Source of the DNA: an uncultured Spartobacteria bacterium
GTDB lineage: Bacteria > Verrucomicrobiota > Verrucomicrobiia > Chthoniobacterales > Chthoniobacteraceae
Reading direction: 5' to 3'
Length of the DNA: 62,765 nt
Assembly: GCA_903901425.1 (NCBI GenBank)
Contig: CAIURC010000151.1
Coordinates: forward strand, 1 to 62,765
Shown here piece after piece: positions 1 to 62,765 of this stretch; position 1 is the stretch's first letter; each line of letters opens with the position of its first letter. The translations under genes were made by a program, and so were the position numbers. The notes under the pieces were generated by a model, which was not told the origin of the DNA, ran no database searches, and saw nothing but the letters and a program-made list of their open reading frames with translations.

Positions 1-311
1 CCGGAGTTTCACCGGTTGGAGTGGGCCTGAAGAAAGCCGCCGTTTTTTTTGGGGTGCCACCGGCGAAGCGCGGTGGGAAAACCGCGGGTCCTGTCGGGAG
101 CCGGAATGGGATCCTGAAGGGATCCGAGAAAGTAGCCTGCAGCGACGGCTCTGCAGGTGTGGCGTTGCCAGCGCGCGGCGCGTCTTATTCCAGGCAATCC
201 GCGGTGCTGCTGCGTTCGACGCTCCGGCGGTGTTTCCTCCGGGAGCCGCCCTCCGCAACGGGTTTATGCGCTCACTCGCTTTCTCTGAGCCGATTCAGTC
301 GGTCTCGAGGT
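1..311. other. Left-edge non-coding stretch
   Basis: This stretch lies downstream of the first sulfatase, which reads toward the window edge. An open frame crosses it on the plus strand and continues antisense through the sulfatase, but its composition is not protein-like. Short imperfect inverted repeats near 270-300 could form a weak transcript end for the sulfatase genes, but they have no T-run. No gene is supported here. Confidence 0.4.
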
Positions 312-1847
312 TCACTGGGCTCCCGAACCTGGCTTGGCCTTCTTTTTGGAACGTTTGCCGCCTCCCTCCTCGGATGCGTTGTTTTTGAGGAGGCTCAGCG
401 CGGATTCCTTTTTTTCCCAAGGAAGGGTCCGGTCAAACAGGACCGGGTAGGGTTCGTAGCCGTGGTTTTGTGCGAGGCCGGGCTGGAGTCTTGCGTGTTC
501 GGCGTCGTAGGCGGCGCGGGCGGATGCAAGCTCAGCGGCGTGGGCGGGTTGGAGGGCCAGATTGAGCATCTCGGTCTGGTCGCTTTGCAGATGGAAAAGC
601 TCCTCGGTGGGCTGCATCCCGCGGCCGCCATAGAACCAGTGGATATATTTCCAGTCCCCGGAAACCACGGCCATGGACTGGGCGGAGGGTTCGCCCCAGA
701 AATTGAACAGGGGGAGCCAGTCGCGGACTTTGCCTTCTGGATTTTCGAGCAGAGGCCGGAGATCGCGGCCATCGAGGTTTTTGGGAGCCTGGACGCCTGC
801 GAACGCGAGCAGTGTGGTCGCGGCGTCGATGTTGGCGGTGATGGCAGCCGATGTTTTGCCGGCGGTGGACTTTGGGAGACGCGGATCGAGGAGGATGAGG
901 GGTGCCTTGGATCCTTCCTCGTAGGGAATGACCTTGTCGCCGAACCCGTGGGACCCGGAGTTGTAGCCGTTGTCGGACGTGAAAAGGAACACGGTGTTCT
1001 GGGCGAGGCCCTGGCGGTCGAGTTCCTCGCGGATCATGCCGAGGGCGGCATCGACGCCGGTGATGAGCGCGTAATAGTTGCGAGCGGCGGTGTCATAGTC
1101 CTGAACCCATTCGCGGTAACTGGTGGCGGCGCGGCTGGTATGGGCTTGGGCGGAGAGGTGGACGCCTTTTTCAACGCCGTAATTGGCAGGGCGTGTGAAT
1201 GTTTTTGTGGCGGGGTAGAGCGCCAAGTCGACCGGGTCGGGAGTTGAGGGAAGGTGCGGCGCTTTGAAGCTGATGCTCATGCAGAACGGTTTGCCGGTTT
1301 GTTTGGCTGTCCTGATGAAATCCTGGGCCCATGCGCCGTAGGCGCGGGAGCAGTGGGGGTATTGCGCCGCGTACTTCTCGATCCCCTTGTTTTTTGCGGT
1401 TTCGTAAAAAGTCTGGCCTGGGCCGCCGGCCCAGACATCGAATTCTTTTTCGAAGGATTCGAGGGGTTCGCCTTCGATTTCAAGGCCGATTTTGCCGGCG
1501 AACCCGGTGAAATAGCCGGCTTTGCGGAGGAGCACGGGATAGGACTGGTTGAACCAGCGGCGTTCGAGGTTGCCGTGGGAAAAGTTGCAGCCGTGCCGGT
1601 ACTCGTAGAGGCCGGTGAGGATGCTGGCCCGGCTGGCCATGCAGATGGAAGTGGTGTTGTAGTGGTTGAGAAACCGGACGCCGTCGGCAGCAAGTTTGTC
1701 GATGTTCGGAGTAAAGACGTCCTTGTTTCCGTAACATCCCGCTGCGGTGATGGTTTGATCATCCGAGAGCAGGAGAATGAGGTTGGGTTGCTGCGCGGCG
1801 GCCTGAAAACCGGCGATGCTGAGGAGGACAAGGAACGTGCGTTTCAT
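312..1847 (-). CDS. Secreted type I sulfatase
   Basis: Sulfatase of the alkaline phosphatase superfamily, expected to cleave sulfate esters from a sulfated glycan outside the cytoplasm. The start at 1847 is chosen because it gives a clean signal peptide (MKRTFLVLLSIAGFQAAAQQ) directly before the first beta strand; the frame stays open further upstream but runs into the preceding sulfatase gene. Metal-binding Asp-Asp lies at residues 29-30. The formylglycine motif C-M-A-S-R begins at Cys69, so this is a Cys-type sulfatase needing post-translational conversion of that Cys. A late metal-site motif, TSDNG, is present. Length (511 aa) is normal. It starts 23 bp after the stop of the next sulfatase, so the two are probably cotranscribed. 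The motif is read directly; the substrate cannot be told from sequence. Confidence 0.93.
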   Translation of the reverse strand: MKRTFLVLLSIAGFQAAAQQPNLILLLSDDQTITAAGCYGNKDVFTPNIDKLAADGVRFLNHYNTTSICMASRASILTGLYEYRHGCNFSHGNLERRWFNQSYPVLLRKAGYFTGFAGKIGLEIEGEPLESFEKEFDVWAGGPGQTFYETAKNKGIEKYAAQYPHCSRAYGAWAQDFIRTAKQTGKPFCMSISFKAPHLPSTPDPVDLALYPATKTFTRPANYGVEKGVHLSAQAHTSRAATSYREWVQDYDTAARNYYALITGVDAALGMIREELDRQGLAQNTVFLFTSDNGYNSGSHGFGDKVIPYEEGSKAPLILLDPRLPKSTAGKTSAAITANIDAATTLLAFAGVQAPKNLDGRDLRPLLENPEGKVRDWLPLFNFWGEPSAQSMAVVSGDWKYIHWFYGGRGMQPTEELFHLQSDQTEMLNLALQPAHAAELASARAAYDAEHARLQPGLAQNHGYEPYPVLFDRTLPWEKKESALSLLKNNASEEGGGKRSKKKAKPGSGAQ

Positions 1848-1870
1848 GGATCGGGTGGTGGGGCGACTTT

Positions 1871-3202
1871 TCAGGGGAACGAGACCTCGTTTTTCTGCGG
1901 AGCCCCCGGGGTGCTGCGGCCGTTGGCGGCGTACTGGTGAAGGAGCGATTCCATGCGCTGAGCCATTTCGGGGTGCGCTTTGAACAGGTCGGTTTTCTCG
2001 CTCAGATCCTGTTCGAGGTTGTAGAGCTCGCGGGCCCCCCCTTTTTTGAGGATGAGTTTCCAAGGCCCCTGCCGGAGAGCGAGGTCGTGGTTGAGGGCTT
2101 GGTGAAGCGTGGCTTCGCGCACGGGTTTTTTGGCGGTGCCGAGCAGGTCCGGCAGGAGGCTGACGCTGTCTTCACCGGCGTTGTCGGGAAGTTTTTGGCC
2201 CACAATGTCTGCGCAGGTGGCCATGAGGTCGTTGAGACAGACGGTGTCGGAGCAGACCGAGGCTGCTGCGATTTTTCCGGGCCAGCGGGCGAGGAAAGGT
2301 ACGCGATGGCCGCCCTCGTAAATGCTGGTTTTGGCGCCGCGCAGCGGTGCGTATGAGCGCCCCGCGGCGCCGTTGTCGCTGCTCACAAGAATGAGGGTGT
2401 TGCCGGCGAGCTGCTGGCGGTCGAGGGTGTCGAGGACCTGTCCGAGCACCCAGTCGCCCTGCGTGAGCCAGTCGCCGTAGGGGCCGGTGGCCCCGCCTTT
2501 CTTGAGAAAGTCGGGGGCGGGCGCAATCGGGGTGTGCGGCGGGCAGATCGGGAGGTAGAGGAAAAACGGTTTCTGTTTTCGGGCGGGATCGGAGAGGTAC
2601 TCGACGGTTTTCTGGGCGAGCCGGGGTTGGGTTTGGTTCTCCTCAACATTCCCAATCACGCGGTTTTGTTCGATCAGGGTACCGATGTTCCGGGCATGGG
2701 TGTAGCCGTAGAAAAAGTCGAAGCCGGCGGCATTGGGGCTTTCGAGGAGCGGAGTGCCGGTGGGAATGCTTTTTTCCGAGCCGGGTGTGCCGTCCCAGCG
2801 CATGCCGAGATGCCATTTGCCGATGCAGGCGGTGTCGTAGCCGTTTTGGTGGAGGAGGGAGGCGACGGTGAGTCGGGAGGCGGGGATGATGGGTGGGGAA
2901 TAGGTGGTGAGCACGCCGTACTGGCCGATGCGTGCGGGGTAACGGCCGGTGAGAAGGCCGTAGCGGGTGGGGGTGCAGACGGAGGACGCCGAGTGTGCGT
3001 CCGTGAACCGCATGCCTTCCCTGGCGAGGCGGTCGAGGTTTGGGGTGATGAATTCGGTCTGGTCCCGGTAACACTTGGGCTGGCCGTAGCCGAGGTCGTC
3101 AAACAGGACGAAAATGATGTTGGGCGCCTCTGCGGCCGACAGCGGAACCGCTGGTGTGGCAAAGAGAACGAGAGCGGCAGCGAGAGGGGGAGTTCGTTCC
3201 AT
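1871..3202 (-). CDS. Secreted type I sulfatase
   Basis: Second sulfatase of the cluster, 443 aa. An upstream ATG at 3241 is possible, but the ATG at 3202 gives a compact signal peptide (MERTPPLAAALVLFATPAVP plus SAA) and is preferred. Asp-Asp metal ligands are at residues 35-36, and the formylglycine motif C-T-P-T-R starts at Cys76, followed by the usual LTGRYPARIG stretch. GKWHLG and SSDNGA blocks, which carry further active-site residues in this family, are also visible. This organisation resembles N-acetylgalactosamine-6-sulfatase/arylsulfatase A-type enzymes, but the exact substrate is unknown. About 150 bp upstream separates it from the third sulfatase, and that gap contains an inverted repeat. 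Confidence 0.93.
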   Translation of the reverse strand: MERTPPLAAALVLFATPAVPLSAAEAPNIIFVLFDDLGYGQPKCYRDQTEFITPNLDRLAREGMRFTDAHSASSVCTPTRYGLLTGRYPARIGQYGVLTTYSPPIIPASRLTVASLLHQNGYDTACIGKWHLGMRWDGTPGSEKSIPTGTPLLESPNAAGFDFFYGYTHARNIGTLIEQNRVIGNVEENQTQPRLAQKTVEYLSDPARKQKPFFLYLPICPPHTPIAPAPDFLKKGGATGPYGDWLTQGDWVLGQVLDTLDRQQLAGNTLILVSSDNGAAGRSYAPLRGAKTSIYEGGHRVPFLARWPGKIAAASVCSDTVCLNDLMATCADIVGQKLPDNAGEDSVSLLPDLLGTAKKPVREATLHQALNHDLALRQGPWKLILKKGGARELYNLEQDLSEKTDLFKAHPEMAQRMESLLHQYAANGRSTPGAPQKNEVSFP

Positions 3203-3240
3203 CGAGGATGCAACACGGCTCCTGCCGGAAAGTTGCATCA

Positions 3241-3263
3241 AACCCGGAGGCGAAGCCCGGGTT
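3241..3263. repeat. Inverted repeat upstream of sulfatase gene
   Basis: Perfect 7-bp arms AACCCGG (3241-3247) and CCGGGTT (3257-3263) separated by 9 nt, lying 38 bp upstream of the second sulfatase start. The same arms recur 24 bp upstream of the third sulfatase (4721-4738). It could be an operator, an mRNA leader hairpin or a REP-like element; the sequence does not decide between these. Confidence 0.5.
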
Positions 3264-3353
3264 CACGTACCCGCGTGGCCGGGGAGAATGGCCGTGTGAG
3301 GTGTGCAAACAAAATCCCCGGAGTCGGAGGGGTGCCGAGCAAGCACTGGTGGC

Positions 3354-4697
3354 TCAATGGGGTTTGGCGGGGCTGGCGGAGAGGTCCACGCGCACCTCGC
3401 TGGCCCATGCTTTCCAGATGGCGCGCAGATCCTCAATCTGCTTGGGGTTTTCTGCGGAAAGATCCTGCGTTTCGGAGGGATCGGCGGCGAGGTCGTACAG
3501 GGCTTCCACCGGGGCGGGTTGCCCTTTCTCCGGTCCGGCCAGCACGAGCTTCCAGTTCCCCTTGCGGACGGCCCACTGACGGTCGTAGCTCCAGCAGAGG
3601 TGGGGATGCGGTTGGTCCTGAGCGCCCTCCAGAAAGGGCAGGAGGTTGACGCCATCCATGGGCCACTTGGCATCGGCCCGCACACCGGCCAGAGCCAGGG
3701 CGGTGGCGGTGAGATCCATCTGGATCACGGGCTTTGAGTAGAGGCCAGGCTTGAGGTGGTCGGGCCATTTGAGGAAAAACGGGACCCGGATCCCGCCCTC
3801 CCATGTCTGGCCTTTGCCGCCCCGGAGCGGGGCGTTCTGGGAGGCGTTGGAAGCGTTCCGGGTGATCGGGCCGCCGTTGTCGCTGATGAAACTGACCACC
3901 GTATTGTTTTCCGCGCCGATTTTCCGGAGCGCGTCCAGAACGGTGCCGATGCTGGAGTCCATGGCGGAGAGCATTCCGGCGTAGGCCCTGCGTTTGGGAT
4001 CTTCAATGCTGGCGAATTTTTGGCGGAGCTCTTCCGGCGGTTCCATGGGGGTATGGACGGCATTGAACGCGAGGTAGAGGAAGAAGGGGTGTTCTGGTTT
4101 CTGGCGTTCGACGAATGCCGCGGCCTCCCGGCCAAAAGCGGTGGTGGCGTACTCGGTGAGTTGGACCCGTTCGTTGTTCCGGAGGATCTGGGTGTACAGG
4201 TTCTCCTTGGCATCGGGCTTTTTGGGTTTGTCGGGAAAATAGCTCCGGCCGCCCCCGAGGAACCCGTAGAATTCGTCGAACCCGCGCTGGTTGGGGTGGC
4301 AGTCGGGTTGTTCGCCGAGGTGCCATTTGCCGATGAGGGCGGTGTGGTAACCGGCCTTTTTGAGGTAACCCGCCACGAGGGGCACCGCCGGATCGAGCCC
4401 GGGTTTTCCTGGGGGCAGCCAGTCATGGACGCCATCCCGGTGATGGTACCGGCCGGTCATGAGCGCGGCGCGGGTGGGACTGCAGACTGCGCCGGTGACA
4501 TAGCCATCGGTAAACCGGATGCCGGAGGCCGCGAGGGCATCGAGGTGTGGGGTGGGCACGTCTTTGCAGCCCTGAACTCCGCAATCGGCGTACCCCATGT
4601 CGTCGGCGACGATGAAAACGAGGTTGGGAGCGGCGTGGGAGAGCGCGGGGAGCAGGCTGGCGAGAACGGCGAGGAGGAGGGGGGATGAGAACTTCAT
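3354..4697 (-). CDS. Secreted type I sulfatase
   Basis: Third sulfatase, 447 aa, with a signal peptide (MKFSSPLLLAVLASLLPALS then HA). Asp-Asp metal ligands are at residues 32-33, and the formylglycine motif C-S-P-T-R begins at Cys72. GKWHLGE and SDNGGP blocks are conserved. The three sulfatases differ in sequence and in their Cys motif context, so they likely attack different sulfate positions or act in sequence on one sulfated polysaccharide. It is the first gene on its strand; the divergent neighbour begins at 4854, so 4698-4853 should hold its promoter. No sulfatase-maturating enzyme with catalytic cysteines lies in the window. Confidence 0.93.
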   Translation of the reverse strand: MKFSSPLLLAVLASLLPALSHAAPNLVFIVADDMGYADCGVQGCKDVPTPHLDALAASGIRFTDGYVTGAVCSPTRAALMTGRYHHRDGVHDWLPPGKPGLDPAVPLVAGYLKKAGYHTALIGKWHLGEQPDCHPNQRGFDEFYGFLGGGRSYFPDKPKKPDAKENLYTQILRNNERVQLTEYATTAFGREAAAFVERQKPEHPFFLYLAFNAVHTPMEPPEELRQKFASIEDPKRRAYAGMLSAMDSSIGTVLDALRKIGAENNTVVSFISDNGGPITRNASNASQNAPLRGGKGQTWEGGIRVPFFLKWPDHLKPGLYSKPVIQMDLTATALALAGVRADAKWPMDGVNLLPFLEGAQDQPHPHLCWSYDRQWAVRKGNWKLVLAGPEKGQPAPVEALYDLAADPSETQDLSAENPKQIEDLRAIWKAWASEVRVDLSASPAKPH

Positions 4698-4720
4698 GGC
4701 AGGAGACGTCCACAGGGTTC

Positions 4721-4748
4721 AACCCGGGCAACCGGGTTTTGTTGCCCG
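4721..4748. repeat. Two overlapping, mutually exclusive hairpins
   Basis: In the divergent gap between a sulfatase and the 4854 gene, AACCCGG (4721-4727) can pair with CCGGGTT (4732-4738), or CGGGCAAC (4725-4732) can pair with GTTGCCCG (4741-4748). The two pairings share bases and cannot coexist on one strand. The first pair has the same arms as the repeat at 3241-3263. It may be an operator or an alternative-structure leader. Confidence 0.45.
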
Positions 4749-4853
4749 CATTTTCGAGGCCCGACTAAGAGTCGCGGACGTGGTGGGTTTTGAGGCTGGA
4801 AAAAGAGGGGGGCAGAGGTAAGTCTTCAGAGGTTTAAATCCCCCTGATTCCCC

Positions 4854-5591
4854 ATGAGATGGATCCCATTTTTGCTCCTTCCCCTCTGTGCTTCCGCCAA
4901 CGACGCAGCGTGGCTGCGGGAAAAGGGCACTTTGGTGTTTTCAGACACGTTTGACCGTGAGGAAGACGGCAACGGTCTCCGGGCGATTGGGAACGGTTGG
5001 GAGAGCGCCACGGCGGATCGTGCGCCGCAGGTGAAACAGGCGGATCTCGATGGAGGGATCCTGAAGATCGCAAGTGACGGCAAAGCGGCCGGACACGGCG
5101 TCCACATTCATCACGACGCGGGGTTTGCCGATGGCGGCACCACGTTGCGGTTCCGGTTTCCGGGATTGAACAAGGGGGAAACGCTGACCGTGGGGCATGT
5201 GGACCGGGAGATGAAGGGGGTTCATGCCGGCCACCTGTGTTATGCCAACCTGTACCCGACGGGCATCCTGCTGCGGGACCACAAGACCGGGGTCAGCGAG
5301 GACGGTGTCCGTGCACGGCGTTCGGTTTTTTTGGAAAAGAAAGAAAAACTGCCCGCAGATTTGGAGGCCTTTTTACAGACCAAGGAGAAGAGCGTGCCTT
5401 GGAAGTCAGACAACGAGTGGCACGATCTGGCGCTGGTTTTTGAGGGGGACGAGATGCGGCTGAGCATTGATGGGAAACAGGTGGCTGCGCATCGTTCGGA
5501 AGGGTTTTCCCATCCGGTCAAACGCTGGCTAAGTTTCAACGCGTCTAACACCGTCTGGATCGACGATGTGAAGGTGTGGCGGATTAAATAG
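4854..5591 (+). CDS. Secreted jelly-roll/DUF1080-like protein
   Basis: A 245-aa protein with a short signal peptide (MRWIPFLLLPLCASA). The rest alternates beta strands, such as LVFSDTFDREED near the start and a closing VWIDDVKVWRIK, typical of concanavalin-like or DUF1080 (3-keto-disaccharide hydrolase-like) jelly-rolls common in PVC bacteria. No certain catalytic residues are visible, so glycan hydrolysis or binding is inferred only from the fold-like pattern. It diverges from the sulfatase genes and converges with the acyltransferase. A role with the sulfatases in polysaccharide breakdown is plausible but unproven. Confidence 0.75.
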   Translation: MRWIPFLLLPLCASANDAAWLREKGTLVFSDTFDREEDGNGLRAIGNGWESATADRAPQVKQADLDGGILKIASDGKAAGHGVHIHHDAGFADGGTTLRFRFPGLNKGETLTVGHVDREMKGVHAGHLCYANLYPTGILLRDHKTGVSEDGVRARRSVFLEKKEKLPADLEAFLQTKEKSVPWKSDNEWHDLALVFEGDEMRLSIDGKQVAAHRSEGFSHPVKRWLSFNASNTVWIDDVKVWRIK

Positions 5592-5712
5592 CCCAGATTC
5601 AGGTCCTTGTCCGCCGGTGAGTGTATCGCCAGGATGCGGGAGTGCCGAAGCGGCGCGACGCCCGTGGTGGTGTTTGACCAGATTCATCCACTCCGTCATC
5701 CGGCCCGGGTGC

Positions 5713-6759
5713 TCAAGATCGGTGCAAAGAAGGAGCAGCGGGAATTTTTCCGTGGTCCCGAGCCTCTGGGCCGGGAGACGGTTTTTTTTCTTCCGCGGCC
5801 ACGGAACGCAGCAGTTTTTCAAAGTGGGAAGAGGTGTTGGCGTAAAACGGGTAGGCGCAGTCTGCCGCCATGGGCCGGTACCGGAAATGTTTGTAGGACC
5901 AGAGGTATTCCCAGGGCCGTTTCCGGAGGATGGGCTCGAAGTGGTCCCAGCACAGTTGCGCGATCTGGCGGGTGGAAGCGTCCGGCGGGAACTCGATGGG
6001 GGGATGAATGCGGACCATGCAGCGGCCATCGGGAAGGGGTTCGGTTTCCATGGGAACCAGGAGCGCGCCGGCCCGCTGCGCGAGGATGGCGTGGAGGAGC
6101 GGGGTGGAGTTGAGTCGGCCGAAACTGCGGAGCACCGTGGCGGCCTGCTTGGGGTTGACCGTCAGATCAATGAGCATCCCGGTGGATTCCCCCCGTTTGA
6201 CTGCACGGAGCATGCGCAGGATGGAGTTCTCCTGGGCAACCACGCGGGCACCGGCTTCTTCCCGGACTTTCCTGAAAATCTCGGTGAGCGCCGGGTTTTT
6301 GAAGTTTTCGGCGAGGGTCATGTTGGGCTGGTTGTGGAACCCGCAGTAGGCGTTCGCCATTTCCCAGTTGCCCTGATGCACGCACATGAAAACCGCGCCT
6401 ACGCCTCTTTCGCGCATCACCTGCTGGACGTGGTCCAGGCCTTCCCCGATCAGCCATTCCCGGTAGTTTTCCCGGTTGAGGCGCGGAACCCAGAACAGCT
6501 CCAGCATGGTCCGTGCAAAATTCCGGAAGGAAGCCGCCGCGATCTGGTAGCGTTCCGACTCCGAAAGGGAGTCGCCGAAGGCGCATTCCAGGTTGGCCAG
6601 GGCAATCGCCCGGCTCCGGGAGTCGAGGCGGAACCCGACTTCCCCGATGAAGTTTGCCAGCCGGACACAGCGTTGCCGGGAGAGCTTGGGAATGCCCCAT
6701 GCCAGGAGACGGCATCCGAGTGTCTCCAGATGGTGACGGAATCTTTTCCAGCGGTTCAT
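5713..6759 (-). CDS. LpxL/HtrB-type lipid A acyltransferase
   Basis: Late acyltransferase of lipopolysaccharide biosynthesis, expected to transfer a fatty acid from acyl-ACP onto lipid A precursor at the inner membrane. The catalytic H-x4-E motif is HQGNWE (His128, Glu133). N-terminal hydrophobic and basic stretches fit membrane association, and the fold continues with the conserved block near PWEYLWSYKHFRYRP. At 348 aa it is slightly longer than usual, because of a polar C-terminal tail rich in Pro, Glu and Lys. It is divergent from the M42 peptidase (77-bp gap) and convergent with the 4854 gene. Family assignment is firm; which acyl position it modifies is not known. Confidence 0.88.
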   Translation of the reverse strand: MNRWKRFRHHLETLGCRLLAWGIPKLSRQRCVRLANFIGEVGFRLDSRSRAIALANLECAFGDSLSESERYQIAAASFRNFARTMLELFWVPRLNRENYREWLIGEGLDHVQQVMRERGVGAVFMCVHQGNWEMANAYCGFHNQPNMTLAENFKNPALTEIFRKVREEAGARVVAQENSILRMLRAVKRGESTGMLIDLTVNPKQAATVLRSFGRLNSTPLLHAILAQRAGALLVPMETEPLPDGRCMVRIHPPIEFPPDASTRQIAQLCWDHFEPILRKRPWEYLWSYKHFRYRPMAADCAYPFYANTSSHFEKLLRSVAAEEKKPSPGPEARDHGKIPAAPSLHRS

Positions 6760-6836
6760 GCCAAACCCCTGCGGGAAAACCGGGTGGCCGCAAGAAAAAA
6801 AGCGACCTGACCGGTCTGGGATGCGAGAGTGTGGGG

Positions 6837-7796
6837 ATGGATTCCCCGTTGAACCGCGTGCTTTTTCGATTGCTCCAGCAGCCCACGGCTCCGTTTCACG
6901 AGGGGCAGGTCGCAGCGGTGATCCGGGCGGAACTGGAGGGGTGTCCCCATGTGCGCCTCACAGAGGATCCTTCCGGCAACCTCATGGCCGAGTACCGGCG
7001 CGGACCGGGGCCGGCCCGCTGGGCGTTTGCGGCCCACATGGATCATCCCGCCTATGTCCGCGATCCCGACTCGGGGAAACCGGTTTTCCTGGGAGGCGTT
7101 CCTCAGAAATACCGGGTCTCCAACCCGCCGGTACGCGACTTTGGGCCGTTTGCGATGTGGGATCTGCCGGAGTGCGAGGTTCATGAGGGCCGGGTGTATT
7201 CCCGGGCTTGTGACGATCTGGTGGGATGCGCGGTGATCGTGCGGTTGCTGCAGGAACTCGAGGAAACCGGCTCGGAGGCGCATGTGTACGGCCTTTTCAC
7301 CCGGGCGGAGGAAGTGGGTTTTGTGGGTGCAGTGAAGCTGGCGCAAACCGGGATCGTGCCGGCATCTGCCGCGGTGATCTCGCTGGAAACCAGTTCCGAG
7401 CGCGGCGGGTTGTGCCGGATGGGCGACGGGGTGATTGTCCGGGTGGGAGACCGGACCTCGGTTTTTGACGCCGGGGTCACGGAGTTTCTGGGGTACTGCG
7501 CCCGGCAATCAGAGATTCCTTTCCAGCGGGCCTTGATGAGCGGCGGGACCTGCGAGGCGTCTGCCTACCGGGTGTACGGATACACCACTGGAGCCCTCTG
7601 TGTTGCGTTGGGGAACTACCACAACTGCGGGGAAGCCGACCGGATCGCGCCGGAATTTGTGGATCTGGGGGATGTGCAGTCCATGAGCCGGTTGTGTTTC
7701 CGAGTGGCGGTGACCGAGCCCGCAGGCCAGGCGATGGCCGAGTTCAAGAGCCGGATCGAGAAAGCGGTGGAGGAGCATGCGCGGTTCATGAATTGA
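6837..7796 (+). CDS. M42-family metalloaminopeptidase
   Basis: A 319-aa peptidase of the M42 (glutamyl aminopeptidase/tetrahedral aminopeptidase) family, a cytoplasmic di-metal enzyme that trims N-terminal residues from peptides. Expected metal and catalytic positions are seen in order: AAHMDHP (His67, Asp69), RACDDLVG (bridging Asp) and TRAEEVGF (catalytic Glu pair), followed by a late Cys/Gly-rich SGGTCEASAY block in place of the usual metal-His region. The start at 6837 is chosen because the residues before it are low-complexity and overlap the divergent acyltransferase region. It may act on other amide substrates; some M42-like proteins have lost strict peptidase activity. Confidence 0.85.
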   Translation: MDSPLNRVLFRLLQQPTAPFHEGQVAAVIRAELEGCPHVRLTEDPSGNLMAEYRRGPGPARWAFAAHMDHPAYVRDPDSGKPVFLGGVPQKYRVSNPPVRDFGPFAMWDLPECEVHEGRVYSRACDDLVGCAVIVRLLQELEETGSEAHVYGLFTRAEEVGFVGAVKLAQTGIVPASAAVISLETSSERGGLCRMGDGVIVRVGDRTSVFDAGVTEFLGYCARQSEIPFQRALMSGGTCEASAYRVYGYTTGALCVALGNYHNCGEADRIAPEFVDLGDVQSMSRLCFRVAVTEPAGQAMAEFKSRIEKAVEEHARFMN

Positions 7797-7828
7797 ACGG
7801 CGTCAGGGCCGCGATCCACTGGGTAGGC

Positions 7829-8674
7829 TCAGGCTTTGAGAAGCTCCGAGATCCGTTTTCCTGCCTCGATCACGAGCGGGGCAAGGAGTTGCTCTTTTTC
7901 CGGGGTGAGCCTCGGCACGGGAGCGGTGATCCAGACGGCGGCGCAGGCTCTTCCCTCGCGATCCCAGACAGGCGCTCCGAGGCAGTTGAGGCCTTCCAAG
8001 GTTTCGCCATGGTCGAGCGCATAGCCCGTTTTCCGGGTTTTTTCGAGTTCATCCGCGAACGCGTCTCTGCGGACGATGGTGTGTTTGGTTACGGGCTCCA
8101 GCGGGATTTCTTGGAGCGTCCTTTTGAGTTCCGCCTCTTGCAGCCAGGCCAGCATGACCTTGCCCGGGGCGCCCGAATGCAGCCCCCCGCGGGCTCCCGC
8201 TTCGACGTAGTACTTGAAGGGATGAAGACCGATGGCCCGCTCCAGAACCACGCAATCCCAGCCGGAGCGGATGCCGATATGGGCGGATTCGCCGGTGGCA
8301 TCGCGGAGCCAACAGAGAACGGGCCACGCGAGTTGTCCCAGGCTACGCTCCTCCTTTTTGGGCTGAGCCAAAGAGAGCAGGCGCTGGGTAAGAAGAAAGC
8401 GACTCCCCGAATCATCCCGCTCAATGTACCCGTGGACGGTGAGCGCTTTGGTAAGACGGAAAGTCAGGTTGGCCGAGAACTTCAGTGCCACGCGGATTTC
8501 GGCGGTGGTAACGCCATCCGTGTGGGCGCTAATGAACTCCAAAAGCGCCAGTGCCCGGTCAAGGGCGGGTGTCTGAACTCCGGAATCGCGGACCGTGAAC
8601 TCGGAGGAGGCTGTCCGTGCGGATTTTTTGGGGGGGACGTTTTTTGCGAGCGCTGCACTTTTTTTCACTGCCAT
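7829..8674 (-). CDS. IclR-family transcriptional regulator
   Basis: A 281-aa regulator with an N-terminal winged helix-turn-helix (about residues 35-95, following a Lys/Ala-rich leader) and a C-terminal IclR effector domain recognisable from GLHSGAPGKVMLAWL and the closing VWITAPVPRLTPEKEQLLAPLV. The start at 8674 is supported by AGGAG at 8682-8686, seven bases upstream, one of the few clear ribosome sites in the window. IclR proteins commonly sense small organic acids or aromatic/sugar-acid intermediates. It lies 110 bp downstream of the DUF1592-DUF1552 pair on the same strand, which makes that pair a candidate target. Confidence 0.92.
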   Translation of the reverse strand: MAVKKSAALAKNVPPKKSARTASSEFTVRDSGVQTPALDRALALLEFISAHTDGVTTAEIRVALKFSANLTFRLTKALTVHGYIERDDSGSRFLLTQRLLSLAQPKKEERSLGQLAWPVLCWLRDATGESAHIGIRSGWDCVVLERAIGLHPFKYYVEAGARGGLHSGAPGKVMLAWLQEAELKRTLQEIPLEPVTKHTIVRRDAFADELEKTRKTGYALDHGETLEGLNCLGAPVWDREGRACAAVWITAPVPRLTPEKEQLLAPLVIEAGKRISELLKA

Positions 8675-8784
8675 GGAATAGCTCCTAGCACCTGGGGTAC
8701 AGGTTGGGGAGCCAGAACCGAATGTCTCCAGAGCGGGCGGGGGGGGCGTGACGTGCGGGGCGGAGGTGAGTGGAAGGATGGGGG

Positions 8785-10098
8785 TCATGTGAGGTCCAGT
8801 TCGCGAAGGCTGCCGGTGCTAGATCCGAAGGCATCGGCGTGGATGCCAAACCGGTGCAGCATCGACACGAACAGATTGCAGAGCGGCGCGTTGGCATCTT
8901 TGGGGAAAACCAGATGCTGACCGTGCCTGAACCCGCCGCCGGCGAGCAGGATGGGGAGGTTGGAATTGTCGTGCGTGTTCGCATCCCCAAGGTTGCTTCC
9001 ATAGAGAACCATGGTCCGGTCCAACACCCGCTGCCCATCTTCAGTCCGGTCCGCCAAGCCTTCGAGCAAGCCCCGCAAAAGACCGATTTGCTGAATCTCA
9101 GCCTCCGCCAACTGTTTAACCTTTTCATCGGCCTGGCCGTGGTGACTGAGGTTGTGGTAGCCATCCGTTGTGGCTTGGTTTTCGCCGAGTTGAAACACTG
9201 GGGTGGCAAAGCTGTCCACCATCAGGGACACAATCCGAGTCGAGTCGGATTCGAATGCGAGCCGTGCCATGGCGAGCATGAGTTCCAGCTTGTGGAGGAA
9301 AAAACGTTTCTCCCTGACCTCAGAGGGTTCGGCCGACGGGGGCGCAGGTTTGGGCCGAGATTCCCAGTCCCGGACGGCGCTCAATCGTTCCTCCACCTCC
9401 CGGATGGAGGTGAAATATTGGTCGATGCGGGTGCGGTCGTCGGACCCCAGAGAGCGGGTGAACCGTTGTGCTTGGTTTTGCAGGGTGTCCAGAATGCTGC
9501 CCCGTTCCTCCAATCGGTGCAACTGGCGTCCCACCTCCTCCGCATTGCCTTGGACAAACATTTTCCGGAACACCGCCAAGGCGCTGTCCTCCGCGGGTAG
9601 AAGCGCCCCATCCCGTGTCCACGACAAACTGCGGTTGGCACGGTCAATGTTGACGCCAAGATTCAGAGAACGGAAACGCGTCACCTGCCCGATTTTGTCC
9701 GCGGCAAACTGGTCGAGGGAAATCTGGTTCCGAAAGCCGCTTTTGGTGGGGCCGCGCGCTCCGGTGAGGAAACAGTTTTCCGTGCTATGTCCGCCGACGA
9801 CGCCGGGATGCGAGAGGCCGCTGAACACGGTGAAATCGTCCCGGAAAGCCGATAGCTTTTCAAGGTACGGTGAAAGCGCGTAATCCCGGCCGTGACCGGC
9901 GGGGAAAAATTTTTTGGGCAGCACCCCCAGATTGTTGGAGATCAGGAGCATCCGTCTTGAAACCTCCGGGGGCTTCGAGCGCCCGAAAACCGGGTGCATG
10001 CACTCCAAGAGCGGCAGTGCGAGGCTGATGCCAATGCCCTGAAGAAAACTGCGGCGGTGAATCACCGCGGATGGACGAGCAATGTGGGTGGATTTCAT
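8785..10098 (-). CDS. DUF1552 (HXXSHH) secreted protein
   Basis: A 437-aa protein with a twin-arginine signal (Arg15-Arg16 in HRRSFLQGIG) and a matching hydrophobic stretch, so it is likely folded before export. The family hallmark H-x-x-S-H-H is present as HNLSHH after DGY. The C-terminal part (YGSNLGDANTHDNSNLPILLAGG) resembles the DUF1501/alkaline-phosphatase-like fold. The function of the family is not established. In PVC genomes it accompanies DUF1592-type cytochrome proteins, as here (8-bp gap). The pair is presumably one transcription unit, possibly an electron-transfer or sugar-modifying complex in the periplasm. Confidence 0.9.
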   Translation of the reverse strand: MKSTHIARPSAVIHRRSFLQGIGISLALPLLECMHPVFGRSKPPEVSRRMLLISNNLGVLPKKFFPAGHGRDYALSPYLEKLSAFRDDFTVFSGLSHPGVVGGHSTENCFLTGARGPTKSGFRNQISLDQFAADKIGQVTRFRSLNLGVNIDRANRSLSWTRDGALLPAEDSALAVFRKMFVQGNAEEVGRQLHRLEERGSILDTLQNQAQRFTRSLGSDDRTRIDQYFTSIREVEERLSAVRDWESRPKPAPPSAEPSEVREKRFFLHKLELMLAMARLAFESDSTRIVSLMVDSFATPVFQLGENQATTDGYHNLSHHGQADEKVKQLAEAEIQQIGLLRGLLEGLADRTEDGQRVLDRTMVLYGSNLGDANTHDNSNLPILLAGGGFRHGQHLVFPKDANAPLCNLFVSMLHRFGIHADAFGSSTGSLRELDLT

Positions 10099-10106
10099 AG
10101 CGGTGT

Positions 10107-12692
10107 TTAATGGCTTCCGGTCGTGCCTAGAAATATCCTGCTTTCAATGAGTCCCAGCAGCAGATCCTGCACCTGGTAGCCAGCGGGTGCGCAGGCATCC
10201 AGAATGGTTTCAATCTTCTCCCGGTCTGAAAAACGGACTGGTGTGCCTGTCGAGTAGGTCGTGAGTTGGTGCAGCAAATTGCGGCCCAACTGCCGGGGGG
10301 CGGCGGCCAGAATCGCCTTCAGGTCGCGGATGCCTGAAAAGGAACTGCCCTCCCGGAGGGTGCCGCTTGGATTCACGTTTCCCGCCAGAGTATACGCATA
10401 CTCGTGACCGGCCCGATCCACGCCGGTGACGGTTTCCCCTTCCTCCATCCCCCGGTAGCGGGTCCGCCATCCGCCGAGGATGTCGAAGCTCTCCAGAGCG
10501 AGACCGACCGGATCGAACTTGGCATGGCACCCGGCGCAGGACTCGTTCTTGGTGTGCAGGGCCAGCAATTCGCGGATGGTTTTTGCGCCCCGGATGTCGG
10601 GTTCCACTGCAGGCACACTGGGGGGCGGGGGGGGGGGGGGACGGCCGATAATCCGTTCCATGATCCATGCGCCGCGCAGCACCGGCGAGGTCGACGAACC
10701 GTTGGTGGTGACTTTCAAAACCGACGCGGCGGTGAGCAGACCGCCGTACGGGCTCTCCTTGGGAAGCCGGACCTTGCGCAGTGCGGAGCCCTGCAAAGGC
10801 TCCAAGCCATAGTGCTGGGACAGGCGGTCGTTCGCATACACGAAATCCGCGTCTACCAGGACCTTGGCCGGAAGGTTCTCCCGGAACATGGCGGTGACAA
10901 ACTCCCGGGTTTCCCGTTCCATGCTCTCGACGAGATACTCGTCAAAGCGGTATTCCGGGAACAGGCGGATGTCCGGGTCGTCCCGGCGGATATGCCGAAG
11001 GTTGAGCCAGTACCCGGTGAAGTTTTCGATGAACCGCTCGAATGTTTTTCCAGCAATCAGGCGCTGGCTCTCTCCCCTCAGAATGCCACGGTCTCTGAGT
11101 CTTCCAGCGCTTGCAAGCGCCCCAAGGGAAGCGTCCGGGCGCGTGTTCGTCAGGAAATGTGAGAGCCGGTCGGCGATTGCGAAGTGATCCGCTGGACGTT
11201 CGGGTTCGCGCAGATAGAGGAACTGCGGCGAGCTCAGGACAGCCTGGTAGCCCGCAAGAAGCGCCTTTTCAAAGGAGTCGCCTCTCTCCAGTCGGGAGAT
11301 CACAAGGGTTTCATATTCCTTCAAGTCTTCTTCCGAAACCGGTTCGCGCAGCGCCAGATCCAAAAACCGGCGCAGCAGCCGGAGGGCCTCGGCTTTGGGT
11401 TCCGAGGGAGAGGCTCCGACGGGCAGTGCGTCAAACAGAACCCGGTGCGATTCCGGAGGCCAAACCTCCGGCGGGAGAGGTCCTTCGACTTCCAACCAAC
11501 GGAACCCCACCCCGGGCTGGCCGGACTCCGGAAAGGGCGGGTAGCGGTAGATCGGTGGGCCACCCTTCACATTGAAGGCCAACGGCACGGGAAGCCCCAG
11601 AAGGCTGTATTCGAAGGTCTCGCCCTCGCGGAGCTGGATTACGGTCTCATAAATCCCGCCCTCGGGCTGGATGTCCAAAATTCCTCCGGTCGCCCGAACG
11701 TCTCCCGATACATCGGGCCCGGACGGTTTCCGCGCCCGGAATGTCATCGGCACCGGGTGATCTCCTGCGACCAGTGTGAAGCCAGAGAGCTGTCGGACGG
11801 CACGAGCCGAAAACCGGACTCGATATTTTCCGGGGGTGCGTGCCAGAAAGCGTTTCGGATACCCGAAATACGGCCAGTGCGCAGAACGAAACAAAGCCAA
11901 CTCTAGACTCTCGTCTGCCGCTAATTTCTTGAGCTCTTCGGCTGGCATTTTAGGGCTCAACGCGACTGCCTTGTCGTCTTTTGCGAAAAACATCGCCTCC
12001 CGGTTTCCAAATGTCTCATAGCTTGGAAACAGATCGGTTCCAACGGCCCGATACCTGGCCGTTTCCGGGGGGTGTGCTTTGGTGGCCACTGCCGCTCTCA
12101 AAGCCGTCTCCGCTCCTTCTAGATACGCAGTCAGCTGCTCTCTGGACATGTCCAGTGACTCGCTGGCTTTGTTGAACCGATGCGCCTCCCGGTCTTCCGG
12201 CAGCATGTCCCGAACATCCAAGTCCGGAAGTTTCAAAACATCGCGCAAGTTGTTCTGGTACTCGTCCCGGTTCATGCGACGGAGCGGTCCGCGCCCGTGT
12301 TCCGAAACCTCCTGGTTTTCCACCTCCCTCAGCATTCCACCCAGTTCGCCAAGCACCCGGCCCCGATCGGCCAGGGAAAGCGGGCCCCCCTTTTTGGGCG
12401 GCATTTCTCCGCGCTCGATCTGGTCATAGACGCGGATCCAGCGTTCCCGGATGGCGCGGTCCTGGAGGTCGCGGGGAAGTTGGGCGAGATCGAACCCGGC
12501 CTTGGCTTTTGGTCCTTCATGACAGTCCAGGCAGTGTGTTTCCCAGAGCGTATCGAGGTCCGTCAGAGCGGGGGCAGCGCTGGCTGGGGGGGGCGGGAAA
12601 AGAAAGGCTGCAAACGCCAGCACAGAGAGAAGGGGTAGGCGGGAGCCAGGGAACAGCCGGGACCGTGTGGGGAGGGGGTGCGCGGAGGGCAT
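10107..12692 (-). CDS. DUF1587/1592/1588/1585 cytochrome c-like protein
   Basis: A large secreted protein (861 aa from the ATG at 12692, which opens a Pro/Leu-rich signal peptide ending near ASAA). Two heme-type C-x-x-C-H motifs are visible: CLDCH (Cys54-His58) at the N terminus, as in planctomycete cytochrome domain PSCyt1, and CAGCH (719-723) in the PSCyt3-like C-terminal part. Between them the order RRMNRDEYQNNLRDVL, a beta-rich middle, FLTNTRPDASLG and NFTGYWLNL fits the DUF1587, DUF1595, DUF1592, DUF1588, DUF1585 series. A run of seven prolines is coded by a 14-nt C tract (10627-10640), where slippage would truncate the protein before CAGCH. An upstream ATG at 12815 is possible but poorer. 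Confidence 0.9.
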   Translation of the reverse strand: MPSAHPLPTRSRLFPGSRLPLLSVLAFAAFLFPPPPASAAPALTDLDTLWETHCLDCHEGPKAKAGFDLAQLPRDLQDRAIRERWIRVYDQIERGEMPPKKGGPLSLADRGRVLGELGGMLREVENQEVSEHGRGPLRRMNRDEYQNNLRDVLKLPDLDVRDMLPEDREAHRFNKASESLDMSREQLTAYLEGAETALRAAVATKAHPPETARYRAVGTDLFPSYETFGNREAMFFAKDDKAVALSPKMPAEELKKLAADESLELALFRSAHWPYFGYPKRFLARTPGKYRVRFSARAVRQLSGFTLVAGDHPVPMTFRARKPSGPDVSGDVRATGGILDIQPEGGIYETVIQLREGETFEYSLLGLPVPLAFNVKGGPPIYRYPPFPESGQPGVGFRWLEVEGPLPPEVWPPESHRVLFDALPVGASPSEPKAEALRLLRRFLDLALREPVSEEDLKEYETLVISRLERGDSFEKALLAGYQAVLSSPQFLYLREPERPADHFAIADRLSHFLTNTRPDASLGALASAGRLRDRGILRGESQRLIAGKTFERFIENFTGYWLNLRHIRRDDPDIRLFPEYRFDEYLVESMERETREFVTAMFRENLPAKVLVDADFVYANDRLSQHYGLEPLQGSALRKVRLPKESPYGGLLTAASVLKVTTNGSSTSPVLRGAWIMERIIGRPPPPPPPSVPAVEPDIRGAKTIRELLALHTKNESCAGCHAKFDPVGLALESFDILGGWRTRYRGMEEGETVTGVDRAGHEYAYTLAGNVNPSGTLREGSSFSGIRDLKAILAAAPRQLGRNLLHQLTTYSTGTPVRFSDREKIETILDACAPAGYQVQDLLLGLIESRIFLGTTGSH
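10627..10640 (-). repeat. 14-nt poly-C tract inside coding sequence
   Basis: Fourteen consecutive G on the plus strand (C on the coding strand) within the DUF1592 gene, coding for part of a heptaproline. It is the longest homopolymer noticed in the window and is a candidate slipped-strand (phase-variable) site. Confidence 0.85.
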
Positions 12693-13410
12693 GTGGAGAG
12701 TCTGTAAATGAACATAGTGTGCAATACCAGAACTTTTTCGGAGGTGTTCGGCTGACATGCGTAGAGGCTTCGGTTTTTCCGAGCCGCCCGTCTGATCACG
12801 CTCGCAGGTGTGCATTCGTCACGGGTGCAGAACCTCGGATGCGAAGTTTTCTCCGGTCCCTGTGCGTTTTGAATTCGGTGTTTTTCTGCGCTTCAACTGG
12901 GCATGCTCAGGCCACCCACGAGTAGGTGCGCGTGGAGGTGCACCAGAAACCGGACGTGGAGCACCAGGGCATCGAGGGTTCCAGCATTCACACTTGGCAG
13001 GGAATTCAGCAGCCACGAACGGACGGAATTGGGCTCGGGGCAAGAGCCGCTCATGCTGGATTCACTCGGACGGCAGAGCCTGGAGAGCAAGTCTGTCAGC
13101 ACGACATCGACGCCCGACCATGCGGTTGTGACTCAGCGCACCAAGGGGCCTGCAACCATCCAGAAAGTGGCTGCTGAGGGGGGCAAATATTGTGGATTCG
13201 GGGTCGTGATCGAAGACGGCAGCACAGTTGAGGGCAAATCATTCAGTGCTCCGAGCCTGGAGCCGGAAATCCTCGAAAGGCTCCACAAACATTCTAGCAA
13301 CGCGGGACGCTAGAGGGTGGGGCATTTCCCGCATGGCGGGTGAGATCCCGGCTCAAAGATTAACTCTGGGCGGGGCGCTCCGCTCAAGCAACACAGACCA
13401 AGAGGGGACT
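12693..13410. other. 718-bp gap without a convincing gene
   Basis: This lies between two minus-strand genes (the DUF1592 gene and the AraC gene). Several short open frames exist on both strands, and the one on the plus strand ending at 13313 has a somewhat protein-like C-terminal portion. None has a ribosome site or a family I recognise. The part nearest 12693 must hold the promoter of the DUF1592 operon. It could be the remains of a decayed gene. Confidence 0.35.
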
Positions 13411-14334
13411 TCACTGGGGCCGGCTGTTACAGAGCTCGAGTCGGTACTGTCCCGGGGTTCGACCAAAGTAGTTCCGGAACACCCGGCAGAAATACGGGGC
13501 ACGTGGGAACCCCGATTCTGAGCCCACGGTTTCCACCGTCCAGTCCGTGGTGGCCAGAAGTTTTTCGGCGGCGCGGAGCCGGAGCCTTTGCAGGTAATCA
13601 TTGGGAGTCATCCCCATTTCCCGGCGGAACCGCAGATAGAACTGTTTGCGTGACAAACCGACTTGCTCCGCCACGGCATCCATTCCAACGGGTTGAGCGA
13701 GGTGGGCCTGTAGAAACTCCAAGGCCGCTGCAACCGGTCCTGTAGGGTGCTGGCTCTTTTCTGCCGACATGCTGTCGGTGAGCCCCACGAGCATCAGCGC
13801 CGTCATGTGGCGCAGTCGGGCCCTGTGGCCCGCTCTGGCTTCGCTGGATTCCTTTTCCAAAATCAAACGGCGCAACTGCTCTGCCTCCCGCAAGAGGGGG
13901 GGCGGCATTTTGAAAACCTCGCATGCTGCGGAAGCCAGACCCCGCATCCATTCCTCTCGTTCGACTGCACTCAGGGGACTGTGTCCTTCCGAAGGCAGCG
14001 CGCTCTGAGCCGCAACCCCAATCGACATGAGCTCGGAGGGAAGCCGGATTTCTTCAACCCCGCGGTGGCGAACCCCCGGCGGCACCACCAAAAAATGGTC
14101 ACCCTGAACCTCCCGAATCCTGCCGTCCTCAAACTCGTAGGAGGCTCCGCCGCGGAAAATCAAAAGCACCTCCCAGAACGGGTGGTCATGCCAGCCCACG
14201 CGGCTGGACAGAAAATCGGTGGTGACTGTCAAGCAGGCCAGTTCGGGGAAGCTGATCTCCGTTCCCGGAATGACCACCTCCCGCGAGCGAAAACCGGGAC
14301 GCGCTTTGGAGATAAATGGGGGATTCGGTTTCAT
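13411..14334 (-). CDS. AraC-family regulator with cupin sensor
   Basis: A 307-aa regulator. The N-terminal half is a cupin/AraC-binding sensor (WHDHPFWEVLLIFRGGASYEF ... GDHFLVVPPGVRHR). The C-terminal third is a two-helix-turn-helix AraC domain, with VAEQVGLSRKQFYLRFRREM and the closing YFCRVFRNYFGRTPGQYR signature. The start at 14334 is the ATG beginning MKPNPP; a longer frame upstream would run through the regulatory region. It diverges from the FGE-like/sialidase fusion gene, and a conserved 25-bp element (14354-14378) lies between them, just upstream of this gene. It most likely controls the sialic-acid-like gene set and itself; the effector is unknown. Confidence 0.92.
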   Translation of the reverse strand: MKPNPPFISKARPGFRSREVVIPGTEISFPELACLTVTTDFLSSRVGWHDHPFWEVLLIFRGGASYEFEDGRIREVQGDHFLVVPPGVRHRGVEEIRLPSELMSIGVAAQSALPSEGHSPLSAVEREEWMRGLASAACEVFKMPPPLLREAEQLRRLILEKESSEARAGHRARLRHMTALMLVGLTDSMSAEKSQHPTGPVAAALEFLQAHLAQPVGMDAVAEQVGLSRKQFYLRFRREMGMTPNDYLQRLRLRAAEKLLATTDWTVETVGSESGFPRAPYFCRVFRNYFGRTPGQYRLELCNSRPQ

Positions 14335-14353
14335 GGGGCTTTGAGGAGATGGC

Positions 14354-14378
14354 ACTTTTGTACCCGCCACAAAGTTAA
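14354..14378 (+). promoter_or_regulatory. Candidate operator of the sialidase gene set, copy 1
   Basis: Pattern ACTTTTGT-N-CCC-N3-ACAA-N2-TTAA. It includes an inverted repeat TTTGT-N7-ACAAA (14357-14361 with 14369-14373). It matches the element at 18016-18040 at 19 of 25 positions by hand alignment. It sits in the divergent araC/sialidase gap, about 20 bp upstream of the AraC start and 160 bp upstream of the fusion gene. Confidence 0.6.
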
Positions 14379-14541
14379 AACACAAAACGGCAAATGCCGC
14401 TGCCCGGAACGGGTTTTTCCACTTAGAACAAGGGAGGTGTGAGGTTCCGGCAGATAAAGTCGGAACATGCGCCGCCCCCGGGGCAGGGAGCCATCTCTGC
14501 CCGCGATCCTCCTTCTGTCCGACTGACCGCAGCATCCCTCC

Positions 14542-16632
14542 ATGAACACACCGCGCTTCTTCCGTTTCCCACCCAAGGTGAACTTGGAGACGATCCCTCC
14601 CCTAAGGCTCTTTAGCCAATACATAACCGGGATTCCCATCCGACTGCTGGGATGCGGCCTCCTTTTTCTTCCGTGCCTTGCCGGTGCCATCGAGGGACCC
14701 GAGACCAATTCTCTGGGAATGAAATTGCTTCCGATACCGGCCGGTTCCTTCGTCATGGGGCAGGACGGGCCGCCGGTTTCCGGCACCGGGCAGATGGCAA
14801 AGCATCCTGAGGAGGTCTCCGCTGCGGACTGGGATGAGAAGCCCGCAAACCGGGTGACGATCTCCCGCCCGTTTCGAATTGCCTCCACCGAGGTCACGCT
14901 GGGTCAGTACCGGCAGTTCGAGCCAGAATTTTGCAAAGGCAAAGGCGCGGAGGATGAGGCCGTGGAGGCGGTTTCGTGGAACGAAGCGGTGGCGTTTTGC
15001 GAATGGCTCTCCCAAAGGGAGGGAAAACCCTACCGGCTCCCCACCGAGGCCGAATGGGAGTACGCCTGCCGTGCGGGAACCTCCACGCTTTTTCACACGG
15101 GCGACACCCTTCCGCCTGGGCATCAGAGATGGTTTGGCCGGCTGGGCTGGCGCGAACTCTATTTTCCCGAAAACGCGATGCCTGCCGAATACCTCCGAGT
15201 GGACGGGATGCCACGCCTCCGCGTTGCGCAGACTACCCCCAACCCATGGGGTATTCATGACATGCACGGGAATGTGGCGGAATGGTGCCTCGATTGGTAC
15301 GGACCTTACCCCTCTGGAGAGCAGACGGATCCCACCGGCCGCAGCGATGGCAATTTCCGGGTTTTTCGCGGAGGCCGACATTCGGAAATGAGCCGCATGC
15401 TCCGTTCGGCCAACCGCAGTGGTTGGGTTCCTGACGCCTCCTTTCCCGGAATCGGATTTCGCGTGGTGCAGGCGGAACCGGCCGCGGGCACGTCTCTTCC
15501 AGTGCCAGAGCCCCCGTTGAACGCCCGCAACGTTTCCCAGCAGACCGCGACGATTCCGCTCCAGAATGCCGGGGTTCCTTTCTTTGCCGGACCCAAGCGA
15601 TACCGCCAAATTCCCGAGGGGCAGGTGGGCCCGCTGTTTTCGCGGCATAACCACAGCCCGGGCTTGGTGGAATGCCCGAATGGCGACCTTCTGGCGACTT
15701 GGTTTTCTTGCGTCAGCGAGCCTGGTCCGGAGTTGTGCAACGCGGCCAGCCGTCTTCGGCTGGGAGCCGCAGACTGGGAGGCACCCTCGCCATTCTGGGA
15801 TGCGCCGGATGTCAACGACCACGCTCCCAAGCTTTGGTGGGACGGGGAGAAGACGCTGTTTCACTTGGTCTTCGAGCATGAGGCGCGCAATGTCTTGAGA
15901 ACCTCCACGGACAACGGCGCCACATGGTCCAAGGCCCGGCCACTGCCGATGAGCGGTGAGCTCGGAAACAGCCTGATCCGGACCCGGGAAGGTGCGCTGG
16001 CGGTCTCCTTGGATGGGGCCTCGCTCGTGATCAGCCGGGACGGGGAATGGATCCAGACCGGTCGGCGCCGTGCAAAGGTCGATCCCATTCCGGGCGGCAG
16101 CGGGTCTTACATCCCGGGAATCCATGCGGCCTTGGTCCAACTGGCGGACGGCCGACTGATGGCAATGAGCCGGTTCGACGATGGGGAGGACCAGAAGCGG
16201 TTCGACTTCAAGATGCCCGTCAGTTACTCGAGCGACCTCGGGGAGACCTGGCAGTACGCGGCTTCCGAGTTTCCCGTGGTCAGCAATACCCAGCGCCCGG
16301 TGCTTCTCAGACTCAAAGAAGGCCCCATTCTGTTGTGTTCTTTCACGGACCAAGCCCGTGACTTGAAAAAAGGCGTTCCGGGACGGGGGCTGAATTTCCG
16401 GAGTCTGGGCGGCCAGTACACTGGGGTGGGGCTGTATGCGGCGGTGAGTTACGACGAGGGAAAGACATGGCCTGACCGGCGGTTGATCAGCCCGGATGGT
16501 TCAGCGAAGGCGGACACCAACGGCTACCTCGCCATGATTCAAACCCGGGATGGCCGGATCCAGCTCCTGACGAGTAGCCGCCACTACACGTTCAACCTCG
16601 CATGGCTAAAAGCCCTTCCACCCAACCCCTGA
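14542..16632 (+). CDS. FGE-like/sialidase (BNR) fusion protein
   Basis: A 696-aa protein with a hydrophobic N-terminal export region (around residues 33-49). Residues about 55-315 form a formylglycine-generating-enzyme-type domain (NSLGMKLLPIPAGSFVMG, YRLPTEAEWEYACRAG, GNVAEWCLDW, IGFRVV). The catalytic Cys pair of true FGE is absent from the RGGRHSEMSRMLRSANR segment, so sulfatase activation is unlikely. Residues about 345-690 are a six-bladed sialidase-like propeller with three Asp boxes (STDNGATW, SSDLGETW, SYDEGKTW) and a YRQIP block reminiscent of the sialidase FRIP motif. It is followed 11 bp later by the MFS gene. A paralogue of the same architecture lies at 19076. Glycan hydrolysis is inferred, not shown. 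Confidence 0.85.
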   Translation: MNTPRFFRFPPKVNLETIPPLRLFSQYITGIPIRLLGCGLLFLPCLAGAIEGPETNSLGMKLLPIPAGSFVMGQDGPPVSGTGQMAKHPEEVSAADWDEKPANRVTISRPFRIASTEVTLGQYRQFEPEFCKGKGAEDEAVEAVSWNEAVAFCEWLSQREGKPYRLPTEAEWEYACRAGTSTLFHTGDTLPPGHQRWFGRLGWRELYFPENAMPAEYLRVDGMPRLRVAQTTPNPWGIHDMHGNVAEWCLDWYGPYPSGEQTDPTGRSDGNFRVFRGGRHSEMSRMLRSANRSGWVPDASFPGIGFRVVQAEPAAGTSLPVPEPPLNARNVSQQTATIPLQNAGVPFFAGPKRYRQIPEGQVGPLFSRHNHSPGLVECPNGDLLATWFSCVSEPGPELCNAASRLRLGAADWEAPSPFWDAPDVNDHAPKLWWDGEKTLFHLVFEHEARNVLRTSTDNGATWSKARPLPMSGELGNSLIRTREGALAVSLDGASLVISRDGEWIQTGRRRAKVDPIPGGSGSYIPGIHAALVQLADGRLMAMSRFDDGEDQKRFDFKMPVSYSSDLGETWQYAASEFPVVSNTQRPVLLRLKEGPILLCSFTDQARDLKKGVPGRGLNFRSLGGQYTGVGLYAAVSYDEGKTWPDRRLISPDGSAKADTNGYLAMIQTRDGRIQLLTSSRHYTFNLAWLKALPPNP

Positions 16633-16643
16633 CATTGACCTTC

Positions 16644-17939
16644 ATGTCTCCTTCCGCCCCACCGGTTTCTGGTCCGCCACCCGCCCGAGGCATCGCCTAC
16701 CGGCATCGCGTGCTTGGGTTGTTGTTTTTGCTGGCGATGGTGACCTACCTGGACCGGGTATGCATTTCGGTGGGGGGCACAACCATTCAAAAGGAGCTTG
16801 GCCTTTCCTCCGAGCACTGGGGGTGGGTGCTTGGGGCCTTCTCTCTTTCGTATGGGATCTTCGAGATTCCCAGCGGCGTGCTCGGCGACCGTCTCGGTCC
16901 CCGCCGTGTGCTCACGCGGATTGTGGCCTGGTGGTCTGCTTTCACAGCGCTGACCGGCCTGGTCAGCGGGTTCTGGTCCTTGATCGCGACCCGTTTCTGT
17001 TTTGGTGCGGGAGAGGCCGGTGCATTTCCGAATGCGGCCGCTGCAATCCAGCGCTGGTTTCCGCCCCGGGAACGCGCGGGAGCCCAAGGGATCGTCTGGA
17101 TGGCGAGCCGGATTGGCGCGGCGATTTCCCCTGCAGTGGTGCTCTGGCTCCATGCGGCGGTAGGATGGAGGACAACGTTCGTGCTATTTGGTTGCCTCGG
17201 CGTGTTTTGGGCGGCCGCATGGCATTTCTGGTTCCGGGACAGTCCTCTGGAAAAAACGGGTGTCAGTAGGGAGGAAATCGCCCTGATCGGACCGTGCGCA
17301 ACCTCCGCGGCGCACGGGGACCACAATGGAGGGGGCATGCTCAAGCAGACCCATCTCTGGTGGGTGATGCTGATGTATTTTCTGTACAGTTGGACCGGGT
17401 GTTTTTTCCTGAGCTGGCTCCCCACCTTTCTGGAGAACGCCCGAGGCTTCAGCAAAGCGGATCTGGTGGCGTGGTCCTGGCTTCCCTTTCTTTTCGGCGG
17501 GATCGCGAATTTCGTTGGAGGAGTTGCCAGTGACCGGCTCACCCGGAAGATCGGACTCGCTTGGGGGCGCCGCGGGATTGGTCTGGTCGGCCTTCTTTGC
17601 ACCGCGTTTTTCACCGGTGCCGCTGCATTCACCCAAGACAAAGGATGGACCATTCTGTTTCTGGCCCTCGGCTATGCGGGCTCCGATTTCATGATGCCGG
17701 TTGCCTGGGGCGCCTGTCTGGACATTGGCGGCCGACACGCCGGCTTTGTCAGCGGTGCCATGAACATGGCGGGGCAGGCCGCCGGATTTCTGTCCTCGGT
17801 TTCCTTCGGGTACATCGTAAAAATGACCGGCAACAACTGGAATGCGCCGCTGCTTCCCATGGTGGTGGCAGCGTTTCTCGCTGCCTTCTGCTGGCTTCGG
17901 ATTGATGCGAGCCGACCGCTGAGTGCCCCAGGGCAGTGA
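16644..17939 (+). CDS. MFS transporter, anion:cation symporter type
   Basis: A 431-aa permease of the major facilitator superfamily with about 12 hydrophobic segments. The block VTYLDRVCISVGG near the start and the GVLGDRLGPRRVL loop between segments 2 and 3 are typical of the ACS subgroup, which imports sugar acids and other organic anions. The ATG at 16644 leaves an 11-bp gap after the fusion gene; an ATG at 16602 would overlap it by 31 bp and is less likely. Its neighbours suggest it carries the sugar acid (for example a sialic acid-like compound) released by the sialidase-like proteins. A second ACS permease is at 38090. Confidence 0.88.
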   Translation: MSPSAPPVSGPPPARGIAYRHRVLGLLFLLAMVTYLDRVCISVGGTTIQKELGLSSEHWGWVLGAFSLSYGIFEIPSGVLGDRLGPRRVLTRIVAWWSAFTALTGLVSGFWSLIATRFCFGAGEAGAFPNAAAAIQRWFPPRERAGAQGIVWMASRIGAAISPAVVLWLHAAVGWRTTFVLFGCLGVFWAAAWHFWFRDSPLEKTGVSREEIALIGPCATSAAHGDHNGGGMLKQTHLWWVMLMYFLYSWTGCFFLSWLPTFLENARGFSKADLVAWSWLPFLFGGIANFVGGVASDRLTRKIGLAWGRRGIGLVGLLCTAFFTGAAAFTQDKGWTILFLALGYAGSDFMMPVAWGACLDIGGRHAGFVSGAMNMAGQAAGFLSSVSFGYIVKMTGNNWNAPLLPMVVAAFLAAFCWLRIDASRPLSAPGQ

Positions 17940-18015
17940 AGGTTCCCCCCGGGGGGGGCTGAATCCGGGGGCACGCGCGTATTCCGATACATGGTGCGGC
18001 GGGCGGGGATTCCAC

Positions 18016-18040
18016 TTTTGTGCCCCGGACAACCTTAACA
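18016..18040 (+). promoter_or_regulatory. Candidate operator of the sialidase gene set, copy 2
   Basis: Pattern ACTTTTGT-N-CCC-N3-ACAA-N2-TTAA, with partial inverted repeat TTTGT-N7-ACAA, 95 bp upstream of the aldolase gene. It has the same orientation relative to the downstream catabolic gene as the copy at 14354-14378. It probably marks a separate promoter for the aldolase-fusion-esterase segment. Confidence 0.6.
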
Positions 18041-18061
18041 TCCAGCGTGGTTAACATCCGC
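18037..18061 (+). repeat. Direct repeat TTAACATCC
   Basis: Two exact copies of TTAACATCC (18037-18045 and 18053-18061), 16 bp apart, the first overlapping the conserved element. AraC-type regulators usually bind direct repeats in such positions, so this is a possible activator site. Confidence 0.45.
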
Positions 18062-18134
18062 TCGTGAAGCGGGTTTTACTCTTCAGAGATCCAGATTTCT
18101 CAAACTGCGAGCCACTCATCCCACCCATCTTCCT

Positions 18135-19043
18135 ATGCACCACACCACCCTGCTCCACGGAATCATCCCGCCCATCGTCACTCCCCTCTTGGAGCCGGAT
18201 CGATTGGATGTCGCCGGACTGGAACGTCTGATTGAACACCTGATTTCCGGGGGCGTTCACGGGATCTTCGCCCTCGGAACCACGGGCGAAGGGCCGAGTC
18301 TGTCTTCCAGGTTGAAACGCGAACTCGTCGAACACACCTGTAAGTTTGTAAGGGGCCGGCTCCCGGTGCTGGTGGGAATCACCGATGCCGCGTATTTCGA
18401 AGCGCTGGATCTGGCGGGTTTTGCAGCGGACGCGGGGGCGCATTCGGTGGTGTGTGCGCCTCCGTTTTATTTTCCAACGGACCAGCAGGAATTGCTGCGC
18501 TATTTTCAGCAAATGGTCGCGGCACTGCCGCTGCCCCTGGTGCTCTACAACATGCCCGGCATGACCAAGACGGTGATCGAACCGGCAACCGTCCGGGCGT
18601 TGATGCAGGAAGCTCGGATCCTCGGCATCAAGGACAGTTCCGGCGACGAGTCGAACTTGGAGCAACTGGCGTCCCTGGCAAAAGAGCGGATGGATTGGAG
18701 GTTGTTTGTTGGGCCCGACGAATTGACGGAAAAGGCCGTGCTCCTTGGGGGGCATGGAGGCGTGAATGGCGCAGCCAACGTACGGCCGCGGTTGCTCGTG
18801 GATATTTACGAGGCGGCACTCCGCAAGGACATGGGCCGGCTCCGGATTTTGCAGTCGCAACTCGAGCAACTCACGCGGATCTACACCGTGGGCCGGAGTG
18901 CAGGCCGGTTCATCAACGGGATCAAGTCGGCGCTGGCGCATCTGGGCATTTGCAACGACTGCCCGGCGGAACCGTTCCAAGGTCTGGGGCCGGTGGACCA
19001 TGAAAGAGTTCGCAGCCTGCTGATGGAAGCGGCTGCCGCCTGA
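18135..19043 (+). CDS. DHDPS/N-acetylneuraminate lyase family aldolase
   Basis: A 302-aa class I aldolase of the dihydrodipicolinate synthase superfamily. GTTGE (49-52 region), catalytic Tyr138 in YNMPG and Schiff-base Lys166 in GIKDSSG are all present. Members include N-acetylneuraminate lyase, 2-keto-3-deoxy sugar acid aldolases and true DHDPS. The location between two sialidase-like proteins, a permease and a sialate O-acetylesterase-like gene argues for cleavage of a sialic acid or other keto sugar acid to pyruvate plus a second product, rather than lysine synthesis. The specificity is inference. It probably heads an operon running to 22902, with a conserved element 95 bp upstream. Confidence 0.87.
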   Translation: MHHTTLLHGIIPPIVTPLLEPDRLDVAGLERLIEHLISGGVHGIFALGTTGEGPSLSSRLKRELVEHTCKFVRGRLPVLVGITDAAYFEALDLAGFAADAGAHSVVCAPPFYFPTDQQELLRYFQQMVAALPLPLVLYNMPGMTKTVIEPATVRALMQEARILGIKDSSGDESNLEQLASLAKERMDWRLFVGPDELTEKAVLLGGHGGVNGAANVRPRLLVDIYEAALRKDMGRLRILQSQLEQLTRIYTVGRSAGRFINGIKSALAHLGICNDCPAEPFQGLGPVDHERVRSLLMEAAAA

Positions 19044-19075
19044 GCTCCCAGCGCATGATTTAAAATGTCCCCCCT

Positions 19076-21205
19076 ATGAATCAAAAAACCCAATCTCTCA
19101 TTTACGCGGTGATCCTGTCCGCGACCGGAGCGCTGCACGGTGCCGATCCGGTGACCAACTCGATTGGCATGAAACTGGTGCCGATCCAAGCCGGCACTTT
19201 CACCATGGGCCAGAACGGACCGCCGCTGGAGGACTATCTGGGCCAGAAACGGTTCAAGGACCTGCATCAGATCACCGATCGGATGGACTTCGACGAAGCC
19301 CCTGCGCACCCGGTTACGATCAGCAGGCCTTTTCTGATGGGGGTTACCGAGGTCACCGTGGGCCAGTACCGGCAGTTCGATCCTGAGTTCAAAAAAAACG
19401 ATCCGAAGCAGAAACCCGCGGAGGACGACGCCGCAACGGGAATCAGTTGGGAGAAGGCCGTGGAGTATTGCGAGTGGCTCTCCAAAAAGGAGGGCAAGCC
19501 CTATCGTTTGCCGACCGAAGCCGAGTGGGAATACGCCTGCCGTGCCGGAACCACCACGCTTTTTCACACGGGCGACACGTTGCCAGACAGATTCCAGAAA
19601 TGGTTCGGGGACGAAAATTTTCGAGGTGTTTATTTTCCGCCGGGGCCGATGCCCGCGGTGTACGACTGGCGAAGTGCAGGCAAGCCGGTGCCGGAACAGT
19701 TGGCGTTTGGTCAGGTGGTTGGAGGCCAGTACACCGTGGAACAGGCGCGGGCAGGCGGGCCCGGTTCCCTGCAGGTGGCACAACAAACCGCCAACGCGTG
19801 GGGGTTGCACGACATGCACGGGAATGTGGCCGAATGGTGTCTGGACTGGTATGGCCCCTATGAAGGTACCCCGCAAACCGACCCCACGGGACGCGTGGAT
19901 GGGGACTGCCGCGTTTTTCGGGGCGGTTTCCATTCGTCCATGATCCGCTTTTTGCGCTCGGCCAACCGCGGTTCCTGGGTGCAGAACGCGCCCAGCGAAC
20001 GGATTGGATTCCGCGTGGTGCAGGCGGCACTTCCAAAGACTGCGCCGATGCCTCTCGCGCCGCCTCCCTTAAACGCGCAAAACGTCAGGCAAGAGGTGGC
20101 CGCATCGAAGTCGCTGCCCGCGAACACGCCGTTTTTTGAGGGGCCGCGTCCTTTTGTGCGGATTCCGGACGGCGCGGTCGGGCCGGTTTTCATCAGCCAG
20201 AACCACAGTCCGTCGATCACCGAGTGTCCGAACGGGGATCTGCTCGCGGTGTGGTTTTCGACGATGGGAGAGACGGACCTTGCCACCTCGGTTGCTGGTG
20301 CGCGGCTGCGCTTGGGAGCAAAGGAATGGGAGCCAGCCTCGTCTTTCTGGGATGCCATGGATGTGAACGATCACGCCCCCAAAATTTGGTGGGACGGCGA
20401 AAAGACGCTTTTTCATTTTGTGGAGTCGCGCCAACACGGGCCAAATTTGGTACGGTGTTCGGCGGACAACGGCGTGACCTGGAGCAAAGCCGAGCCGTTT
20501 CGAGAGTCGGGAGAGTCCTCGGGAAACCCGATCCAGACGCGGTCTGGAGCGATTGCACTTCCGTACGACAGCGCGGGCCTGTCGGTCAGCCGGGATCACG
20601 GTCGGACGTGGAGTGAGGCGGGCCGTCATATGCGAGGTTCCGACCATGTATCACCGGGAGGAAAGGGGCCGTGCATTGCCGGGATTCATGCGCCCATCGT
20701 GGAGCTTGCAGATGGTCGGCTCATGGCGTTTGGGCGGTTGGCACCGGAGGATCCGACGCAAAAACTTTTTGATCTGAAAATGCCGATTAGTTATTCGAGC
20801 GACCTCGGTCAGACATGGGAGTGGGCAATCAGCGAGTTCCCGGTGGTGAGCAACGTGCAGCGACCGGCCATGATCCGGCTTCAGGAGGGGCCCATCGTGC
20901 TCTGTTCATTTACGGACCAATGGCGCGAATGGAAAAACCGGAAGGGCATGACCTTCAAGTCCCGCGACGGTGACTACACCGGGTATGGTCTGTATGCGGC
21001 GGTGAGTTACGACGAAGGCAAGACGTGGCCCGACCGGCGGCTGATTGCGCCCGAGGGGAAAAGGATGGCCGACGGGTACGGCTACCTTGCGATGACGCAG
21101 AGCCGGGATGGAAAGATCCAGTTGGTGACGAGCCAGAACCATTATGCGTTCAACCTCGCGTGGGTGAAAGGTTTGCCAGGCCTGCCGCCGCTTCCAAAGA
21201 AATAA
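19076..21205 (+). CDS. FGE-like/sialidase (BNR) fusion protein, paralogue 2
   Basis: A 709-aa paralogue of the 14542 protein, 32 bp after the aldolase. Signal peptide (MNQKTQSLIYAVILSATGAL then HG). The FGE-like domain covers about residues 25-325 (NSIGMKLVPIQAGTFTMG, YRLPTEAEWEYACRAG, HDMHGNVAEWCLDW). Here too the RGGFHSSMIRFLRSANR segment lacks the catalytic cysteines of FGE. The propeller (about 355-700) carries four Asp boxes (SADNGVTW, SRDHGRTW, SSDLGQTW, SYDEGKTW) and a VRIP block. It differs from the first copy by a roughly 40-residue insertion around PEQLAFGQVVGGQYTVEQAR. Two such fusions flanking the permease and aldolase suggest duplication with specialisation. Confidence 0.85.
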   Translation: MNQKTQSLIYAVILSATGALHGADPVTNSIGMKLVPIQAGTFTMGQNGPPLEDYLGQKRFKDLHQITDRMDFDEAPAHPVTISRPFLMGVTEVTVGQYRQFDPEFKKNDPKQKPAEDDAATGISWEKAVEYCEWLSKKEGKPYRLPTEAEWEYACRAGTTTLFHTGDTLPDRFQKWFGDENFRGVYFPPGPMPAVYDWRSAGKPVPEQLAFGQVVGGQYTVEQARAGGPGSLQVAQQTANAWGLHDMHGNVAEWCLDWYGPYEGTPQTDPTGRVDGDCRVFRGGFHSSMIRFLRSANRGSWVQNAPSERIGFRVVQAALPKTAPMPLAPPPLNAQNVRQEVAASKSLPANTPFFEGPRPFVRIPDGAVGPVFISQNHSPSITECPNGDLLAVWFSTMGETDLATSVAGARLRLGAKEWEPASSFWDAMDVNDHAPKIWWDGEKTLFHFVESRQHGPNLVRCSADNGVTWSKAEPFRESGESSGNPIQTRSGAIALPYDSAGLSVSRDHGRTWSEAGRHMRGSDHVSPGGKGPCIAGIHAPIVELADGRLMAFGRLAPEDPTQKLFDLKMPISYSSDLGQTWEWAISEFPVVSNVQRPAMIRLQEGPIVLCSFTDQWREWKNRKGMTFKSRDGDYTGYGLYAAVSYDEGKTWPDRRLIAPEGKRMADGYGYLAMTQSRDGKIQLVTSQNHYAFNLAWVKGLPGLPPLPKK

Positions 21206-21336
21206 AAGAAACAGGGATCCGAAGGGAAAGTGACGCAGTGTGAAAGGTGAGACGGAATTTCCCTGAGATCCGCCCGAGCAGAGTCCCGCGCCAGGAGACC
21301 GTTTTTCCCCATCCATAAAAGCCCCATCCTAACCCC

Positions 21337-22902
21337 ATGACACCGAACAAGTTGTTTTCCATTGGAATGCTGGTTTTGAGCGCATTTCCTCTTCAGGCTG
21401 CGCTGAAACTCCCGGCGATTGTGTCTGATCACATGGTGCTGCAACAGAAACAGGCCAACCGGATTTGGGGCTGGGAAGAACCGGGGACTGAGGTGACGGT
21501 GGAGTTCTCGGGGCAGATCAAGAAGGGGTGTGCGGACGGAGAGGGTCGTTGGTCGGTGCAGCTGGATCCGGTGGTGGCAAACGCGCGGCCCCAGGAGCTC
21601 ATGGTGTCGTCCCCGGGCCAGAGATTGGTGGTAAAGGATGTATTGGTGGGCGAGGTATGGATGTGTTCAGGTCAGTCGAATATGCAGATGCCCGTGGCCG
21701 TGGACTGGAATGGCGACCTTGAGGCTGTGGCTGCCCACTATCCCCAACTGCGTCGGATCTGGGTGCCCCAGGTGGGCACGCAGGAGCTCCAGAGTGATTT
21801 CAAGGGGCAATGGGAAAGCGCCGTGGGCGCGACGGTGAGACCCTTCAGCGCGGTGGGGTATTTTTTTGGTCGGTACTTGCATCAGACACTCGGGGTGCCT
21901 GTAGGGCTGATTGACAATGCCTGGGGGGGATCCGCTGCTGAAGCTTGGATCCGCCGGAGCTCCCTTGAGGCCGATCCACGGTTTGAGCGGCTCATGGAAA
22001 TCACGCGGAAGACGGAGGAATACAACGCAAGCGAGAAAGCGCAGACCGATTTTGAGGCCGCCAAGGAAAAACACAAAGGGTTGGTGGAGCAGGCCAAGGC
22101 TGAGGGAAAACCGATTCCGCCTCCGCCGCAGGGCCCCGAGGATTGGATGAAAGGCAAAGGCCGGCCAGGCAACATCTTTGCAGGCGTGCTGCATCCGATG
22201 CTTGGGTACGGCATCAAGGGGGTGATCTGGTACCAGGGCGAGTCGAACACGGGGCGTGCTTGGGAGTACCGCGCGCTGTTTCCGTTCCTGATCGAACAGT
22301 GGCGCAAGGAGTGGCAGCAACCGGAAATGCCGTTCTACTGGGTCCAACTGGCGGATTACATGGCGGAGTCCAAGGAACCAGGGGAGAGCAACTGGGCCGA
22401 GCTGCGGGAGGCCCAGACCCGGACGCTGGCGCTTCCGAACACGGGACAGGCGGTCATCATCGATCTCGGGGAGGGCAAGGACATTCATCCCAAGAACAAG
22501 CATGACGTGGCTGCGCGTCTGGTGCGCTGGGCCCTTGCAAAAGATTACGGGGTTCGGATCGCACACCGCAGTCCGGAGTACAAGTCCATGGAGGTTCAGG
22601 GGAACAAGGTGGTGGTGACCGTGGATTGTTTTGGAAGCAGACTGCGTGCGTTTGACGTCGAGGAAGCCCGCGGCTTTGCGTTGTGCGGGGAAGACCGGGT
22701 CTGGCATTGGGCCACGGGCCTGATCCTGGGTGGAGACAAGGTGGAGTTGAGCTGTCCGGAGGTTTCCAAGCCCATGGCCGTGAGGTATGGTTGGGCCAAC
22801 AACCCGGTGTGCAACCTCACTAGCATGGAAGGACTGCCGCTCACCCCGTTCCGCACGGATGAATTCGAGATGATCACCCAGCCTAAGTCAGGCGCGAAAT
22901 AG
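21337..22902 (+). CDS. Sialate O-acetylesterase-like (SASA) enzyme
   Basis: A 521-aa secreted SGNH-type esterase. A signal peptide (MTPNKLFSIGMLVLSAFPLQ then A) precedes an Ig-like N-terminal region, then the catalytic block GEVWMCSGQSNMQMPV with Ser113 in GQSNM. A WYQGESN block and a late KDIHPKNKHD motif supplying Asp/His complete the site. Such enzymes remove O-acetyl groups from sialic acids, but related ones deacetylate xylan and other glycans. It is the last gene of the sialidase/aldolase segment. Deacetylation would make substrates accessible to the sialidase-like proteins, a reading that depends on context. Confidence 0.9.
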   Translation: MTPNKLFSIGMLVLSAFPLQAALKLPAIVSDHMVLQQKQANRIWGWEEPGTEVTVEFSGQIKKGCADGEGRWSVQLDPVVANARPQELMVSSPGQRLVVKDVLVGEVWMCSGQSNMQMPVAVDWNGDLEAVAAHYPQLRRIWVPQVGTQELQSDFKGQWESAVGATVRPFSAVGYFFGRYLHQTLGVPVGLIDNAWGGSAAEAWIRRSSLEADPRFERLMEITRKTEEYNASEKAQTDFEAAKEKHKGLVEQAKAEGKPIPPPPQGPEDWMKGKGRPGNIFAGVLHPMLGYGIKGVIWYQGESNTGRAWEYRALFPFLIEQWRKEWQQPEMPFYWVQLADYMAESKEPGESNWAELREAQTRTLALPNTGQAVIIDLGEGKDIHPKNKHDVAARLVRWALAKDYGVRIAHRSPEYKSMEVQGNKVVVTVDCFGSRLRAFDVEEARGFALCGEDRVWHWATGLILGGDKVELSCPEVSKPMAVRYGWANNPVCNLTSMEGLPLTPFRTDEFEMITQPKSGAK

Positions 22903-23007
22903 GGGGACACGGAATGTCCAGCGTTTTCGGGGGGACTTGAGAGAAGGGCCTTTGGGGCCCGGAGTCTTCAGGAAGGCGGGTTGTGTGGTTGGGCGCAACC
23001 CTGCTCG

Positions 23008-23127
23008 GGAAGGCGCCAAAGCCAGCGGTTGTGAATGCCTTGCAAGCGCCTCGGTAAACCAGATGCGCGCCGTTTCATGGCCGGGAGCCTCGTGCACCTC
23101 CACCTAAACAAGGAAAGTCGTGTCAAT
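23008..23127 (-). pseudogene. Remnant of a PIN-domain (VapC-like) toxin
   Basis: Directly overlapping the antitoxin stop codon, the minus strand reads IDTTFLV, an in-frame amber codon (23104-23106), then VEVHEAPGHETARIW and LALAP. This is the expected start of a PIN toxin, including the first catalytic Asp, followed by its usual EVxExPGHxxA region. No start codon is intact, a stop interrupts it, and after LALAP the frame no longer resembles a PIN protein. It is best read as a dead toxin, by analogy with family patterns I know; a profile search would decide. Confidence 0.55.
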
Positions 23128-23371
23128 CCCTTGGATCAAGAGGTTCGAGGAGGCCCTCCAAAAGTTCACCCCAGCCCGACCATGGCTGGAGAACAGCTCC
23201 CAACGAGGAAGGCTTGAGATCTCGTAAACTCCTTGGGGGGCGGATCCTCGACTGTCGGTAGAGTTCCATGGCCTCGCGCAAAAGTTCGGAAGTAGGCCGG
23301 TCCTGTTCCCGCGCATAGCGCTGAAAATCCGCCCACACCAGTTCACTGACGTCGAGGGTGATGGTCTTCAT
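23123..23371 (-). CDS. Ribbon-helix-helix antitoxin-like protein
   Basis: An 82-aa protein. MKTITLDVSELVWADFQRYA is a beta strand plus helix of a CopG/Arc-type ribbon-helix-helix DNA-binding fold, followed by the second helix TSELLREAMELYRQS. The C-terminal part (RSLRDLKPSSLGAVLQPW ... ELLEGLLEP) is the usual toxin-binding tail of antitoxins paired with PIN toxins. The start at 23371 sits inside a perfect 16-bp palindrome, a likely self-operator. The partner toxin downstream appears broken, so this may be an orphan antitoxin. The frame continues upstream to 23560 but that part is not protein-like. Confidence 0.75.
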   Translation of the reverse strand: MKTITLDVSELVWADFQRYAREQDRPTSELLREAMELYRQSRIRPPRSLRDLKPSSLGAVLQPWSGWGELLEGLLEPLDPRD

Positions 23372-23385
23372 CTCTTGTAAGAGAT
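23370..23385. promoter_or_regulatory. Perfect palindrome at antitoxin start
   Basis: ATCTCTT-GT-AAGAGAT, 7-bp arms with a 2-bp centre, overlapping the first two bases of the antitoxin start codon. The position and symmetry fit an operator for a ribbon-helix-helix dimer repressing its own gene. Confidence 0.6.
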
Positions 23386-23592
23386 ATTGGTAGGATGGCG
23401 CGTCAAGTGGATGCCGGGTGACTCGAAAGAATTGGCACGGGACCCCATGATGGAATCTGGCCCGAGGGCGGGGTGTTTTTTTCAAAAAAGAAAAGAAGGG
23501 CATTCCTCGGAGACTTTCTGGGGCGCAGTGGAGTTGTAAATGGGTAGGAGGTCCTACCAAAAATTATTGAAAAAGTCTAAGAATGGGGTGTA

Positions 23593-24678
23593 ATGGAGAA
23601 TATAGCTTGTATGCCTGCTTTTCGTTTTCCCCTGGTTCCCTCCCTGTGCCCGCTTTCAAGCCGTGGCACTTCACATCCACAGAGCCGATCCCCGGTTGCG
23701 CGTGCCATCCTCTACATGGCGTTCCTCGGTTTCGGACTTCCAGCAGTCCGCGCGGAAGAGCGATTGCTCCTGGCTGCCGACAATCAGGTGGTGGAGGTCA
23801 ACCGGGCTGGTCGGGTGACGGATTTGCTCTCAAAACAGGGGCACGGCGGAATTTATGAGGCGTGGCGTCTCCCGGACGGTGGAATTGCCTATGCGCACTC
23901 GAAGGGATTGGCGGTTTTCGATGCCCAGAAGAAACTGGTGCTGGCCCATGCTGCGCGGGCCGGTTCCAAGGGGACGGAAGCGAACGGGTGTGCCGTGCTG
24001 GAGGGAGGCGACCGGTTTGCCTTGGTGGATGCGGGCGTGAACCAGATTCGGGTGGTGGACCGTTCGGGTATGGTCTGCAGTGAGACGCCGCTGCCTGCGT
24101 TGGACGAATTGCCAACGCATTCCCGGTACCGGACGGTCCGGGCGGTTCCGGGTGAGAAGGCGTTTTGGGTGACGCAGTACAGTCGGAAAATGGTGCTCAA
24201 GGTGGAGGAGGGGAGTGGCAGGGTGTTGGAGGCGCGGGATCTGGATGCGCTTTTAAAGCCGAAGGTTTCTGGGCCTGCGTTTAGCGCCTTGCCCTTGCCG
24301 GGAGGCGGTCTTTGGGTGGCGACCTCCACGGGCAAGCAGTTGGTGAAGATTGGGGGGCAGGGGGAAGTGGAGCAGGTGTTGAACGCGAGCGACCTGGGAT
24401 TGAGCTGCAGGTATCTTTTGGGGACCCAGCAGCTTGAAAACGGGCATCTGATGGTTTCCTGCGGAGATTACCATCTGAAGGCGGCTGAGGAGGGCCTCGA
24501 TCTGGTGGCCGAGCTGGATCAGAAAAACACAGTGATCTGGCGTTTGACCCGTTCGCAGTTGATCGAACAGGTCGACGGGCACGTGGAACCGAAAACGGGT
24601 CTGGAGGAAATGCGGGTCACCCATGTGCATGTGTATGACAGCGGGCGGCTTTCGGGCGTGTTGAATGTGCTCCGGTAA
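23593..24678 (+). CDS. Secreted beta-propeller protein
   Basis: A 361-aa protein. A hydrophobic export segment around residues 36-54 ends in AVRA, followed by repeated strand motifs such as RLLLAADNQVVEVNRAGRV, GGIYEAWRLPDGGIAYA and GGGLWVATSTGKQLVKIGGQGEV, which are typical of PQQ/NHL-like propellers. No catalytic residues are recognised. It is the first gene of an operon with the DUF1549/DUF1553, DUF1501 and cytochrome/LRR genes (12-bp gap to the next). A later Met (residue 7 or 42) could be the real start. It may be a scaffold or ligand-binding component of that secreted system. Confidence 0.75.
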   Translation: MENIACMPAFRFPLVPSLCPLSSRGTSHPQSRSPVARAILYMAFLGFGLPAVRAEERLLLAADNQVVEVNRAGRVTDLLSKQGHGGIYEAWRLPDGGIAYAHSKGLAVFDAQKKLVLAHAARAGSKGTEANGCAVLEGGDRFALVDAGVNQIRVVDRSGMVCSETPLPALDELPTHSRYRTVRAVPGEKAFWVTQYSRKMVLKVEEGSGRVLEARDLDALLKPKVSGPAFSALPLPGGGLWVATSTGKQLVKIGGQGEVEQVLNASDLGLSCRYLLGTQQLENGHLMVSCGDYHLKAAEEGLDLVAELDQKNTVIWRLTRSQLIEQVDGHVEPKTGLEEMRVTHVHVYDSGRLSGVLNVLR

Positions 24679-24690
24679 CGCGTTTGGATT

Positions 24691-27600
24691 ATGGCGTCAA
24701 ATTCCCAGAGGCGGTCTGCAGGGTTTGGAGTGGGATCGGGCATTGCGGCATTGTGGTGCAGCGCCGCGATGGCGGTTTCCGGGCAGGTCCCTGCCGTCCC
24801 AAAAGCTCAGGAGCCGGCCGTGCCTCCGGGGCATCCCGAGGTTTCCAAACCGGCGGTGCAGAAGGCGTCCGTCAAACCGGCATTCGATCTGGCCGAGCGT
24901 GCCAAATGGTGGAGTTTTCAACCGATTCAGAGTCCGCCCTTGCCCCGAGGGGAGGCGCAGACGGGGCATCCCGTGGATGCGTTCATCCGGGTGGGCCTGG
25001 ACAAGCTGGGCATTCCCGCGGCGCCTTCTGCGAGCCGGGGGGAGTTGTTGCGACGTCTGAAGGTGGTGCTTCAGGGTTTGCTGCCCACCGGGACCGAGTA
25101 CGAGGAGTTTGCCCTAGACGATGCGCCGGACGCCTATGAAAAGCTGGTGGATCGACTGCTGGCTTCGCCGCGGTTTGGCGAGCGCTGGGCCCAGCACTGG
25201 CTGGATTTGATGCGGTATTCGGACAGCTATGGAAAGCAGTTCAACATGCCGAACTTTCAGGCCTGGGTGTACCGGGATTACGTGATTCGTGCATTCAACG
25301 ACGATGTGCCCTACCGCCAGTTTTTGGCGGAGCATCTGGCCGGCGATTTTCCAGAGTTTGACCGCTGGGCGGCTGGCCGGGCGCGTCATGAATCGGTGAT
25401 TGGCACGAGCTTCTTCACGTTGGCAGCCGAGGACGGAGACGAGCTGGACCGGGAGGAGATGGTGAAAAAGACGACCTCCAGCAACATCGATGTGTTTGGG
25501 AAAGCCTTTCAGGGGCTGACGATTGCGTGTGCGGAATGCCATGACCACAAGTTTGATGCCGTCCGGCAGGCCGATTACTATGCGCTCAAAGGCGTGTTTG
25601 AGAGTGTCCGGCCCGCGGGCCATCCAGTGGAAGCCTTCCCCGGTTTGACTGCCACCAAAGCTGAAATCGGTGCCCTCAAAAAACAGGTGCGCGCGGAGCT
25701 GGGAGCGGTCTGGAAACGGGATGCTGCTCAGGCTGCGGAGCGTCTTCAAGAGACGGTACGCTGGGTTCAGAGCGATGCCCTCCGAGAACCCCTGGCCGAT
25801 GCGTTCAAGAAGATCCGGGCGGGTGCCAATCCCGGCACGGATCCAGCGGTGGTGAGCCTGTTGCGCGAAAAAATCAGCGACTCGGACCTGCGCGGAAGGG
25901 TGCTGGGTGCGCTGAGCAGAAACCGGCCCCAAGATATTTTGTCTGATGCATTTGGGATTTGGAGTGTCCAGCCGGGTTTTCCCAACGGATGGGCGACTGA
26001 GGAGAAAGCGGGGGCGGATCTCCAATATCTGAAGTCCGCCTGGGCCAAGCGTGCGAAGGCGGGACCCGTGTCGGTGCACCGGTTCAAGAGTCAGGCGGAT
26101 CTGGCTGGATGGCGGATCACGGGAGACGGATTTGCGGAGGGGGTGAGCAGACCGGGAGATTTTGCTCTGGCTCCGGAGGGGGATGTTTTGTTGACGGGCG
26201 TGTATCCCGCGGGTCTCTACAGTCACCTGATCTCAAGTAAGCTTGGAGGGCATCTGATATCCCCGGAATGGGATTTTCCAGAAAAACGGATGGGGGTGAA
26301 GATGTCGGGATCAGGCTCCAGTCCGGCTCGGGCGGTAATGAACGGGTTTTGGTTCAGTGACGGGTCCAACGGTGACCTCAACTTTATTTTGGACGGGGTT
26401 TCCCTGCCGGAATGGATGGGGATCACGCTCTGGAAAGACCTGAGGTCGCCCCTGCATGGGATTAAACGCGGGTATTTTGAGGCCGGCACACCCGATGCAC
26501 TGCCGTATGCAGCCCGGCGCCCCCGCGCTTTTCCCACCGGGGGCAAGCAGGTGATGGAGATTGGGGAGCGAGCCCGGCGCCGGGCGTGGGTGGGGATCGA
26601 GGCGGTGAGTTTGCAGAATGTTCCCGAGGAGAGCGTGGATTCCCTTCCCTATGATGAAACGCAAATCGCGGCTTTGGCGGCCTGCCGGACACTGGCGGAG
26701 ATTGCCAGGGAGCAGAGTGCGATTCTCGAGGGAGCCGTGGATCGTTGGATGCGGGACGCGGCCTCGGATCGGGATGCGCGGATGCTTGCTTCTGCGCTGA
26801 AGCGGGGACTGCTTTCCAACACCTCTGGTCAGGTGCCTGAGGCTGTGGGAGCGCTGCTCAAACGCTACCGGGAGGTGGAGGCACAGATCCCGTTTCGATC
26901 GACGGCAGCCGGGGTGTGCGATGCGCACGCGGGACGGGATGTGCCGTTGTATGAGCGGGGTGACCACCAGAAGCTCGGGCCGGTTGTTCCGAGGGGCTAC
27001 CTGGAGGCACTCGGGATGAAGGGGGCGTTCCAAGGGCTTCCTGGGAGTGGCCGGTTGGAGCTGGCCCGGCACCTGATTTCCCCAAAAAACCCGTTCACAC
27101 GCAGGGTGGCGGTGAACCGGATCTGGCAGCAGCTTTTCGGGGAGGGACTGGTCCGCAGTCCGGATAATTTTGGGAAACTTGGGGAACAGCCGACGCATCC
27201 GGAATTGTTGGACTATCTGGCCACTCGTTTTGGGGAGGAGGACTGGTCGGTGAAACGATTGATCCGGTGGCTGGTGTTAAGCCAGACGTTCCGGCAGTCT
27301 GCGGTGGCCGTACCTGTGGCGCGTGAAAAGGATCCCGACTCGAGAGCGTGGTCCCATGCCAGACGCCGCAGACTGGACGGTGAAGCACTGCGGGATTCCT
27401 TTCTGCAGGTGGCCGGGCGGCTGGACCTGACCATGTACGGACCCCCGGTGCCGACAGCGCGGCCGCCCACCCAGCGCAAAGGCAAGTTTTTTTACACCCC
27501 GCCGGAGGGCGATGTTTTTGGCGGGAACCGGAGGAGCATCTATCTGCATGCGGACAAAAACTATCCCTACTATCTGTTCGGGATTTTTGACCGGCCGGCT

Positions 27601-27951
27601 CCCTCCGGCACGGTAGGGCAGCGTTTCGTCACCCACACGCCCCTGCAGGCTTTTGTTCTGATGAATGACGAGCTGACGCATGACCTTGCTGCGGACTGGG
27701 CCCGTTCAGTGCAATCCTCCGGAACCGGTTCCGGAGGGGCCATCGTGGATGCAGCGCTTCCCGGGATTTTGCAGAAACTGGCGCGGCAGCTTTTCACGCG
27801 CGAACTGGAGCCCGCAGAGATGCAGCGCTGGGTTTCGGAGGCCGGACCGCTGCGGGCGGCCCTGAACGGGAATGTGGGGGGCGGGAGCGATCCGTTTTTA
27901 AAGGAACTCTGCCATCTCTTTCTGATGTCGAACGATGCCCTGTATTTTTAA
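24691..27951 (+). CDS. DUF1549/DUF1553 (PSCyt2/PSD1) protein
   Basis: A 1086-aa secreted protein with an N-terminal hydrophobic segment. The DUF1549 domain (about residues 90-310) shows [23 protein letters not shown] and the heme-type [10 protein letters not shown] (Cys280-His284). The DUF1553 domain (about 795-1075) starts at [18 protein letters not shown] and includes [21 protein letters not shown] and the REKD/[14 protein letters not shown] blocks. Between them lies a roughly 450-residue jelly-roll-like insertion. Unlike the relative at 52438 it lacks the N-terminal PSCyt1 cytochrome domain, which instead sits in a separate gene at 29463. These families have no established activity; electron transfer linked to polysaccharide processing is a common guess. 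The DUF1501 gene follows after 4 bp. Confidence 0.92.
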   Translation: [1086 protein letters not shown]

Positions 27952-27955
27952 ACCC

Positions 27956-29437
27956 ATGTCTCCTTCTTCACTCTCCAGGCGTTCATGTTCTCGCAGGGAA
28001 ATGCTGGCCCGCTGTTCCATGGGGTTCGGGGGAATGGCGCTCTCCGGGCTGCTGTCCCCGTCCATGCTTCTGGCGGAACCCTCCATGCGGGGGGTGTTGG
28101 AACGCTCAGGTTCGGCGGTGATTCCGCCAAATGCCGGCAAGGCAAAAAGCGTGATCTTCCTTTTCATGCCCGGGGGCGTCTCGCATGTGGAGAGTTTTGA
28201 TCCCAAGCCGGTTTTGACCCGGGACCACGGGAAACCGTGTCCGATTGACGTGGTATCGCTCACGGGCTCGGGCAAGGGCAGTACCTGCATGAAATCGTTC
28301 TGGGAGTTTCGGCGGTATGGAAAGTCGGGGCTGGAGGTGAGCGATCTTTTTCCGCACATCGGGCATTGTGCGGACGATCTTGCGGTGATCCGTTCGATGA
28401 CAACGGGCATCCCGGCGCACGGTCCTTCGACGTACGCGATGCACACCGGGATGCCGATTGCGGGGCACCCGAGCATGGGAGCTTGGTTTTCGTATGGACT
28501 GGGCAGCTGCAACGCCAATCTTCCCTCGTTTGTGGTGGTGAACGGGGGCAACATGCCTGCGGGCGGAGCGGTGAATTACGCCAGCGGTTTTCTGCCTGCC
28601 AGCCACCAGGCGACGATGCTGGAGATTCAAACCGACTCCCTGGTGGAGAACCTCCAGCCGCGCGATTCCTCGGCGCTTCAACGGACAAAGTTGGAGTTGC
28701 TCCGCCGGCATGACGAGGAACGCCTGCGAGCCAGCGGAGGGGACAGTCTTCTGGAGGCGAGCATCCGGAGCATGGAACTGGCCAGCGCCATGCAGTTGAG
28801 CGTCCCTGAGGTCGCTGATTTGAAGGGGGAGACCCCGGCGACTCACCGGCTCTACGGCACGGATTCCACCTACAAACTCAAGGCGATCTACGCCCGGCAA
28901 TGCCTGGTTGCACGGCGCTTGGTGGAGCGCGGTGTGCGGTTTGTCGAGGTCGGGTTTCCCGTCACCGACTGGTCGGCACCGGGAAACGCGAATCCTACCT
29001 GGGACCAGCATGGCGACATCCTCAAGTATCATCCCCTGAACGCCTTCATTGTGGATCAGGCGATTGCAGGTCTTCTCAAGGACCTCAAGGCGCGCGGGCT
29101 GCTTGAGGACACACTTGTGGTCTGGGCCGGCGAGTTTGGGAGGACTCCCTTCCAGCAGGGGACGGGCGGTGTCACCGAGAAATCGGGCCGCGACCATCAT
29201 CCGCAGGGGTTTTCCATCTGGATGGCCGGGGGCGGCGTCAAAGGGGGGACGGTGTACGGAGCGACTGACGAGTACGGATGTTACGCGGTGGACAAAAAGA
29301 CCGACGTTCATGATCTCCACGCAACCATGTTGCATCTCACTGGAGTCCATCACAAGGAACTCACCTTCCGCCATGGCGGCCGTGATTACCGGCTAACAGA
29401 TGTTCACGGAAATGTTCTTCAGGAGATTCTGGCCTGA
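27956..29437 (+). CDS. DUF1501 twin-arginine exported protein
   Basis: A 493-aa member of the DUF1501 family, related in fold to alkaline phosphatase/sulfatase enzymes. The N terminus has a twin-arginine-like signal (SRREMLARCSMGFGG) and then the family start KAKSVIFLFMPGGVSHVESFDPK. Later blocks are typical: [60 protein letters not shown] and the VHDLHATMLHLTG metal-site-like motif. The ATG at 27956 lies 4 bp after the previous stop; a start at 27935 would overlap it. It forms the standard pair with the DUF1549/DUF1553 protein. Confidence 0.93.
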   Translation: MSPSSLSRRSCSRREMLARCSMGFGGMALSGLLSPSMLLAEPSMRGVLERSGSAVIPPNAGKAKSVIFLFMPGGVSHVESFDPKPVLTRDHGKPCPIDVVSLTGSGKGSTCMKSFWEFRRYGKSGLEVSDLFPHIGHCADDLAVIRSMTTGIPAHGPSTYAMHTGMPIAGHPSMGAWFSYGLGSCNANLPSFVVVNGGNMPAGGAVNYASGFLPASHQATMLEIQTDSLVENLQPRDSSALQRTKLELLRRHDEERLRASGGDSLLEASIRSMELASAMQLSVPEVADLKGETPATHRLYGTDSTYKLKAIYARQCLVARRLVERGVRFVEVGFPVTDWSAPGNANPTWDQHGDILKYHPLNAFIVDQAIAGLLKDLKARGLLEDTLVVWAGEFGRTPFQQGTGGVTEKSGRDHHPQGFSIWMAGGGVKGGTVYGATDEYGCYAVDKKTDVHDLHATMLHLTGVHHKELTFRHGGRDYRLTDVHGNVLQEILA

Positions 29438-29451
29438 CGGCGCGCATCCCT

Positions 29452-29460
29452 CCCCCCCCC
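29452..29460 (+). repeat. C9 tract before cytochrome gene
   Basis: Nine consecutive C between the DUF1501 stop and the ATG at 29463, occupying the place of a ribosome binding site. Length changes would alter spacing rather than frame. Confidence 0.6.
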
Positions 29461-29462
29461 GT

Positions 29463-30443
29463 ATGCCCATGAAGTTTTTTCCCTTGGTTCTGACTTTGGT
29501 TTGTCTCCCAAAGGTGTGGATTCCTGCGGCAAAGGCGGTGGCTGCAGAGCCTGCGGTTCCGTTCTCCGAGGTCTACCCGGTGCTTCAGAAGCATTGCGTG
29601 AAATGCCACGGCCCCGAGAAGGTGAAGGGAAAACTGCGGTTGGATACGCCCGAAGGATTGGAGGCGGGCGGTGTTTCCGGGGCGGTTCTGGTGGCAGGGG
29701 TGCCCGAGAAGAGTCTCCTCTACCAGCGCATTATCCTGCCCGAGGACGACGAAGAAGTGATGCCACCCAGCGGGAAGAAACTTTCCGAACCCGAACAGAA
29801 CACGCTCCGGAAGTGGATTGCGGCGGGTGCCTCCCGGGAGGGCTGGAATGCGGCTCAAGCGGGTGAAGGGATCCAGGTGGCTCCAGAGATCCGGGATGCG
29901 CTGCTCAAACTGAGGGCAGCGGGCGCTTATGCGGGCCCCCGGCATCAGGGAGCCTCGACCTATTGCGTGGATTTCAGGCTGCGTCGGTTGCCGATCCCTG
30001 CGGAGGTGTGGGCGGCGCTTGAGCCGTTGGCAGAGGGGCTTGAGGAATTGGATCTCTCAGGCCAGACGCTCCCGGAGGATGCCGCTTCGCTTTTGGGGAG
30101 AATGCCGCGACTGCGCCGGCTTTCGCTGAGGGCAAGTCCCTCGGTGGCCGAGATTCTCCGGGTCCCGCATCCGATTCCGGCGCTTGAGTTTCTCAACGTG
30201 TTTGGAAGCCCGCGCCTTCCGGGAGAGCCGGAATCGGCGTTCGCTGCGCGCCTTGCCGAGTGGCTTCGCACCCTTCCAGCGTTGCGGGGCCTGCATGTCG
30301 GCGGAGGGGTGTTCAGCGGGGAAACTCTCAAGGAATTGCAGGCAGCGTTCCCGAAGATCGATATGGTGGGCGATCCGGTTCTGGAGGCGCCTCCGGACGT
30401 GACCGACCCGCAGAAGGAGCACCCTCCCGCAAGGGTACACTAG
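29463..30443 (+). CDS. Secreted PSCyt1 cytochrome c with LRR-like tail
   Basis: A 326-aa protein with a signal peptide (KFFPLVLTLVCLPKVW region, Met at 29463 or 29469). The planctomycete cytochrome domain PSCyt1 follows, with VYPVLQKHCVKCHG (heme CVKCH) and a distal MPPSGKKL supplying a likely Met ligand. The C-terminal half has leucine-rich-repeat-like units (LEELDLSGQTL, LRRLSLRASPS, LEFLNVFGSPRL, LRGLHVGGGVF). It closes the operon begun at 23593 and appears to supply the cytochrome that the 24691 protein lacks. No ribosome site is seen; a C9 tract sits there. LRR-tailed cytochromes occur in PVC bacteria, but the role is unknown. Confidence 0.85.
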   Translation: MPMKFFPLVLTLVCLPKVWIPAAKAVAAEPAVPFSEVYPVLQKHCVKCHGPEKVKGKLRLDTPEGLEAGGVSGAVLVAGVPEKSLLYQRIILPEDDEEVMPPSGKKLSEPEQNTLRKWIAAGASREGWNAAQAGEGIQVAPEIRDALLKLRAAGAYAGPRHQGASTYCVDFRLRRLPIPAEVWAALEPLAEGLEELDLSGQTLPEDAASLLGRMPRLRRLSLRASPSVAEILRVPHPIPALEFLNVFGSPRLPGEPESAFAARLAEWLRTLPALRGLHVGGGVFSGETLKELQAAFPKIDMVGDPVLEAPPDVTDPQKEHPPARVH

Positions 30444-30706
30444 GTTTGGGGGGCGTGGACCCGGGATCTGTGAGGTGCAGAACCAGCACGTGGCTGGCAG
30501 TCCCGTTTTTCGAGGTGAGCCTTGGTTCTGTTGAGCGTTGGCTGAAAAGAAGCGCCCGAGGCAGGGAAAAGGAATCTCTTTTTGGGGACAGCCGAAGCCA
30601 CGGCGCGGCCAACCGGCGGGCGCCCTGGTGCGGAACGGGGATTGGGAGCGTCCCTTTTTGGGGCCAGTGAGTCACAGAACGCGGCGGTTCCAGCCGCGTG
30701 GCGGGA

Positions 30707-31468
30707 TCAGGAAGCCGCAGGGCGGCTCGCGGTCTTTTCGGATGCCGTGGGCTTGGGTTTTTTCCGCACAGGATTCTGCGCGGACTCGAGTTGCATGTCG
30801 CGCCCTGCTGCCAGGATGTGATTTTTCATGGCATCCGCAGCCGCTGTAGCGTCCCGGCGGAGGAGGGCTTCGAGCACCTGTCCGTGCTGATGGAGCGCTG
30901 GGGTTTTTCCGATTCTGCCGATGGTGCGGAGCCTGCTTTCCATGCCCAGATCGCCAAGGGAATCGAGGATCAGGCGAAGGATTTGGTTGCCGCTGGCCTG
31001 GACCACGGCCCTGTGCCATGCGAGGTCTGCCTCGATGGCGTCCTGTCCGTCTTGGGCGTCGAGCAAACGTTGATGGGCGGCCTCGATGATTTTCAATTGT
31101 TTGTCGGTGGCGCGCAGGGCGGCCAGACGGGCAGCCTCAGGCTCAATGGCCAGCCTGACTTCGTTGAGTTGGCGGAGCCTTTCGGGGACATCCGAGATCA
31201 GCATGGAAAGCGAGTCACTCAGGGGCTGATGAAATTTGCGGATGACCTTGGTGCCTGTGCCGTGCTGCACATCGAGCATGCCCCGCTGTTCGAGTCGTTT
31301 TGTCGCCTCCCGGACCACGGTCCTGCTGACGCCGAGTTTTTCGGCCAAAACCCGTTCCGGGGGCAGCCAGAAGTCTTCTTCCTCCGGGGTGTTCCGGATG
31401 ATTTCCAAGAGGCGTTCGCAGACTTCTTCGACGAGGGAGGAGGGGCGGCGGATGGCGGTGATTTTCAT
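30707..31468 (-). CDS. FadR-type GntR regulator
   Basis: A 253-aa regulator. The N-terminal winged helix-turn-helix (about 10-75) contains LPPERVLAEKLGVSRTVVREATKRLEQRGML, the GntR signature. The C-terminal FCD effector domain (about 90-230) has the expected metal-binding spread (EVRLAIEPEAARLAA, DLAWHRAVVQASGN, HGQVLEALLRRD). FCD members commonly sense 2-hydroxyacids or sugar acids such as lactate, glycolate or gluconate. It is the last gene of the aldonate/hydroxyacid cluster (25 bp after the SDR), so it probably regulates that cluster. The start at 31468 is the ATG before KITAIRRPSS. The C-terminal Lys/Pro/Ala tail is unusual. Confidence 0.92.
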   Translation of the reverse strand: MKITAIRRPSSLVEEVCERLLEIIRNTPEEEDFWLPPERVLAEKLGVSRTVVREATKRLEQRGMLDVQHGTGTKVIRKFHQPLSDSLSMLISDVPERLRQLNEVRLAIEPEAARLAALRATDKQLKIIEAAHQRLLDAQDGQDAIEADLAWHRAVVQASGNQILRLILDSLGDLGMESRLRTIGRIGKTPALHQHGQVLEALLRRDATAAADAMKNHILAAGRDMQLESAQNPVRKKPKPTASEKTASRPAAS

Positions 31469-31493
31469 GGGTGCTTCCGAGAGCTGCTTGGGC

Positions 31494-32246
31494 TCAGTAG
31501 GTAGCACGGCCACCGGAGAGGTCAAACACTGCGCCTGTGCTGAAGCTGCATTCCTCGGAGCACAACCATGCCACGAGGGCCGCAGCCTCCTCCTTGCGGC
31601 CGAAGCGCCCCATGGGGATCTTGGAGAGCATGTAGTCGATGTGGCTTTGCTGCATTTGGAGAAGGATGTCGGTGGCGATGACGGCGGGCGTCACGGCATT
31701 GACGGTGATGTTGGAGGTGGCCAGTTCCTTTCCGAGGGACTTGGTGAGGGCGATGACCCCGGCCTTCGAGGCACTGTAATGGGCGGCATTCGGATTGCCC
31801 TCCTTGCCCGCGATGGAGGCGATGTTGACGATACGGCCGTAGCCCCCTTTGAGCATATGGGGAACCACGGATCGGCAGCAATAATACGGGCCATTCAGGT
31901 TGATTGCCAGGACCCGCTGCCAGTCTGCAGGAGCGATCTCCCAGGTCTTTGCATTGCCCCCGGTGATCCCGGCGTTGTTCACCAGAATGTCGATCCCGCC
32001 CAAGGCTGCAGCCGTGGCCTCAGCGGCGGATTCCACGGACTCGGGACTTGCCAGATCCACGGGCACGGTATGCACGGTGCCGCGGTCTGCGAGGTCCGAG
32101 GCTGCCGTCTGGAGTGCGCCGGGATCCACGTCCCAGAGTGCCACGGTGGCTCCCGAGTCCAGCAGGCGTTCGGCGATGGCCCGTCCGATTCCGCGCGCGC
32201 CTCCGGTGACAACGGCTTTTTTGTGGTGAAGTGCAATTTGGTTCAT
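31494..32246 (-). CDS. SDR-family sugar acid dehydrogenase
   Basis: A 250-aa classical short-chain dehydrogenase: nucleotide motif TGGARGIG (14-21), NNAG (90-93), catalytic Tyr157 and Lys161 in YSASK, and a C-terminal SGGRATY. It is cytoplasmic and NAD(P)-dependent. Its position in a cluster with an FAH hydrolase and lactonase suggests it oxidises C4 of a 2-keto-3-deoxy-aldonate, as do the known 2-keto-3-deoxy-L-fuconate/rhamnonate dehydrogenases; that specificity is inferred from context. Its ATG overlaps the GlcF-like stop by 4 bp, indicating translational coupling. Confidence 0.9.
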   Translation of the reverse strand: MNQIALHHKKAVVTGGARGIGRAIAERLLDSGATVALWDVDPGALQTAASDLADRGTVHTVPVDLASPESVESAAEATAAALGGIDILVNNAGITGGNAKTWEIAPADWQRVLAINLNGPYYCCRSVVPHMLKGGYGRIVNIASIAGKEGNPNAAHYSASKAGVIALTKSLGKELATSNITVNAVTPAVIATDILLQMQQSHIDYMLSKIPMGRFGRKEEAAALVAWLCSEECSFSTGAVFDLSGGRATY

Positions 32247-33484
32247 GATGGGGTTTGGGTTGAGCCTGTAAACTGGCGTTCGGGATCCAGAAGTTGGAGG
32301 ATGTGGCGGACCTCATAGGGGCGTTCCACAAGCCCCATGGACCGCGCAGAGTTCCACTGCATCATGCAGACGTGGTTGGATGTTCCCAGGATCACGGGGG
32401 CGCCCTCAGCGGAATTAAGAAAGGCGGATTTTTTCCTCAAAATCGCCGTGGCATTCCCGGGGTTCTGGATGTTGTATGCGCCTCCAGAACCGCAACAGTC
32501 GCGGGCGGCAGGAGCCAGTTCCCATGGGAGTCCTGTCGCATCGAGGACATTGGCCGGGATTCCCTCGGTTTTCTGTCCGTGCACCAGGTGACAGGGAAGG
32601 TCCACATAGAGACGTGCCCCGGGCTGGGAAGGACGTTTTTTTAGTGTTTCGAGGCTGCCCAAAAAAGTAAGGACATCCAGGACCGGATGTCCGCCAGCCA
32701 ACGCCTTTCCAAGGGCGTAGCCGCATCCGGAGGAGTTGGCGACAACGGCGTCCACCTCCTCCAGCGAAAAGGCCGAGCGGTTGCGTTGACGCAGTTCCTG
32801 TACCCCGTCAAATCCCATGTGTTCATGGAAAGCGCCGCAGCACCCCTGGGTTTCAGGGACAACGACCTGGACATTGTTTTCTACGAGAACGCGGAGGGTG
32901 GCGAAGTTGATCTCACGGAAAAGCGCCTCCATCACGCATCCCGTGAGGAGGGCAACTCGTGGTCCGGTGGGCCGGTGTTGTGCCATGAGTTGGCGGGCAT
33001 AGTCGGCTGTCCTTTGGAGGACGGGGGGATTGCCCTTGAAGAGAAACCGGTGCAGCGATCCGCCCAGCGTGCGGAGCAGTCGGGCCGGAAGGAGCGCGAG
33101 ATTCAGGGCGGCCTGGTTTTTCACCAGATGCGCCGCGATGCGAAGCGGCCATTTGGGTTTGAACCGGCCCTCCTGTACCTGCTGGTGACGCGCCTGTTCG
33201 AGGAGTTCCCCGAAGGGCACATGGGCGGGGCAGGCGGTTTCACAGGCAAGGCAGCCGACGCATTCGGCGGTGTAAAAATCCGTCATTGGATCCGGCTCAA
33301 GCCTTCCGGCGGCCTCCTCTCCCCAGAGGCGGACACGGCCCCTTGGCGAATTGTTTTCGTCGCCTGTCAGCTTGTAAGTGGGGCAGGCAGCGAGACAAAA
33401 ACCGCAGTGGGTGCAGTTTGAGAAAGGCGGGGTGGAACTCGAGCACGGGTGTTCTGCGGCCGGGTTGGGGGCGGTCGTGTTCAT
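32243..33484 (-). CDS. GlcF-like iron-sulfur subunit of hydroxyacid oxidase
   Basis: A 413-aa iron-sulfur protein with two ferredoxin-type clusters: CTHCGFCLAACP (Cys24, 27, 30, 34) and CVGCLACETACP. Two CCG domains follow (TQGCCGAFH and ARDCCGSGG), as in GlcF and related heterodisulfide reductase-like subunits. It passes electrons from the FAD subunit to the respiratory chain. It overlaps both neighbours by 4 bp (GlcE-like upstream, SDR downstream). Whether the enzyme oxidises glycolate or D-lactate is not decided by the sequence alone. The start is the ATG at 33484; the upstream open stretch is antisense-like. Confidence 0.92.
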   Translation of the reverse strand: MNTTAPNPAAEHPCSSSTPPFSNCTHCGFCLAACPTYKLTGDENNSPRGRVRLWGEEAAGRLEPDPMTDFYTAECVGCLACETACPAHVPFGELLEQARHQQVQEGRFKPKWPLRIAAHLVKNQAALNLALLPARLLRTLGGSLHRFLFKGNPPVLQRTADYARQLMAQHRPTGPRVALLTGCVMEALFREINFATLRVLVENNVQVVVPETQGCCGAFHEHMGFDGVQELRQRNRSAFSLEEVDAVVANSSGCGYALGKALAGGHPVLDVLTFLGSLETLKKRPSQPGARLYVDLPCHLVHGQKTEGIPANVLDATGLPWELAPAARDCCGSGGAYNIQNPGNATAILRKKSAFLNSAEGAPVILGTSNHVCMMQWNSARSMGLVERPYEVRHILQLLDPERQFTGSTQTPS

Positions 33485-34428
33485 GGGGTTTCGAGGGCTT
33501 CTTGAAGGATTTTGATCCATTCCCGTTCGGAAGCGCGTGGGGGAGGAGCGGGCAGGTGTTTGGAATGCCAGTCGCCACCGTCTGACTCGAGTTCGGGAGC
33601 CAGAGCGGTTCCCAGTGCGAGCGCCTGTGAGGCGGGGTCCCTGAGGCCCTTGAAGTAGGCGTGGACGACCCCGCTGTACCAGAGCGCCACGCAGCGGTGT
33701 CCTTCTTTGGCGATTCTCCGGGCCAGAGGCAGGGTGCGGTCGGGGGTGGTCTTCAAAACGAGGTCCGGAATGCCGTCCCATGTGCCTTCCGCGAGGGGGG
33801 CGGAGGTCACGGACACCTGCCTGCCGGAGGCAATTTCCGAAATGCGATGGGTGTAGATGGGGATTTCTTCAGGCACAGTGTGGTAAAGCACACGGAGCCG
33901 GAACCGGTTGTTTTCGGTGAGGAAATCGACGGAATCCCACCAGTGCATCCATCCGCTGTGGATGAACTCCCGGAGGCAGGCTTCCAGGGTTTCCGGGGTT
34001 CCTTCGAGGATCGCTGCCTGAGTCTGGCCGCATTCCGGTCGGAGCCGGAGCACGTAATCGACGGGGGATCCAAAGCGGTTTCCCGAATGCAACAGGAACC
34101 GGAGCCAGTCGTATCCTGTGGTGGTTTTGGCGACTTGCTCGCCCACGCGGACGAGCGTGCCATTCGGGCAGCGCCAGTTCATGCCCAGGATGTTGTCGCA
34201 GTAGGGACCAAAACGGCAGGAGGCAGGGGTGTGGGTGGCCGCATGGATGTGCTCGGAAAGTGAGGCCGTGGGATCCAGGAACAGGGGGAACCGCAGGCCA
34301 ACCGGGCTGCAGGTGGCGGCGATTTCGACCGGTGTGGAGGACGCAGAAACGCAGGCTGTGCCGTCCACGGGATCGAGGAAATGGGGGAACAGGCGTTCGG
34401 CAGCGGGTTCAAGGAGGGTGTGACTCAT
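33481..34428 (-). CDS. GlcE-like FAD-binding subunit
   Basis: A 315-aa truncated FAD-binding protein similar to GlcE, the second flavin subunit of glycolate oxidase. Seen are an FAD-site-like segment (LDPTASLSEHIHAATHTPASCRFGPYCDNILGMNWRC) and GTLVRVGEQVAKTTTGYDWLRFLLHSGNRFG, which matches the VKNVAGYD-type block of GlcE. It lacks the full GlcD FAD motifs, as expected for GlcE. It overlaps GlcD- and GlcF-like genes by 4 bp on each side, a tight three-gene coupling that supports a single complex. Confidence 0.85.
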   Translation of the reverse strand: MSHTLLEPAAERLFPHFLDPVDGTACVSASSTPVEIAATCSPVGLRFPLFLDPTASLSEHIHAATHTPASCRFGPYCDNILGMNWRCPNGTLVRVGEQVAKTTTGYDWLRFLLHSGNRFGSPVDYVLRLRPECGQTQAAILEGTPETLEACLREFIHSGWMHWWDSVDFLTENNRFRLRVLYHTVPEEIPIYTHRISEIASGRQVSVTSAPLAEGTWDGIPDLVLKTTPDRTLPLARRIAKEGHRCVALWYSGVVHAYFKGLRDPASQALALGTALAPELESDGGDWHSKHLPAPPPRASEREWIKILQEALETP

Positions 34429-35822
34429 GGCTGGAAACTCCGGGAAACAAGAACCTTGAGCGGGTTGAGCTGGTGGGACGCGTTGAACGCGCGGGGAACG
34501 GCCATTTGGAGGCGGAGGGATTCTTTTCCAAAAACCATGGGCATGTAGGCGGCCTTGTCGTTGCCGATACCATGTTCCCCGCTGAGAGTGCCGCCCACGG
34601 CAACCACCAGTTTCATGAGGTCTTTGCCGATCTTCTCGACTTTTTCGAGTTCACCCGGCACCCGCGAATCAAAGAGAAAGTTGGGATGCAGGTTGCCGTC
34701 GCCGGCATGGAAGACATTCACTGCACGGATTCCGGCGGCATCCGCCTGATCGTAGACGAACTGGAGTACCTGGGCGAGGGCCCGTTTGGGAATGACGGCA
34801 TCTTGCACCACGTAGTCTGGACTGATCTGGCCCAGCAGTCCGCCGGAGGCCTTTCTGGCTTTCCAGAGTTTTTTACGGACCTCGTCCCGGTCGCTGAACA
34901 TCACATCGGAGGAACCTGCGTTGCGGAGGATGGCAGCGATGGATTCGACGCGGCGGTCAACAAGGACGGTGGGGCCGTCGATCTCGGTGACGAGCATGAA
35001 GCAGCCGCTGGGCAGGCCAACAGCCATCTGACTGGCTTCCACCATCGCCACGCCCCGCGGGTCGAGCACCTCGATGGCCGCCGGGAACGAGGGATGGGCC
35101 GATAACGCGTGGATTGCAGACTCCAGTGAGCGGAGGTCGGGATAAGTGGCTCGAAAGGTCCACACTTTTTCTGGCAACGGAAGGAGCCGCAGCCAGAACC
35201 GGGTGAAGGCGGCCAGCGTGCCCTCCGATCCGATCATGAAACGCTTCCAGTCTTCCCGCCACGGTCCGCGGCCTCCAGCCGGGCCGCCAAAGCGGTGGAC
35301 AGTCCCATCGAGGGTGACCGCTTCCACGCCGAGGACGTAGTTGCTGGTCACGCCATAGCGGAAACAGTGCGCTCCACCGGCGTTGGAAGCGACGTTTCCT
35401 CCGAGCGTGCAGACAGGACCGCTCGAAGGGTCTGGAGGATAGAAGACGCCGTGGGGTTTGAGGGCCGCATCCAGGTCGTTCAAAGCTACTCCGGCTTCCA
35501 CCTCGCACCAGAACGCTTCCACGCAGATTTTCCGGATGGCACGCAGTCCGGAGGTGTGCACCACGACCCCTCCCTGCACGGCCACGGGGCCCCCGGAAAG
35601 GGAGGTCCCAGCGCCCCGGAGCACCACGGGAACCCCGAGATCTCTGGCGCCTGCCATGAGTGCGATGAGTTCCTCGGCGTCAGCAGGAATGGCAACTGCA
35701 TCGGGCAGGCTCCCCTTGTAGCCAAGACCGTCCGAGGCGTAGCCGGCCTTCTGCGCCGGGGAGGACAGGACACGGCCTCGGGGTAGAAGGCTTTGGAGTT
35801 GAGAGGTGAGAGTGGGGGGCAT
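34425..35822 (-). CDS. GlcD-like FAD-linked 2-hydroxyacid oxidase subunit
   Basis: A 465-aa FAD-linked oxidase of the GlcD/D-lactate dehydrogenase family. The PP-loop FAD motif is VVLRGAGTSLSGG, with GGNVASNAGGAHCFRYG and IGSEGTLAAFT further on. C-terminal catalytic/metal blocks are VFHAGDGNLHPNF and SGEHGIG. It oxidises a 2-hydroxyacid (glycolate or D-lactate in characterised members) to the 2-oxoacid. The gene begins 6 bp after the epimerase stop and overlaps GlcE-like by 4 bp. In this cluster its likely substrate is the hydroxyacid released by the FAH-type hydrolase. Confidence 0.93.
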   Translation of the reverse strand: MPPTLTSQLQSLLPRGRVLSSPAQKAGYASDGLGYKGSLPDAVAIPADAEELIALMAGARDLGVPVVLRGAGTSLSGGPVAVQGGVVVHTSGLRAIRKICVEAFWCEVEAGVALNDLDAALKPHGVFYPPDPSSGPVCTLGGNVASNAGGAHCFRYGVTSNYVLGVEAVTLDGTVHRFGGPAGGRGPWREDWKRFMIGSEGTLAAFTRFWLRLLPLPEKVWTFRATYPDLRSLESAIHALSAHPSFPAAIEVLDPRGVAMVEASQMAVGLPSGCFMLVTEIDGPTVLVDRRVESIAAILRNAGSSDVMFSDRDEVRKKLWKARKASGGLLGQISPDYVVQDAVIPKRALAQVLQFVYDQADAAGIRAVNVFHAGDGNLHPNFLFDSRVPGELEKVEKIGKDLMKLVVAVGGTLSGEHGIGNDKAAYMPMVFGKESLRLQMAVPRAFNASHQLNPLKVLVSRSFQP

Positions 35823-35828
35823 GGGGGG

Positions 35829-36932
35829 TTAATGCGCGGAGAACACGTAGGCCGTCCACGTCCGGTAGACTTCTCCGGGTCGCAGGACAATCGAGGGGAA
35901 CTCCGGGTGATGCAGGGAGTCGGGGTGGTGCTGGGTCTCGAGGCAGAATCCCTGATGCCGGCGGTACCGGGATCCCCCTTTGCCCTGGATCTCATTCATG
36001 TAGGTCGACGTGTACAGTTGGAGTCCAGGTTGGTCCGTGTACACCTCCATGCGCCTCCCGCTTTCAGGATCCTCAACTTCAGCCACCGGGACAATGGTTT
36101 CCGATCCAGAAGCGCGTTGGAGGACAAAATTATGGTCGTAGCCGCCCAGTGGGATTTGGGAGAACCGGCTGCCGATGGGGATGGGGCGGTGGAAGTCGAA
36201 GGGGGTGCCCGAGACCGGCGTCATTCTGCCTGTGGGCAGCATTTCCGGGCCGGCTTCGGTGATCTGTGTGGCTGCAATGCGGAGTGTCTGTGCTGAGACC
36301 GAGCCCGAGTCATGTCCGGCCAGATTGAAATACGCATGGTGGGTGAGGTTGACCGGTGTTGGCTTGTCTGTGGTGGCCTCGTATTCGATGAGCAGTGCAC
36401 CGGACTCCGTGACAACGTACTTTACCTGTGTCCTGAGCGAGCCCGGATACCCGTCCTCACCGTCCGGGCTTGTGTAGCTGAGAAGGAGTGCGGGGCCCCT
36501 GGGATCGGTGCGGGGTTCAGCCTTCCAAATCGATTTGCCAAGGCCCTTGAGGCCGCCGTGGAGGTGAAATTGTGTGCCCGGATGCAGCGCGAGGGAATAG
36601 GTGCGGCCCTCCAGATCGAATCTGCCCTCAGCGATGCGGTTTGCGACGCGGCCGGTGATGCAGCCGAAGTACACGGCGCCGTTCTGTTTTTCGTATTCGG
36701 GGAGGGAATCAAATCCGAGGACAACGTCCCTGAATTTTCCGGTGCGGTCGGGCACATGGAGTTCCGTGAGGATGCCGCCATAGGTGAGGATTTTGGCGGT
36801 GAGTCCGTGGGAGTTTTTGAGTGTGAACTGGTGGACGGGTTCGCCGTTCTGTGTGGAGCCGTAGGGGGTGGGGAGGGTTTGAGCTGCGGCGTGGAGGGAG
36901 AGGAGGGCTGGGAGGAAGGAGAAGGCTTTCAT
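35829..36932 (-). CDS. Secreted aldose 1-epimerase
   Basis: A 367-aa aldose epimerase (mutarotase) interconverting alpha and beta sugar anomers. The start at 36932 gives a signal peptide (MKAFSFLPALLSLHAAAQ), so it works outside the cytoplasm; an ATG at 36959 is also possible. Conserved blocks: GRVANRIAEGRFDLEGRTYSLALH, QFHLHGGLKGLGKSIW, catalytic-His region PVNLTHHAYFNLAG, GGYDHNFVL and the glutamate segment GFCLETQHHPDS. It is the first gene of a six-gene run ending with the regulator, with its own promoter (36955-36983). It would feed the anomer preferred by the sugar dehydrogenase. Confidence 0.93.
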   Translation of the reverse strand: MKAFSFLPALLSLHAAAQTLPTPYGSTQNGEPVHQFTLKNSHGLTAKILTYGGILTELHVPDRTGKFRDVVLGFDSLPEYEKQNGAVYFGCITGRVANRIAEGRFDLEGRTYSLALHPGTQFHLHGGLKGLGKSIWKAEPRTDPRGPALLLSYTSPDGEDGYPGSLRTQVKYVVTESGALLIEYEATTDKPTPVNLTHHAYFNLAGHDSGSVSAQTLRIAATQITEAGPEMLPTGRMTPVSGTPFDFHRPIPIGSRFSQIPLGGYDHNFVLQRASGSETIVPVAEVEDPESGRRMEVYTDQPGLQLYTSTYMNEIQGKGGSRYRRHQGFCLETQHHPDSLHHPEFPSIVLRPGEVYRTWTAYVFSAH

Positions 36933-36954
36933 GCTGGAGGTCACAAGGTAAGAG

Positions 36955-36983
36955 GTCATACCACATAGGGTTTGCATGGGCAA
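36955..36983 (-). promoter_or_regulatory. Promoter of the epimerase-glcDEF-SDR-gntR operon
   Basis: On the minus strand, -35 TTGCCC (36978-36983), 17-bp spacer ending TGG, and -10 TATGAC (36955-36960), making an extended -10. The 12-mer TGGTATGACCTC, starting at the end of the spacer, is identical to that in the promoter before the FAH gene. It fits the T-N-G-T-N3-A-C GntR-type pattern, so an operator may overlap. Confidence 0.6.
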
Positions 36984-37002
36984 CCTTTGTTTTTGACTCC
37001 TC

Positions 37003-38058
37003 TCAGCACCAGTGGGCTCCGAGGGCCTCGGTGTACACAGCGTACAAACTGCGGCTGCCCGTCATGAAGAGCCGGTTCCGTCTGGGCCCGCCAAAACACA
37101 GGTTGCTGCAGATTTCAGGGAGCAGGATCTGGCCGATCCGTTTGCCTTCCGGGGAGAAGATATGGACACCATCGTACCCCTCGCCCACCCAGCCCATGCC
37201 TGCCCACACATTGCCGTCCTTGTCGCAGCGGATTCCGTCCGCGAGTCCCGCCACCTCAGTGCCTTTGAGTTGCATGGTCATGGACGCAAACTCGCGGCCC
37301 TTGCGGAGCCGTGTTCCATCGACTTCCCAGACCTTGATGTTTTTTGGAGCCGCTGGGTAGTGGGTGGCTCCGGTGTCGCAGACATAGAGCTTGCGGTAAT
37401 CTGGGGAAAAACAAAGGCCGTTGGGTTTGTAGATTTCGTCGGTGACTATTTCGATCCCTCCGGACGGGTCGATGCGATAGACGGCTTCCTTGAGGTGGAG
37501 TTCGCCTTTGTGTCCCTCGAAGTTGCCTAGGCTGCCGTAACCCGGGTCAGTGAACCAGATGCTGCCATCGGGATGGACCACACCATCATTGGGAGCATTC
37601 AGGGGTTTGCCGTGGAAGCTGGAAGCGAGGATGGTGGTGGAGCCGTTGGGTTCATGCCGGACGACGCTTCGGCTGCCGTGTTCAAACGAGATCTGGCGGC
37701 CGGAGGCGTCAAAGGTGTTGCCGTTGCTGTGGCCGGCGGGTTTTCTGAGGGTGGAAACGGAGCCGTTGTCCTGAAGCCAGCGGAGTTGGGCGTCGTTGGG
37801 AATATCGCTCCAGACGAGGTAGCCGCCCCAGCCGCTCCATGCGGGGCCTTCAGCCCAATACATTCCGGTGTGGAGTCTTTCGACCGGTGCCATGCCAATT
37901 TTGTATTTTGCGAAGAGGGGATCGAGCACGAGCACGTCCGGTTCCGGGTAACGCACGGGTGGCGCTTCCTTGCCGTAGTCGCGTGCGAGGAGTGGGGTGG
38001 CGGCCAGGGAGCCGACCACGGAGAGAAAATTCCGGCGGGAGGTGGGAGGGTGATGCAT
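37003..38058 (-). CDS. SMP-30/gluconolactonase-type lactonase, exported
   Basis: A 351-aa six-bladed propeller of the SMP-30/gluconolactonase/LRE family, which hydrolyses aldonolactones. A twin-arginine signal (SRRNFLSVVGSLAA) indicates export. Family features visible are EGPAW (metal-ligand Glu), DGVVHPDGSIWFTDP with the preceding PND, KPNGLCFSPDYRKLYVCDTG and LADGIRCDKDGNVWAG (Asp ligand). It starts 31 bp after the permease gene and ends 70 bp before the epimerase. In context it would open the lactone made by the sugar dehydrogenase outside the cytoplasm. Confidence 0.9.
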   Translation of the reverse strand: MHHPPTSRRNFLSVVGSLAATPLLARDYGKEAPPVRYPEPDVLVLDPLFAKYKIGMAPVERLHTGMYWAEGPAWSGWGGYLVWSDIPNDAQLRWLQDNGSVSTLRKPAGHSNGNTFDASGRQISFEHGSRSVVRHEPNGSTTILASSFHGKPLNAPNDGVVHPDGSIWFTDPGYGSLGNFEGHKGELHLKEAVYRIDPSGGIEIVTDEIYKPNGLCFSPDYRKLYVCDTGATHYPAAPKNIKVWEVDGTRLRKGREFASMTMQLKGTEVAGLADGIRCDKDGNVWAGMGWVGEGYDGVHIFSPEGKRIGQILLPEICSNLCFGGPRRNRLFMTGSRSLYAVYTEALGAHWC

Positions 38059-38089
38059 GGCAGGTCAGAAGACGGTTTGGAAATCAGGG

Positions 38090-39415
38090 TCAGGTTTCGA
38101 GCCGTTGCCGGGAATCGACGAAAAACCAGCAGATGGCGCCCAGGAAATAGCTGACGGCGAAGCAAAGGATATTGATGGACCAGTTGCCGCCTGTGGCTTT
38201 GAGAACGCAGGGGACGATCATGGGGGCGAGGGCGCCGCTGACCTGGCCCAGAGTGTTCATGCTGCCTGCGAGAGCGCCGGTGTGACGGCCGCCGACGTCC
38301 ATGCAGCTTCCCCATGCGCCGGGCAGGGAAAGGTCGCTAAAGAAGGCAGCCATTCCGATCGCGAGCACGGAAGACACGGGGGAGTTCAAGCGCAACGAAA
38401 GAAGCAGCATGATTCCGGCCGTTCCCATCCCACCGACACCAAGAATCCTGCGGGCATTGGAAAGGCAGCCGACTTTTCCCGCGAGGCGTACCGAGAGTTG
38501 GCCGCAGGCGAGCGAGCCGAGGCCGCCGAAAAAGAGGGGGACGCAGGCCAGAAGTGCGCGCAGCAGTTCGCTGGTGCCGGTAAAGTGTTCGCGGAGATAG
38601 GTGGGGAACCAGGTGATGTAGAAGTACCATGCATAGGACATGAAGAAATACTGTCCCCAAAGCATCCAGACGGTTCGCATCCGGAACATGGAGGCCCATG
38701 GCATGGAATGGCCGTCTCCGGAATCTTGGGTGCCGATGTGAGCAAGTTCTGCGGGGTTGACTGCGGGGTGGTCCGAAGGGCGGTCGCGGAACCAGCGGGA
38801 AAAAGCGACGGCCCAGACAACTCCCAGGAGTCCAAAAACGAGGAAGACCCATCGGTAATGAAGTCCGAGGCCGTGGCCGCCGGTTTGGCTGCCGTCCGCA
38901 AGCATCCAGCCGACCAGGAGAGGGGTGAATGCGCCGCCCCAGCGTGCGCCCAGCCAGAGGGTTCCCTGTGCGGAAACCCGTTCCAGAGGGGGAAACCAGT
39001 TTGAGAACGCCCGGGTGATGTTCGGAAAGCAGCCCGCCTCGCCCATGCCAAAGAAGAAGCGGCAGACGATGAGTGCCGGGAGGCTCCACGCCCAACCGGT
39101 GGCAATGGTGAAGAGAGACCACATGGCGACCACGCGCATCAGGACTTTCCGGGGCCCGATTTTATCCCCGAGCCAGCCGCCTGGGATCTCAAAGATGGCG
39201 TACGCCCAGCCGAAGGCGGTGAACGCGTACCCCATCTGGATTTTGTCCAGCCCGAGTTCATTCTGGATGGCTTGGGTAGACTGGGCAATGCAGACCCGGT
39301 CCACGTAGGTGATGACGGCAAGGATTGTCGCAAACCAGAGGACAACATAGCGGGCGCGGGACGCCGGAGATGCGGCGTGCGGGGGGGCGATCACAGGGGG
39401 CGGCGGGGTGTTCAT
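38090..39415 (-). CDS. MFS transporter, anion:cation symporter type
   Basis: A 441-aa major facilitator permease with about 12 hydrophobic segments. ITYVDRVCIAQSTQ near the start and GGWLGDKIGPRKVLMR in the 2-3 loop place it with the ACS sugar-acid/anion importers. The N terminus is Pro-rich and cytoplasmic. The start at 39415 avoids a low-complexity extension overlapping the dehydrogenase gene. It lies between the sugar dehydrogenase (26 bp) and lactonase (31 bp) genes, so import of the resulting aldonate is the most economical role. It resembles the permease at 16644 in overall layout. Confidence 0.9.
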   Translation of the reverse strand: MNTPPPPVIAPPHAASPASRARYVVLWFATILAVITYVDRVCIAQSTQAIQNELGLDKIQMGYAFTAFGWAYAIFEIPGGWLGDKIGPRKVLMRVVAMWSLFTIATGWAWSLPALIVCRFFFGMGEAGCFPNITRAFSNWFPPLERVSAQGTLWLGARWGGAFTPLLVGWMLADGSQTGGHGLGLHYRWVFLVFGLLGVVWAVAFSRWFRDRPSDHPAVNPAELAHIGTQDSGDGHSMPWASMFRMRTVWMLWGQYFFMSYAWYFYITWFPTYLREHFTGTSELLRALLACVPLFFGGLGSLACGQLSVRLAGKVGCLSNARRILGVGGMGTAGIMLLLSLRLNSPVSSVLAIGMAAFFSDLSLPGAWGSCMDVGGRHTGALAGSMNTLGQVSGALAPMIVPCVLKATGGNWSINILCFAVSYFLGAICWFFVDSRQRLET

Positions 39416-39441
39416 GGGAGGCGTGAGTGCGTGGACTGTTT

Positions 39442-42069
39442 TCAGGGCAGAAACTCCACCCAGTTCAAGCCCAGCACCGTGTCCGGTTCCGGGCAGCGTG
39501 CGACCACGCAGAGATCCAATAGGCCCTCCGTGGGGAAAAGCGGGGCGGAGAGTTCCCGGAACGCGCCTTCCCCGGTGGGAGGCACGTCGATGGACGCGAT
39601 CAACGGACCCTCTGGGGAACCTGCACGAAGTTCGACTCTGCCGCCGGTTTTTCCAAAGCAGCCGGCCCGGAATTTTGCGCGCTGGATGCCCTGGAGGCGG
39701 AGGTCCTTCCAAAGAATATGGGTGCCGTTTTTGAAGTGTCCGACGATGCCCATTTCGCCTTCCACCTGTTCCACATAAGCCATGCCATGGTTGATATCGT
39801 ACAGGGCCGCTTTTTTCCGGCGCGAATGAAGCACCACGGTATCTTTTCCCTCGAGCCTTGGAAAGGTTCCGCCCCGTCCGTCGTCGGTATAGGCGGCGGT
39901 GAGAATGAGGACACCCTCATTGGCGCGGATGTTCTCCCCGGGTTTTTGCGGGGCGCGGTAGACGCCCTGGGCACCCGGAACGGGGGCGGTCCCGTCATTC
40001 CCGAGAGCGAGAACCCAGGCGATCATCTGGCGGATCTGGTCCGGGGTATGTTGGGGATGTGGAGGCATGGGAAGTTGTCCCCAGACCCCGGTTCCTCCGG
40101 AGAGCACCTTCTGCGACAGCCGTTCCAGTGCACCCGCATCGTTTTTGTATTTCATGGCCACAGTGCGGTAGGCCGGTCCTGCGGAGGTCGTTTCAATCTG
40201 GTGGCAGGAAAAACACGTGCTGCCCCGCATCTGTGACAGACCCGGGTCTGAAGCCCCGGACTCAGCATCCCCAGCGAAGCGGCGGCCCCGGAACTCGCCA
40301 CGGACAAGGGCAGTCCCGGGGTTTGGACTGTCGCCATCGGACTCCGTGATGCGGAGGGAGTAGGGGATGTTGTCGTTCCAATCGAAGAACGAACCGTGGA
40401 CGGGTTGTTGAAAGCGGACCACGGGTCGTCCGTTGCCGACGTGGACAGTTTCTTTGGCGACCGAGGATGCGCCGGCCGGGTCTGAGACTGTGACGGCGAC
40501 TTCGAAACTGCCTGCCTGGTCAAACGAATGGTGGAATTGCGCGGTGTGGGAGTCTGTTTTCTGTCCGTTGACCGTCCATGTGTACTGGAGGGGGTCTCCA
40601 TCGGGATCAGAAGATGCGGTGGCATCCATTTGGAAATGGAACGGCGGCACGCCAGCGTTTTCCTGCGCGGTGATCCTGGCCCGCGGAGGGCGGTTCCCCC
40701 TGCGGTAAACAATGCGAACCAGTCGGCTGTCGGAGTTCTTCCACCACTGGTCCCCGTACTCAAGCATGTACAGGGCGCCGTCGGGGCCGAACTTCATGTC
40801 AATGGGCCGCCGCAGGTTCCAGGAGGCGAGGAAGGGTTCCGGAACAAATTTTGGGGAGTCTGTCTGTGCGGTCTGGATCCAGTTCCTCATCCATTCGAAG
40901 AGAAAGAGCCGGCCGTGGTAAAACTCCGGGAATTTGATCTGCGAGGGGTTTGCGGTGGAGTACCGGTAGACCGGGCCGGTCATCAGGGTGCGTCCGCCAG
41001 AACCGACGGTGGGAAAATCGCGGGACACTAAGTTCGAGTACCACAACAGCGCGCCGCGGGCAGGGGGCAGGGCCTGAACACCAGTATTGTTGGGGGACTC
41101 GTTTTTCGGAGACTGCGGCTGTTGGACGCCCAAGGGGCGGTTTCGCTCAAAATCAAAGAGGGGTAGCGCTTCATTCGGGCCCACAAAGTAGGGCCATCCA
41201 AAATTGGCAGCGGCCCGTGTCGCGTTGAGTTCCTCGTATCCGGAGGGGTTGATCTGGAGTTCCGGGAGAACGTTCGGGCCGACATCTGCGATGAAAAGGG
41301 TTCCCGAGGTGTCATCGACGGAAATCCGGAACGGGTTGCGCAAACCCATGCAGTAGATCTCTGGCGCACCTTCCTGACCTCCGGGAAACAGGTTTCCGTC
41401 TGGAATGGTGTACCCGCCATTTACCAGTGGGTGGATCCGCAGAATTTTCCCGCGGAGATCGCGTGAGTTCGCTGCGGAGCGTTGTGCGTCCCAGTTTTTT
41501 CGCCCGGGCCGGGAGTCCACGGGGAGGCCCGGGTTCCAGTGGCAGTTGTCTCCGGTGCCTACGTAGAGGTCGCTCTTCGCATCCATCCACAGGCCGCCGC
41601 CCATGTGGAAGACATGCTCGGTGTCGTAGGGCCAGGAGAGAAGGATCTTTTCCGAGTCGGGCAGGAGTTTTCCCCGGGTGCAGGTCCAGCGGCTGACTCG
41701 CATGGTGCCGGGTGCGGATTCCGGGCAGAACAGGGTGAAGAGGTGGCCTGAAACCTGAAAGTCGCGGGCGATAGCCAGACCGAGGAGGCCGACTTCCCCA
41801 GCGGCATGGACAGCGAGTTTTCCGACTGGATGTACCACGCCGGTTTTGGCGTCCCAGAGTTTGAGTTCGCCCTCAAACTCGGCGAACAAGACATCCCCGT
41901 TGTCCAAGACCTCGAGTTGGAGGGCGTCGTGTGCGGAAGGTGCAAGGATCTCCCGCTCGAACCGTTCTGGATCCGGGATTTCGACTGCAGCCAACGGATG
42001 TGACGTCAGAATGCCGCAGGCTAGGACACGCGCTGCAAGGAGGAGTGGACGCAGGATGGGAACACTCAT
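39442..42069 (-). CDS. PQQ-type sugar dehydrogenase-PKD-cytochrome c-CBM6
   Basis: An 875-aa secreted multidomain protein (signal peptide within the first ~30 residues). Residues about 35-430 are a glucose/sorbosone dehydrogenase propeller: GEVGLLGLAIARDF, HMGGGLWMDAKSDLYVGTGDN with the likely catalytic His, GKILRIHPLVNGG, GLRNPFRISVD, ANFGWPYF and FGPDGALYMLEYG. A PKD domain follows (TASSDPDGDPLQYTW), then a cytochrome c-like segment with one CFSCH, and a CBM6-like C-terminal module ending LGLNWVEFLP. The domain chain suggests oxidation of sugar ends on bound glycan with electrons passed to the fused heme. The sugar is not known, and some family members bind no PQQ. Confidence 0.87.
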   Translation of the reverse strand: MSVPILRPLLLAARVLACGILTSHPLAAVEIPDPERFEREILAPSAHDALQLEVLDNGDVLFAEFEGELKLWDAKTGVVHPVGKLAVHAAGEVGLLGLAIARDFQVSGHLFTLFCPESAPGTMRVSRWTCTRGKLLPDSEKILLSWPYDTEHVFHMGGGLWMDAKSDLYVGTGDNCHWNPGLPVDSRPGRKNWDAQRSAANSRDLRGKILRIHPLVNGGYTIPDGNLFPGGQEGAPEIYCMGLRNPFRISVDDTSGTLFIADVGPNVLPELQINPSGYEELNATRAAANFGWPYFVGPNEALPLFDFERNRPLGVQQPQSPKNESPNNTGVQALPPARGALLWYSNLVSRDFPTVGSGGRTLMTGPVYRYSTANPSQIKFPEFYHGRLFLFEWMRNWIQTAQTDSPKFVPEPFLASWNLRRPIDMKFGPDGALYMLEYGDQWWKNSDSRLVRIVYRRGNRPPRARITAQENAGVPPFHFQMDATASSDPDGDPLQYTWTVNGQKTDSHTAQFHHSFDQAGSFEVAVTVSDPAGASSVAKETVHVGNGRPVVRFQQPVHGSFFDWNDNIPYSLRITESDGDSPNPGTALVRGEFRGRRFAGDAESGASDPGLSQMRGSTCFSCHQIETTSAGPAYRTVAMKYKNDAGALERLSQKVLSGGTGVWGQLPMPPHPQHTPDQIRQMIAWVLALGNDGTAPVPGAQGVYRAPQKPGENIRANEGVLILTAAYTDDGRGGTFPRLEGKDTVVLHSRRKKAALYDINHGMAYVEQVEGEMGIVGHFKNGTHILWKDLRLQGIQRAKFRAGCFGKTGGRVELRAGSPEGPLIASIDVPPTGEGAFRELSAPLFPTEGLLDLCVVARCPEPDTVLGLNWVEFLP

Positions 42070-42106
42070 GGGAACAGGACTGGAAAATTTATAGAATGCC
42101 GTCGTT

Positions 42107-42964
42107 TTAGACCGCTGCCTTTGCTGTCTGTTTCTGGGTGCCCAACCCCTCAATTCCCAGTTCCACCACATCGCCGGGTTTGAGAAAAATGGGTTCCGGC
42201 TTGAGGCCGAGGCCGACGCCGGGAGGTGTTCCGGTGCTGATGATGTCGCCCGGAAGCAGCGTCATGAACTGGCTGATGTAACTCACCAGATGGGAGACAC
42301 CAAACACCATTTGTGCGGTGTTGCTGTTCTGGCGTGTCACGCCATTGACACTCAGCCAGAGGCGGAGGTTCTGAGGGTTGGGGATTTCGTCCCGGGTTGC
42401 GAGGAAGGGACCGAAGGGGGCGAATGTGTCGCTGCTTTTCCCTTTGACCCATTGGCCGCCCCGTTCCAGTTGCCATGCGCGTTCGCTGTAATCGTTGTGG
42501 AGGGCGTAGCCTGCGACATGCTCAAGGGCGTCCGCTTCACAGACGCCGCTTGCGCGCCGACCAATCACAATGGCCAGTTCCACCTCCCAGTCTGTCTTGA
42601 GCGAACCGCGGGGGATGATCACCTCGTCGTCCGGCCCCACCATGGCGCTGGTTGCCTTGAAAAAGAGAACGGGTTCGGTCGGGATGGGCATCCCGGATTC
42701 CGCGGCATGATCGGCGTAGTTCAGGCCAACGCAGACAATTTTGCTGGGACGGGCAATGCAGGGCCCCAGGCGGACGGAGGGGTCGATGACTGGAGCGCTC
42801 CCGGCATGGTTTTTTGCCCAGTGGGCGAGGCGCTCGAGCCCGTCGTGGGCAAAGAAGGCCTCGTCGTAGTCGGAGCCGAATTGGGAGGCGTCAATGCGGC
42901 GGCCGTCTGGGAGGAGGAGGCCGGGGGTTTCGGATTGAGGGGGGCCAAAGCGAAGGAGTTTCAT
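42107..42964 (-). CDS. FAH-family 2,4-diketo-3-deoxy-aldonate hydrolase-like
   Basis: A 285-aa fumarylacetoacetate hydrolase-fold enzyme. Metal-binding acidic residues are in KTDWEVELAIVIG, and the blocks CVGLNYADHAAESG, NDYSERAWQLERGGQWVKGKSSDTF and DIISTGTPPGVGLG match the subgroup containing L-2,4-diketo-3-deoxyrhamnonate/fuconate hydrolases, which cleave a diketo acid to pyruvate plus a 2-hydroxyacid. The assignment to that reaction is inferred from the subgroup pattern and its neighbours (SDR, lactonase, permease, hydroxyacid oxidase). It is the promoter-proximal gene of the cluster, with a strong extended -10 promoter upstream and the dehydrogenase gene 37 bp downstream. Confidence 0.9.
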   Translation of the reverse strand: MKLLRFGPPQSETPGLLLPDGRRIDASQFGSDYDEAFFAHDGLERLAHWAKNHAGSAPVIDPSVRLGPCIARPSKIVCVGLNYADHAAESGMPIPTEPVLFFKATSAMVGPDDEVIIPRGSLKTDWEVELAIVIGRRASGVCEADALEHVAGYALHNDYSERAWQLERGGQWVKGKSSDTFAPFGPFLATRDEIPNPQNLRLWLSVNGVTRQNSNTAQMVFGVSHLVSYISQFMTLLPGDIISTGTPPGVGLGLKPEPIFLKPGDVVELGIEGLGTQKQTAKAAV

Positions 42965-43368
42965 GGTGGTGCGGGGTTGTCTCTGAGGAAGGAGGTCATA
43001 CCAGTTAGGGGCGCGGGGGGCAAATTTATTTCTGCTCCGGCGATGCCCGGTGGCGCGCGTGCCCTCAGTGCGTTTTTCCCAGGGGACAGAAAAAGGCGCC
43101 GAGTCCCGGCATCGGAATCGTTTGCAAGTGCAGTCAGCAGGGGTGGATCCGGCGGCAAATATGCTGCGCTGTGTTACCGCCCCAAATCGGGCAGGTGCGA
43201 TCGGGTTTAGAAGTTTGCGCCCCTCGATCGAGGGTGCGCTTGGTTGAAGTCAGGACAAGTTTGCGGCTAGGGTTCATGCCGCGACTGGTCTTCCAGAATT
43301 TCTCCCGGGCCCTGAACATGACTGGCACCCGGCGGCACCATGGTGGCTGGGAGGGCTGAGGCTGTTGC
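42965..43368. other. Intergenic region holding the FAH-gene promoter
   Basis: The first ~60 bp contain the extended -10 promoter of the FAH-led operon. In the remaining ~340 bp no gene, RNA or clear terminator was recognised; short open frames there are not protein-like. Confidence 0.4.
42995..43023 (-). promoter_or_regulatory. Promoter of the FAH-led half of the cluster
   Basis: On the minus strand, -35 TTGCCC (43018-43023), 17-bp spacer ending CTGG, and -10 TATGAC (42995-43000), about 30 bp upstream of the FAH start. The -35, spacer length, extended -10 and following bases are the same as in the promoter at 36955-36983, while the rest of the spacer differs. Confidence 0.62.
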
Positions 43369-43656
43369 CTAGGAAGGGGTGGGTGCCCCAGGGTCGAGGG
43401 ATTCGATGGGGAGCCCCAGTTTTTCCGCGAGCCGGTTTTGGAACTGGGTGAGAAGGGTGACGGTTTCCGGTCCGCGGAGGAGGACGGTTTGAGCGAGTCG
43501 CTCGGAGTAGGACGGGTTGCGCTGGCTCATCTCGGAGAGCGCCATGACGATGGCCAGGGTGTTGTTCAGGCGGTGTTTGAGCTCCCGGAATTCCTCATGG
43601 ATCTGGCTGAATTCCTCGCGGGACATGGAGAACTCGGGCTGCATGGCATCGGACAT
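43369..43656 (-). CDS. Small DHp-like helical protein
   Basis: A 95-aa, largely helical protein. The central [21 protein letters not shown] resembles the dimerisation/phosphoacceptor helix of histidine kinases (an H followed by RLNN, as in the HWHK/HisKA_2-like 'HRxxNxL' pattern), but there is no ATPase domain. A phosphotransfer or kinase-anchoring role is possible; otherwise unknown. It is divergent from uvrA with a gap of about 170 bp. The open frame, normal composition and recognisable helix pattern support it as a real gene. Confidence 0.65.
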
Positions 43657-43813
43657 GGCGGGATCAAGAGGGGCTGAGGGGCTGGGATTCGCAGGCGGAG
43701 CGCGGCTTGGAAAGCGGGTCTAAACGAAGTTTTTCGGGGGGAGTTTCCTGAAAACCGATTCTGGGGGAATTCCCACTGGTGAGCGGGTCCGGGTTTTGTT
43801 TGGATCAGGGTCC

Positions 43814-43835
43814 GGCATTGCGCCGGGGCAATGCC
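43814..43835 (+). promoter_or_regulatory. Hairpin sequestering the uvrA start codon
   Basis: Perfect 8-bp arms GGCATTGC (43814-43821) and GCAATGCC (43828-43835) with a 6-nt loop. The downstream arm contains the uvrA ATG (43831-43833), and no Shine-Dalgarno sequence precedes it. In mRNA this could hide the start codon. Confidence 0.5.
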
Positions 43836-46719
43836 ATCGGAAACTATCAAGATCACAGGAGCGCGCCAGCACAATCTCCGGAACCTGAGTCTGGAGATTC
43901 CGCGGGACAAGCTGGTGGTGATGACGGGGCTGAGCGGCTCCGGAAAGTCTTCCCTTGCCTTTGACACGCTCTATGCGGAGGGGCAGCGGCGGTATGTGGA
44001 GAGCCTGTCGGCGTATGCGCGGCAGTTTCTGGACCGGATGCAGAAGCCGGAGGTGGATTTTATTGAGGGGTTGTCGCCGGCGATTGCGATTGAGCAGCGG
44101 ACCTCTGGTGGGAACCCCCGTTCGACGATTGCCACGACCACCGAGATCTACGATTACCTCCGGCTTCTGTATTCCTCGGTGGGTCAGCCGCATGATCCGG
44201 CCACGGGGGAGCCGGTGTTCAAGATGAGCGCGGTGGAGATTGCGGACCGCGTGGCGGCGTTGCCTGCAGAGACGCGCGTGATGCTGCTGGCGCCGGTGGT
44301 GGAACACGAGGTGGGCGAGTTCCGGGACGTGTTGGAAAAGCTCAAGCGCGAAGGGTTTGTCCGGGCGCGGGTGGACGGGGAGTTGGTGGAACTGGGAGGG
44401 GCGCAGCCGGTGAAGTTGAAGAAAGGGTCCGGGCACGTGATCGAAGCGGTGGTAGACCGCTTGGTGGTCAAGGAGGGGATCCGGAGCCGGCTGGGCGATT
44501 CGGTGGAGACCGCTCTGAAATGGGGCGCGGGCTCGGTTCTGGTGCTGCGGGAGGAGTCCTCGGAAGCGGGCCGGGTCTGGGTGGAAATGCGGTACTCCAC
44601 GCAGTACCGGAATCCCACCACCGGGTACGTGTTGCCCCAGTTGACCCCGAAACATTTCTCATTCAACAGCCATCACGGGGCTTGTTCCCGCTGTCAGGGG
44701 CTGGGGACGGAGACGGTGCTGGACCCGGAGTTGGTGGTGCCGGACGAGGCGAAAAGTCTGGCTGAGGGCGCCGTGGCGCCCTGGGCCAAGGCGGCCAAGG
44801 CGTTGCGGAAATATTACGTGGCACTTCTGGAGGCGCTGGCGGGTGCGTACGGGGTTTCGATGGGCGATCCGTTCCACCGGATTCCGGCGGAATTCCGGCA
44901 GGTCCTCCTCTGGGGCAGCGGGACCCGAGTGCTGAGTCTGCCCGGGCCGGATCACCAGGTGCGGGAGCGGGTGTTTGAGGGGGTGATTCCGCTGTTGGAC
45001 CGGCTCTACCGGGAGACGGAGAGCGAGTTTTCCCGTCAACGAATCCGGAATTACATGGGCCGCAAGCCGTGTGGAGCCTGTCAGGGGGCGCGGCTCCGGC
45101 CGGAGATTCTGGCGGTGAAAGTGGGCGGGGTGGGGATTCATGAATGGTGCCGGATGACGGTCGAGGCGGCGCGTCGGTTTTTGCTGGGGCTGGAGTTGAA
45201 CGCGGCTCAGAAGCGGATCACCGGGGAGGTGATGCGGGAGTTGGTGAACCGGCTGGGTTTTTTGGAGGAAGTGGGTCTGGGGTACCTGAGTCTGGACCGG
45301 GAGAGCGGGACGTTGTCTGGGGGGGAGGCGCAGCGGATTCGTCTGGCGACGCAGATTGGGTCGGGGCTGGCGGGGTGTTTGTACGTGCTGGACGAACCGA
45401 GCATTGGGCTGCATCAGCGGGACAACGACCGGTTGATTGCCACGCTCAAGCGGCTGAGGGACTTGGGGAACACCGTGGTGGTGGTGGAGCACGACGAGGA
45501 CACCATCCGCGCCGCCGACCATGTGATTGACCTCGGGCCGGGTGCAGGTGTGGGCGGCGGGGAAATTGTGGCCCAGGGCACCGTGGATGAGGTGCTTGCC
45601 AGCGAACGTTCCCTCACGGGCCAGTACCTCAGTGGCCGGATCCGGATTCCGGTTCCGAAGGAGCGCCAGGCCCCGGCCACGCCGCCGGGGAAGGTGACGG
45701 GGGGGAAATTGGAAGCCGCGGGGCGTCCGGGTTGGTTGACGGTGGTGGGTGCCCGGGAGAACAACCTGGCCCATGTGACGGTTTCATTTCCGCTGGGTTG
45801 CATGACCTGCGTGACTGGGGTTTCCGGGAGCGGCAAGTCGACCCTGGTGGACGACATTCTCAAGCGGGCGCTGTTCCGGCAGTTGCAGGGAGGCAAGGAA
45901 CGGCCCGGGGAACACGACCGGTTGGCTGGGGTGGAGCAGGTAGACAAAGTGATTGTCATCGACCAGTCGCCAATCGGCCGCACCCCCCGTTCGAATCCGG
46001 TCACTTACACCGGCGCGTTTGGCCCGATCCGGGAATTGTTTGCCGGTCTCCCTGCGGCCCGGGTGCGCGGGTACGACGCCGGGCGGTTCAGCTTCAATGT
46101 GAAGGGGGGGCGCTGCGAATCCTGCGAGGGGGACGGGGTCAAAAAGGTGGAGATGCATTTTCTGGCCGACGTGTTTGTGGAGTGCGAGGCCTGCCGGGGC
46201 CGGCGCTACAACCGGGAGACCCTGGAGGTGACCTATAAGGGGCGGAACATCTCCGATGTGCTCGATCTCACGGTGCAGGAAGCGGCCCATTTTTTCCGGA
46301 ACGTGCCGCAGGTGAGCGAGCGTCTTGGGGCATTGGACCGGGTGGGGCTGGGGTACGTGCGTTTGGGGCAGAGCGGAACGACCCTTTCCGGGGGGGAGGC
46401 GCAGCGGGTCAAGCTGGCGGCGGAACTGGCCCGGAAGGCGACGGGCCGGACGGTTTACCTGATGGACGAGCCCACGACGGGGCTGCATCATGCCGACATC
46501 CATACGCTGCTGGGGGTATTGCATCAACTCAAGGTGGCGGGCAACACTCTGGTGATCATCGAACACAACCTGGAGGTGATCAAATGCGCCGATTGGATCG
46601 TCGATCTCGGGCCCGGAGGCGGTTCGGAAGGGGGCCGGGTGGTGGCAGAAGGCACCCCGGAAAGTGTGGCCCGGATTGAAACCAGTCACACGGGCCGGTA
46701 TTTGAGGCGGATGTTATGA
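43831..46719 (+). CDS. uvrA: Excinuclease ABC subunit A
   Basis: A 962-aa UvrA, the damage-recognition ATPase of nucleotide excision repair, which loads UvrB onto lesions. The first ABC module has Walker A GLSGSGKS (33-40), and [11 protein letters not shown] and [14 protein letters not shown] supply signature and Walker B. The second module has [20 protein letters not shown] and [13 protein letters not shown]. Zinc-type Cys pairs are in ACSRCQG, PCGACQG and the C-terminal CESCEG ... CEACRG. Length is typical. The start gives the usual beginning ([18 protein letters not shown]). The next gene overlaps the stop by 4 bp. Confidence 0.97.
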
Positions 46720-49208
46720 GCACGTGCAGGGGTGAAAAAGCGTTGAAGCGCCGGAATCCGGCCTGGTGCGTCCCGTGGGGCGTGGCCGTGGCCCTATGGT
46801 GTTCTGTTGAGCCACTTTCTGCCGCTGTGGAGGGCTGGGAACGTCGGCTGGAATGGGCAACGCAGCCGATGCGGGAGGGGATTTTGCCCTTGGCAATCAG
46901 CCGTTTGCGCGAGGTGCTGGACGGGGTGGAGAAGGGGGGGGAGACGGGCGGGGCGGAGCAGGTGCGTCTGGCGCTTGGCCGGGCGCTCCTGGACTCGGGG
47001 AAAAGCGAGGAGGGTTTGCGGGTGCTGGAACGTCTGGACCCTGCCGGGAACCCCGCAGTGGCGTTGTTGCGGGGGGAAATGCTGGTTTCAATGCGGCGCT
47101 GGGCAGAGGCGCTCCGGGTGTTCAAGGGGCTGACGGGACCGGAGTGGGAGGCTGCCCGGGTGGGCGAGGCCGAGTGCGAGCGCGCGCTGGGCGGGCTTCC
47201 CGCTGCGGCGGCACTTTTGGAGGGCGTGGTGAGCCGGAGGCCCGACATGGTGCAGGCGGCGTTGCGTCTGGCGGAGATTTACTTGGATCTCGGGGAACCG
47301 GACCGGGCGCGGGCGGTTCTGCAGCGGTTGAGGGATGCGGACGGGCCGCGTTCGAAATGGATGGGGTATCTGGAGGGGCGGTTGGCATTGCGCGAGGGGC
47401 GGCCTGGATTGGCCCGGGATTGTTTTGCGTGGGTCCTGGCGGGGCCGGAGGGATTGACGGCTGAGCTCATGGTGGGAGCGGTGTTTGGAGCGACAGAGGC
47501 AAGGATCCAACTGGAGGGCTACGAGAGCGCAGACCGGGAATTGGAGGCGTTTATTGGGGGGAATCCGGCGCACCCGTATCTTGCGGAGGCATTTGCCAAG
47601 CTGGACTGGGTGTACGGCCGTCAGCAGGACCCGTCCGAGTCGGAGTTGCAGAAGTGGGTGCAGTCAGCGCCTCCAAGGCGGGCGGCATTGGCCCGGTACT
47701 ACCTTGCGCGGAGTTACCTGAGGAAAGGCCGTTTGGAAAAAGCAGCCGGTCAGCTTGCGGCATTTGTGGAAAACCATCGCGGGCATCCTCTGATGGCAGA
47801 GGCGCATTTGATGCGGGCCGATCTTGGGGTGCGGCGCAGGGATTATCCCGGGGCACTGAGCGCGCTGGAGGCGGCTGCGCGGAGCGCGTCCGGGGAACAG
47901 GAACGGGCTCTGGTGGAATTCAGGACCGGGCTCGTACAGTACCGGGCGGGAGAGTTTCTGCTTGCAGGTCGGAGTTTTGAAAATGCGGGCCGCCGCTGGC
48001 CGCAGCTCTGGGAGGTGACCTTGTACAACCGGGCGTTGGCGGCGTTGAGGCTCAAACACGAGGCCGTGTTTGAAGAGCTGAGCCGGGAGCTGGGGGAAGG
48101 CTATCCGGAGAGCGGGTACCGCGGGGAGCTGGCGCTTGAAAAGGGGCTGATGCTGGCCCGGTCCGGAGACCCGCGGGCGGACGGAGTTTTGCAGGGATTT
48201 GTGAGGAAGTACGTGGAGCACCCGCGGGTGGGCGAGGCGCGCCTGGCATTGGCGGAACTGGCGTTTCAGGAGGGGCGTCTGGAGGCCGCGGAAGGATACC
48301 GCCGGGTGAGCAACGTGGGGCGAGCCGGTCTTGAGGACCGTGCGGAGTACCTCGGGATTTTCCTGCTCGAATCGCAGGGCCGTCCGAACGAGGAGGAGGT
48401 GATTGCCCAGGCGCTCAAGTTCCTCCGGGAACGCCCCGGATCGCCTCTGACTTCGGAGGTGCGGATGAAGCTGGGGGAAACCTATTTCCGACTCGAGGAT
48501 TTTGCGAATGCGGAGACGCAACTGGCGACCTTGGCCCGCGAGGATCCGGAGGGCGGGTATGCGGAGACGGCGCTTTATCTTGCGGGTCAGGCGGCGATGC
48601 GGAGCATCAACGAGGGGGGGGTGGACCGTGCGCTGGGATACTTTGGGCAGGTGGTCAAGCGGGACGGCCCCTTGAAGCTTTACGCGCGGGAACAGCAGGC
48701 TCTGGTCCAGAGGCAGCTGGACCGGGAGGAGGAAGCCATCAAAATCTACGACCGGATCCTTGCGGCCCAGCCGGCTCCGGACGTCGAGCTGTGGTACTCC
48801 GTGATGACGGGCAAGGCGGACGCCCTGCTGGTGCTCGGAAAGCAGGACCGCAGGAGGCTGGGCGAGGCGGTGGCACTTTTCAAGCAGGTGGCTGCCACGG
48901 CCGGACCGGGGGCGGTCTGGCGCCACCAGGCCCTCTACAAGCAGGCCAGTGCCCAGCAGGAACTCGGTCTGGTCCCGGAGGCCATGGCCAGCCTCTACGA
49001 GGTGCTCGCGGAGGATCCGGCCACCACCCGCGACTGGCACTGGTACTACAAGGCGGGCTTCAAACTCGCTTCCCTCTACGAGGGCCAACGCGACTGGAAG
49101 GCTGCCATCGGCGTCTACGAAAAAATGCTCCGCCGGGAAGGCCCCCAGTCCGAGGAAGCCCGGGTCCGGGTGAAAAAACTGCGGCTCGAGCATTTTGTGT
49201 GGGATTGA
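46716..49208 (+). CDS. Exported TPR-repeat protein
   Basis: An 830-aa protein with a hydrophobic N-terminal segment (around residues 19-37, AWCVPWGVAVALWCS then VEPLSAA). The rest is nearly all alpha-helical tetratricopeptide-like repeats (for example ALGRALLDSGKSEEGLRVLERL, ALRLAEIYLDLGEPDRARAVLQRL, KLGETYFRLEDFANAETQLATLA). Such proteins act as periplasmic scaffolds or outer-membrane assembly partners; a specific partner is not visible. Its start overlaps the uvrA stop by 4 bp (ATGA), so expression is coupled to uvrA although no shared function is obvious. Confidence 0.85.
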   Translation: MSTCRGEKALKRRNPAWCVPWGVAVALWCSVEPLSAAVEGWERRLEWATQPMREGILPLAISRLREVLDGVEKGGETGGAEQVRLALGRALLDSGKSEEGLRVLERLDPAGNPAVALLRGEMLVSMRRWAEALRVFKGLTGPEWEAARVGEAECERALGGLPAAAALLEGVVSRRPDMVQAALRLAEIYLDLGEPDRARAVLQRLRDADGPRSKWMGYLEGRLALREGRPGLARDCFAWVLAGPEGLTAELMVGAVFGATEARIQLEGYESADRELEAFIGGNPAHPYLAEAFAKLDWVYGRQQDPSESELQKWVQSAPPRRAALARYYLARSYLRKGRLEKAAGQLAAFVENHRGHPLMAEAHLMRADLGVRRRDYPGALSALEAAARSASGEQERALVEFRTGLVQYRAGEFLLAGRSFENAGRRWPQLWEVTLYNRALAALRLKHEAVFEELSRELGEGYPESGYRGELALEKGLMLARSGDPRADGVLQGFVRKYVEHPRVGEARLALAELAFQEGRLEAAEGYRRVSNVGRAGLEDRAEYLGIFLLESQGRPNEEEVIAQALKFLRERPGSPLTSEVRMKLGETYFRLEDFANAETQLATLAREDPEGGYAETALYLAGQAAMRSINEGGVDRALGYFGQVVKRDGPLKLYAREQQALVQRQLDREEEAIKIYDRILAAQPAPDVELWYSVMTGKADALLVLGKQDRRRLGEAVALFKQVAATAGPGAVWRHQALYKQASAQQELGLVPEAMASLYEVLAEDPATTRDWHWYYKAGFKLASLYEGQRDWKAAIGVYEKMLRREGPQSEEARVRVKKLRLEHFVWD

Positions 49209-49282
49209 GCGAGATTCTTACACCGAGCTGTTGCTGTCCGGAGGGGTTTGCCCTTTGATTAGAGCCTGATTTTTTCCATCGC

Positions 49283-50350
49283 ATGAAGCTTTACATCCCT
49301 GGCCCTGTTCAAGTGTCCGAGAAGACCTTCCGCGCATTCTGCCGTCCGATGATTGGGCACCGGAGTGGCGAGTTCAAAAAACTCTATGGCGGGATTCAGC
49401 CGCGGTTGAAGGAGTTGTTCCAGACGGAGCAACCGGTTTTCCTGTCCACCTCCTCGGCGTGGGGGGTGATGGAGGGAGCGGTTCGGAATCTGGTCGGGGA
49501 AGGCAAGGTGCTCAACTGCATGTGCGGGGCTTTTTCGGACAAATGGCTGGATGTGTCGCGCAAATGCGGCAAGCAGGCCGAGGCGCTCCAGGTGGAATGG
49601 GGCCAGCCGATCCGGGGCGAACAGATCCGCGCCAAGCTCAAGGAGGGCGGGTACCAGGCCGTGACTGTCATTCACAACGAGACATCCACCGGCGTACTTT
49701 CTCCCCTCCAGGAAATCTGCGAGGTGATGCGCGAGTTCCCGGATGTCCTGCTCATTGTCGACACGGTTTCCTCGTTTTCTGTGGTGCCGATTCCGATGGA
49801 CGCTTGGGGAATTGACGTCCTTCTGACGGGATCCCAGAAGGCGCTCGCGATGCCGCCCGGCCTTGCCCTGTTCAGCGCCAGCGCCAAGGCGTTCGAACGC
49901 GCGGAAAAGGTCAAGGGCCGCGGCTACTACTTCGATTTCCTCGAGTTCCGCAAGAACCAGCTGGAGGACATGACCCCCAGCACGCCGTCCATCTCGCACA
50001 TCTACGCGCTCGAGTCCAAGTTGGAGGACATTTTCACGGAGGGCGTTTCCAACCGCCACCAGCGACATGCCCAACTCAACGATCTGGTCGGAGAGTGGGT
50101 GAAGCGGAACGGGTTCGAGTTTTTTGCCCCGGAAGGGTTCCGGTCCCGGTCCCTGACCTGCGTGGCCAACAACCGAGGAATTGACGTGGCGGCTTTTGTG
50201 AAAAACCTCAAGGACCGCCATGGAATCGTGTTGGACGGCGGCTACGGGAAGCTCAAGGGGCTTACCTTCCGCGTTTCCAACATGGGCGATGAGACCCAGG
50301 AATCCATGACCGCTTTGCTGGCCGCCATGGACGACTGTCTTCCCCAGTAA
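49283..50350 (+). CDS. Class V aminotransferase (serine/alanine-glyoxylate type)
   Basis: A 355-aa PLP-dependent class V aminotransferase. It begins with the characteristic MKLYIPGPVQVSEKT ... MIGHRSGEF, binds PLP through Lys in TGSQKALAMPPG, and has the ETSTGVLSPL and VDTVSSF blocks that hold the cofactor. Relatives use serine, alanine or phosphoserine with glyoxylate, pyruvate or 2-oxoglutarate. Which pair applies is uncertain; a serine-synthesis role is one possibility, and glyoxylate use would link it loosely to the hydroxyacid oxidase at 32-36 kb. It is followed by a likely terminator. Confidence 0.88.
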   Translation: MKLYIPGPVQVSEKTFRAFCRPMIGHRSGEFKKLYGGIQPRLKELFQTEQPVFLSTSSAWGVMEGAVRNLVGEGKVLNCMCGAFSDKWLDVSRKCGKQAEALQVEWGQPIRGEQIRAKLKEGGYQAVTVIHNETSTGVLSPLQEICEVMREFPDVLLIVDTVSSFSVVPIPMDAWGIDVLLTGSQKALAMPPGLALFSASAKAFERAEKVKGRGYYFDFLEFRKNQLEDMTPSTPSISHIYALESKLEDIFTEGVSNRHQRHAQLNDLVGEWVKRNGFEFFAPEGFRSRSLTCVANNRGIDVAAFVKNLKDRHGIVLDGGYGKLKGLTFRVSNMGDETQESMTALLAAMDDCLPQ

Positions 50351-50368
50351 ATCCGCCGGGTCCGCCTA

Positions 50369-50392
50369 AAAACCGCTATGGAAATCGGTTTT
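50369..50392 (+). terminator. Likely terminator after aminotransferase gene
   Basis: Stem AAAACCG (50369-50375) with CGGTTTT (50386-50392), 10-nt loop, ending in a short T-run, 18 bp after the aminotransferase stop. The stem is AT-rich, so strength is uncertain. Confidence 0.4.
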
Positions 50393-50409
50393 CTGGGGTA
50401 GAAAAGGGG

Positions 50410-51282
50410 ATGAAGATCTGGTTTTCCCTCTGTCTTCTGGCCGGATTCCATGCTGCCGCGGCGGACCCGCTGAAATTCAAGCTGTGGCCAGATGGAGCGC
50501 CGGGGGTGATGGTCGAGGCCTCTGACAAAACCCGCGCTTTCATCGACGAACGTTCCTCCAAGCAGGGGTTTGAGAGCTACATCCTCCAGCCCGAGATGGA
50601 GGTTTTTCCCGCCAAAAAACCCAACGGCGCCTGTGTCATCGTCCTCCCCGGAGGCGGGTTTGGATTCCTCTCCACCGAGCACGAGGGATCCCGGGTCTGC
50701 CGCTGGCTCAACACCCGTGGAGTAACCGGGGTGCTTCTGAAGTACCGCACCCCGACCCGGGACGAGGATCTTCCGCACGAAAAGCCTCTGGCAGACGCAC
50801 GGCGCGCCATGGGAATGGTCCGGCACGCCGCGCAGGAGTGGGGAGTCGACCCCAACCGGGTCGGTGTGCTCGGATTCTCCTCCGGCGCCAAAGTGGTCGG
50901 CTACCTCTGCTGTGACCGGGCCCCCCGGGGGTATCCCTTCAACCCCAACCTCGACGACGAACGGGGACCCGATTTCGGGGCGATGATTTACGGAGGCGGA
51001 TTCGCCGACAAGGATGGCCAGAACCAGCTGCGGGAAGGGTTTACGGTCCCGGCTGATGCACCGCCCCTGTTCCTGACCGTCGCCCACGACGACAAGAATC
51101 TCTCCGTGGATGCCGCTCTGCTGTATTTGGAGTACAAACGGAAGTGGCGCCCCGCCGAGCTCCACGTCTTTACCCACGGCGGACACGGATTCGGCATCCG
51201 GGATCAGGGGCTCCCCATCAACAAATGGACGGACCGGCTGGGGGACTGGATGGAGACCATGGGGTTTCTCGAAAAGCGCTAG
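50410..51282 (+). CDS. Secreted alpha/beta-hydrolase esterase
   Basis: A 290-aa protein with a signal peptide (MKIWFSLCLLAGFHAAAA). The alpha/beta-hydrolase features in order are the oxyanion block VIVLPGGGFGFLS, nucleophile Ser in GFSSGAK, acid Asp in TVAHDDKNLS and His in THGGHGFG. This matches the feruloyl/acetyl-xylan-esterase-like BD-FAE group, which deacylates plant or algal polysaccharides. The substrate is not known. A strong AAAAGGGG sits directly before the ATG. It is convergent with the AraC gene at 51295 (12-bp gap). Confidence 0.88.
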   Translation: MKIWFSLCLLAGFHAAAADPLKFKLWPDGAPGVMVEASDKTRAFIDERSSKQGFESYILQPEMEVFPAKKPNGACVIVLPGGGFGFLSTEHEGSRVCRWLNTRGVTGVLLKYRTPTRDEDLPHEKPLADARRAMGMVRHAAQEWGVDPNRVGVLGFSSGAKVVGYLCCDRAPRGYPFNPNLDDERGPDFGAMIYGGGFADKDGQNQLREGFTVPADAPPLFLTVAHDDKNLSVDAALLYLEYKRKWRPAELHVFTHGGHGFGIRDQGLPINKWTDRLGDWMETMGFLEKR

Positions 51283-51294
51283 CGGCTCAGGCGC

Positions 51295-52122
51295 TCACGG
51301 AGCGCCGGCTTCCGGATTGAGTTCGGCAAATCGTTTGGGCGGATTGGCCCGGAACGCTTTGGGGGAACGCCCGGCCCAGCGGGTAAAGCGGACGCAGAAA
51401 TGTTCCGGGTTGCAAAAGCCGGCTCGTGCCCCGATTTCCTTGACCGACAGGTTCGTGCTCAGGAGTAACTGTTTGGCGTGCTCCATCCGGCGCGCCTCCA
51501 GATGCTGCATGACGCTCAGCCGCATCTGCTCCTTGAACAGGTGCGCCAAACGAGACGGAGACAGCGCCGCCACCTGTGCGAGGGTGTCGACGGAAACACC
51601 CTCCCCCAGATGATTGTCGATGTACTGGACCACGCGCTGCACCCGCTCGTCGAGCTGTTCCACGGAGGAGGAATCCCGCCTCTGGCAGGCCAGAAGGAGC
51701 ACGCGTTCCATTGCGTTTTCCGCCAGAGCGACATTCGGTGGATTCGCACACCACCACTCCAGCAGTTCCTCCAGAGAACGCCTTGGCAACGCCCAACTGC
51801 GCCCCGGAAAGGTCACCAGACTCACGCCCGAAGGGCACTCGGGATTGCGCAGCCAAGAGACCCAGTCCGGTCTCGGATCAAACAGCATCCACACCTCCCG
51901 CTCCCGCTTCTGAACCCGCAAATGGTAGGGTGTGTTCGGGGGCAGAATCAGGCACTGCTGTTTGCCAAGCAGGTAGGTCCGGTGCGCGCACTCGATCTCG
52001 GTCTGGCCCGAAAGAAAAAAGCCGGCGGTCCAGTGGGGGAACCCAGGTTTGCGCTCCAGCTCCACGCCCGCCTGTTGCTCGCTTTTGCCGGCTGAAAGAA
52101 TCACCGCTCTCCCGATACCCAT
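51295..52122 (-). CDS. AraC-family regulator
   Basis: A 275-aa regulator. The N-terminal half is a cupin sensor (HRTYLLGKQQCLILPPNTPYHLRV). The C-terminal AraC domain (about 170-270) has VAALSPSRLAHLFKEQMRLSVMQHLEARRM for the first and IGARAGFCNPEHFCVRFTRWAGRSPKAFR for the second helix-turn-helix, closely resembling sugar-responsive AraC proteins. It diverges from the PSCyt1-DUF1549-DUF1553/DUF1501 operon, the most likely target. The inducer is unknown but is probably a sugar released from a polysaccharide. Confidence 0.92.
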   Translation of the reverse strand: MGIGRAVILSAGKSEQQAGVELERKPGFPHWTAGFFLSGQTEIECAHRTYLLGKQQCLILPPNTPYHLRVQKREREVWMLFDPRPDWVSWLRNPECPSGVSLVTFPGRSWALPRRSLEELLEWWCANPPNVALAENAMERVLLLACQRRDSSSVEQLDERVQRVVQYIDNHLGEGVSVDTLAQVAALSPSRLAHLFKEQMRLSVMQHLEARRMEHAKQLLLSTNLSVKEIGARAGFCNPEHFCVRFTRWAGRSPKAFRANPPKRFAELNPEAGAP

Positions 52123-52437
52123 TGTCAGACGCCTCGCATAGAAAAATGGTTCCGAAACGAGGCCGGGGAACTGTCATCCTCGCGCGCGGGGAGGCTACCG
52201 CGAAAGAACCGCGCAGCATGGCAGGAATAGAAAGGTGTTCAGCAGCTCTGTCGATTCCCAATCGGCGGCCTCCGGCCTAAAAGAAGGGGCATGCAGCGGC
52301 AGAGTTTTCACGCGTTCAGATCCGGTGTGTGGAGCGGTGTCCAGCGTCTGTTCCGGGCTGCGGACGCGGCGTCCGCGCCGAGAGACTTGGGAACGCGCTT
52401 CCCGGTCGGCTCGGACCCCGGCGTCAAAGGGCCTTCC

Positions 52438-54804
52438 GTGGCGGCCGGTCAGAGGCACCATGCCCTGTTTTATCTGGCCCTGTGCGGATCGCTCTTCTGC
52501 GCGGAAAATGCCGGTTTTGCAGATAGCATGACCCCGGAACAACGGGCGTTTTTCGAAACCAAAATCCGTCCGGTGCTCGTTCGGGAGTGTTACGAGTGTC
52601 ACGCCAACGGCGCGAAAAAGATCGGCGGAAAGCTGCGCTTGGATTCCAAGCGAGAGATGCAGCAGGGAGGCGAATCCGGGCCTTCCATGCATCCGGGCGA
52701 TCCGGATGCCAGCCTCCTGATCCAAGCGCTGCGTTATGACGGCGCCGAGATGCCCCCCAAAAAGAAGCTGCCCGATGCGGTCATTGAGGATTTTGCGCGC
52801 TGGGTGAAGATGGGGGCACCGGACCCGCGGGACGAGGATCCGTCCGCCTCAAAAAAGGTGGTCCGTACCGACGAACGTACAGTGGATCTCTGGTCGCTGA
52901 AACCGATCCGGAATCCCGAGGTGCCAAGCGATGTCTGGGCAGGGTGGAGTTCGGATCCCTTGGACCGTTTTGTGGCGCAGAAAATGGGAGCCTCCGGGTT
53001 GAAGCCTGCCCCGGATGCCGAGCCCCGCGTATTGTTCCGGAGACTGTTTTTTGATCTGCACGGTCTGCCGCCCGCTTTTGAGCAGGCAGAGGCGTTTGAA
53101 TCTGAGTACCGGGCCTCAGGTCCAGGGGTGTTGGGGACGTGGGTGGCCCGATTGCTGGACTCCCCCCGGTTTGGCGAACGCTGGGGGCGGCACTGGATGG
53201 ATGTGGCCCGCTACGCTGAGAGCAACGGAGACGATGGCCTGGGACGCAACCCGAACTTCCCCCACGCGTGGCGGTACCGGGATTATGTGATCGAAAGTTT
53301 CAACCGGAACGTGCCTTACGACCGGCTTGTCCGGGAACAGATCGCCGGCGACCTGATCTCCTCCGGTTCCCCAGAGGCCAGGGACCGGGGCCGGGTGGCA
53401 ACCGGTTTTCTGGCTCTGTGCGCAAAACCCGCCCTAGCGATGAACGACGCCAATTTTCCGATGGACGTCGTGGCGGACCAGATCGGGGTCATCGGAAGCG
53501 GGATTCTGGGGCTGAGCGTGGGATGCGCCCGCTGCCATGACCACAAGCACGACCCGATCTCGATTCGGGAGTACACGGCGCTGGCCGGGATTTTGAGGAG
53601 CACCCAGACCCTGTGGGGCGCTGCCGGGTTTGAACCGCTTTCCGCGATGGAAACCCCCTTGCACCGCCTGGAGGCTGTCCCGGTCCATTTAGTGCCTCCA
53701 GCCGAACAGCTCCCGCAGCCCGGCCCGAAGTTCAAGAAAAGGCCGACCCAAGGCCGGTTCAAGTATCCTGAGGGTGCGCCCCTCGCCATGGGGGTGCGGG
53801 ACGCGGAGTTTGCTGGCAACATCCGGGTCAACCTGGGGGGCGAAGCCTCCCGCCTGGGAGAGGAGGTCATGCGGGGTGTGCCGGGGTGGTTTGGACCCAC
53901 CTCTTTTGCGGATCAACTGGCCTGTCCGCCCCGGAGCGGCCGGGAGGAACTCGCAGACTGGCTGGTACGCGACGCCCAGCCCCTGACGGCGCGTGTCTTT
54001 GTCAACCGGGTTTGGCAGCACCTTTTCGGAGAGGGCCTTGTCCGGACGCCAGACGATTTTGGGGAGTTTGGCGATCGGCCAGTGAACCCAGAATTGCTGG
54101 ACCATCTCGCCGCGCGTTTTATCCGGAGCGGCTGGGATATCAAAGGGCTGATCCGAGCCATGGTTTTAAGCCGGACGTACCGGCTCAGTTCCGTCAAAGG
54201 CAGCGAAGCGGCGCAGAAGGATCCCGAGAACCGCTTTCTGAGCTTTCACCCGAGGCGCCGGCTGGATGCGGAATCGCTCCGGGACGCGATGCTGGCAGCC
54301 AGTGGCCGGCTGGAGCTTCAGCCGCCCTCGGGGTCCCGGCTGCAACATCAGAACGTGTTGGTGAACGAGATGAACAACCTGCACCGGCCGGACCCGCACC
54401 GGAGCGTTTACCAGCTCATGCTCCGGAACGCCATGCCTCCGGAACTGCTGGCGTTCAACCTGCCTGACGGTCTGAAGACCAAGGGCAAACGCGATGAGAC
54501 CACCATTCCAGGCCAGGCGTTGTTTCTCCTGAACAACCCGTTTGTGATTGAGCAGAGCCAGCATCTGGCGGCACGCGTGGCGCCCCGTGCAGGCTCGCCG
54601 GAAGAGGGGGCGCGCCTCATTTTTAGGAGCGCGCTGTCCAGAAACCCGACACCGTCCGAGATCCGGCAGGCAGTCGAGTTTCTTTCCGGAATGGAGTCGG
54701 AGTTGGCGGCAGCCCAGCCCGGGACGGAGACTTCCCTGGCAGAGGCGTATGCGAGGCTTGCCCAGGCGGTGCTGGCCAGCAACGAGATGCGCTACATCGA
54801 CTAA
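52438..54804 (+). CDS. PSCyt1-DUF1549-DUF1553 fusion protein
   Basis: A secreted cytochrome/DUF protein, 788 aa from the GTG at 52438. That start is chosen because it is preceded by AAAGGG and opens a signal peptide (RHHALFYLALCGSLFCAE); an ATG at 52291 would add 49 atypical residues. PSCyt1 comes first (VRECYECHANG, Cys51-His55, then the MPPKKKL ligand region), next DUF1549 (SPRFGERWGRHWMDVARYAES; CARCHDHKHDPI) and DUF1553 (ARVFVNRVWQHLFGEGLVRTPDDFG, RRRLDAESLRDAML). This is the fused form of what is split between 24691 and 29463. Function unproven; coupled to the DUF1501 gene 39 bp downstream. Confidence 0.9.
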   Translation: MAAGQRHHALFYLALCGSLFCAENAGFADSMTPEQRAFFETKIRPVLVRECYECHANGAKKIGGKLRLDSKREMQQGGESGPSMHPGDPDASLLIQALRYDGAEMPPKKKLPDAVIEDFARWVKMGAPDPRDEDPSASKKVVRTDERTVDLWSLKPIRNPEVPSDVWAGWSSDPLDRFVAQKMGASGLKPAPDAEPRVLFRRLFFDLHGLPPAFEQAEAFESEYRASGPGVLGTWVARLLDSPRFGERWGRHWMDVARYAESNGDDGLGRNPNFPHAWRYRDYVIESFNRNVPYDRLVREQIAGDLISSGSPEARDRGRVATGFLALCAKPALAMNDANFPMDVVADQIGVIGSGILGLSVGCARCHDHKHDPISIREYTALAGILRSTQTLWGAAGFEPLSAMETPLHRLEAVPVHLVPPAEQLPQPGPKFKKRPTQGRFKYPEGAPLAMGVRDAEFAGNIRVNLGGEASRLGEEVMRGVPGWFGPTSFADQLACPPRSGREELADWLVRDAQPLTARVFVNRVWQHLFGEGLVRTPDDFGEFGDRPVNPELLDHLAARFIRSGWDIKGLIRAMVLSRTYRLSSVKGSEAAQKDPENRFLSFHPRRRLDAESLRDAMLAASGRLELQPPSGSRLQHQNVLVNEMNNLHRPDPHRSVYQLMLRNAMPPELLAFNLPDGLKTKGKRDETTIPGQALFLLNNPFVIEQSQHLAARVAPRAGSPEEGARLIFRSALSRNPTPSEIRQAVEFLSGMESELAAAQPGTETSLAEAYARLAQAVLASNEMRYID

Positions 54805-54843
54805 ACCTGACCGTTTGAAACGTTCTCCCATCCCCCACGTTCT

Positions 54844-56199
54844 ATGAACCCAATCTCTCGCCGGGCCATGCTCCAGAAGTCGTGTTTTGGTTTCGGCTAT
54901 CTGGCGCTCTCCGGTCTGGCTGGCTCCGGCATGGCAGCCGAGACCGGCCCGGTGGACCTCAAACCCCGCGCGCCCGTGCTGCCTGCCCGGGTTCGGAGGG
55001 TGATCTTTCTCTGCATGTCCGGTGGGCCCGCCCAGATGGACACTTTCAATTACCGGCCCCAGGTTTTGGAGAAGCCGCATCCGGGTTCGATGGTGGCGTT
55101 TGATCGGCAGGGGCAGAGCGGGATTTGGATGTCGGAACTGCTGCCCAACCTTGCGCGGCATGCCGACAAACTCTGTGTTCTCAATGCCATGCAATCGGAC
55201 ACCGGCAATCACGCCCAGTCCTTTCTCCAACTTCACACCGGCGACCGGTTGCGTCCCTGCCCGAGCATGGGCGCGTGGGTGGGCTACGGGCTGGGCTCCG
55301 AAAACCAGAATCTGCCCGGATTCATCTGCCTGAATCCCTGGATGCCCTCGGTGTACTCGGCAGGGTGTCTGCCCGCAATTTTTGAAGGCACACCCATCGG
55401 CCTCAATGGCGAGGACATGTCCGAAGCTACCATCCGCGACATCGAGAACCGGACCCTGAGTCGGAAATCGCAGCAACGGCAGTTTTCAATGATCCAAGCC
55501 CTGAACCGGGAACACCAGACCGCGCGTCCCGATGACGAGCGTCTCGAGGGGGTCATCCAAACCATGGAACTCGGATTTCGGATGCAGAGCGCGGCTCCGG
55601 GCCTTCTGGATCTCCGGGGGGAATCCAAGGAAACACTGGCCCGGTATTGCGTCGGAAAAAACCACGAGACAGGGCGGAGCAAGCCTTCGGATTTTGGCCG
55701 GCAATGTCTTCTGGCCAGGCGGTTTGCGGAGGCCGGTGTGCGGTTCATCGAACTCGACCACCGGGACTGGGATCAGCACGAGAATCATCGGCGGGATCTG
55801 GCGGCCAATTGTGCCACGGTCGATGCCCCGATTGCCGCGCTGCTCGATGATCTGGAGCAGGGCGGTTTGTTGGATGACACCCTCGTCGTCTGGGGCGGCG
55901 AATTCGGTCGGCCGGGCATGGTGCCCGGCCACAAGGAGGGCACCGGTTCCGGACACAACAACCGGGCCTTCACCTACTGGCTGGCCGGCGGCGGCGTGAA
56001 AGGGGGATTTGTGCACGGAAAGACCAACCACACCGGCGACATGCCCGAGGAAGGACAGGTCCATTTCCGCGATCTCCATGCCACTCTCCTCCATCTGCTG
56101 GGCCTCGATCACCAGAAACTGGCGGTCCGTCAGGGCGGCCGCGAGATCCGGCTCACAGGAGCGGTCGGCGGCAAGATCGTTCGGGAGATTCTGGCCTGA
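54844..56199 (+). CDS. DUF1501 twin-arginine exported protein
   Basis: A 451-aa DUF1501 protein. A twin-arginine signal ([15 protein letters not shown]) is followed by the family start [22 protein letters not shown]. Typical later blocks are [62 protein letters not shown] and [17 protein letters not shown]. It pairs with the fusion protein upstream, as in most PVC cassettes. The alkaline-phosphatase-like fold suggests a hydrolase or transferase on sugar derivatives, but no activity is established. Sequence divergence from the copy at 27956 argues against recent duplication. Confidence 0.93.
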
Positions 56200-56514
56200 G
56201 ACCAAATTCCGTTTCCCAAGCCCACCGCATCCGGCAGGCGCTCTCAGGCGCGCCCCCTCTTTCAAGCGCATCCGGCAGGGGCGAAACCGTGCACCAGAAC
56301 GCGTTTGGAGATCTGGGGAGGCTGGACGAGTAGCGACGTTGTCTGCCGCGTCTACGGCTTGGGCCCATCAGCCCCTCCTTTTGGCTGAAACGGGTGATGC
56401 GAGCGTATAAGAATAGTTTTAACCTGAAAAAACGGCAGTTTTTGGCGTTTTACTGCTTGAGTGGCCGGTGCGGTCGCGGTTGTTTGCGTCGCGGAATCCT
56501 CAAAACCCGACGCA
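56200..56514. other. Gap before the giant secreted protein
   Basis: The region is free of convincing genes. It contains two 13-bp direct repeats near its start and an AT-rich stretch around 56400-56450 (TATAAG, then GCAGT/ACTGC arms) that probably holds the promoter of the downstream gene. A GTG at 56461 could extend that gene but no ribosome site is seen. Confidence 0.35.
56226..56279 (+). repeat. 13-bp direct repeat pair
   Basis: CGCATCCGGCAGG occurs at 56226-56238 and again at 56267-56279, 41 bp apart, just after the DUF1501 gene. No element boundaries are visible. Confidence 0.5.
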
Positions 56515-59500
56515 ATGTTTCACAAATTTCTGATCAAACTGGGCAATACTCTTTTGGTGTCTGCTCGAAAGCTGCGTGGCGCATGGTTGGATTGGTATGC
56601 CAGTCCAGGGGTTCCGGTCCCGGCGCCGGCCCGGGGATGCCAAGGAGGCTGGGTTCTCTGGTGCCTACTTGGAGCGATCTGCGTCCCCAATCTCTGGGCC
56701 GTGGAGAATGTCGTGTGGATCAACGCGCGAGGCACGGTGGCCTCCAGTCCCGCCCTTCCAGGCCAGGGAACGACTCTGGCCAAAACCAGCACCACGGCCG
56801 GTTGGAACTCCGATGCCGAAGCGTTGAACCGGGTCCGGGGCGATGGATATGTCGAATGGCGTTTTGACCGGTTGGACAAACGGGTGGCTGCCGGTTTTGC
56901 CTACACCAATCTGGACCGGGCCCAAACCAGCCTGAATTTTGGAATTGTGGCAAACGTCAATGCCGCATTCGCATACGTCAGGGGCGGCTTGCTGATTCAG
57001 GAAGCCGGCACCAACGTGCTGACGTTGCCGGCGGGAAGTTTTGTGGAAACCGATACTTTCGCCATCCGCAGGGCAGGGTGCCGGGTGGAGTATTTGAAAA
57101 ACGGGGTGGTGATCCATCGCTCCACACAAATCAGCTTGGGGACCCTGACGTTTGACACCTCATTCTTTGATGCTGCTGCGGGCGCAGTGCGCGCGTCCAT
57201 TTCCCGGTGCCGGATGGAGGATTCCAGCGAGGAGGACGTGGTCTGGGACGAGGCAGAATCTGTTTCAGCCGATTACGGGGCAACGCCGGACCGGGGTTCC
57301 CGGTTACGCCGCGAAACCGTATCGGCAGGGAGAGAGCCAGGGGCCATCGGGGGGAGGCGAATCCCGGCGGACGGAGGCGTCAAATTTCAGTTTGGCACCC
57401 TCGGAAAACGGATGGCCGTGGGCTTTAGGGTCGCTCATTCTGACAACGGCCTTTCTGGTTTGACCCACGCGCTGCTCGCCACCGGGCAGGGCAGCGACTT
57501 TGCCGTAGTCGAGGCCGGAGCGGAACGAATCCGCGGAACCTTCGGCGTCTCCGATGTATTCAGTGTCCGGCGCACCGGAACCACAGTGGTTTACCTGAAG
57601 AACGACTCCGAAATTTACCGATCGCAGGTTTCTTCTGAGGGATCCATTCTCGTGGCGGCTGGAGTGTACTCGGATCAGGCAACGCTCTCGGGTTGCCGTT
57701 ACTGGGGGGTGAGCAAATTTCAAAAGCTCTACTGGAACTCCGCTTTGACTCCGATCTACAGCGGGCTTGGGGGGCGCAGCGAGTTGCGGACTGGAACCCT
57801 GCAGACAGGCGCCACAGCCGTCAGTCGCCGCCCTCTGGAACGCACTGGGGCTGTCCGTTTCCGGATCGCAACAACCGGGCGGGAGATTGCCGTTGGCCTT
57901 TCCAACAATCCAGCAAGGACGGGATGGATGGACCTGCCCTTTGCGTTCAAGGAGACTCAGGGGGGACAAATCTCCGCCGCAGTTTCCGGCCGGATCGTAG
58001 GGGATCCAGTTTCCGTAGCGCCCGCTGATGTTTTTGAGCTGGAGTGGAGTGTGGGCTGGGTCAACTGGAGGAAAAACGGCTCGCTGGTGTTTCAAATTCG
58101 TCCCACCGACCAAAGTCCACTGTTTGCCGTTGCAAACCTCCCCAAGGCGGATTGTACCCTCACAGACTGCGAAATTGCTGGGATTGCCGAGGAAGTAGCT
58201 TGGCGCGATTTTTCTTCGGTGGCCGGGGTTCCGGGATTGCGCGCGATCGATGCGGCCAACGGCGCGGAAAAAACCCTCTCCAAAAGTGCCGCAACTGCAG
58301 TGTTTGATTCTTCGGCAATCAGCCAGAAATCGTTCCGGGGCGATGGATATCTGGAGTTCAGCGTGGCACCAACCACCGGAAAACTCATGGCGGGCTTGAC
58401 CAGCAACAATCTCGCTTCCACCGAGGCGGATATTACCTACGGATTTTTCCTGAACATCAGCACCGCTCCCAATGCCAACAGCTCCTACGAGGTCCGGCAG
58501 GGCGCTACCCGGCTCAAAGCAGCCACAACTTTCAAGGTGGAAGCTGGAAAACCCGTTCCTCGATTCAAGGTGGTCCGTACCAATCTTGCCATCCAGTGGC
58601 TTGTGGACGATCTGCTCGTACACCAAGTGACAGGCCCTACGGCTCCGCCCCCGCTTTTTGCCGATGCCACTTTCGCCTCCACAGGCGCGGCAATCCAAGG
58701 GGTCAGAATTTATTCCCCCAGTGAGGACTCTGATGAGGACGGCATCTCTGATGCCTGGGAGTACCGGATGTTCTCCAGCCTGAACTGGGCGGATCAGAGT
58801 GCCAAGACTCCGAGCAACACCCTCGTGCCGGGATTCGAGGACGATTTCGACCGGGACGGCGCAAAAAACCTCGCCGAGTTTCTCGCAGGCACGGATCCAA
58901 AGGATTACTACGATGGCAAAGCGCCTGACCTCCGAAAGACCTCGGGAGACAACCAGTTGAGCGGTCCCAACGCCTTTGTTCCACTCCCCTTGGTGGTGTC
59001 GGTTTTCAGCGATGCCACGCCAACCGCCCGGGCCCTTAAAAATGCGCCGCTGAAATTCAAGGTGACCGGCGCCCTCCCGCTGCTGGCAGAGTCCCCCACG
59101 GGTCCCTTGGTGGCCGAGTTGGATGTCCGCACGGACAGCCAGACCGGCCAAGCGCAGGTTTTTTTCAAGCAACCCAACAGGAATAGCGTCAACACCACGG
59201 TCACCGTCAGCTCCATCCCAGGCACCGGACCGGTGGTCACCCAGACGTTTACCCTCAACACTTACGAACTCCTTGTCCACTGGCGCTTTAATGACCCGTT
59301 TGCCTCGGACCTGTTTCCCATTTCCACCACCGTGCGCAACTCGGCCCTGACCACCGGGTTCAACGGCACGCTTAGCGGTACCGGTGTCAACGACTGGCCC
59401 ACTCTGGAACCCGGCCTCGGTGTGGATGGAACCTATGCCGATGCGGACCGGTCCGTGAAACTCAACCAGCGCCCCGGCGGCGCCACCACCCAGTTTGTTT

Positions 59501-60351
59501 CTGGTCCCGCCGCGATCAAACAGACCCTCGCTACCAACACCGCTTTTTCCGTCCTCCTCTGGGTCAAACTCGATTGGAGACTGCCTTTCCTCTCCGATGC
59601 CCAAATGTTTCCGCTCGTCAACAAGGCAGGAAAAACCGGGCCAGGTTTCGATTTCAAAATCCGGGGAGGCTCCGCCAACGGCTTGGAGTTCCGGATTCTG
59701 CAGAATGGGGTGGGCCTCACGGGTCAGGAAATCCGTCCGAGCACCAACTGCGCCCCGCTCCTTTTTGATGGAAGACCCCATCTGGTGGCGTTCACCCGAG
59801 ATGCCGCTGGCATCGGACGCCTTTACATCGATGACTGCGAGGTCGGCTCGCGCCAGGGGATGTCTGGCGCAATCCTCGGCTCCACCAACGCCGCCACACT
59901 CTGGGTCGGCAAGGGCACGGGCTCCGAAGAAACCCGGTTCTTCGCAGGCCAGATCGACGATGTCCGCATCTGTGCCGCAGCACAGCGCCCCGATGAAATA
60001 CTCTGGCTCTACCAACAGTACGATTCCGACCGGGACGGCCTTGCAGACGCCTGGGAACGCCGGTTCTTGGACGGTTCTCTCGCCTCTGCGGCCAGTTCCG
60101 ACTTCGACACCGATGGCGCCACCAACCTTCAAGAGTTTTCCCTCGGCCTCAATACCCGAAGCAAAGACACCGACGGAGACCTCCTCGAAGACGGTCGGGA
60201 ATTGGCCCTCGGAGCGGACCCTTTCCGCACCGACTCTGATGGAGACGGAGTCTCCGATGGACTCGAGTTTCTCAACGGCCGGAACCCGGTCCTTGCTCCC
60301 GTCCGAGAAGCGGGACCGTGGAATCTGAGGATCATTTCGCGGCTCGAGTAG
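56515..60351 (+). CDS. Giant secreted repeat/LamG/calcium-repeat protein
   Basis: A 1278-aa protein. After an N-terminal export region (hydrophobic around residues 43-62, CLLGAICVPNLWA) come four diverged repeats of about 160 residues starting near 56706, 57229, 57714 and 58188 (compare GDGYVEWRFDRLDKRVAAGF with GDGYLEFSVAPTTGKLMAGL). Next are thrombospondin-type-3-like calcium motifs (DSDEDGISDAWE, DFDRDGAKNLAEF), a LamG-like domain (LVHWRFNDP ... AFSVLLWVKLDW ... RFFAGQIDDVRI) and further calcium repeats (DSDRDGLADAWE, DSDGDGVSDGLEF). It is probably a surface adhesin or carbohydrate-binding protein. It lies 32 bp upstream of an RHS-type gene and is likely expressed with it. Confidence 0.85.
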   Translation: MFHKFLIKLGNTLLVSARKLRGAWLDWYASPGVPVPAPARGCQGGWVLWCLLGAICVPNLWAVENVVWINARGTVASSPALPGQGTTLAKTSTTAGWNSDAEALNRVRGDGYVEWRFDRLDKRVAAGFAYTNLDRAQTSLNFGIVANVNAAFAYVRGGLLIQEAGTNVLTLPAGSFVETDTFAIRRAGCRVEYLKNGVVIHRSTQISLGTLTFDTSFFDAAAGAVRASISRCRMEDSSEEDVVWDEAESVSADYGATPDRGSRLRRETVSAGREPGAIGGRRIPADGGVKFQFGTLGKRMAVGFRVAHSDNGLSGLTHALLATGQGSDFAVVEAGAERIRGTFGVSDVFSVRRTGTTVVYLKNDSEIYRSQVSSEGSILVAAGVYSDQATLSGCRYWGVSKFQKLYWNSALTPIYSGLGGRSELRTGTLQTGATAVSRRPLERTGAVRFRIATTGREIAVGLSNNPARTGWMDLPFAFKETQGGQISAAVSGRIVGDPVSVAPADVFELEWSVGWVNWRKNGSLVFQIRPTDQSPLFAVANLPKADCTLTDCEIAGIAEEVAWRDFSSVAGVPGLRAIDAANGAEKTLSKSAATAVFDSSAISQKSFRGDGYLEFSVAPTTGKLMAGLTSNNLASTEADITYGFFLNISTAPNANSSYEVRQGATRLKAATTFKVEAGKPVPRFKVVRTNLAIQWLVDDLLVHQVTGPTAPPPLFADATFASTGAAIQGVRIYSPSEDSDEDGISDAWEYRMFSSLNWADQSAKTPSNTLVPGFEDDFDRDGAKNLAEFLAGTDPKDYYDGKAPDLRKTSGDNQLSGPNAFVPLPLVVSVFSDATPTARALKNAPLKFKVTGALPLLAESPTGPLVAELDVRTDSQTGQAQVFFKQPNRNSVNTTVTVSSIPGTGPVVTQTFTLNTYELLVHWRFNDPFASDLFPISTTVRNSALTTGFNGTLSGTGVNDWPTLEPGLGVDGTYADADRSVKLNQRPGGATTQFVSGPAAIKQTLATNTAFSVLLWVKLDWRLPFLSDAQMFPLVNKAGKTGPGFDFKIRGGSANGLEFRILQNGVGLTGQEIRPSTNCAPLLFDGRPHLVAFTRDAAGIGRLYIDDCEVGSRQGMSGAILGSTNAATLWVGKGTGSEETRFFAGQIDDVRICAAAQRPDEILWLYQQYDSDRDGLADAWERRFLDGSLASAASSDFDTDGATNLQEFSLGLNTRSKDTDGDLLEDGRELALGADPFRTDSDGDGVSDGLEFLNGRNPVLAPVREAGPWNLRIISRLE

Positions 60352-60383
60352 CCACGCATTCACACACGTTCACTCCATCTTTT

Positions 60384-62765
60384 ATGAATCCTTCAGGCAC
60401 TGTTTTGAAAAACAGGTTTCTTTCCACCCTGCGTCTCTTGGTCCTCATGGCAGGTTTAATCACCCCCAACAGCACGCCCACCACTGCCGCCGATTGTGCG
60501 TGCGCTTCAGGGGCGAATTCCCAGTGCCGCTCATGGCGCATCGATTGCCGAGTGGGAGGGGGTTATTATGAGGAGTGGTTGGAGCCCACGCAGCCTAGTG
60601 GACATTGGTATTACGTCAGTATCGAAGATCCGCGAGACATTCTCCGTGAGGTCATGGGTATTTATGTATTTGAGAATTTGCCAGCGGTAGATGACCTCCC
60701 CGCTGGACGATGGATAACCTACCCGGTTGTTGGTCCGGACGACTATTTGGCAGGGCATTTTGAGGTCGTTACCACGGTGACTGACGAATACGTCAACCTG
60801 AGAACCGGCCAGAAGCAGTCCACCCCTGGGGATGGCTTCGTCCTCGCTAAAAAAACGGTGGAATCTTACCGGAGAAATTTTCAGCCCGATACCGCAGCCA
60901 TGGGGAGACCTTGGCCACCAGATCGACCGTATCCGCCTGGCGGTGTGAATTGGGTCCAAATGAAAGGGAACTGGCCCTGCGCCGAAGACTGGAAAGATTT
61001 AAACACCTTGGGTGTTCCCGTGACATTCCTCCGCTGCGCTGAAGAGGTTCTTTCCGGCGCGGGAGGGGGCGGCTCCGGTGCAGGTGCAGGTGCAGGGTGC
61101 TCGGCGCTCGGAAACATGGGCGGATCCAGTGCCACCATTTCAGGCCTCGGATCCGCAAATCACGGGGCAGGGACCCCCCAGTTTACCGTCGATCTCGGGA
61201 ACCAGTCCCGCAACCGCGGATACGCGATCTTCACTGCAAAGGACCTCGTAGATCCCAATTTCGAATCGCTCGAAAAGGACAGCTTTGTTTTGTTGGGTCA
61301 ATCTAGCCGCGCCGTGGAAGGCCTGCGTTCCGAGGCCGGAAGCCCAAAACCGGTCCGCCAGATCGTCTCCGAGGAGGGGGTCACGGAAATCATGGAGCTT
61401 CAATCCAACCGGCTGAGAGTCCGCGCATTCCGGTTCGAGGATGTATCGCGCTCAGGGGAGATCTACACGCCCAAAGACAACTCTCAGCCCATCGCTCTCT
61501 ATGACGTGAAGACCAGCTCGGGGGCCGCAGGAAAGTCTGTCGAATTTACCGAGTCCCGCGACAACAACACCTACACAACCCTCTATCAATACAACCCCCA
61601 AAACGCCGCTTGGGAGGTCAGCACAACCGGAATCGCCGGCAAAACCGAGATCAAGGGAGAGGTTTATTCCACCTCCTCCCGTTCCACAATCACCTGGAAA
61701 GACTCGGCCGGAGAGGTTGTCCGAATCAAAATCATCGAGAAAGACAGACAGGGCCGGGTCACTCAGGTCACCGTCGACGATGAAGTCACCGAATTCGAAC
61801 CCGCGGCATCCTCCACCACGCTCTCCAGCAATTACAGGGCTCTAAGGCGGGAGAGCGAACAGACCGACGGGGAGCCCTCGTATCCGTTTGAATCGGTCCA
61901 GCAAAAAACGGTCGTGGAGCCTTATCTGGATCAGGATGCCCAACAAACTCGATTGGCACTCACCACCCAGGAAAAAATTTGGACCAACCCAGATGGATCC
62001 TCGCGGACTCTCCTCACCAAAACCAGCAACTCCCTGGCTCTTTCCACGGAAGAGGTCTCAAAAACCGAGTCCGGTGGTGTTACCACTGAGGCTCGCAAAG
62101 TGTATCTCGGAGCCACCACAGACCGGGAAACTCCAGTGTCCACCTCCACCACCGTCAGCTACGATTCCACCCACCCATGGCCGCTCACTGGAAAAATCAA
62201 ACATTCCACAGACGAGCGCGGCGTCCGCACCTCCTACGACTACATCCGCGGACACTGGACGGACACCGGTTTTGCAGCGGACCCCCAAGGACGCGCGCTC
62301 AAAGTGGTGTCTTCCCACGCCGCTCCCAACGGGGAAAACCTACAGCCAGTCCCGAATTTCAGCCCCGTTTCGATCCAGTTTTATGATGCCCAGGACCGTC
62401 TGGTCCGGACCGAAGATCACGTCGCCGGCACGGGTAATACCCTCTTCATCGCCGCCGAGGACACCTTCTACAACGCCCTCAACCGCGTTTCAAAACGGGT
62501 CCGCAATGGCAGAACCGTCTACCAGGCCGAATTCAATCCCCAAGGCCGGCTCCTCCGGGAAATAGACCAGAACGGGCGCACCACCACCTACGAAAATTAC
62601 GACGCCGCCGGACGGCCCACCACCATCACCCTCCTTGGCCTCCCCGCTCAGGACGGGTTGCCCGCCATCCCAGACAAAAAAACACTTCTCCAGTACGATG
62701 TCCTCGGACGCCTCGTCTCCAGGACGCTCTCCGATACCGGCGAATCGTGGACTTGGAAATACGCC
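60384..62765 (+). CDS. RHS/YD-repeat protein, N-terminal part (runs off window)
   Basis: The frame from the ATG at 60384 stays open for 794 codons to the window end. It opens with a signal peptide (RFLSTLRLLVLMAGLITPN region) and a Cys-rich patch (DCACASGANSQCRSW). A Gly-rich linker (SGAGGGGSGAGAGAG, near residue 230) precedes beta-rich strands. Near the end, YD/RHS repeats appear (YDAQDRLVRTED, FNPQGRLLREIDQNGRTTTYENYDAAGRP, YDVLGRLVSRTL). RHS proteins form large shells that often enclose a variable C-terminal toxin or act in adhesion. The C terminus is outside the window, so the type cannot be judged. Confidence 0.88.
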   Translation, partial: MNPSGTVLKNRFLSTLRLLVLMAGLITPNSTPTTAADCACASGANSQCRSWRIDCRVGGGYYEEWLEPTQPSGHWYYVSIEDPRDILREVMGIYVFENLPAVDDLPAGRWITYPVVGPDDYLAGHFEVVTTVTDEYVNLRTGQKQSTPGDGFVLAKKTVESYRRNFQPDTAAMGRPWPPDRPYPPGGVNWVQMKGNWPCAEDWKDLNTLGVPVTFLRCAEEVLSGAGGGGSGAGAGAGCSALGNMGGSSATISGLGSANHGAGTPQFTVDLGNQSRNRGYAIFTAKDLVDPNFESLEKDSFVLLGQSSRAVEGLRSEAGSPKPVRQIVSEEGVTEIMELQSNRLRVRAFRFEDVSRSGEIYTPKDNSQPIALYDVKTSSGAAGKSVEFTESRDNNTYTTLYQYNPQNAAWEVSTTGIAGKTEIKGEVYSTSSRSTITWKDSAGEVVRIKIIEKDRQGRVTQVTVDDEVTEFEPAASSTTLSSNYRALRRESEQTDGEPSYPFESVQQKTVVEPYLDQDAQQTRLALTTQEKIWTNPDGSSRTLLTKTSNSLALSTEEVSKTESGGVTTEARKVYLGATTDRETPVSTSTTVSYDSTHPWPLTGKIKHSTDERGVRTSYDYIRGHWTDTGFAADPQGRALKVVSSHAAPNGENLQPVPNFSPVSIQFYDAQDRLVRTEDHVAGTGNTLFIAAEDTFYNALNRVSKRVRNGRTVYQAEFNPQGRLLREIDQNGRTTTYENYDAAGRPTTITLLGLPAQDGLPAIPDKKTLLQYDVLGRLVSRTLSDTGESWTWKYA

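Follow-up and report, generated by a model that had tools for sequence, protein, structure and literature searches.

A rare, conserved sequence upstream of sugar-acid catabolism genes is probably the operator of a FadR-type GntR regulator in Spartobacteria

The stretch of DNA analyzed here (hereafter the window) comprises 62,765 nucleotides from an uncultured Spartobacteria bacterium and carries two convergent operons. The minus-strand operon starts with a FAH-family hydrolase gene (42107..42964), followed by genes for a glucose/sorbosone-dehydrogenase-like protein fused with PKD, cytochrome c and CBM6 domains (39442..42069), an MFS sugar-acid transporter of the 2A0114 type (38090..39415), an SMP-30/gluconolactonase-like lactonase (37003..38058) and a GalM-like aldose 1-epimerase (35829..36932). 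Downstream from these are genes encoding a GlcD-like FAD-linked 2-hydroxyacid oxidase (34425..35822), a protein without Pfam or NCBIfam match that is called GlcE-like by its position only (33481..34428), a GlcF-like iron-sulfur subunit (32243..33484) and an SDR dehydrogenase (31494..32246). The last gene of the operon, gntR (30707..31468, minus strand), encodes a regulator of the FadR subfamily (FCD), the presumed binder of the operators described below. The plus-strand operon (23593-30443) encodes a protein without family match (23593..24678), a PSCyt2-PSD1 (DUF1549/DUF1553) protein (24691..27951), a DUF1501 protein (27935..29437) and a PSCyt1 protein, a planctomycete-type cytochrome c (29469..30443). 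Divergent from this operon, a short open frame starting MKTITLDVSELVWADFQRYAREQDR (~23300-23372, minus strand) looks like a small antitoxin-type protein. The enzymes of the minus-strand operon suggest a route of the L-rhamnonate/L-fuconate type that yields lactate and pyruvate and includes GlcDEF-like oxidation; the NCBIfam model nearest to the FAH-family protein is 2,4-didehydro-3-deoxy-L-rhamnonate hydrolase, with a score (358.6 bits) below the equivalog cut-off of 500. No rhamnonate/fuconate dehydratase gene was found in the cluster, and enolase-superfamily genes are present elsewhere in the genome.

The GntR protein contains an N-terminal winged helix (PF00392, 1.6e-14) and a C-terminal FCD effector domain (PF07729, 4.8e-25), both above cut-off. 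In an ungapped alignment to E. coli FadR (1hw1), numbered according to Table 1 of PMC4494728, the FadR contact residues E34, R35, R45, T46, R49, E50, H65 and G66 are matched, with substitutions of T44 by S and of T47 by V. These eight residues are invariant across 11 GntR orthologs. The protein scores under the cut-off of every named NCBIfam equivalog: GlcC, LldR, NanR and PdhR all fall far below, the best being NanR, LldR (107 vs a cut-off of 311 bits) and GlcC (105 vs 301 bits). Elsewhere in the same genome, on contig C207 (L031, ~1467-1484), a distant GntR gene (35%) is immediately preceded by TGGTCCTACCATCCTACC, which is a FadR-type site and carries an additional TCCTACC box of its own; the gene adjoins an SDR gene and an enolase-superfamily gene.

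Two similar minus-strand blocks precede genes of the minus-strand operon, TTGCCCCCCGCGCCCCTAACTGGTATGACCTCCTTCC before the FAH gene (42995-43023) and TTGCCCATGCAAACCCTATGTGGTATGACCTCTTACC before the epimerase gene (36955-36983). A first-pass annotation had described them as TTGCCC, exactly 17 bp and then TGGTATGACCTC. Both blocks are present, with a gap of 14 bp between TTGCCC and TGGTATGACCTC: the exact search for TTGCCC-N17-TGGTATGACCTC gave no match, and a spacing of 17 bp is obtained only when the -10 is taken to be TATGAC within the 12-mer. CCCTA-N2 immediately 5' of TGGT is also common to both blocks. The flanks of the two sites are 31% and 28% identical over 200 bp up- and downstream, in agreement with the earlier view that the region is not duplicated.

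The 12-mer TGGTATGACCTC has exactly two copies in the 5.10-Mb genome, these two. The extended sequence TGGTANGACCTCNTNCC occurs three times without mismatch, each time in the window, and a fourth copy with one mismatch is located at C37:9748. Frequent occurrence of the motif across the genome had been named as the result that would speak against a specific role; the motif is instead rare, with two exact 12-mers and three exact extended sites, all in the window. Operator 1, TGGTATGACCTCCTTCC (42987..43003, minus strand; core 42994-43003), lies 22 nt 5' of the ATG of the FAH-family hydrolase gene. Operator 2, TGGTATGACCTCTTACC (36947..36963, minus strand), lies 14 nt 5' of the epimerase ATG, within the 70-bp gap between the lactonase and epimerase genes. 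Operator 3, TGGTAGGACCTCCTACC (23543..23559, minus strand), is found 33 nt 5' of the plus-strand operon, of which 23593 is the first gene; TGGTAGGACC at 23550-23559 surfaced in the one-mismatch scan. The C37 site, which like operator 3 is an addition to the two sites first annotated, heads another PSCyt1-PSD1-DUF1501 operon. The two original sites do not simply flank two halves of an island, as had been suggested. Operator 1 is at the start of the minus-strand operon, operator 2 lies within it, and operator 3 precedes the convergent operon. No site is found directly 5' of gntR in the window. The remaining two copies of TGGTACGACCTC in this genome sit within long open frames. Only matches with zero or one mismatch were used, since a scan allowing two mismatches gave noise (15 matches vs 59 control matches).

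Orthologs of the window GntR are present in 11 of 40 family genomes, its own included (56-63% identity, E < 1e-75). Their neighbourhoods are mostly alike, with SDR (77-80% identity, adjoining gntR), GlcD (81%) and MFS (73%) genes, and PSCyt/PSD1/DUF1501 genes nearby. The scan of syntenic clusters that the first-pass annotation had proposed as a check found a GGT-N3-ACC site at this gene region in all 11 ortholog genomes, placed before sdr-gntR, gntR or glcD in the relatives and before the FAH and epimerase genes in the window. The exact 13-mer TGGTAWGACCTCY was detected in 9 of the 11 ortholog genomes vs 5 of the 29 others (Fisher p = 0.0003, the genomes being related and neither they nor their sites independent trials). 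The two ortholog genomes without it carry one-mismatch copies, AGGTATGACCTC and TGGTATGACCAC, before sdr-gntR, and in the five non-ortholog genomes the matches are intragenic or precede unrelated genes. In the ortholog genomes, sites precede gntR, sdr, glcD (its own operator in G008 and G014), MFS (its own operator in G010), PSCyt1/PSD1 and esterase genes. Extra sites are found before MFS, esterase, sulfatase, acetylesterase and cytochrome genes; in G008, G010, G013, G014 and G015 the genes that follow such sites were named solely from homology to genes of the window or from inspection of their translations. The named carriers of this GntR belong to the Verrucomicrobiota (Spartobacteria, Chthoniobacteraceae), the records labelled Opitutae or Akkermansia being metagenome bins of the same kind. 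In Verrucomicrobium sp. BvORR106, the gene for a 48% identical protein has TGGTCAGACCA directly 5' of it.

The core A-N-TGGT-ANG-ACCTC(T/C), with an ACC box at +14, recurs at both positions in the minus-strand operon, ahead of the convergent plus-strand operon, and before or among the matching genes of the ten other genomes with this GntR. Among 23 aligned sites, GGTA and ACC are invariant and the T at position 0 nearly so, and the A at -2 mirrors a T at +12. The centre base varies (T in 18, A in 3, G in 2), a variation expected in an operator but not in a -10 element. The FadR-subfamily operator consensus is TKGT-N3-ACMA (PMC4494728). All 23 sites contain the GGT-N3-ACC core, +10 is a T, and the outer right A of the consensus is found in 2 of 23. 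The fit to a GntR/FadR-type T-N-G-T-N3-A-C pattern, already pointed out from the two original sites, is retained for the core TGGT-ANG-ACCTC, which follows TKGT-N3-AC and differs from the ACMA consensus at +10. The accessory ACC box at +14 is present in 12 of 23 sites vs 0-4 at other offsets; GntR-family sites are described as having weaker accessory boxes 7-12 nt from the centre (PMC4494728).

These boxes could also be read as part of a wider palindrome, GGTANGA-CC-TCNTACC, in which a dimer would read two half-sites 8 bp apart. This palindrome is perfect in one relative (G012, GGTAAGACCTCTTACC) and also at 23543 (GGTAGGACCTCCTACC), where bases are changed on both sides. Across the 23 sites, however, ACC at +7 to +9 is found without exception, TACC at +13 in 5 and ACC at +14 in 12. 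An invariant ACC beside partial +13/+14 boxes fits a main site with a weaker accessory box, and we consider the wider palindrome unlikely.

We assign a probability of roughly 0.87 to the shared block TGGTATGACCTC being an operator for the FadR-type GntR repressor whose gene lies at 30707-31468. The first-pass annotation had proposed that this protein could repress transcription by binding partly over a promoter. The co-occurrence with orthologs, the pattern fit and the contact residues strongly support the operator half of that proposal, as far as sequence comparison can tell; the promoter half is not supported.

In the primary-promoter alternative, the block would be a sigma-70-type promoter, TTGCCC-17-TATGAC, with a repeated architecture and an incidental likeness to a GntR site. 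The same hexamers do occur twice in the genome at the same spacing, and TATGAC ends 30 nt (FAH) and 22 nt (epimerase) 5' of the start codon, a plausible distance. A run of at least 6 at the same offset was common to two random 40-mers of the window in 1% of draws; the shared TTGCCC is weak evidence given this chance level of ~1%. Against a primary promoter, TTGCCC (43018..43023 and 36978..36983, minus strand, the supposed -35 elements of the FAH and epimerase genes) is absent at this offset from all 39 other genomes despite the kept core, and is also missing at operators 3 and 4. The centre T of TATGAC varies between constant neighbours, and the hexamers (4/6 + 4/6 matches to TTGACA/TATAAT) fall below the threshold of the promoter scan, which does not list them. 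Pairs of this quality at 16-18 bp spacing occur in the window at ~0.7 per kb per strand. We regard a primary promoter as very improbable. The two identical promoters claimed earlier are unproven, TTGCCC-N14-TGGTNNNACC being found only at these two sites among the 40 family genomes; a local promoter made of TTGCCC and TATGAC is possible.

An operator overlapping a promoter, with GntR covering a TATGAC -10 at these two sites, is conceivable though rather doubtful. The position relative to the start codons fits, and TTGACT is found 12 bp 5' of the core in three relatives; the spacer from this TTGACT to TATGAC is, however, 15 bp and not 17. In many relatives, moreover, a CTAAGA box lies 17-18 bp before a hexamer ending in the T of TGGT, and the -10 would then be located immediately 5' of the core instead. 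The rare hexamer CTAAGA is located at -28 or -29 from TGGT in 11 of the 23 sites (L038-L042, L051, L056, L057, L064, L068 and others), with further instances beyond these, and in G003 it also accompanies other GntR-type centres (TGGTCATACC). This box is possibly a -35-like element. Inspection by eye of the 75-bp upstream stretches revealed no common TTG that would make it a -10, and it is absent 5' of the window operators. A frequent general promoter element was ruled out (16 copies in 335 kb, both strands). About 17 bp downstream from operator 3 lies CTAAGAAT (23577-23584, plus strand), an arrangement mirrored with respect to the relatives. The reading of the conserved element as an operator, and not as the promoter proposed from the sequence alone, appears well supported by these comparisons.

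The sites might also be bound mainly by another GntR of the genome, such as a 70%-identical paralog (gntR2, C5:88803-89555). Its protein keeps the recognition helix, and no operator of this type was found near C5:88803. Across the family, however, the motif tracks the orthologs adjoining catabolic genes, and binding mainly by the paralog or another GntR seems quite improbable. The paralog gene (L032, 9950-11836) faces a gene whose product is 70% identical to the 23593 protein, of which a homolog follows gntR in G039. The sequence preceding the paralog gene looks like the end of the sdr gene, as if an sdr-gntR-23593 block in the G039 order had been duplicated and sdr lost.

With the window GntR as the binder, a dimer would block transcription by occupying TGGT-N3-ACC at the promoter or slightly downstream of it, whether or not TTGCCC and TATGAC form that promoter. 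A sugar-acid or 2-hydroxyacid intermediate, of the L-rhamnonate/L-fuconate type or lactate/glycolate, might release the protein, and gntR, as the last gene of the operon, would be autoregulated. The locus very probably carries a switch of an ordinary kind that controls genes for sugar-acid breakdown, and offers a candidate regulator-operator pair, experimentally testable, in the little-studied Verrucomicrobiota. A broader proposal, which we hold tentatively and at somewhat less than even odds, is that one FadR-type regulator acts through a conserved TGGTANGACCTC(NNACC) operator on both the sugar-acid/2-hydroxyacid operon and the PSCyt1/PSD1/DUF1501 operons, with a promoter-like CTAAGA box at a fixed distance in several relatives. 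The sites would link the PSCyt/PSD1/DUF1501 operons, whose products belong to large families that have no known function, with a catabolic regulon; if true, a shared regulator would connect these abundant orphan families with the use of deoxysugars or sugar acids.

Our literature searches found no description of GntR regulons in Verrucomicrobia, and nothing on point for DUF1501/DUF1553 and the diketo-rhamnonate pathway. The system resembles the FadR-subfamily regulators E. coli FadR, PdhR, GlcC and LldR in its GntR and FCD domains and contact residues, in an operator with a TGGT-N3-ACC core and an accessory half-site at 7-12 nt from the centre, and in a presumed role in oxidised-carbon catabolism, but the right arm of the operator is ACCTC here and not ACCA (PMC4494728). 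The survey table of that study does not include the phylum Verrucomicrobiota. Operons for non-phosphorylating L-rhamnose/L-fucose use by the diketo-hydrolase route share with this cluster an FAH hydrolase nearest to 2,4-didehydro-3-deoxy-L-rhamnonate hydrolase, an SDR, a lactonase and a transporter, whereas the present cluster lacks a rhamnonate/fuconate dehydratase and its substrate is putative. GlcC and LldR regulate glycolate and L-lactate use, respectively, and are encoded beside glcDEF or lld genes. Both are among the best NCBIfam matches of the window GntR and share its glcDEF-like neighbourhood; the present protein scores far below their curated cut-offs, and its operon adds FAH, SDR, lactonase and MFS genes.
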